This document shows positions 1 to 26,555 of a stretch of 26,555 bases of DNA, one piece after another (position 1 is the stretch's first letter; each line of letters starts with the position of its first letter). Below the pieces are notes generated by a model. That model was not told where the DNA came from and did not search any database. It saw only the letters and a list, made by a program, of their open reading frames with translations. The translations under genes and the position numbers were made by a program. This DNA comes from an uncultured Synergistia bacterium (GTDB lineage Bacteria > Eremiobacterota > SpSt-956 > JAKJGF01): assembly GCA_937888925.1 (NCBI GenBank), contig CALARM010000877.1, forward strand, positions 1 through 26,555, in the 5' to 3' direction.

Positions 1-127
1 AATTATTTTTCTTCGTAAGAGCCTGTCAGGCAGAAGCTGATAAAATGGTTACCAATTTACCTGGTGGGGTACTAAGGTCAGTAAGAAATTTAAATTCTAT
101 ACACATCAAAAGGGAGGCCTGTATTTT

Positions 128-544
128 ATGTATAGCAATATCTTAAAGAAATCTTTAATATTTATCTTAATCATATTTTTACCGGTTAATCTATCCTGTA
201 AAAACAGAGCTGAAGAGATGGTTCTGAAAGGGAACAATCTTGCAGATGAGAAAAAGTATGATGAAGCAATTAAGGCCTATGATGAAGCAATTAAAATCGC
301 TCATGACCATAAAACTGCATGGAATAACAAAGGCCTTATTCTTGCAGATCAGGGAAAATATGAAGAAGCAATCAAATGCTTTGATAAAGCCATATCTATT
401 GACTCGAAATTCGTCCAGGCTCTTTATAACAAAGGAACTGTTCTCTGTGACCAGGGAAAATTCGATAAAGGCAGAGAATATTTTGAAAAGGTTTTAAAAA
501 TTGATCCGGACCATAAAGAAGCCAGACAACTTCTGGGAGAATAA
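128..544 (+). CDS. Small exported TPR protein
   Basis: A 138-aa protein with a hydrophobic N-terminal segment (about residues 8-22) followed by Cys24 in the context NLSCKN. This could be a signal peptide with a poor lipobox (Asn at -3) or a membrane anchor. Residues 28-138 form three tandem tetratricopeptide repeats of 34 aa, each with the typical pattern YDEAIKAYDEAIKI or YEEAIKCFDKAISI. TPRs are protein-binding scaffolds, and no catalytic domain is present. The start is supported by AGGGAGG at 111-117, ten bases before the ATG. The gene stands alone: 179 bp separate it from the next gene on the same strand. The fold is clear, but the partner and job are unknown. Periplasmic or outer-membrane location is inferred from the N-terminus only. 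Confidence 0.85.
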   Translation: MYSNILKKSLIFILIIFLPVNLSCKNRAEEMVLKGNNLADEKKYDEAIKAYDEAIKIAHDHKTAWNNKGLILADQGKYEEAIKCFDKAISIDSKFVQALYNKGTVLCDQGKFDKGREYFEKVLKIDPDHKEARQLLGE

Positions 545-723
545 TGAGGCCTTTCCAAATTAACCTTTCAAGATGGTGAAGGATTCCTCTTTACTCTGTA
601 GAACTTAGAAAATTCGAAATAACAACCATGACCGGAGCGGTCGCAACTGAATATGAGAAATGGTATACAGTGAAGCATCACATTCCATTATTATCATATA
701 AATTATTTTAAGGAGACTTAAAG

Positions 724-1263
724 ATGGAACATAATTCTGACAGAAACATGACAAGAAGAGATTTTATCAAACTCGGAAGCGGTATTGCCGGTATATTACT
801 GGTTCCTTCTATTGTATCAGGCGTACAGGCAATGGAATATTTCAGTTCCATACCGAAATTCCCTGAAAATCCCGACGGACTCATATATTATACTGCCCAT
901 ATAGAAAACAACGGATGGGCAGACTGGTGCAAAGACGGAGAAGTCTGCGGCACACCTGATAATAAAAGAGCCATAGGAGCTATGGCAATCAAGTTTCGAG
1001 CAGGTATAGCATCCTATGAAGCATATCTGCAGGGCCTTTCCTGGACAGACTGGTACGGCAATGGAGATATATGCGGTTTTATAAATGGAGGACAGCCCTG
1101 GGGAGCTTTTAAAATAAGAGTGCCCAAAATAAGCGTTTTCTACAGAGCTCATTTTTATGGCTCAGGATGGACTCAGTGGTATAAAGATGGTAAAACATGC
1201 GGTTATACAGGCAAAGATAATAAAATTCTGAATGCAATAGAAATAACCTGCACAAAACCATAA
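724..1263 (+). CDS. Tat-exported ChW-repeat protein
   Basis: A 179-aa protein. Residues 10-36 form a twin-arginine signal (TRRDFIKLGSGIAGILL) with a likely cleavage site after VQA at residue 36, so it should be exported folded. The mature part is three hydrophobic-W (ChW) repeats of about 43 residues. Each carries the G-W-x-x-W...G...C-G core: GWADWCKDGEVCG, SWTDWYGNGDICG and GWTQWYKDGKTCG, followed by an aliphatic strand such as AIGAMAIKF. ChW repeats were described in Clostridium surface proteins and are thought to bind carbohydrate or protein at the cell surface. Pairing them with a Tat signal is unusual. The RBS AAGGAG at 710-715 supports the start. The stop codon TAA shares its last A with the ATG of the permease gene, so the two are probably translationally coupled and functionally linked. 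Confidence 0.85.
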   Translation: MEHNSDRNMTRRDFIKLGSGIAGILLVPSIVSGVQAMEYFSSIPKFPENPDGLIYYTAHIENNGWADWCKDGEVCGTPDNKRAIGAMAIKFRAGIASYEAYLQGLSWTDWYGNGDICGFINGGQPWGAFKIRVPKISVFYRAHFYGSGWTQWYKDGKTCGYTGKDNKILNAIEITCTKP

Positions 1264-2714
1264 TGAGAAAAAACATATTATCAAATATAAGCCTTAAACT
1301 GCCCCTGACAGCAGGGATTTTTTTACTTTTTATTCTGTTAATAAATAAAATAAGTCTCGAACCAAACTGTATTACAATGAATATAATCTCACCTGAAGAT
1401 GATGTATATCAACTGTTTTATGATAAAGGCAGAGGTTTTAATGAAGAGGATTCAATTAAAACTGAAGTAAAAAAAGGTGAAAATAATATAAAATTCTTCC
1501 AGTTGCCTCCAGGTAAATTCAATACAATAAGAATCGATGTTGGAGCAAAAGAGGGAGAAATAATAATAAAATCCATAAAATTTATTCATTATTTCAACAG
1601 TTTGTCTCTAAAAATCACCCTTTATAATTTTTCACCTGACGATATAAAAAAATCATTCAATCCTGAAGGCAAATTGACTTATTTGACCAGTAAAGACGGA
1701 GTGCTTCATGTTATATCTAAAGGCACAGATCCGGCCTTTATTTTCAAAGGAAATCTTGCACACATATACAGTAATATGTCAAAAACTATTCTGTATAAAA
1801 AATTATTTCTCTATATACCATCACTGTTTCTATCATTTCTTCTATCTATTTTACTAAATTTCGTCATCACCATTCTGAATTTAAGTGAACCGGTAGAAAG
1901 AAAAATAGGATATTTCAGGGAATTCTGTGTTTTTTTATGGCAGATGGTAAAGGACAGGAGAATCATTTTCGAGCTGACAAAAAAGGATTTTCAGACCAGA
2001 TATCTCGGTTCATATCTCGGTATCCTATGGGCTTTTGTCAATCCTACCGTAAATATTCTCATTATGTGGTTTGTTTTTCAGGTAGGATTTAAATCACAGC
2101 CTGTAGATAATTTCCCTTTTATACTCTGGCTTATATGTGGAATGCTGCCCTGGTTCTTCTTTGCCGAAGGTCTCAGCAGTGCCACAGGTTCCATACTGGA
2201 TAATAAATATCTCGTAAGTAAAGTAGTATTCAGAGTAAGTATATTACCTGTAATAAGAGTACTGTCAGCTCTGTCTATACACCTCTTTTTTATTCTGGTA
2301 ATATTTCTTATGTTTTTTGTATATGGTTATAAACCGGATATATATACATTACAGGTTCTGTATTATTTATTTGCAACAATTGTTTTACTGCTGGGCCTTT
2401 CGTGGATTACATCATCAATAGTTATCTTTATAAGGGATCTATCACAGGTAATAGGAGTAATATTACAGTTTTTTTTCTGGCTTACACCCATATTCTGGTC
2501 ACTCAAGATGGTACCTGAAAAAATGCACTGGTTTTTCAAAATGAATCCTGTTTATTATATAACAGAAGGATACAGAGAGACTTTCATATATAAAGTCTGG
2601 TTCTGGCAACATCCCTGTCTTATGCTTTACTTCTGGGGCTTTACACTTACCGTGTTTGTCATGGGAGCCCTCATATTCAGGAAACTGAGGCCCCATTATG
2701 CAGATGTTTTGTAG
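1263..2714 (+). CDS. ABC-2 polysaccharide-export permease with extracytoplasmic domain
   Basis: A 483-aa inner-membrane protein. Residues 220-483 are a classic ABC-2 permease of the Wzm/TagG/KpsM family: an amphipathic entry helix (LTKKDFQTRYLGSYLG), six hydrophobic segments, the NPVYYITEGYR region, and the signature C-terminus RKLRPHYADVL. Such proteins export lipid-linked polysaccharide (O-antigen, teichoic acid or capsule) with an ATPase partner. Before this lie a first membrane segment (about 12-30), a soluble domain of about 145 residues (35-180) that looks beta-rich, and a second segment (182-206). The soluble domain has the pattern LFYDKGRGFNEEDS and IRIDVGAKEGEIIIKSIKF, like accessory domains attached to O-antigen glycosyltransferases and permeases. 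It overlaps the ChW gene by one base. No ATPase gene follows, because the next gene is convergent. Function is firm at family level; the polysaccharide is unknown. Confidence 0.88.
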   Translation: MRKNILSNISLKLPLTAGIFLLFILLINKISLEPNCITMNIISPEDDVYQLFYDKGRGFNEEDSIKTEVKKGENNIKFFQLPPGKFNTIRIDVGAKEGEIIIKSIKFIHYFNSLSLKITLYNFSPDDIKKSFNPEGKLTYLTSKDGVLHVISKGTDPAFIFKGNLAHIYSNMSKTILYKKLFLYIPSLFLSFLLSILLNFVITILNLSEPVERKIGYFREFCVFLWQMVKDRRIIFELTKKDFQTRYLGSYLGILWAFVNPTVNILIMWFVFQVGFKSQPVDNFPFILWLICGMLPWFFFAEGLSSATGSILDNKYLVSKVVFRVSILPVIRVLSALSIHLFFILVIFLMFFVYGYKPDIYTLQVLYYLFATIVLLLGLSWITSSIVIFIRDLSQVIGVILQFFFWLTPIFWSLKMVPEKMHWFFKMNPVYYITEGYRETFIYKVWFWQHPCLMLYFWGFTLTVFVMGALIFRKLRPHYADVL

Positions 2715-2740
2715 TGGCAGGTACGGAACCTGCCACTACA
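2710..2740. repeat. Perfect 13-bp palindrome between convergent genes
   Basis: Left arm TGTAGTGGCAGGT (2710-2722), loop ACGGA (2723-2727), right arm ACCTGCCACTACA (2728-2740), with no mismatch. It begins inside the stop codon of the permease gene and ends five bases before the stop of the convergent TPR gene. Neither side has an immediate run of six or more T, so it is not a textbook intrinsic terminator, although it could stop transcription from both sides. The GC-richer arm sequence stands out from its surroundings and has the form of dispersed palindromes (REP-like or small MITE-like) known in many bacterial genomes. I see no second copy in this window. Confidence 0.75.
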
Positions 2741-2745
2741 GGGGT

Positions 2746-5700
2746 TTATTTATAAAACTCTCCTAAAATATTCTGTGCTTCAATCTGTAATTCCGGGTGA
2801 TTGCTGCGAAGAGCACTCATAACATGGAGTAAAGCTTTATCTTTATTAATTTTCACCATATTCATGAGAGCAGAAATCTTTACTTCCAGAGTTCCTTCTC
2901 TTATGGAATTGGCAAGTCCATCTATTATATCTCCTTCATCTGGAGATAACTGTATTTCAAGTTTTTGAATATCTTTTCTTGTTAACCCCAGAGAACCGAT
3001 GTTTCTGAAATTTATATCACCATCGATTTCTTCGGAAGATAAAACAGAAAGTCCCGGGAAATCATGTTCAAGGAGTCGTCTTATCGAAAGACGACATTCG
3101 GAAGAAGACACTATTACAGGATTTAAAAAATCCGACTCTTTTGCTTCTTCAAGCTTTTTATTCACCACTTCAAAGAGATAACCCTGAAGTTTTTTTATGA
3201 CAGGCGATGAAGGTTTCACACTTTTAAGAAGTCTCATTATAAATTTTTCAAAGTCCCTTTCAAGGGTAAAACCGGCAATTTCTCCGGAATGATCAAGAAG
3301 TTCCCTGCAGATAATCTTTCTAAGGGATTTTCTTACATATTCCGATATTGTATCAGGCTGTCTGATATAAGAATAGATTGCCATAGTTTCAAAAATAACA
3401 TTCAAATTTCTTACAGGAATTCTCTCTTTTAATAAATTCCTCAGAACAAGGTGAATTTCCGTAAGAGAAAGTTTATGGGGATAAATTTCATCAACTACTA
3501 CAGGGTTTATTTTTTTCAATGCCTGAATTAACGATGCACTTTCCTGGAGTCCGAATAATTCTCCGACATGAGTTTTTATAACCTCTGACAGATGCATTAT
3601 AATAATATTTACCGGCTCAAAGATCATAAAATCTGTTTTTTCTGCTTCATACCTCTGAGATTGTTCAATCCAGACAGAAGGAAGGGAGTAAACAGGATCA
3701 TTACATTTTTCACCTTTTAAAATATCCAGAAGTTCTGCTTTATGGGTTGCAAGAAGTTTTCCCGGCCTCAGTTCTCCTCTTGCTGCTTCCACATCATAAA
3801 CCTTTAAGATATACATGCCGGAATTAATAAGCATATTATCACGGAAACATATTCGCGGCAAAGCAAATCCAAGTTCCAGAGCTATATGACGTCTGAGGGT
3901 TGCCAGTCTTTCCTGCAGTTCTCCCCCGTAATTGGGATCTATAAGAGAGAGAAGCTCTTTGCCTAATTCTATTGTAAGAGGCTCAAGAGGGATAATATTA
4001 AACACTTCTTCCGATTTTTCAAACTGCTCTGATGTTTCCTGGCAGAGAAAAGGAACAGACTGGGTTACATTAAGATGACGCCACATTATAGCGGAATAAA
4101 GGTTTTTATAGGGATGTTTAAGAGTCTCTCTGTCACAGTATCTCATAGCTTTCTGGTAGGACTGTGCTGCTTCTCTGGTCATTCCTCTCTCTTTATACAT
4201 ATCTCCGAGATCACTGTAATATATCGGCTCTCCGGGATTTAAACCTATGGCTCTTTCATAATGTTTTATGGCTTTGGTGTAATCTCCTTTTCTCGAATAT
4301 AAACCTCCAAGGGCATGATGGGCTTTATGGTTGAAATCACTTACTTTCAGACTCAAAAGGTATTCATCTTCCGCTTTATCGTAATTTCCCATAACCTCAT
4401 AGGTTTTTGCAAGATGATAGTTTGCATATAAATGCCTGGGGTTAATTTGAAGGATATTATTAAAATAATCTATTGCTTCATTGTATTTTCCTTCACTCAG
4501 GCTTATAATGCCAAGTCCTTCGTAAGCAGAACAGAAACGTCCGTTAAGTTCCAGACTTTTCTTATAAAATTCGACAGCCCTGTCTGAAATATTTTTTTCA
4601 TGGAATGCATGGCCCAGATGATAATAAATCTCTGATGCAGGTTTGATTTCTACAGCATGTGAAAGATAGTCAATTACATGGTCATAATCCTTCAATTCTC
4701 TGTAGAGAAGGGCTATCTGAAGATAATTCTGTATATTATCAGGTTCTAATTTTATCCTGTCAGATACGAAATTTACTCCCTTCAAAAATTCTTCTCTCGC
4801 CTTCTGTTCATTTCCCTGTCTTACAAGTACTATGCCTTTTTCCAGCGTACATATGGGAACTAAAGAAGGATTGAGGGAAAGGGCACTGTCAAAGCTATTA
4901 ATTGCCTGATCCAGCTTTCCTGTAAGGGCATAAAATCTTCCCAGTTCTATGTGAACCTCATAAAAGCCCGGCGCCATTCTGAGTGCTTCCTGATAATTTC
5001 TCTCAGAAAGATTCCACAGTCCCTGTTCCTGATAAACACGGGCAAGCTGTTTATGAGCCCAGGGAGAAGGTTTGAGCTTAATTGCCCTTTCATACATATT
5101 ACCTGCTTTTGTAAGTTCATACTGATGATAATAAATATCTCCCAGGCCTGAATAGTGTAAACTTTCTTCAGGTTCATAATCAATGGCCATACCGTAATAA
5201 AATACTGCGTTCTGGTAATCTTTTTTAAGAAAATAAAGAAGGCCCAGTATACCGAAAGGCCATCCTTCACTCGGATAAATTTCCGCCAGCTTTTCACCTC
5301 TCTCTATAGCTTCTTTATGATTTCCCTGATCACATAATAATATTATAAGAGCTCTGTAGGCTTCACCTGATTTCGGCTCCAACTTTATAGCTTTTTCATA
5401 ATTCTCAAGAGATTTCTTGAAATTCTTTATTTCTCTGCAGGCATTTCCGAGAGCAAGATAAAATACCGCTCTGGATTTATCAATAGATATAGCTTTTTCA
5501 AAACTTTTTATACTTTCTTCGTATTTTTCCAGTTTACCGTACAAAAGGCCGAGATTATAATAAACCATAGAAAAGCTCGGAGAATTTTCAAGAGATTTCT
5601 GGTAATAGTTCAGAGCTTCTTCATAGTTGCCGAGATGCATATAAACATCTCCCATACCTTTAAAAGCAAAGGCATCTTTTGCACTGAGACGAAGAGCCTT

Positions 5701-6117
5701 TCTGTGGTTGTTAAGGGCATCATGGTAACGACCGAGTTTTAGATAGGTATTTGCAAGGGCATTATAGGAATAAACATCCTGAGCATCAAGTTCGACAGAT
5801 TTGGAAAACTCTACCAGTGCATCATCAAATCTTCCCTCTTTGAAATAAGCATTACCCAGGTTATAATGTGTATACGCATCAGAAGGCTCAATCTCAAGGG
5901 CTCTCTGATAATTATCAATGGCAAGATGTATTTCTCCTTTATGATGATAGAGTCTTCCAAGGCGTAAAAAAGCTGTTGGCTCCTGGGTATCACTCTGAAC
6001 CTTTCTTTTATATTTATCAAACTCTTCTTCAAGATCATATTTATCAGGGTTATAATACTCGGTTTTTCTATAGGATCTTGTCAGTAATTTCTCAAAAAAA
6101 TTCTTTTCTCTTATCAC
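2746..6117 (-). CDS. Giant TPR protein fused to FlhA-type export domain
   Basis: About 1123 aa from the GTG at 6117, which has GAGGGG nine bases upstream. A TTG at 6150 would add 11 residues but has no RBS. In numbering from 6150, residues 45-690 are about nineteen TPRs of 34 aa. Residues 713-1055 match the cytosolic domain of FlhA (FHIPEP), the type III export gate protein. The conserved blocks appear in order: LEPLTIELGKELLSLID, IALELGFALPRICFRDN, ARGELRPGKLL, SLPSVWIEQSQ, HLSEVIKTHVGELFG and IRRLLEHDFPGLSVLSSEEI. Residues 1056-1134 look like HEAT-type helical repeats. The eight-helix membrane channel of FlhA is absent, so this cannot be an export gate by itself, and no flagellar gene is nearby. 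It probably acts as a cytoplasmic scaffold. No signal peptide or membrane segment is visible. Confidence 0.85.
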   Translation of the reverse strand: MIREKNFFEKLLTRSYRKTEYYNPDKYDLEEEFDKYKRKVQSDTQEPTAFLRLGRLYHHKGEIHLAIDNYQRALEIEPSDAYTHYNLGNAYFKEGRFDDALVEFSKSVELDAQDVYSYNALANTYLKLGRYHDALNNHRKALRLSAKDAFAFKGMGDVYMHLGNYEEALNYYQKSLENSPSFSMVYYNLGLLYGKLEKYEESIKSFEKAISIDKSRAVFYLALGNACREIKNFKKSLENYEKAIKLEPKSGEAYRALIILLCDQGNHKEAIERGEKLAEIYPSEGWPFGILGLLYFLKKDYQNAVFYYGMAIDYEPEESLHYSGLGDIYYHQYELTKAGNMYERAIKLKPSPWAHKQLARVYQEQGLWNLSERNYQEALRMAPGFYEVHIELGRFYALTGKLDQAINSFDSALSLNPSLVPICTLEKGIVLVRQGNEQKAREEFLKGVNFVSDRIKLEPDNIQNYLQIALLYRELKDYDHVIDYLSHAVEIKPASEIYYHLGHAFHEKNISDRAVEFYKKSLELNGRFCSAYEGLGIISLSEGKYNEAIDYFNNILQINPRHLYANYHLAKTYEVMGNYDKAEDEYLLSLKVSDFNHKAHHALGGLYSRKGDYTKAIKHYERAIGLNPGEPIYYSDLGDMYKERGMTREAAQSYQKAMRYCDRETLKHPYKNLYSAIMWRHLNVTQSVPFLCQETSEQFEKSEEVFNIIPLEPLTIELGKELLSLIDPNYGGELQERLATLRRHIALELGFALPRICFRDNMLINSGMYILKVYDVEAARGELRPGKLLATHKAELLDILKGEKCNDPVYSLPSVWIEQSQRYEAEKTDFMIFEPVNIIIMHLSEVIKTHVGELFGLQESASLIQALKKINPVVVDEIYPHKLSLTEIHLVLRNLLKERIPVRNLNVIFETMAIYSYIRQPDTISEYVRKSLRKIICRELLDHSGEIAGFTLERDFEKFIMRLLKSVKPSSPVIKKLQGYLFEVVNKKLEEAKESDFLNPVIVSSSECRLSIRRLLEHDFPGLSVLSSEEIDGDINFRNIGSLGLTRKDIQKLEIQLSPDEGDIIDGLANSIREGTLEVKISALMNMVKINKDKALLHVMSALRSNHPELQIEAQNILGEFYK

Positions 6118-6273
6118 ATTCACTATCCCCTCTCTGCATATTTTATACAATCCTGTGAAAATTATAATTTCGACAGATATTTTTTTCTTTCCTCTAAATA
6201 TACGGATAAAATTGAATTTTACAGAAATGATTAAGAAAATATCAGAAGAAATAAAGAAAATAACAATGCTGAA

Positions 6274-6693
6274 TTAACAGTCCGTGAAAGGATTTAATAT
6301 AGTCAAATTGTTATCGATAATCTGACCATGTTGAAGATCTTCCGTATAAATAATATTGCATTCATTAACCAGAGAAGCAGATAAAATTAATCCATCCCAG
6401 TAAGAAAAATTATATTTTATTGACAATTTTATGGCTAATTCTATTACCTGTTTATCTATGAGGACTATTCTATAAGTATCAAAAAGGTTTTTAACAATCA
6501 TATCTAACTTTATCAGGTCTACATTATATTTTCTACTCATAATCCATACAAATTCATTTATAACCTGGGTACTGAGAATTATATTTTTATGATTGAGAAG
6601 CTCAATAGATTTATTTTTCTTATTCAATTCACTTATTGAATAAGCATATATCAAAATATTTGTATCAAGAAAGCTATTGTTGTTCATTGTCAT
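6274..6693 (-). CDS. PIN-domain toxin, VapC-like
   Basis: About 139 aa from the ATG at 6693 (the ATG at 6687 is also possible). It is a PIN-domain ribonuclease. Acidic active-site residues appear in the expected order: Asp in SFLDTNILIYAY, Glu in QVINEFVWIM, Asp in YWDGLILSASL and Asp in IIYTEDLQHG. VapC-type toxins cut specific RNAs, often tRNA or rRNA loops, and are held inactive by a co-translated antitoxin. The start lies inside the 3' end of the preceding small gene (overlap about 20 bp), the usual antitoxin-first arrangement with coupled translation. The reading frame extends upstream to 6732, but that part only overlaps the antitoxin. The family is clear; the RNA target is unknown. Confidence 0.85.
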   Translation of the reverse strand: MTMNNNSFLDTNILIYAYSISELNKKNKSIELLNHKNIILSTQVINEFVWIMSRKYNVDLIKLDMIVKNLFDTYRIVLIDKQVIELAIKLSIKYNFSYWDGLILSASLVNECNIIYTEDLQHGQIIDNNLTILNPFTDC

Positions 6694-6880
6694 AAATCTT
6701 TTCTCTATCAAATTTCCATTTTGTTGTATCAATATTTATCTGATTTATAAGTAGTTTATCAACTACACTTTCTTCATCAATCTTTATTGTAATATCTATA
6801 TTTTTATTACAAAATTCATCAGGGAGTTCAAAAGATAAAAAATTACTTTCCAATTTTAATTTTTTATGTAGTACACTCAT
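6674..6880 (-). CDS. Putative antitoxin for the PIN toxin
   Basis: A 68-aa protein translated from an ATG with a strong AAGGAGG nine bases upstream. Its place, immediately before and overlapping the PIN-domain toxin, makes it the likely antitoxin. The N-terminal half has a short beta pattern (LSFELPDEFCNKNIDITIKI) recalling small swapped-hairpin or VapB-like antitoxins. The charged C-terminal half (KWKFDREKIYDNEQQ) could be the segment that wraps the toxin. I cannot assign it to a named family with certainty. Such antitoxins normally bind their own promoter with the toxin. The 100-bp leader (6881-6985) should hold the promoter, but I see no clear operator. Confidence 0.7.
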   Translation of the reverse strand: MSVLHKKLKLESNFLSFELPDEFCNKNIDITIKIDEESVVDKLLINQINIDTTKWKFDREKIYDNEQQ

Positions 6881-6983
6881 ACATTTAAGCCTCCTTGCAG
6901 ATATTTCCCCTGCTTCTTTTTATTTTAACATATTACAAAAAAATTATAAATGCTGACTGATGAATATTTTTTATAACACTATT

Positions 6984-7121
6984 TTATTTACAAACACTGA
7001 GCCATACAATTCCTGCAATAAGAGTCAGAACCGTAACAGGCACACCAGCTTTCAAATATTCTACAAATGTAATATGAACGTTTCTCCTCCTGGCAGATTC
7101 GGCGACAACAGGGTTTTCATG
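6984..7121 (-). pseudogene. 3' remnant of an SLC13/ArsB-type ion transporter
   Basis: On the minus strand the 45 codons from 7121 to 6987, with stop TAA at 6986-6984, read as the C-terminus of an IT-superfamily permease: PVVAESARRRNVHITF, then VEYLKAGVPVTVLTLIAG, then the last helix end IVWLSVCK. Homologues have N-x-x-V-A, then the I-S/T-F-x-E-Y-L-K-x-G-x-P-x-T block, then a final membrane helix, so the match is to the last helix of a protein of about 400-600 aa. There is no start codon or RBS, and a stop codon sits directly upstream at 7124-7122. The other 90 percent of the gene is missing here. The break coincides with the first prophage gene, so disruption by integration is the simplest explanation. 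Confidence 0.7.
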
Positions 7122-7146
7122 TTAACAAAAAAAATCAGTAAATTTT
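7113..7146. other. Inferred left host/prophage junction
   Basis: Homology to the transporter remnant ends at about codon N3 (7113-7115), and the methylase stop codon begins at 7146. The boundary between host and phage DNA should therefore lie in this AT-rich 34-bp stretch, which includes TTAACAAAAAAAATCAG. An attachment core cannot be defined, because the other end of the prophage is outside the window and no second copy can be compared. Confidence 0.4.
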
Positions 7147-7952
7147 TAATAATTCATCCACAAACACTCCTCCCTATCTGGTTTCTCTTTTTTATTCTTC
7201 GCATAACTTGACGGGCAACTCACTACAGTTTTTACACGCCGCCATCCAGAATACAATTCTTCCATTAGCTTGCAATTGTATCCGGAGAGAGCTACTTTTC
7301 CTTTAACAACATGTAATACTTCTGATAATTTTACATGTTCCTCATCCGTCATCTCGAATTCGTAATCCTTGCCGGTTCTGGTAGATAACACATATGGCGG
7401 ATCGCAGTAAAAAAGAGTGTCTTCTGTATCGTAACATTTAATTACGTCAACAGCCGGGCGGTTTTCAATCTGCACGTCTTTAATTCTATTAATTGCCAGA
7501 ATGAGTTTTGTCAGTATATTTGCCCATCGTTTTGCCTGGCTCTGAGAGCCTTTGATACTATGTCCCCATCCGACTTTCCTGTTTTGAAGTCCACGTCCGG
7601 ACATAGACTGAGTAATAATAGTCAATACTCTTCTGGCTCTTTCCATGTCTGAATCAGCATTGTCACTGAATTCTTCCTTGTAGCATTTTTCGTATTCTTC
7701 CCGGGCGCAGGGAGTGAGATAAATTAAAGATAGAAATTGTAACGGCTTTTCTCTCAACACCTTAAAGAGATTGACTATTCTGCCGTTAAGATCGTTATAA
7801 ATTTCTACGGGGGAAGGTTCTCTATTGAGAAGTATATTCATACCGCCTCCATAGGGTTCCACGTAGGTGTTACAAGGCGGCAAGAGTGGAAGTATCCAAT
7901 CCGCCGAGTAGAATTTGCCTCCGATATACGGGAAGGCATTGATTTTTCTAAT
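7146..7952 (-). CDS. Dam-type adenine-N6 DNA methyltransferase, ATT start
   Basis: About 269 aa of a D12-class (Dam-like) adenine methylase. Blocks seen are FPYIGGKFYSADW (N-terminal SAM-pocket lysine region), TYVEPYGGGMNILLNRE (motif I, glycine-rich SAM loop) and FYCDPPYVLS (catalytic motif IV, DPPY). The usual minimal frame begins at a TTG at 7883, which would cut off the first conserved block. The homologous protein continues 23 codons upstream to ATT at 7952-7950. A perfect AAGGAGG lies seven bases before that ATT, and no ATG, GTG or TTG lies at a suitable distance in this frame. Either ATT is the real start, as in infC, or an ATG has mutated. It is the last gene of the phage operon. Likely roles are modifying phage DNA against host restriction or regulation; the target site is unknown. 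Confidence 0.85.
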   Translation of the reverse strand: MRKINAFPYIGGKFYSADWILPLLPPCNTYVEPYGGGMNILLNREPSPVEIYNDLNGRIVNLFKVLREKPLQFLSLIYLTPCAREEYEKCYKEEFSDNADSDMERARRVLTIITQSMSGRGLQNRKVGWGHSIKGSQSQAKRWANILTKLILAINRIKDVQIENRPAVDVIKCYDTEDTLFYCDPPYVLSTRTGKDYEFEMTDEEHVKLSEVLHVVKGKVALSGYNCKLMEELYSGWRRVKTVVSCPSSYAKNKKEKPDREECLWMNY

Positions 7953-7959
7953 AAAAATT

Positions 7960-7966
7960 CCTCCTT
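7960..7966 (-). promoter_or_regulatory. Ribosome binding site that fixes the ATT start
   Basis: On the minus strand AAGGAGG (7966-7960) is followed by AATTTTT and then ATT at 7952. The seven-base spacing is ideal, and the frame it opens restores the missing conserved N-terminus of the methylase. ATT at 7958-7956 is also in frame but too close to the site. Confidence 0.65.
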
Positions 7967-7972
7967 TATAAT

Positions 7973-8017
7973 AAAATAGTATACTCTTAAATATAATAAT
8001 CTAAAGTATACTATTTT
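7973..8017. promoter_or_regulatory. Operator-like dyad upstream of the methylase
   Basis: A perfect inverted repeat: AAAATAGTATACT at 7973-7985 and AGTATACTATTTT at 8005-8017, with a 19-base AT-only spacer except for its C residues. The core AGTATACT is itself palindromic, so two copies lie 27 bp apart, as in paired repressor or regulator sites. It fills most of the 74-bp gap between the endolysin and methylase genes, the longest gap in the phage operon. A minus-strand -10-like TATACT overlaps the dyad. It could also form a weak AT-rich hairpin in RNA. An operator/promoter is the better reading; this is inference. Confidence 0.5.
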
Positions 8018-8026
8018 TTAATATCA

Positions 8027-9259
8027 CTATTTTTCTAACAATTCCAAATTATACCATTTCACATATTTGCACGAAGTAATAGGCCTGTCATATTTATATC
8101 TTATTCCATCATCTAAATTCCCTTCTATAGTGGTAATGGTTTTTCCGTCCAGATTAACTTTCACGACAAACCCGGTATGAAGGGGTTTTCCAGTGGCTGA
8201 ATCTATCAATAAAAATACATCCTTTTCTGCCGGTGTTTGGCTGTAAATTCCCTTTTGCCGGGCCCACTCTTCCATTGCCCATGTATCCCCTGTCTTCGGA
8301 TTGTCTATTCCTGCCTGGCCGATTACCCAGCAGGTGAAGGCAGCACACCAGGGGTTCCCCTCAGAAAGTCCGACATATTCAAGATATTTTTTTACCTGTG
8401 GGCCTGAATTACTCCCATTTATTTCTTTAAAGTCCTGTCCTCCGAGTTTTCTTTCTTTCTCGCATATTTCAATGACATCTGTTATTACATTTGTCTTTAC
8501 TTCAGTTTTTATTGGTTCTTCCCTGCTTTCCAAAGGATTTTCGTTTAACCATCTGGCTTTTTCATCTCCAAGTTTACGGAGATCCAAAATAAGGACTTTT
8601 TTTCCATCTTCTCCTGAAAAAGAATAAGCCTTCGGAGGGTTCTGCTGAAAATCTATATATATGCCTTTGCAGTCTATTGGTTTTAAAGGATACATTGTTA
8701 TTTTATCATTCGACACGGATTTAATCTCCTTTTCATTATTAATTAATTGCTTTAAAGCCTCATCTCTATTCAGCCAACCCTGAAGAAAAATCTTTTGAGA
8801 AGGAGCTTCCTGGCATCTGGTATATCTGTATTTCTTCCTATTCTCCACTATTTTTAAAGCAAAATCTTTATTATTATTTTTCAGTAGTTTTTCTCTTGTA
8901 GTATCGCCATAGAGACCTGTCATTTCAATATTTAAAGCTTCCTGGATAAATATAATCATTCCAGATACGCCGAAGTTGACGGCGGTATCAAAAAGAACTT
9001 GAAGTAATTCGTGAATAAGAATATCAACTTCTGGTATCACTTTAAAATATTTATCGAAATATATAGTCTTTACAGTATCGAGTGATATATCCTTCACATC
9101 TGCCTTGTTTTTTTTATTGTCTGCAAGCCATTTATTATATACCACTTGGGTTATACCATGATTTGTTCTACCTCCGGGATCTGCTGGATTGTCTACAAAA
9201 CCGCCTTCCCATTGCAGAACAAAATCTATACATTGATTGAATTTATCTATTAGAGTCAT
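8027..9259 (-). CDS. Two-domain endolysin: GH108 muramidase plus CHAP
   Basis: A 410-aa cytoplasmic lysis enzyme without a signal peptide. Residues 1-105 are a glycoside hydrolase 108 N-acetylmuramidase: the catalytic Glu18 lies in FVLQWEGGFVDNPADPGG, followed by TNHGITQ. A peptidoglycan-binding-like helical part follows to about residue 170. After a linker of about 90 residues, residues 265-405 form a CHAP amidase/endopeptidase with the catalytic Cys in NPWCAAFTCWVIG (about 304) and His in LHTGFVVKV (about 361), then TTIEGN. Together these would cut glycan and peptide of the host wall. The RBS AAGGTG lies five bases before the ATG. It sits downstream of the small membrane and coiled-coil genes that probably control its access to the wall. 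Passage across the membrane would depend on a holin. Confidence 0.88.
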   Translation of the reverse strand: MTLIDKFNQCIDFVLQWEGGFVDNPADPGGRTNHGITQVVYNKWLADNKKNKADVKDISLDTVKTIYFDKYFKVIPEVDILIHELLQVLFDTAVNFGVSGMIIFIQEALNIEMTGLYGDTTREKLLKNNNKDFALKIVENRKKYRYTRCQEAPSQKIFLQGWLNRDEALKQLINNEKEIKSVSNDKITMYPLKPIDCKGIYIDFQQNPPKAYSFSGEDGKKVLILDLRKLGDEKARWLNENPLESREEPIKTEVKTNVITDVIEICEKERKLGGQDFKEINGSNSGPQVKKYLEYVGLSEGNPWCAAFTCWVIGQAGIDNPKTGDTWAMEEWARQKGIYSQTPAEKDVFLLIDSATGKPLHTGFVVKVNLDGKTITTIEGNLDDGIRYKYDRPITSCKYVKWYNLELLEK

Positions 9260-9267
9260 AAAGCACC

Positions 9268-9723
9268 TTATTCTTTCTTTACCAGAGAATTTATAAGTCC
9301 TACTATAGATATTACTTCTTTTGTTTTCTTAATTACAGTATCGACAGTATTTTTATCTTCTTCTTTAACATTTAGTTCTTCGGGCTTGTCGATAAATTCT
9401 GTGACAGTTTTTATTACTCCCAGATCTATATTTGGAAGACAAGAAGCTACAGCAATATTAGTTTTTTCTTTTCCTTTTGCACCTGTTTCTTCTGCTTCTT
9501 CTATACCATTTAGATTATCAATAAGCTGTTTTTCGTATTTTTCCAGAAGTTCAATCGCTAATTGCACTGCAGGAGGAAAGAAAGATTTGAAAGTATTAAG
9601 AAAGGTAAATATTGCATCGTCGTATTTATCTATCTTAATTGCAGATTTTTTAAGCATTTCTTTAAATAATTCAATTCTGGCCCATACGTCCCTTACTTTG
9701 TCTATTACTCCTATAAAACTCAT
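9268..9723 (-). CDS. Phage protein of unknown function in lysis block
   Basis: A 151-aa soluble, mostly helical protein with no recognised domain. Two weakly hydrophobic stretches occur, around residues 35-60 (FLNTFKSFFPPAVQLAIELL) and near the end (VISIVGLINSLV), separated by an acidic Lys/Glu-rich part. AAGGAG precedes the ATG by about 11 bases, and the gene ends nine bases before the endolysin start, so the two are co-translated. Position suggests a part in lysis, possibly as a membrane-associated holin-like or regulatory protein, but the hydrophobic segments are too short and polar to call a holin. Confidence 0.6.
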   Translation of the reverse strand: MSFIGVIDKVRDVWARIELFKEMLKKSAIKIDKYDDAIFTFLNTFKSFFPPAVQLAIELLEKYEKQLIDNLNGIEEAEETGAKGKEKTNIAVASCLPNIDLGVIKTVTEFIDKPEELNVKEEDKNTVDTVIKKTKEVISIVGLINSLVKKE

Positions 9724-9740
9724 AAATATACACTCCTTTT

Positions 9741-9938
9741 TTATTTTATCGGCTCAAAATTCAAGCAGGTTTCTTGATTTTTACAGATTTTATTATGCCT
9801 TTCCTCTGCAGTTTTAATCAGTTCTAAAAACTCTTTTTTTTTCTCTTTAAATTTCAAATCGACACTCTCTTTAATTTTGTCAACGCCGTCCTTGATTTCA
9901 CTATTCATCTCATCGAAAAATTCATTTACTGACTCCAT
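9741..9938 (-). CDS. Small coiled-coil phage protein
   Basis: A 65-aa protein, highly charged and predicted helical for its first 50 residues (IKDGVDKIKESVDLKFKEKK). Two cysteines near the C-terminus (ICKNQETC) are spaced like a small disulfide or metal knuckle. It overlaps the end of the upstream membrane-protein gene by 13 bp, as overlapping lysis-gene pairs often do. No lipobox or signal is present, so an outer-membrane spanin cannot be claimed. Function unknown. Confidence 0.55.
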   Translation of the reverse strand: MESVNEFFDEMNSEIKDGVDKIKESVDLKFKEKKKEFLELIKTAEERHNKICKNQETCLNFEPIK

Positions 9939-10336
9939 AATTTTTCCAATTCTCCTTTCAAATTTTTTATTTCTTCAGAGAGCCTTAAAATTGTCTCTCC
10001 GTCTTTTTTTAAGGCCTCAGTAAATTGATCGATAATTTTATAATGTTCTATAGAGCACTGGCGTAATTCATCATTCTTTTTTTCATTTTTATCACTCCAG
10101 TATTTTTCACGTTCAAGAAATTTATCTTTCCATTCCGTTTCTTTTTTTTCTAATTTTTTGTCGAATTCCGCCCTATCTCTCCTGGCAAGAAAATAAATAA
10201 TACCAATAACAGGAGCAACCGCCAAAAGTCCGAGAATAACGATAAAGAGAAATAAATAACTTTCATCTGCTGTCGTGAGTAAATGACTCCAATATTGCTG
10301 TAAATAAGATTGTGATTGCTCTGCTATAAAAAACAT
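9926..10336 (-). CDS. Single-span membrane protein with coiled coil (holin/spanin candidate)
   Basis: A 136-aa protein with one strong transmembrane helix at about residues 27-50 (LFLFIVILGLLAVAPVIGII). A positively charged stop (ARRDR) follows, then a long charged coiled coil (residues 58-136, for example KKLEKKETEWKDKFLEREK). By the positive-inside rule the coiled coil is cytoplasmic, unlike an inner-membrane spanin, whose coiled coil faces the periplasm. It would fit a single-span holin or a membrane-bound regulator better. AGGAGG precedes the ATG. It is the first gene of the lysis block, and its last codons overlap the next gene. Confidence 0.6.
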   Translation of the reverse strand: MFFIAEQSQSYLQQYWSHLLTTADESYLFLFIVILGLLAVAPVIGIIYFLARRDRAEFDKKLEKKETEWKDKFLEREKYWSDKNEKKNDELRQCSIEHYKIIDQFTEALKKDGETILRLSEEIKNLKGELEKLWSQ

Positions 10337-10383
10337 TTTAATCCTCCTCTATATAGTATCCAGTAATAATTAAAAAACAGATC

Positions 10384-11433
10384 TCAATTATTTTTCTCAT
10401 TCAACTTCCTTATCCCTGGATTTAAATTCAGTCCTTTGTCCAGGTCGACTTTTTCAGTGCCTATGAGCCTCTTAATTCGATCTTTATATTTCTCTTCAAA
10501 AGCTGTTATTTTCTCAACACTCTGCACCTTCTGAAGATATTTCCTTTCCTGCGGCATGATATTTTTGTCAAAATCTATATATTTCGGAATGTCTATCACT
10601 GCTACAGGAAAGCCCTGAATAGTGTGTTTCTCTCTGATTTCCGGTGAGTCATGTTCTATTTTCGTCATATCATATTCAAAGAGCTTTGAGGCTCTATATG
10701 CCTCCTGTAAATCAGAGTGAAGAGGAAGGGCGAAATAATCTTTATAAATCTTACTGCCTGTCGTAGTTTCATTTATTAAGTCATACTCTTCTTTTACTTT
10801 TTCAAACTGTTCTTCGCTGATAAGACCTTCTTCTTTATCCTTTTCTGCCTGTTGTAAATCAGCCATTGCCTGTAAATAGTCAACCCATATTTTACTGTCA
10901 AAAAGAGCAGTATATTCCTTAGTATTCTTTAATTCTTTATCTATATTGTCTATATTATTTTTTAATTCCTCTTTCTGCCTTACGTTTTCATTCATAATCT
11001 CTTCACACAGGTCCCTGGATTGCTTTGAATACTGATTATGAATTATGGATTTTTGAATTCTCTGAGGAGTTTCGGCATTGATGATTTTTCCCTGTATATC
11101 TTCAAGGTCTAACTCCCAGGTATCAGGTTGAGAATTGTTATCTCCCTGGGTCTTTACTTTTTTATTTTTTGTTATTTCTACTACCCTATGCACCACATAC
11201 TTTCCTGACTCTCTATTTCCTATTTTTGCTTCAGGCTTTACTATTATTATGTCTCCTGTTTTTACATCATCTATATCTTTATATCTTCCACAGTCAACCA
11301 TATCACCCTCATTAAACGTCGGTCCCATAGAGGAGCCGGTATAATAGAAAGTCATTAACGGTAAGCTGTAAGGATCTATTTCTTCCTCTGGCAATTCTTC
11401 TATTTTTTCTTCTTTTTTCTGTATTTTGTCCAC
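10384..11433 (-). CDS. S26 signal-peptidase-like protein with long helical tail
   Basis: A 349-aa protein from a GTG start placed directly after the TAA of the kinase-like gene; the RBS GAGGTGAT lies within that gene's end. Residues 28-120 are an S24/S26 serine peptidase fold: Ser35 in TGSSMGPTFNEGDMV, a GDIIIVKP strand, His82 in VVHRVVEIT, and Asp98 in KTQGDNNSQPD. His instead of Lys as the second catalytic residue is the archaeal/ER signal peptidase pattern. Similar soluble peptidases occur in peptide-modification clusters together with HPr-kinase-like proteins. No membrane anchor or helix-turn-helix is present, so it is neither LepB nor a LexA/CI repressor. Residues 130-349 are a charged, largely helical extension with no recognised family. 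The substrate may be a phage tail or peptide product; this is inference. Confidence 0.72.
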   Translation of the reverse strand: MDKIQKKEEKIEELPEEEIDPYSLPLMTFYYTGSSMGPTFNEGDMVDCGRYKDIDDVKTGDIIIVKPEAKIGNRESGKYVVHRVVEITKNKKVKTQGDNNSQPDTWELDLEDIQGKIINAETPQRIQKSIIHNQYSKQSRDLCEEIMNENVRQKEELKNNIDNIDKELKNTKEYTALFDSKIWVDYLQAMADLQQAEKDKEEGLISEEQFEKVKEEYDLINETTTGSKIYKDYFALPLHSDLQEAYRASKLFEYDMTKIEHDSPEIREKHTIQGFPVAVIDIPKYIDFDKNIMPQERKYLQKVQSVEKITAFEEKYKDRIKRLIGTEKVDLDKGLNLNPGIRKLNEKNN

Positions 11434-12252
11434 TTATATCACCTCTTCAATTTTCTTTAAAGTTTCTCCATGTAAGCTGTGCTTTAAGATAAATGTATCG
11501 TAAGTCTTTATAATATTAAAAGCATTATGAAAAATTTGAGTCCTTAAAGCCCTGGCTTCATCTTTTGACAGAGTATTAAAGTTCTGTCTTATTAATTCAG
11601 TAGAAGAATTCATAAGTCTGTATAGTGCTTCATCTTTCTCTATATTTACCACTGAGTCTATATCTGTTTTTTCTAGGAAAAACATAGCTTTAACAGGTAT
11701 TCCCCTGGCAGTATTCCACTGAGTTTTAAGTGCCTGGTCTTTTTTGTGTAAAAAATAACTCCATGTGGGGAAAGGATAGGCTTTTCCATTCAGGAATATC
11801 GTCACATCGTCAGACAGGGCTTTCCAGGGCTTCACTGCTTTTCTTGCACATTTGCTTTTACCTGAAGAGTTTTGACCGGCAAGGATTACTCCTGACCTGT
11901 TTTTCTCAAGTAAAGTACTATGGATAATCAATCCACCGGCCTGTATAATCTCTCTGAATATAGGAAAGAAAAAAGACTGTTTCATTAGTTGAAAGTCCTG
12001 CTCTTCATCTTTCTTCTCTCCTATATCGTAGAGAATATCTTTCACTATATTATGAGTGGCATAATTATCATGAGTCTGCCATCCCCACCGGAAAGGATGT
12101 CTGTTTATGATATCCTGAAAATTTCCACGGAATAAAACAATACGAGAAGAAGCATTACCATCTTTAAGCTTCATTATAGATGTCAGCTTTTCAACAAAGC
12201 ACCTATCACCTATGAATTTCCATGAAAGATTATCTATTTTAAGAGTACTCAT
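11434..12252 (-). CDS. HPr-kinase/ScmC-like P-loop protein
   Basis: A 272-aa protein. The core resembles the C-terminal domain of HPr kinase as found in ScmC proteins of peptide-modification cassettes: GGLIIHSTLLEK, then Walker A at residues 126-133 (GQNSSGKS), KALSDDVTIF with the acidic pair at 148-149, and the family marker PFPTWSYF at 160-167. HPr itself and the HPr-kinase N-terminal domain are absent. Related proteins accompany PqqD-like chaperones, radical SAM enzymes or S24/S26 peptidases in RiPP clusters, where their exact reaction is mostly unknown. Here the gene starts directly after the fibre gene stop (TAA then ATG), with GGAG eight bases upstream, and its own stop abuts the peptidase start. 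The three genes should therefore be expressed in fixed ratio. The family is well supported; the substrate is unknown. Confidence 0.75.
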   Translation of the reverse strand: MSTLKIDNLSWKFIGDRCFVEKLTSIMKLKDGNASSRIVLFRGNFQDIINRHPFRWGWQTHDNYATHNIVKDILYDIGEKKDEEQDFQLMKQSFFFPIFREIIQAGGLIIHSTLLEKNRSGVILAGQNSSGKSKCARKAVKPWKALSDDVTIFLNGKAYPFPTWSYFLHKKDQALKTQWNTARGIPVKAMFFLEKTDIDSVVNIEKDEALYRLMNSSTELIRQNFNTLSKDEARALRTQIFHNAFNIIKTYDTFILKHSLHGETLKKIEEVI

Positions 12253-15200
12253 TTAAGTCGCTCCGAAATGATTAATTGGTATATTTATCCATCTGGTAGG
12301 TATCCCACTGAAAAATATATTCTGTCTGTTTATCCCGTAACTATTCGTCTGAGTAGAAGTTAAGGCATTTATAATGGTCCAGTTTTCCCCGGCATCTTCT
12401 GAGACAGCCACATATTTCTGAGTGGCTGTTCCTGCTACTCTCGTAGGAGAGCAAGAAACAAGGACTTTATTCCCTGCTATATTTTTGAATTCCTGAACTT
12501 CTTCATTTGTTAAGAATGTTTTCTTTAATGTCCAGGTGTTTCCATAATCTGAGGATTTCCATACTTTTCCTGCCTGGTCTCCTGCTAACACTATACCGCC
12601 GCCTAAGTCAGCAAAATGCCTCACTTTGATTGCTGAAAGAGTCTGTTTTAATAGCCATGTTTCTCCTGAGTCTGTCGATTTGTATATGGCTCCTGAACGT
12701 GTCCCCGCAAGCACTATTCCACTACCGAGATTAATCATGCATCGAACATTGGCAGTAGCAGTCTGAGTATAGAGATCGCCCTTGCTTACCCATGTTGCAC
12801 CGCTATTGATTGATTTATAAACTGTTGCCCCTGAGCCTGTTCCCGAAGGCCTTGTTCCTGCAAGTATTACTCCATTGCCCAGATTACAGAAACAACTTGC
12901 TCTTTCCTGTGTTCCCAGTGTAGTTACCAATGTCCAGGTAGTCCCATAATTTAAAGTCTCATATATTTTTGCTCCGCTTGCACCAAATTTTACCCCTGAA
13001 GTAGCAGCCAATATATGACCATTACCCAGATCGCAAAAGTCTCTCACACATGCGGCAGTTCCAAGCTGCCCCTGAGAAGTCCAGTTTACTCCCCAGTCAG
13101 ATGTGTAATAAACTTTTCCTGTTGCTCTCGTTCCTATCATTGCCTTGCCACCGCCAAGGTCAATAATGGTATAAATATATTCTCCCGCTGCAAGTGTTTT
13201 CTGATATTCAGTAATGGCATAAGAGAGATCTTCTACTGTAATAGTTCCTGCTGTTCCTGCACCACTCCCCCACTGACTGACATAAGCCAGAGAAGAATTA
13301 AACTTCTGAATTCTATTGTTTCCAGTATCAGAAACATACATATTGTCAGAGCCATCTATTTTAATCCATTCGGGAGATGTGAAATTACCGTTACCTGTCC
13401 CGACTGTACCGAATTGAGAATCATATACACCTGCAGAAGTGAATTTCTGGACTCTATTATTTGTGGTATCTACTACAAAAATGTTTCCTGCTGCATCAAA
13501 TGCTATTCCTCTGGGTGAATTAAATTGTCCGTTACCAGTGCCCGCAGAACCAAAATTACTCGAATAAAGAGATGGAGGAGTAAACTTCTGTAATCTGTTG
13601 TTTGTAGTATCTACTATATATAAATTCCCACTGGCATCAAATACAAGGCCCGTAGGAGTATTAAATTGTCCATTACCTGTCCCTGTGGCTCCGAAGCTTG
13701 CATTATAGACTGCTGCAGAAGTAAATCTCTGGACTCGATGATTACCTGAGTCTGTTACGAATATATTGCCTGAAGAGTCAAAAGCTATGTCCCTGGGAGA
13801 AGAAAAGTTTGTTGTACCACTTCCCGAAGTGCCCCATTTTGTAGAATAAGCCATGGCAGAAGTATATTTAACGACTCTATGATTGCCAGTGTCTACAATA
13901 AATACGTTATTGCTGCCATCGAGAATTATTCCCCTGGGTGATGAGAAATTTGTATTGCCTGTGCCACTACTGCCGAATTTTGTAACATAAACTCCTGAAC
14001 TATTAAATTTCTGCACTCTGTGATTTCCCGTATCTACAACAAATATATTGCCTGAAGAGTCAAAAGCTATTCCGGTAGGTGTGTTAAACTGTCCGTTACC
14101 CGTACCACTACTTCCAAATTTTGACTGATACACACCTGCTGAATTAAACTTTTGCACTCTATGATTACCGGAATCGGTGATATATATATTATCAGAGCCG
14201 TCTATCTTTATTCCTCTGGGAGAAGAAAGCTGACCGTCTCCACTCCCTGATCCACCAAATTGACTTACATATGCCCCTGTGGAGTCAAATTTCTGGACTC
14301 TATGATTTGAAGTATCTACAACGAAGAAATTGCCTCCACTGTCTTTAGCTACTGCATAAGGAGCAGAAAGCTGTCCGTCTCCTGCACCTACTGTCCCAAA
14401 TTGAGAAGAGTAAAGAGAGGGAGGTGTAAATTTTTGAACTCTGTTATTCCCGGTATCTGTTACGAATATATTATTTGAAGTGTCCAGAACAATTCCTCTG
14501 GGAGAAGAAAGCTGTCCTGTTGCACTTCCACTGGCTCCGAATTGTGCCTGATATACCCCGGCAGATGTAAACTGCTGAATTCTATTATTACTTGTATCAG
14601 CTATAAATATATTCCCAGAACTGTCAAATGCTATTCCACGAGGAGAATTAAATAGTCCATTTGTTGAGCCGGAAGAGCCAAATTGACTTACATAAGTCCC
14701 GGAACTATCAAACTTCTGTATTCTTTTATTAACTGTATCTACCACAAATATATTTCCTGCCCCGTCGATTGCAATACATTCAGGAGAAGAGAGAAGGCCA
14801 TCCGTAGCTCCGTATGATCCGAATTTTGATTGATAGACTTCAGAAGAATTGAATTTCTGTATTCTGTTATTTGTCGTATCGACTACAAGAATATTACCGC
14901 TGCTATCTATTGCTATTCCCCTGGGTGAAGCAAAATGACCATTCTCGGATGCTGTAGAGCCATCAGCAGTAATACTTCCGGCAAGAGTAAAAGCACCGGC
15001 ATAATATATATGAACAGTTCCACCATTTTTAACAGACACTTCAGGCCCGGCATACCCATCGGCCGTAATCTCACCTGTAGCTCCTATGGAGACATTGCCA
15101 CTGCAGTAAAGATTAATTATTCCACCGTCTCCTATGGCCCCTCCTGAGTTAATAGTGAAAGTCTTTATTTTCCAATCAAAGGCATTATTAAAGCCCATGT

Positions 15201-15546
15201 CTTTCATTGAAACGACTTTTTGATTATCATAGCCGAAAAAGCCATAGACGTTATTTACAATATTTTCTGCCCGGACTATCCCTTTTGCATTAAGAGAAAT
15301 AATACCGTTTATAATTGCATTGCCATTAACGATAATATCCCATCTCTGGCATCTGTTTGTTAATCCCCATGTTACTCCGGCATCTATCGTTAAATTTTTG
15401 CATCTGGTAACAATAGCAGGACCATCCTCAATACTCTCAATATTTGTATTCACGGTAATATGAATATCCTGAAGGTCATTGCTTTTTTTTGAAAAATTAA
15501 TATTTGTATCGAGATAGTCAAAAGCAAGTTTTTCAATCTGTTGCAT
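12253..15546 (-). CDS. Tail fibre with NHL and Asp-box beta-propellers
   Basis: A 1097-aa protein. Residues 1-205 are Gly/Ile/Asn-rich with beta-helix character (GGAIGDGGIINLYCSGNV), fitting a tail-attachment region. Residues 206-769 are exactly twelve 47-aa NHL repeats, each of the form SPRGIAFDSSGNIFVVDT, N-R-hydrophobic-Q-K-F, FG-x-x-G. This is enough for two six-bladed propellers. Residues 770-1097 contain six Asp-box motifs (TSDWGVNW, TLNYGTTW, SINSGATW, STDSGETW, SSDYGNTW, SEDAGENW), typical of a third propeller of sialidase or Ycf48-like shape. The sialidase arginine triad is not evident, so binding rather than catalysis is likely. It is the largest late protein after the tape measure and the most downstream of the tail genes. 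Host receptor binding is the best guess. Confidence 0.75.
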   Translation of the reverse strand: MQQIEKLAFDYLDTNINFSKKSNDLQDIHITVNTNIESIEDGPAIVTRCKNLTIDAGVTWGLTNRCQRWDIIVNGNAIINGIISLNAKGIVRAENIVNNVYGFFGYDNQKVVSMKDMGFNNAFDWKIKTFTINSGGAIGDGGIINLYCSGNVSIGATGEITADGYAGPEVSVKNGGTVHIYYAGAFTLAGSITADGSTASENGHFASPRGIAIDSSGNILVVDTTNNRIQKFNSSEVYQSKFGSYGATDGLLSSPECIAIDGAGNIFVVDTVNKRIQKFDSSGTYVSQFGSSGSTNGLFNSPRGIAFDSSGNIFIADTSNNRIQQFTSAGVYQAQFGASGSATGQLSSPRGIVLDTSNNIFVTDTGNNRVQKFTPPSLYSSQFGTVGAGDGQLSAPYAVAKDSGGNFFVVDTSNHRVQKFDSTGAYVSQFGGSGSGDGQLSSPRGIKIDGSDNIYITDSGNHRVQKFNSAGVYQSKFGSSGTGNGQFNTPTGIAFDSSGNIFVVDTGNHRVQKFNSSGVYVTKFGSSGTGNTNFSSPRGIILDGSNNVFIVDTGNHRVVKYTSAMAYSTKWGTSGSGTTNFSSPRDIAFDSSGNIFVTDSGNHRVQRFTSAAVYNASFGATGTGNGQFNTPTGLVFDASGNLYIVDTTNNRLQKFTPPSLYSSNFGSAGTGNGQFNSPRGIAFDAAGNIFVVDTTNNRVQKFTSAGVYDSQFGTVGTGNGNFTSPEWIKIDGSDNMYVSDTGNNRIQKFNSSLAYVSQWGSGAGTAGTITVEDLSYAITEYQKTLAAGEYIYTIIDLGGGKAMIGTRATGKVYYTSDWGVNWTSQGQLGTAACVRDFCDLGNGHILAATSGVKFGASGAKIYETLNYGTTWTLVTTLGTQERASCFCNLGNGVILAGTRPSGTGSGATVYKSINSGATWVSKGDLYTQTATANVRCMINLGSGIVLAGTRSGAIYKSTDSGETWLLKQTLSAIKVRHFADLGGGIVLAGDQAGKVWKSSDYGNTWTLKKTFLTNEEVQEFKNIAGNKVLVSCSPTRVAGTATQKYVAVSEDAGENWTIINALTSTQTNSYGINRQNIFFSGIPTRWINIPINHFGAT
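13240..14931 (-). repeat. Twelve in-frame 141-bp repeats encoding NHL units
   Basis: The repeat block is 1692 bp, exactly 12 x 141, without a single insertion or deletion between units. Some units share long identical DNA stretches while others differ strongly. For example TGCCTGAAGAGTCAAAAGC occurs near 13760 and again near 14050, and the TPPSLYSS-encoding segment occurs in units 4 and 10. This indicates copying between units. Confidence 0.85.
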
Positions 15547-15560
15547 TTTGCATCACTCCA

Positions 15561-15866
15561 TTATTCGAAAGTAACACAGTAAATCTTATCGCTTAATGTT
15601 CCGAGAACATAGAGAATATAAGGGTCTATAAAGTAAAGTACTCTTACCTCTCCAGGGCTCAGGTAATCAGAATTATCTGTAGTTATACTAGAACCGCCAT
15701 AGTAGACATCTCCGCTATTATTTTTACTCGCTCTTATAATTAATATTTTTTTTGAAGAAGATGTTTCTGAAAGTCTCTGTGCTGTTGCAGTGATAGTCAC
15801 TTTCCAGTTGCTTACACTGTCTATCATGTATTTTGATGTTACTTCTTGAATTGAATGTAATTGCAT
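15561..15866 (-). CDS. Small beta-sheet phage structural protein
   Basis: A 101-aa protein with alternating strands: VTITATAQRLSETSSSKKIL, ASKNNSGDVYYGG, LSPGEVRVLYFIDP and YVLGTLSDKIYCVTF. This layout resembles small decoration or fibre-base proteins found in many phages, with the phrases N-S-G-D-V-Y-Y-G-G and L-S-P-G-E. AAGGAG lies seven bases before the ATG. It sits between the Hint-domain protein and the fibre, and could be an adaptor for the fibre. The family is recognised only by pattern. Confidence 0.6.
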   Translation of the reverse strand: MQLHSIQEVTSKYMIDSVSNWKVTITATAQRLSETSSSKKILIIRASKNNSGDVYYGGSSITTDNSDYLSPGEVRVLYFIDPYILYVLGTLSDKIYCVTFE

Positions 15867-15886
15867 ATTATCGCTCCTTTTTTAAA

Positions 15887-16603
15887 TTATCCTTTCGATG
15901 TCACATTATGTACCAGGCAATTATTCGCAAAATAATTACATGGACTTATCGAATCAAGGGAAAGATTATAAGTAATGGTTTTTTGGCATAAAACAAGTTC
16001 CTTTGAAATAATTTTTTCTTTGATTATTCCGTCATTGTTAAGCAGATATATGTAGTCATTTATCTGCTGTATCTGTTTATATTTGTTATTTCCCACGTAA
16101 AACGGATGATTTTTGGTTACCCTTACTCTTGAATTCTCAGTTTTTAAAACATAATACTCAGTTACTTTTTCACTTTCTTTATTATGAATCAAAAGTTTAT
16201 TCACTCGACACTGCACAATTTTCTTATTTTTTTCATCGTAACCAAGAACATAATCCCCTTCTTTAATTTTCTCAATTTCTATCTCACCTGTAATAGCTTT
16301 TACCATAGTTCCAGCAAGAAAACATGTAGGTATTTCATCGAACAAATCTAATTCTTCTTCAGGTTCCTGCAAGTCACTTTTCCCTATTATTTCCGTAGCT
16401 TGTTTATTTCCAATCGGTATATCAAGTAATACTGTTTGACCTTCTGAAAATTTTCTTTCGGTATCAAATGGATGAATACTGACCATACCATTAGACAAAT
16501 CATACAAATCATTTGTTCGCCTTCTTAGTATAGTAGCTTTATCTATATTTGATTTTTTGTATATCAAATCTTGATTTAATTTTGCAAGTGCCTGAATATC
16601 CAT
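15887..16603 (-). CDS. Tail protein with C-terminal self-cleaving Hint (BIL-type) domain
   Basis: A 238-aa protein from the ATG at 16603, which shares one base with the TAA of the upstream gene (TAATG). AAGGAG lies 11 bases before it; a TTG at 16636 is in frame but unsupported. Residues 1-93 are a polar, unrecognised part. Residues 94-233 form a Hint domain of mini-intein size: Cys94 in TCFLAGTMVKAITGE (block A), RVTKNHPFYVGNN with the TxxH-like block B, and the end CLVHN (His232-Asn233, block G). The residue after Asn is Val, followed by T-S-K-G, so there is no Ser/Thr/Cys nucleophile for ordinary splicing. This is the pattern of bacterial intein-like domains, which cleave at one or both ends. 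Self-processing of a tail component is expected. Confidence 0.8.
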   Translation of the reverse strand: MDIQALAKLNQDLIYKKSNIDKATILRRRTNDLYDLSNGMVSIHPFDTERKFSEGQTVLLDIPIGNKQATEIIGKSDLQEPEEELDLFDEIPTCFLAGTMVKAITGEIEIEKIKEGDYVLGYDEKNKKIVQCRVNKLLIHNKESEKVTEYYVLKTENSRVRVTKNHPFYVGNNKYKQIQQINDYIYLLNNDGIIKEKIISKELVLCQKTITYNLSLDSISPCNYFANNCLVHNVTSKG

Positions 16604-17475
16604 TAAGGAATAATCTCCTTTTTTGAAAATCGGCAAGATAAAATCATTTGAGTATCATTACAATTATTATTGAATATTACTCCATCTGTTATTGTCTTAC
16701 GCGGATTTAAATAAAGAATTGGTATATAAAGATTTATAGGTGTAAGAGGGACTAATTTATAATTCGGAACGATAGAAGGTTCATATTGATTATCTTTTCG
16801 AGAATCATATATTGCTTTATGTCCTATTCTTTTCGCATGATCTCTATCGGGAATGCAATTATTTCTTATATTCTGAAGTGAATCTATTTGTCTTTTATCA
16901 ATTTTATTCTTTAGGAAAGAACTTATGGAATGAATTTTAAAACCTTCATGTAATATTGTTTGCGTTTGTATCCATTTTTCTTCAGTTTGAACTGGAATTG
17001 TTTCCGTTATTGTATTTTCTATTACTGTCGGTGTTATTGAACCTCCTCCGGAAGTTGGCTCTTCGATTGGTGGTGTAACAACTGCAGGAGTTACTATTTT
17101 TTCAGGAGATGGAGGAGCTTCCGTATATGCAGTCCAGGCAATTCGTATATTTATTTCCCCATCTTTATAAGTATAATAGGTTATTTGCGTGCCTGTAAAA
17201 GTCGGATTATATATATGGGGTTCTTGTGATAATAATGTGTAATTATATTTTACTCCCCAGCAAGTTTGACTTCCGTCTGTTTCTGTATCGTATCCACCTG
17301 CACCGTTTGCTTTTACCGTCTGAATAAGCCTGCATGAACTTTCAAGTCCTTTCCCGCCTACTTTTGATACAGAAACACTATTTTTTAAAGCTTTTTGACC
17401 AAAGAAAAAAGTTTCTTCTTGATTTACTATATCGTTATTTGGATTTGTTTGAAAATTTACTGGATATTCGGGCAT
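16603..17475 (-). CDS. Phage tail protein with Pro/Gly-rich linker, unknown
   Basis: A 290-aa protein with no recognised family. Residues 1-118 contain beta strands and aromatic residues (CWGVKYNYTLL, TQITYYTYKDGEINIRIAW). Residues 119-156 are a Pro/Gly/Ser-rich linker (TPPIEEPTSGGGS). Residues 157-290 form a second domain ending in CRFSKKEIIP. The ATG has only a weak purine-rich site (GAAAGA). The stop codon overlaps the start of the Hint-domain gene, so the two proteins are made together. Position after the tail-hub genes suggests a baseplate or tail-tip part. Confidence 0.6.
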   Translation of the reverse strand: MPEYPVNFQTNPNNDIVNQEETFFFGQKALKNSVSVSKVGGKGLESSCRLIQTVKANGAGGYDTETDGSQTCWGVKYNYTLLSQEPHIYNPTFTGTQITYYTYKDGEINIRIAWTAYTEAPPSPEKIVTPAVVTPPIEEPTSGGGSITPTVIENTITETIPVQTEEKWIQTQTILHEGFKIHSISSFLKNKIDKRQIDSLQNIRNNCIPDRDHAKRIGHKAIYDSRKDNQYEPSIVPNYKLVPLTPINLYIPILYLNPRKTITDGVIFNNNCNDTQMILSCRFSKKEIIP

Positions 17476-17493
17476 AAAAAATTTTATCTTTCG

Positions 17494-19179
17494 TTAAAGT
17501 GGAATAGTATTATTTATATAAATAATATTATCCCATAAAATTACAAATTGATTCCCATCATCGTACAATTCTTTATTAGCATTATATTGTTCTATTGTTT
17601 TTGGATATGTAAGGGCAGTAAGGGCAAGTCCACTTCCCATTAATTTACTTAAGGTAAATCCAATTATATCGTTTTTCGCAGGATTTGGTGTATTACTGTA
17701 TGGATTTAAAATAACAGGAGACCACACGATAGGCGGAGCTGGTTGTGGCGGTATAATCGGTGTAACTGGCGGAGTAGTATCTGCTGCAGGAGTTGCCGGA
17801 GGAGTTGCCGGAGTTTGCAATGTGTAAGTATAAGCTGTTACAGTTTCATGAACTACTCGAATCCCATTTATTTTATTGAGATTTAAGATTTTAGGTATCG
17901 GATTTTCCTCACGAATAAGAATAGGAGTTAAATTATATTCAGGTTCTGAAATTTCATTTTCAAGAATACAATCTTGAATTCTCAGGGTGAATTTTTCATC
18001 CATTATAGCCAAAGCGTTCAGTTCTCTATCTATATATCCATTTGCGTTAACTATAGGATCCCAATTCATTACAGGCATAATCATAAAATTTGCTGGAATT
18101 GCATCAAAAATATTTCTTTTTAAAATTTCTATTACCGTAAGGTCTTGGGTCTGTATTGGTGCATAAACTAAAAAATCGGTAAATTGCATATCTACGTTTA
18201 TGTAATCCTTGGGAATATCTTCCGTTTGAATGTTTATTATTCTTTTTAATAAACCGTTGTCTCCGTTAATGATTTCTTTTGATCCCATTGGGTTTCTTAA
18301 TACTACTGGAATTTCAAAATTTTCAATAAGATTACTATTTACTGTAACATGCCTTGTGTCTTCATCCAAAGAAAATCCGGAAGTAACCTGCTGGCAATTA
18401 ATATAAAATTCGCTATTTTTATTTCTATCATAATAAAAATTTGTAAGAGTAATAGAAAGATAAGTATCGTCATCATTTCTCACAAGAGCTTCTTCAAAGC
18501 AATACGATGGACATAACTCTTCTCCAGTTTCAGAATCCTTCCAGGAGGGTACTCTGTAAAGATACTCACAAGGACAGTCAATTAATGAGATAGTAAGTAG
18601 ATCAGTTCCACTTACTCCACCGGGAATTATCACAAACTGAGGGAATAAAATATACCTTATTGCATCATCGCAAATGAAAACCTTTTCTATTGCTATAAAT
18701 TTTCTTGTATTTCTTTCAGGGCTCCATATACCTTCCTGTATTAAATTCCCAAATTTTGGTTCATCTGGATTTGTATATTTTCCGTCATTATTTTTTAACT
18801 GTATTTGGCAGGTAATAGGAGTATCGGCGAACCAGATCATACTTGAAACAGAAATTAAATCTTCATAAGGAACAGGGTAAGCTTCTCCAATATCAGGACA
18901 AACAATATAAACATTATCTGCGAATGTTGCTTGTAATTCTTCTGGAGAAGAAACTTCCATAGTTTTAAAACTGGGAAGATAATTTCCTTTGATAAAATTA
19001 CACTTCATCTGAATATATCCGAATTCTGGAAGTTCTGTTTTTGCAAAATCTACATATAAAGGTATATTATTCCGACTCTCGGCTCTATTTGTAAAATTAC
19101 AATATCCGAGAAGATAATCAGAACCTACAAGATTTGTGAAATTGCAATGCATTATTATCCCTGATAAAGTTTCAGGCAT
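17494..19179 (-). CDS. Large tail-tip/hub-like phage protein
   Basis: About 561 aa from the ATG at 19179, with AGGTG six bases upstream. A GTG at 19188 is in frame but overlaps the upstream stop. Residues 100-200 have the order SSMIWFADTPITCQIQLKN, WSPERNTRKFIAIEKVFI and YILFPQFVIIPGGVSG. This is a beta-rich pattern like the phage tail-associated domains that measure out a hub around the tail tip, but I cannot name a family. A Pro/Ala-rich linker follows at about 455-490 (TPATPPATPAADTTPP), then a short C-terminal domain. It lies among the tail-tip genes downstream of the tape measure, where hub proteins sit in tailed phages. Confidence 0.55.
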   Translation of the reverse strand: MPETLSGIIMHCNFTNLVGSDYLLGYCNFTNRAESRNNIPLYVDFAKTELPEFGYIQMKCNFIKGNYLPSFKTMEVSSPEELQATFADNVYIVCPDIGEAYPVPYEDLISVSSMIWFADTPITCQIQLKNNDGKYTNPDEPKFGNLIQEGIWSPERNTRKFIAIEKVFICDDAIRYILFPQFVIIPGGVSGTDLLTISLIDCPCEYLYRVPSWKDSETGEELCPSYCFEEALVRNDDDTYLSITLTNFYYDRNKNSEFYINCQQVTSGFSLDEDTRHVTVNSNLIENFEIPVVLRNPMGSKEIINGDNGLLKRIINIQTEDIPKDYINVDMQFTDFLVYAPIQTQDLTVIEILKRNIFDAIPANFMIMPVMNWDPIVNANGYIDRELNALAIMDEKFTLRIQDCILENEISEPEYNLTPILIREENPIPKILNLNKINGIRVVHETVTAYTYTLQTPATPPATPAADTTPPVTPIIPPQPAPPIVWSPVILNPYSNTPNPAKNDIIGFTLSKLMGSGLALTALTYPKTIEQYNANKELYDDGNQFVILWDNIIYINNTIPL

Positions 19180-19180
19180 T

Positions 19181-20458
19181 TTATACACCTACATAATAAG
19201 AATTTATTGCCGCCGAATTTGAATTTAAATTAATATCATGCGGCGGTGCGACTCTAATGTAATGTGCTGCTACAACCCCGGCATTTAAATTACCAAGTAA
19301 TAGATCTGAATTTTGGTAATCTCCAGGATCGTCTCCATCCGGAAGAGCATAATCTAAATGTTTCAGCATTTCTGTTATTTGAATAGTTGTACTCATGGCC
19401 GAAGTTATTCCGGGATTAAACCTTAAATCCATACCCTGAATAACATAATAATGAGGAGTTGACCCATCTGGCAGTATATACGTAGCTTCCCCTGGCGTTC
19501 CACCATCTATTGTTACCTGAAGTTGATTAGAAGCAAGATAAGTTAATACATAAGTATGAGCCTGTGGAAGTTTATACTGGTAAGCTGCTACAAGTTCATC
19601 ACCTGCTCCTCTCGGATCTGAATTAAAGGATACTTTCCCTTTATTGCAATAAATAAAGACCTGGGAAGAAATAGGAGTATATTCAGGCACGGAAGATTTT
19701 ATATAAAAAGTAGGCTGGCCGAAAAGAAAATGGTAAGGGAAAGAAAAAAATCCACAAGGTTGATAATCTCCTACTGCTGGAGTTGTTACACCAGTACATC
19801 CTATTATTAACCAAAACATTTTTTCAGGAGTATAATGACCTGGTTCTATTTCGCAGTTATTTTTTTTCCAGAGAGATTGAGTTACTGAACCTAAAAAGAG
19901 ATTACCTGAACCAGTTAAATTCGAAGTTCCATCTGTAGAATCCACAGGTAAATCAGCCCACGCAGAGCCACTAAATATTTTCTTATAAAGGCCAGTATAG
20001 CTTCCAGGCGTTGCAAGAGTAAATTTTATAGCTCTTAAAATATCATTAAATCCAACACAAAGAATTTCAGAGGGAGAAGTAGGAAAATTTATTGAACTTC
20101 CTGTTTGTTCTACAAATACAGTCCCATTCCAAGTATAACATTTTTCTTTTGCTGTTATTTCAGTCAACACAGCATCAGCACTTTCTTTTGCTACAACAGT
20201 AGTTTGAAAATTTCCGTTTACATCCCTCCTTATTATTGCTGCAGATTTTAAAGGGAAACTTCCCGAAGGAGAATTTGTAAATCCATTGTTTTTTGGTGCA
20301 GGCCAATATCGAGCGTAAATATCGGTTACAATACGAGATAAATCATTTAAGCATCCGAATTTATGACTTTCTTCCTGTCCTCCATCTATATCCCCAAAAT
20401 TATAAGTTTGCAAAGGTGTTACTTGATCTTCATCTGTTAAAACTAAATAATTACTCAT
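19181..20458 (-). CDS. Phage structural protein, unknown, tail-tip region
   Basis: A 425-aa Gly/Thr/Pro/Tyr-rich, beta-type protein with no signal or membrane helix. It has phrases such as YTWNGTVFVEQTGSS, LQVTIDGGTPGEATY and NLTGSGNLFLGS, typical of phage receptor or baseplate proteins. AAAGGAGAAC precedes the ATG. Its stop is one base from the start of the next gene. It probably forms part of the tail tip or baseplate. Family not recognised. Confidence 0.6.
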   Translation of the reverse strand: MSNYLVLTDEDQVTPLQTYNFGDIDGGQEESHKFGCLNDLSRIVTDIYARYWPAPKNNGFTNSPSGSFPLKSAAIIRRDVNGNFQTTVVAKESADAVLTEITAKEKCYTWNGTVFVEQTGSSINFPTSPSEILCVGFNDILRAIKFTLATPGSYTGLYKKIFSGSAWADLPVDSTDGTSNLTGSGNLFLGSVTQSLWKKNNCEIEPGHYTPEKMFWLIIGCTGVTTPAVGDYQPCGFFSFPYHFLFGQPTFYIKSSVPEYTPISSQVFIYCNKGKVSFNSDPRGAGDELVAAYQYKLPQAHTYVLTYLASNQLQVTIDGGTPGEATYILPDGSTPHYYVIQGMDLRFNPGITSAMSTTIQITEMLKHLDYALPDGDDPGDYQNSDLLLGNLNAGVVAAHYIRVAPPHDINLNSNSAAINSYYVGV

Positions 20459-20470
20459 ATTTGTTCTCCT

Positions 20471-20887
20471 TTAAATTGTTAACTTAAAACTATATCTAAC
20501 ATCTGTAGGTTCATTTGGATTTGTAATGTTAATACCTCCACCCATTACAAAAGTGGAATCAGGCGAAGAAATACTCCCTGTGTATAAAGTTTTACCGATA
20601 GGATCGTATAATTTTACTTTTCCTTCTTTAATTAAAGCTTCTATTTCAAGATATTTTTCTTTTGCGCAAAAACCAGATATTGTGTAATCAGATCCAGTGT
20701 TATCAGCTCCACGGTCATCTATTGTTGTAATAGGCTTTACAAGTTTTATCCCATCGAAGCCCCATGCAGAAGTATAAGTTTTAACGAATTTCTTAATCTT
20801 CGGTGAAACCGGGTAAGTATCAGGAGGAAGATCTAAAGTTACCTTATTCGCGTTATTCAAATCTGTGAAATACCATTCATTACTCAT
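20471..20887 (-). CDS. Small phage tail protein downstream of tape measure
   Basis: A 138-aa protein of mixed alpha/beta pattern, for example WYFTDLNNANKVTLDLPPD, ISGFCAKEKYLEIEALIK and KVKLYDPIGKTLYTG. The mention of a positional module (GFCAKEKYLEIEALIKEGK) and a final strand (RYSFKLTI) resembles small tail-tube-capping or distal-tail proteins. I cannot place it in a family. GGAG precedes the ATG by about 11 bases. It is the first gene after the tape measure, where tail-completion or distal-tail proteins are usual. Confidence 0.6.
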   Translation of the reverse strand: MSNEWYFTDLNNANKVTLDLPPDTYPVSPKIKKFVKTYTSAWGFDGIKLVKPITTIDDRGADNTGSDYTISGFCAKEKYLEIEALIKEGKVKLYDPIGKTLYTGSISSPDSTFVMGGGINITNPNEPTDVRYSFKLTI

Positions 20888-20905
20888 CGAGATTTCTCCA
20901 TTATA

Positions 20906-23900
20906 TTAAGTTAATATTAAATTATTGTATCCAGGATAAGAGGAAACATTAGCCTGTAAATCACTGGCAGAGCGTTGAATTGCCGGGCTTGCCGGAACAT
21001 TATTACCAATACTATAATTATTATTTATCACAGTTCCGCCTGTGCCTTGCCCATATCCAAAACCATTCGCACCTCGATCCCATCCTTGAGAGCTTCTACT
21101 CGCGCCATAGTTATCATTAATTGAAGATGGAATTGTTACTTTACTTTGAGAATTAAAATAATTAGCTATTTCTTTATCTTTGTCCGTCAAATTTCCCCTA
21201 CCAACTCCGTAACCTTCGCCTACCATAGAGTTTTTCACCGCATTAGAGTAATCATCAAAATGACCATATCCGCCTTCAGGAGCAGAACTAAGGAGACCTG
21301 AAAAGGCTTCTTCTACGCTCATGAAATTTCCAGTGCTTCCGTATGGATTTTGTCCGGCCGTAATATTACCAATATTTGACATAGTTTTTGTTAGTTCCGT
21401 AGCTTGTTTATTTGTTTCCTGAAGTCCTGCGTTCATTTTGTTTACTGAATTTGTTGCATTATTTGTAGCGGAAGAAAAACCATCTATATTTGTTTTTATT
21501 TCAGATGTTGTTTTTTTTGTAGAATCTAATATTTGATTATAGGCTTTTACTTTTGTTTTTTCTTCTTCCGATAGACTTGGATATCCTGATGTTCTGGCTT
21601 TTTCTAAAATAGGAGTTATATAGGTATCCCAGGCTTTTTTATAAGCTTGCTTGTAATTATCTACTTCTTTTTCTGCCGCTTCTTTTGATATAAGCCCTCT
21701 TTTTACAAGTACATCTTCATAAGCCTGAAGATTTGCTATTTCTTGATTGTAAAGCTGTATAGATTTATTTAAAAGTCCAGCATATTCATTATTTAATGCC
21801 TCCAGGGCAGATTTATCTTTAAGGTAAGTGCTTAAAATTTCTCTCTCCTTATCTGACAAATACTGCCCTGTTTCCAATTTTGCCTTTAGCTGTTCTCCTT
21901 GGACTGCCTCAGAATCTACAAGACCTTGCTGAATAGAAACTTTATAATTCAAAAGGTCAATTTCTTTCTGATAATTTTGCAAAGAAGTAGCTTTGCTATC
22001 TCCTATTTTCAATTCGCTTTTATATATTTCTTCGTATAAAGAAAGCTCTTCTCTTACTGCATTTTTCCTATCAGCTTCAATAGCTTTTTGTTCTCGTATC
22101 TGTTCTTTTTCATATTCTGCTGCTAATTTTCTCCGTTCTTTTTCTTGTTTTTCTGCCTCTTGATCTGCTTTTTTCTGTTCGGTTATTCGTTTATTCTGTA
22201 TAGTTTTTAATTCTTCTGAATAAGAATTTTCTAATTGCAACCAGAGTTTCTTATTATTTTGTTCTGTTATTCCATACTCGGTTTCATATTGTTTAATGGC
22301 AGTGAAATAGTCTTGCTGTGTTATTTCTCCATCCCTGAGAGAAATTTTTAAATCTTTAAGGAATAAATTAAGATTATTTTGCCTTTCCGATTGAAGTCTC
22401 TTCTCTTCTTGTAGTGCTTTTGTAGCATTTTGTTTTTTTCCTGTTTCTATTTTCTCTTCTGTAGTTGCAATCTCTTTATCAATTTCAAGAATTTGCATCT
22501 CAGTTAATTGATATTGCTGTTTAAAATTTTCCAAATTTGCAATTTGATCACTGTAATTCTGTTTTTTTGTATCTGTTAAAAGCCCCTGTCTTTTTAATTC
22601 TTCTTGTAAATCTTGCTCTAAAATAGGGCTTCCTATTCCCTGGCCTGCAGAGGCTTTGCCTTTTGCTATGTATGCATCCGTAGCATCATATATACCCTGT
22701 TTCTCTTCCCGTAATTTATCTATTATACTTTGCTCGTTATTTACAACTTCCTTTTGTGCCGCTAATTGGCCTTCGTAAACTTTTAATTTCGGATCCCCAT
22801 AATAAGTATTGTCTATTAATTCTTTTAATCGTGCCTCTTCTTTCAAAGCCTCCTCTTTTTTCCTTTGATGAGTTTGTTCTTCCGTGGCGAGAGCTTTTGT
22901 GAGGTCAATTAACTTTTTCTGCCCATTTTCCTCATTTAAAATATTTTCAAAACCTTTTGCTCTCGCCTGGTTATAAGCCTCCTGGGCAGAAGTAATTCCA
23001 GGAAAATCGGTTTTTAATTTTTCTATAGCTTTTGCCTGGGCATCCAAGGCATTTTCCATATCTTTTTTAGGAAGTTCTTCAACAGCTTTTTTGTAATCAT
23101 AAGTCCATTTTACAAGTAATAATCCCGCCGCCACAGCCGCAGAAATCAATACAGGGATAACTGCAATTGTAGCGGCAAAAGTAGCAATCTCTACTCCTAT
23201 TGCCGTAAAAGTAGCTCCAAGGCCAGTCCATATTACTCCGAGTCCAGCCGCCGCAGTAGAAGCTCCCGTAAATGTAACTATTAAACTTCCAATACTCGCA
23301 ATAGTAGAAGCTATATAAAGACCTGCTCCAACAAGCGCTCCACCTATAGCAGTTACGCCAATAACAACTGCACTCGCAGAAATAGCAAGTTTTTTATTTT
23401 CTTCAGCCCATGAATTGTAATATTTTATTATATCTACTATAGTTTTATTTAAAGTTATCATTAATGGAATTAATTCTTTGCCAACTTCCTTTCTTAAATC
23501 CCCTGTAATTTTATTGTATTCCATAGTAGATTTTGTTAATTCTGTATATTCACCCCTTTGTTCTTTCATCCAGGCAATAACAGCCTGTTTTGTTTTTAAA
23601 TCATCTTTATCGAGTTCCCCAGAGGATAAAACTACAGCGCCATATTCAGCTAAAACTTCTTTTGTTGCTCCATACTGAGAGGCTAATTGCTGTAATCCGC
23701 CTCTCACTCCTGAAAGAGATTTTATTACTACATCAGAAGGGGTTGTTATGTTTTCTTGATGTGACTGTGCAAATTGAGCTAAAACAGGAAGAGTTTCCTT
23801 AATATCAACTTTGAATTTAACCATTTCAGCGCCGACTTTGATAATATCGTCATCATCAAGTAATGGCGCACTATCTGAAAATTCTTTTATTTGCTTTAAA

Positions 23901-24421
23901 GCTTGCTCTGCTTCGCCTGTAGATTTTGTAAGATTTTTAATTTCTTGTTCAAAGTGTTTACCCTCTTCGGCTTCACTTATAAAGTCCTTTCCGAGTTCTG
24001 TTAATCTTTCTGAAATTTGAACAAAAGACTCTCCGATTTCCTTTAATTTATCTATAGTGGCTCCATCAGCTATTTTTTTTAAATTTTCTGCCGCTTCTTT
24101 ACCAGCTATTCCTGTATCTTTTAAAATTACTTCAGATGTTGAAAGTTCTCCACCCATCTGATTTAGTTTGCCACTAAGTTCGGTAGAAGTTTTTTCTACT
24201 TGCCGAATAGTATCATTCCATTCTTTGGTAACTTTCTCGGTTTCAGTGATAGCTTTATCCATTTGATTTAATTGAGTCACTAAAGATTGAATTTCTGATT
24301 TTACTTTAGGATCGGGGCTTGTCTTCGAAAGAGTTTCAAGGTTTGCTTTAATTTTTTCTAATTCAGCTTTTGCTTGCGCTGCATCTATATCTATTTGTAA
24401 AGATAATGCCATGTTTGACAT
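20906..24421 (-). CDS. Tail tape measure protein
   Basis: A 1171-aa protein, the longest in the phage part. Residues 1-165 are coiled coil (AKAELEKIKANLETLSK), and residues 166-330 are a helical phage minor-tail-type module. About 342-445 form a very hydrophobic Ala/Gly/Ile-rich region with several possible membrane helices (SASAVVIGVTAIGGALVGAG). Residues 450-1000 are a long Lys/Glu/Gln-rich coiled coil, and the C-terminus is Gly/Asn/Ser-rich. This is the standard build of tape measures, which set tail length and enter the host membrane at DNA injection. By the usual rule of about 0.15 nm per residue the tail would be near 175 nm (inference). The ATG follows the previous gene's TAA directly, with a GGGGTGAT site. 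Confidence 0.88.
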   Translation of the reverse strand: MSNMALSLQIDIDAAQAKAELEKIKANLETLSKTSPDPKVKSEIQSLVTQLNQMDKAITETEKVTKEWNDTIRQVEKTSTELSGKLNQMGGELSTSEVILKDTGIAGKEAAENLKKIADGATIDKLKEIGESFVQISERLTELGKDFISEAEEGKHFEQEIKNLTKSTGEAEQALKQIKEFSDSAPLLDDDDIIKVGAEMVKFKVDIKETLPVLAQFAQSHQENITTPSDVVIKSLSGVRGGLQQLASQYGATKEVLAEYGAVVLSSGELDKDDLKTKQAVIAWMKEQRGEYTELTKSTMEYNKITGDLRKEVGKELIPLMITLNKTIVDIIKYYNSWAEENKKLAISASAVVIGVTAIGGALVGAGLYIASTIASIGSLIVTFTGASTAAAGLGVIWTGLGATFTAIGVEIATFAATIAVIPVLISAAVAAGLLLVKWTYDYKKAVEELPKKDMENALDAQAKAIEKLKTDFPGITSAQEAYNQARAKGFENILNEENGQKKLIDLTKALATEEQTHQRKKEEALKEEARLKELIDNTYYGDPKLKVYEGQLAAQKEVVNNEQSIIDKLREEKQGIYDATDAYIAKGKASAGQGIGSPILEQDLQEELKRQGLLTDTKKQNYSDQIANLENFKQQYQLTEMQILEIDKEIATTEEKIETGKKQNATKALQEEKRLQSERQNNLNLFLKDLKISLRDGEITQQDYFTAIKQYETEYGITEQNNKKLWLQLENSYSEELKTIQNKRITEQKKADQEAEKQEKERRKLAAEYEKEQIREQKAIEADRKNAVREELSLYEEIYKSELKIGDSKATSLQNYQKEIDLLNYKVSIQQGLVDSEAVQGEQLKAKLETGQYLSDKEREILSTYLKDKSALEALNNEYAGLLNKSIQLYNQEIANLQAYEDVLVKRGLISKEAAEKEVDNYKQAYKKAWDTYITPILEKARTSGYPSLSEEEKTKVKAYNQILDSTKKTTSEIKTNIDGFSSATNNATNSVNKMNAGLQETNKQATELTKTMSNIGNITAGQNPYGSTGNFMSVEEAFSGLLSSAPEGGYGHFDDYSNAVKNSMVGEGYGVGRGNLTDKDKEIANYFNSQSKVTIPSSINDNYGASRSSQGWDRGANGFGYGQGTGGTVINNNYSIGNNVPASPAIQRSASDLQANVSSYPGYNNLILT

Positions 24422-25003
24422 TTAATTCATCACCCCCTGAAATTTTAATTTCTTTAAATCATCTAATGAGATAGGAGGTTTTTCCCCTGTTTCTAAATTT
24501 CCAAAATCAGAGAGAGAAGATTTATCTTTCCCATTATAAAGTTTGAAATTTAAATCGTTTAAGGCATGAAATAATTCATAAATAGATTGACGAGAGTAAG
24601 TATTTACAACTTCGTTAAAACTTCCAATATTATCTCTATTCAAAAGAAAAATTCTATCGGTAAAACTTATCTTAATTGACTTTCCAGAATAATGTTTTAT
24701 TGGAAGTGAAACAGGTGAATTTATTCGTTTACATGCCTCTAAAATTAAATTTTTATCATTTTCCGTAAGACGTTCTAATTCTTTGAATTTATCAGTAAAT
24801 GAGTTATAAATATCTAAATCATCAGCAATAAACGCTTGCGGGTAAAGAATAAAGGAAACTCGAATATTTATATTTTTATAAGCTATTTTACTAATATAAT
24901 AAAATTCTTGATAATAAGTAAATTCTTTTACCATGAAGAATTTTACAGAGGTTTGCACTCCTTCTGTTCTTAAGATTATATTAGGTTCAAAAATTTCTTT
25001 CAT
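24422..25003 (-). CDS. Protein in tail-assembly-chaperone position
   Basis: A 193-aa soluble protein with mixed helices and strands (YYISKIAYKNINIRVSFIL, FKELERLTENDKNLILEA). It sits between tail tube and tape measure, where tail assembly chaperones are encoded in most long-tailed phages. The C-terminal part (KPPISLDDLKKLKFQG) is acidic and Pro-rich. No second overlapping frame of useful length follows, so the common -1 frameshifted pair is not apparent. The role is inferred from position only. Confidence 0.6.
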   Translation of the reverse strand: MKEIFEPNIILRTEGVQTSVKFFMVKEFTYYQEFYYISKIAYKNINIRVSFILYPQAFIADDLDIYNSFTDKFKELERLTENDKNLILEACKRINSPVSLPIKHYSGKSIKISFTDRIFLLNRDNIGSFNEVVNTYSRQSIYELFHALNDLNFKLYNGKDKSSLSDFGNLETGEKPPISLDDLKKLKFQGVMN

Positions 25004-25027
25004 AATATTCGAGCTTCCCTTTCATTT

Positions 25028-26089
25028 TTAAGCTGCAGTCGATTCTACGTCTTTAAGTTCCCATCCGAGAGGATAATCTGGAGTATCTGGATTATCTAGA
25101 GCTGTAATAGTTATTCCGAGCGACCATACTCCAGCTGCTGCAGTTTTTATTCCGGTAGAAGATACTTCTGCTTTTGGAATATAGAACCACCGACGTTTAT
25201 TCGTATTTACATCTATTCCGGTTATTAAAACAGAACCCGTCCATGAAACGAAACCAGTTTGTTTAAGCGGAACAATTTCACAAGCTAGAGGAATAGCTTT
25301 ATATTTTGCAAGTATCTGCATTCTATCGGTAGTAGTAAAAGCACCTCCGGGAAGGGCAAATAGTTCTCCCTGGGAAGCTCCTATATAATAGTCTGTACCA
25401 CTTACGCCAATAATCCAGGCCTTACATGTCCAGACTGCTGTGCCATCCGAGGTAGTTCCATCTGGAGTGCTGCCCCATGGAGAAGGTTCTGTTGCTCCGG
25501 ACGTTCCAGACGTACTGCATATATAATAATAATCCCCTGGAGTTGTCGGTTCTATTATATCGCCGACATTAAAAACAGTTAAAGCGGTCCATGGTTTTAC
25601 AGGGCTTCCAGGATAAACTTTCAAAACAGGCACATCTGTTGCCATTTTTATTCCCTTATGGGCAAATCTTGCTCTATTCCATGAAAGTCCTCTACCGGGT
25701 CTTAATTGTAATAATTGCTGATCCTCTGCTGCATCTTCCCAGAAACGATCATATTCCGTCAATCCATCCCATATTTCTCTTAAAGCTTTTGAAACTCCCA
25801 TTCCGAAACATAAATTCTTGGAAGTGAATTCAAGGGCTTCTGTCTTCGCATCCCATTGTAATTCCTGAATGAAGGTTTTTCTTAAAGTCTTTGGGACTCC
25901 AGTTTTTAGCTCAAACATTGGTAAAGAGTCTGTAATTGTTACAGCACCCTGGAATAGTCCAACTGGATCAGCACTGGAAATTATATAATTTCCGCTTCCA
26001 TCTGTAGTTAAAACCACATCTGTAAATATTTGAACATTTTCTTCAACTATTTGATTAGCATCAAACTCATTTTCATAAGGATTATTCAA
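25028..26089 (-). CDS. Major tail tube protein with inserted surface domain
   Basis: About 353 aa from a TTG start at 26089, chosen because a perfect AGGAGGTGA lies five to eight bases upstream. A GTG at 26098 is in frame but lies inside that site. Residues 25-155 and 235-350 show the beta-rich tube fold (GAVTITDSLPMFELKTGVPK, QELQWDAKTEALEF, WSLGITITALDNP). Between them, about residues 170-230, sits an inserted module WTALTVFNVGDIIEPTTPG, then Y-Y-Y-I-C, SGTSGATEPSPW and DGTAVWTC. It is like small binding domains added to phage structural proteins. It would face outward along the tail. The gene lies two short genes upstream of the tape measure, as expected for a tube protein. Confidence 0.7.
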   Translation of the reverse strand: MNNPYENEFDANQIVEENVQIFTDVVLTTDGSGNYIISSADPVGLFQGAVTITDSLPMFELKTGVPKTLRKTFIQELQWDAKTEALEFTSKNLCFGMGVSKALREIWDGLTEYDRFWEDAAEDQQLLQLRPGRGLSWNRARFAHKGIKMATDVPVLKVYPGSPVKPWTALTVFNVGDIIEPTTPGDYYYICSTSGTSGATEPSPWGSTPDGTTSDGTAVWTCKAWIIGVSGTDYYIGASQGELFALPGGAFTTTDRMQILAKYKAIPLACEIVPLKQTGFVSWTGSVLITGIDVNTNKRRWFYIPKAEVSSTGIKTAAAGVWSLGITITALDNPDTPDYPLGWELKDVESTAA

Positions 26090-26094
26090 AGAAT

Positions 26095-26103
26095 TCACCT
26101 CCT
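26095..26103 (-). promoter_or_regulatory. Full-length Shine-Dalgarno that sets a TTG start
   Basis: On the minus strand AGGAGGTGA (26103-26095) matches the 16S anti-Shine-Dalgarno in nine positions. The TTG at 26089 follows after five bases, measured from its end. The in-frame GTG at 26098 is part of the site and cannot be used with it. A very strong site on a weak start codon suits a protein made in large amounts. Confidence 0.65.
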
Positions 26104-26104
26104 A

Positions 26105-26554
26105 TTAATTTTTGTAAAATATAATCTTTCCGAATTCATAATCAGGATTGTTTGTATCCTGCAAGGGTTTACCTGAAAATTTTATAGTAGATCTCTTCCC
26201 GGCTTCGTTCATTGCAATAGTGCAATTCCCGGAAGGTTGAAATAATCCATATTCAATAGCAAATAATTCTCCAGTTGACTTATTGGTAAAAAGAAATTCA
26301 AAATCACACTGTTCAAGAATAAAGCTATCAGGATCGTTATAAAGTAGCTGCCATTTTATAGGAGTAAACTTATTGATAACCTTTAATGTATCAGTATCTC
26401 CTATATCCCCATCTGGATTTTGAACTATTTTCCCGGTTACGAGGTCAAACCAGTAATCATCACCGATGGTATATTTAGTAAGTAAATCTGATTTATATAC
26501 AATAATATCAGTATTGGCTTTGAAGTTATACCCCGTAAGTTGAGCATAATTCAT
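26105..26554 (-). CDS. Phage structural protein at window edge
   Basis: A 149-aa protein beginning with ATG one base from the window end, so an upstream extension cannot be excluded. It is beta-rich (DIIVYKSDLLTKYTIGDDYW, KWQLLYNDPDSFILEQCDFE) with a C-terminal SGKPLQDTNNPDYEFGKIIF. It ends 15 bases before the tail-tube start and is probably a tail or head-tail joining component. The family is not recognised. Confidence 0.6.
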   Translation of the reverse strand: MNYAQLTGYNFKANTDIIVYKSDLLTKYTIGDDYWFDLVTGKIVQNPDGDIGDTDTLKVINKFTPIKWQLLYNDPDSFILEQCDFEFLFTNKSTGELFAIEYGLFQPSGNCTIAMNEAGKRSTIKFSGKPLQDTNNPDYEFGKIIFYKN

Positions 26555-26555
26555 A

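Follow-up and report, generated by a model that had tools for sequence, protein, structure and literature searches.

A single gene in the stretch of DNA that we analysed (26,555 nucleotides in full, referred to here as the window) encodes an array of TPRs followed by the cytosolic domain of the flagellar export protein FlhA (FlhA_C), and the fusion of these two parts in one gene is confirmed. Cargo docks on FlhA_C during flagellar export; to our knowledge, it is unsettled whether this domain can work apart from the membrane channel. A first-pass annotation of this DNA had proposed an FlhA cytosolic domain without its export channel and with a TPR array instead, and sequence profiles, crystal structures and a structural model agree on this proposal. 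The window protein belongs to a large family of detached FlhA_C proteins that is apparently undescribed; a literature search, limited to open-licence PMC papers, found no paper on detached FlhA_C.

The gene and its surroundings

The features of the gene and of the two neighbours that it shares with a relative are the following, with the strand in brackets:

724..1263 (+), protein with clostridial hydrophobic W (ChW) repeats; adjoins the gene in relative locus L001 too
1263..2714 (+), ABC-2 type exporter permease, convergent neighbour; adjoins the gene in L001 too
2746..6117 (-), whole gene: TPR array, FlhA_C and HEAT-like tail; GTG start, 1123 aa
2749..2988 (-), HEAT-like helical tail, residues 1055-1134, conserved in relatives, without Pfam match (from model and Pfam)
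2989..4035 (-), FlhA/FHIPEP cytosolic domain, residues 706-1054, without membrane part (from profiles, crystal match and model)
3595..3753 (-), chaperone-binding dimple region, residues 800-852 (mapped from Salmonella via the 3mix alignment)
4036..4137 (-), linker between TPRs and FlhA_C, residues 672-705, its second half at low model confidence (from the models)
4138..6033 (-), TPR superhelix of about 18 helical hairpins, ORF residues 40-671 (from Pfam and model)
6127..6135 (-), AGAGAGGGG, likely ribosome-binding site of the GTG at 6117, as judged from the sequence

Residues are numbered here along the 1134-residue open reading frame (ORF), counted from its first TTG, at position 6150; the gene probably starts with the GTG at 6117, residue 12 of that frame, which stands nine bases past AGAGAGGGG. 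Translation from this GTG begins with MIREKNFFEK, and because this N-terminus agrees with the MLKEKNFFEK of the relatives we take the product to be 1123 aa long, so that the coordinates initially given for the gene, 2746-6117, are right. The ORF contains zero internal stops and forms a single uninterrupted minus-strand gene from 6117 to 2746. The convergent ABC-2 permease and the ChW-repeat protein represent synteny shared between the window and the relative. Ten of the gene's neighbours in the window were scanned, and none was recognised as a flagellar or type III secretion gene, in line with the initial remark that no secretion genes lie nearby; the ORFs around the window-type gene of L001, read by eye, contained no secretion cluster.

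The C-terminal part is an FlhA cytosolic domain

Residues 706-1046 aligned with positions 314-656 of the 657 in the Pfam FHIPEP profile (PF00771) with an E-value of 2.3e-76 and 258 bits, the cut-off being 29.1 bits; for residues 690-1134 alone the E-value was 2.4e-77. A FHIPEP profile match, on which the first-pass annotation had made its claim depend, is thus present, and all four motifs that it had quoted for the domain were found in the protein. The FlhA model TIGR01398 matched residues 706-1053 (E 4.9e-80, 270 bits; its full-length cut-off, 772, is far above this score), and the crystal structure of B. subtilis FlhA_C (3mix) matched residues 708-1054 (E 7.9e-54). Pfam revealed no match to the FlhA membrane domain with its FHIPEP loop across the whole ORF, of which the N-terminal part is TPR, and no match other than FHIPEP up to E 0.001 in residues 690-1134, an FlhB cytosolic domain included. 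The cytosolic domain of SctV, the injectisome export gate, has the same fold with a weaker sequence match, the window protein scoring 133 bits with the SctV model as against 270 with that of FlhA.

The monomer prediction that had been suggested with the initial proposal gave an FlhA_C fold: an AlphaFold model of residues 690-1134, built from 34 sequences, had a mean pLDDT of 91.4, and its 13 top PDB matches are FlhA_C chains, with TM-scores to the target of 0.85-0.91. The full-length model, which had seven input sequences, is poor over FlhA_C (block pLDDT of 22-64 at residues 701-950), and for this domain the separate C-terminal model was preferred.

TPR array and tail

Sixteen PF00515 stretches were recognised by Pfam in the TPR array, and the full-length model contains 37 helices, or about 18 hairpins, between residues 40 and 671; the fold matches of this model span residues 33-693 and bear on that part alone. 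Of the "HEAT-like repeats" initially described behind FlhA_C, the helical tail stands at high model confidence, and the label "HEAT-like", given by eye, has no Pfam match behind it.

SycD/LcrH class II chaperones of type III secretion systems (T3SS) are small proteins of about three TPRs that are encoded in the T3SS locus. The SycD/LcrH-type NCBIfam model TIGR02552 scored 123.5 with the window protein, over a cut-off of 104.8. This score was rejected as a sign of chaperone identity, as six repeat stretches contribute to it and the models of the unrelated TPR families MamA and PilW pass their cut-offs too; with about 18 hairpins and no T3SS gene among the ten scanned neighbours, the window protein was not taken for a member of this class. 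TPRs occur in both, those of the window protein being covalently tied to a docking domain.

Relatives and origin of the fusion

A search with residues 700-1134 retrieved 72 proteins, six of which (P0002-P0007) have TPRs ahead of FlhA_C, with identities over the matched part of 95, 90, 57, 58, 55 and 61%, respectively; P0006 is without most of the TPRs and P0007 is cut inside FlhA_C. The remaining 66 are 669-762 aa long, with FHIPEP as their sole domain. The junction between TPRs and FlhA_C recurs in P0002-P0005 and P0007, which come from several sources and are 57-95% identical over the C-terminal part, and in both halves of the gene the third codon positions are the most divergent, positions one and two being less so. 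Together with the uninterrupted frame, these observations speak against an assembly or annotation artefact that joined two genes, such as the frameshift that the first-pass annotation had kept in mind, and we regard its probability as negligible.

Within our species collection, the window-type gene was present in one genome, UR.bin48 (G001), at one locus, as seen by a scan that used two patterns within the TPRs and that other builds would escape. The genome is labelled Bacillota and its matching protein, P0004, Candidatus Eremiobacteraeota. The viral contigs that we searched contained no relative of the window protein. Compared with P0004, the TPRs are 74%, FlhA_C 55% and the tail 65% identical; FlhA_C diverges faster than the TPRs in the window type and, as judged by sequence divergence, the TPRs are the most constrained part of the protein.

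For a careful tree we used 54 FlhA_C domains, a chosen subset of 124 rows; this tree contained no identified SctV. The six window-type proteins form one clade (bootstrap 100, SH-aLRT 100), which joins four detached domains of UR.bin48 and that genome's own full-length FlhA (bootstrap 95, SH-aLRT 95); by its place in this tree, the window type descends from its lineage's own FlhA. The short form of detached FlhA_C (see below) is a separate clade (100/100). A single origin of all detached forms was rejected, since holding all 22 detached rows together cost 34.7 log units (AU p = 0.025), the test being a modest one on a chosen subset (54/124 rows) with a group that was named once the first tree was available. 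Taken together, the tree and the AU result make it probable that detachment happened more than once. Several long-branched detached rows are unsurely placed.

A family of detached FlhA cytosolic domains

Our survey set comprised 58 relatives of UR.bin48, UR.bin48 itself counted, with FHIPEP matches sorted by hand. At least 30 of these genomes have detached FlhA_C, that is, at least one listed C-terminal-only FHIPEP match, and 24 of the 30 additionally have one match that spans the FlhA profile in full. Full-length matches only, among the matches listed, were seen in 25 of the 58; two genomes (G026 and G046) have zero FHIPEP matches, and G005 has two weak ones outside those listed. UR.bin48 has 12 FHIPEP matches, namely one full-length FlhA, one membrane-only protein and ten C-terminal rows (two of which share one ORF, and one of which is a short piece), and genomes of 7-8 Mb have up to 16 matches in total.

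Detached FlhA_C also has a widespread short form, about 460 aa long. A search with an alignment of this form yielded P0074-P0144 (best 120 of 170 matches), 69 of which are without the membrane part. Nine of P0074-P0144, again for the best 120 of 170, carry the name of an organism: Ca. Eremiobacteraeota (1), Vulcanimicrobiota (1), Ca. Xenobia (2), Armatimonadetes (1), Firmicutes (1) and "bacterium" (3). NCBI taxonomy places Ca. Xenobia within Vulcanimicrobiota and, going by these few organism names, the detached FlhA_C group as a whole probably belongs to the class Xenobia. In a broad search, none of the best 120 of 2775 matches had an N-terminal unmatched extension of more than 40 residues. 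This search also turned up, on long contigs, a few short ORFs with FlhA_C alone, for example P0207 (Selenihalanaerobacter), and we make no claim that detachment is confined to Xenobia.

We scanned with Pfam 28 C-terminal-type ORFs, 27 of which are detached (L060 retains a weak membrane-domain match). Over the cut-off, FliG_N was found in nine, the cytosolic part of FlhB in three, TPRs in two and ankyrin repeats in one; four ORFs have sub-threshold zinc-finger or FliG_N matches only, and nine, including L060, have nothing further. The matches below the cut-off are a C2H2 zinc finger in L070, L077, L081 and L082, and FliG_N in L040:10080-12602 and L062. Fusion events are fewer than these ORF counts because some ORFs are mutual orthologues by tree or likeness (L054/L058; L071/L080/L084/L086; L074/L078). 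Over 63 residues, one fused FliG_N segment shares 63% identity with its own genome's FliG, and another shares 48% over 54 residues with the FliG of a relative. The fused FlhB pieces, inspected by eye, are without the FlhB motif NPTH.

The neighbours of these sibling genes, where identified, are mostly housekeeping genes. SSB, ribosomal proteins and DnaB (by eye) lie beside L054/L058; short forms have RNase PH and a SIS protein next to them, and L071 has an AI-2E transporter, an FHA/cyclase protein and an acyl-CoA dehydrogenase. In L071 and L080 there is a second full-length FlhA about 5-10 kb off, with metabolic and signalling genes between. The FHA/cyclase protein near L071 matches Yop-YscD_cpl, a model of T3SS FHA domains, and was considered as a T3SS protein; a general FHA model scores higher, and we rejected this assignment.

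A precedent for an export-gate cytosolic domain without its membrane part is FlhX, a stand-alone FlhB cytosolic domain. FlhX is derived from FlhB and is without a repeat array, whereas the window protein is derived from FlhA and has TPRs; we know of no expanded family of FlhX.

Flagellar genes in the lineage

UR.bin48 stands in here for the flagellar gene set of the window genome. It encodes FliF, FliG, FliM, FliN, FliH, FliI, FliP, FlhA, FlhB pieces and rod genes, with FliP, FliI, FliM, FliN, FliH, two rod proteins, FliF and FliG_N confirmed by Pfam; an FlgE/F/G-like protein is found by Pfam too, making a hook protein possible. Neither flagellin nor FliS had a match in the UR.bin48 genome. 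The genome survey that had been suggested initially thus located the same architecture in UR.bin48, alongside flagellar basal-body genes without flagellin.

In companion-gene counts, which come from draft genomes with no stated completeness for any of the 58, flagellin was present in 10 and not seen in 20 of the 30 genomes with detached FlhA_C. Among these 20, FliP was found in 17, FliF in 17 and rod-type genes in 19; rod-type matches number 0-4 per genome in the 20 and 5-13 in the ten with flagellin, and FliS occurs in 0/20 versus 9/10. FliP, FliF and rod matches are all absent in G021 alone, the other 29 of the 30 having some. The missing FliP of G021, G035 and G043 raised the idea that detached FlhA_C persists without any T3SS, which we rejected: G035 and G043 have rod genes, G043 also has FliF, and these two genomes are more likely incomplete than T3SS-free. 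In the same phylum, Vulcanimicrobium alpinus is described as having neither flagella nor a flagellin gene (PMC9758169).

In UR.bin48 there is, besides, a 352-aa ORF, complete with start and stop, for an FlhA membrane domain on its own; it matches positions 1-298 of PF00771 (E 2.2e-56) and is closest to UR.bin48's own FlhA, at 40% identity. No clear equivalent was found in the other 57 genomes. For one genome, this gene content suggests an export gate that may be split in two. A 252-aa frame is present in G047 and may reflect a cut contig.

Chaperone-binding surface and constraint

Salmonella positions were mapped through the 3mix alignment, using the dimple residues listed in PMC10965912. Residues T802, K804, D818, Y821, L823 and M852 correspond to Salmonella 440, 442, 456, 459, 461 and 490, respectively. 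All six window-type proteins have D at 456, Y at 459 (F459 in Salmonella) and T at 440; position 442 is K in five and D in one, position 490 is M in four and I in two, and L461 is retained in four of the six. T at 490 is found in 115 of 116 broad FlhA, in 34 of 37 lineage genes with the membrane part, in 59 of 69 short detached proteins, and in 23 of 49 detached fetched-locus rows (these include L001 and some short forms). According to two reports, D456 hydrogen-bonds the chaperone tyrosine and L461 is essential for complexes in Salmonella (PMC5932034), and the T490M exchange allows Salmonella to bypass the loss of FlgN and FliJ (PMC7955116). Judged from these residues, the dimple looks re-cut rather than lost, with T gained at 440 and T lost at 490.

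The GYXLI motif reads GKELL or similar in the window type, Y369 being replaced by K or R in all six. Of 116 broad FlhA, 112 have Y or F at this position; among the 37 lineage genes with the membrane part, 16 have R, and the lineage's own FlhA also has R in place of this Y. Conservation of subdomains D1, D2 and D3-D4, calculated with approximate borders and pairs at 45-65% identity, was 0.69, 0.63 and 0.45 in the window type and 0.66, 0.67 and 0.45 in full-length R-type FlhA; loss of the ring, sought through this measure, was not indicated by any clear difference from FlhA.

Discussion

The window protein has in common with FlhA the FlhA_C fold, a sequence match over the whole domain, ancestry, D456 and an aromatic residue at 459; it differs in being without the membrane domain, in having TPRs in front, in its location outside a flagellar operon, and in the altered GYXLI and three altered dimple positions. 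The first-pass annotation had named three options, a reused docking ring, an adaptor for a distant flagellar or type III system, and a new scaffold. The adaptor fits best, the flagellar genes of UR.bin48 lying elsewhere in the genome. As for a docking ring, positions linked to domain motion and chaperone docking (GYXLI, 440, 442 and T490) are altered in the window protein.

We tentatively explain the window protein as a soluble docking adaptor, derived from FlhA, that would serve the export apparatus of a flagellum without a filament, with the TPRs holding a client, and give this explanation slightly less than an even chance. The cytosolic docking domain of the lineage's FlhA would have been duplicated, leaving the membrane half behind, and become joined to a TPR superhelix. 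The TPR array may hold a client protein or its chaperone, which FlhA_C may deliver to the export apparatus; to do so, FlhA_C may join or cap the FlhA ring, or bind FlhA, FlhB or FliH-I-J partners. Paralogues with other recognition domains would then form an exchangeable set of adaptors, for cargo or for control, of one filament-less flagellar secretion machine. We keep the link to export mainly because siblings fuse FlhA_C to FliG_N and FlhB_C, of the same basal body. The adaptor is also favoured by the fold and sequence of FlhA_C, its ancestry, its near-FlhA subdomain constraint, D456 and the aromatic at 459, the companion FliP, FliF or rod matches in 29 of 30 genomes, and the TPRs being the most constrained part. 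It is doubted mainly because gene positions are scattered and the dimple is altered; the changed GYXLI and the faster divergence of FlhA_C than of the TPRs speak against it as well.

These changes in dimple and GYXLI, and the faster evolution of FlhA_C, would also suit a repurposed scaffold, in which FlhA_C would have lost its link to export and become a general module for oligomerisation or peptide binding, the new cytosolic functions being supplied by the fused domains; the mostly housekeeping neighbours of siblings and the ankyrin repeats in one of them point the same way. We consider such a scaffold plausible but doubtful, as the FliG_N and FlhB_C fusions, the companion matches in 29 of 30 genomes and the subdomain constraint near that of FlhA argue against it.

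In a split export gate, the soluble docking protein would pair in trans with an FlhA membrane domain made as a separate polypeptide, and UR.bin48, the sole genome found with the window fusion, does encode the 352-aa membrane domain. This is a single genome, in which the two genes lie on different contigs and a full-length FlhA is also present, and no clear membrane-only equivalent was seen in the remaining 57 genomes, of which 29 have detached FlhA_C; we consider pairing of this kind an improbable account of the window protein. A soluble FlhA_C with a partly retained dimple might instead act as a decoy or regulator that titrates chaperones or substrates off the gate, putting a brake on export. 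The dimple is altered where mimicry of FlhA would be expected, however, and the distinct recognition domains of the paralogues suggest more than titration, so that we hold a decoy, too, to be improbable.

If the adaptor explanation is correct and these proteins serve a filament-less basal body, they would represent a flagellum turned secretion machine with modular choice of cargo. In its widest form, the filament-less basal body of Ca. Xenobia would be a secretion machine whose cargo is set by the FlhA_C adaptor family, with a split FlhA in one lineage; this broader picture, drawn from gene content, is rather unlikely to hold as a whole. The natural detached and fused FlhA_C family provides soluble versions of the domain for study, and the FliG_N and FlhB_C fusions point to its likely neighbours. 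Within the detached FlhA_C group, a protein filed in databases as "FHIPEP family type III secretion protein" is not necessarily an export gate.

Flagellar genes and detached FlhA domains in related genomes

Among the 58 related genomes surveyed (UR.bin48, or G001, included), most of the 20 flagellin-free genomes that carry a detached FlhA cytosolic domain (FlhA_C), that is, a gene for this domain lacking the membrane channel, have flagellar genes for the basal body and export (see also loci L094, L095 and L096) but gave no match to FliS or flagellin. At one of these loci a 127-aa ORF encodes the FlhB cytosolic piece alone (L096:3582-3962). An FlhA gene reduced to its membrane domain was clear in only one of the 58 genomes, G001, where this 352-aa domain stands on its own, with no cytosolic domain (L044:414-1469, contig C333).

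The detached genes also occur as neighbouring pairs, at loci L040, L072, L079 and L083, and a single 1137-aa ORF that reaches the contig end contains two FlhA_C-like stretches (L046:6065-9475). Three short detached proteins without the channel (P0075, P0084 and P0087) bear the database name "FHIPEP family type III secretion protein". A broad FlhA search yielded, among the 120 of 2775 matches listed, a 365-aa ORF consisting of FlhA_C alone on a 126-kb Selenihalanaerobacter contig (P0207), which may represent either a split flhA or a genuine detached FlhA_C.

Surroundings of the fusion gene

Besides the TPR-FlhA_C gene, the window contains the following features:

6274-6732: PIN-domain protein, directly upstream of the gene, within an AT-rich stretch
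7146-26555 (-): phage-like block
15887-16636: 249-aa ORF within the block, carrying an intein-like (Hint) domain

The block, which we infer to be phage, encodes a D12 DNA methyltransferase and a lysin combining GH108 and CHAP; among its ORFs are two long ones, with 1097 and 1171 codons' worth of protein (aa) respectively.
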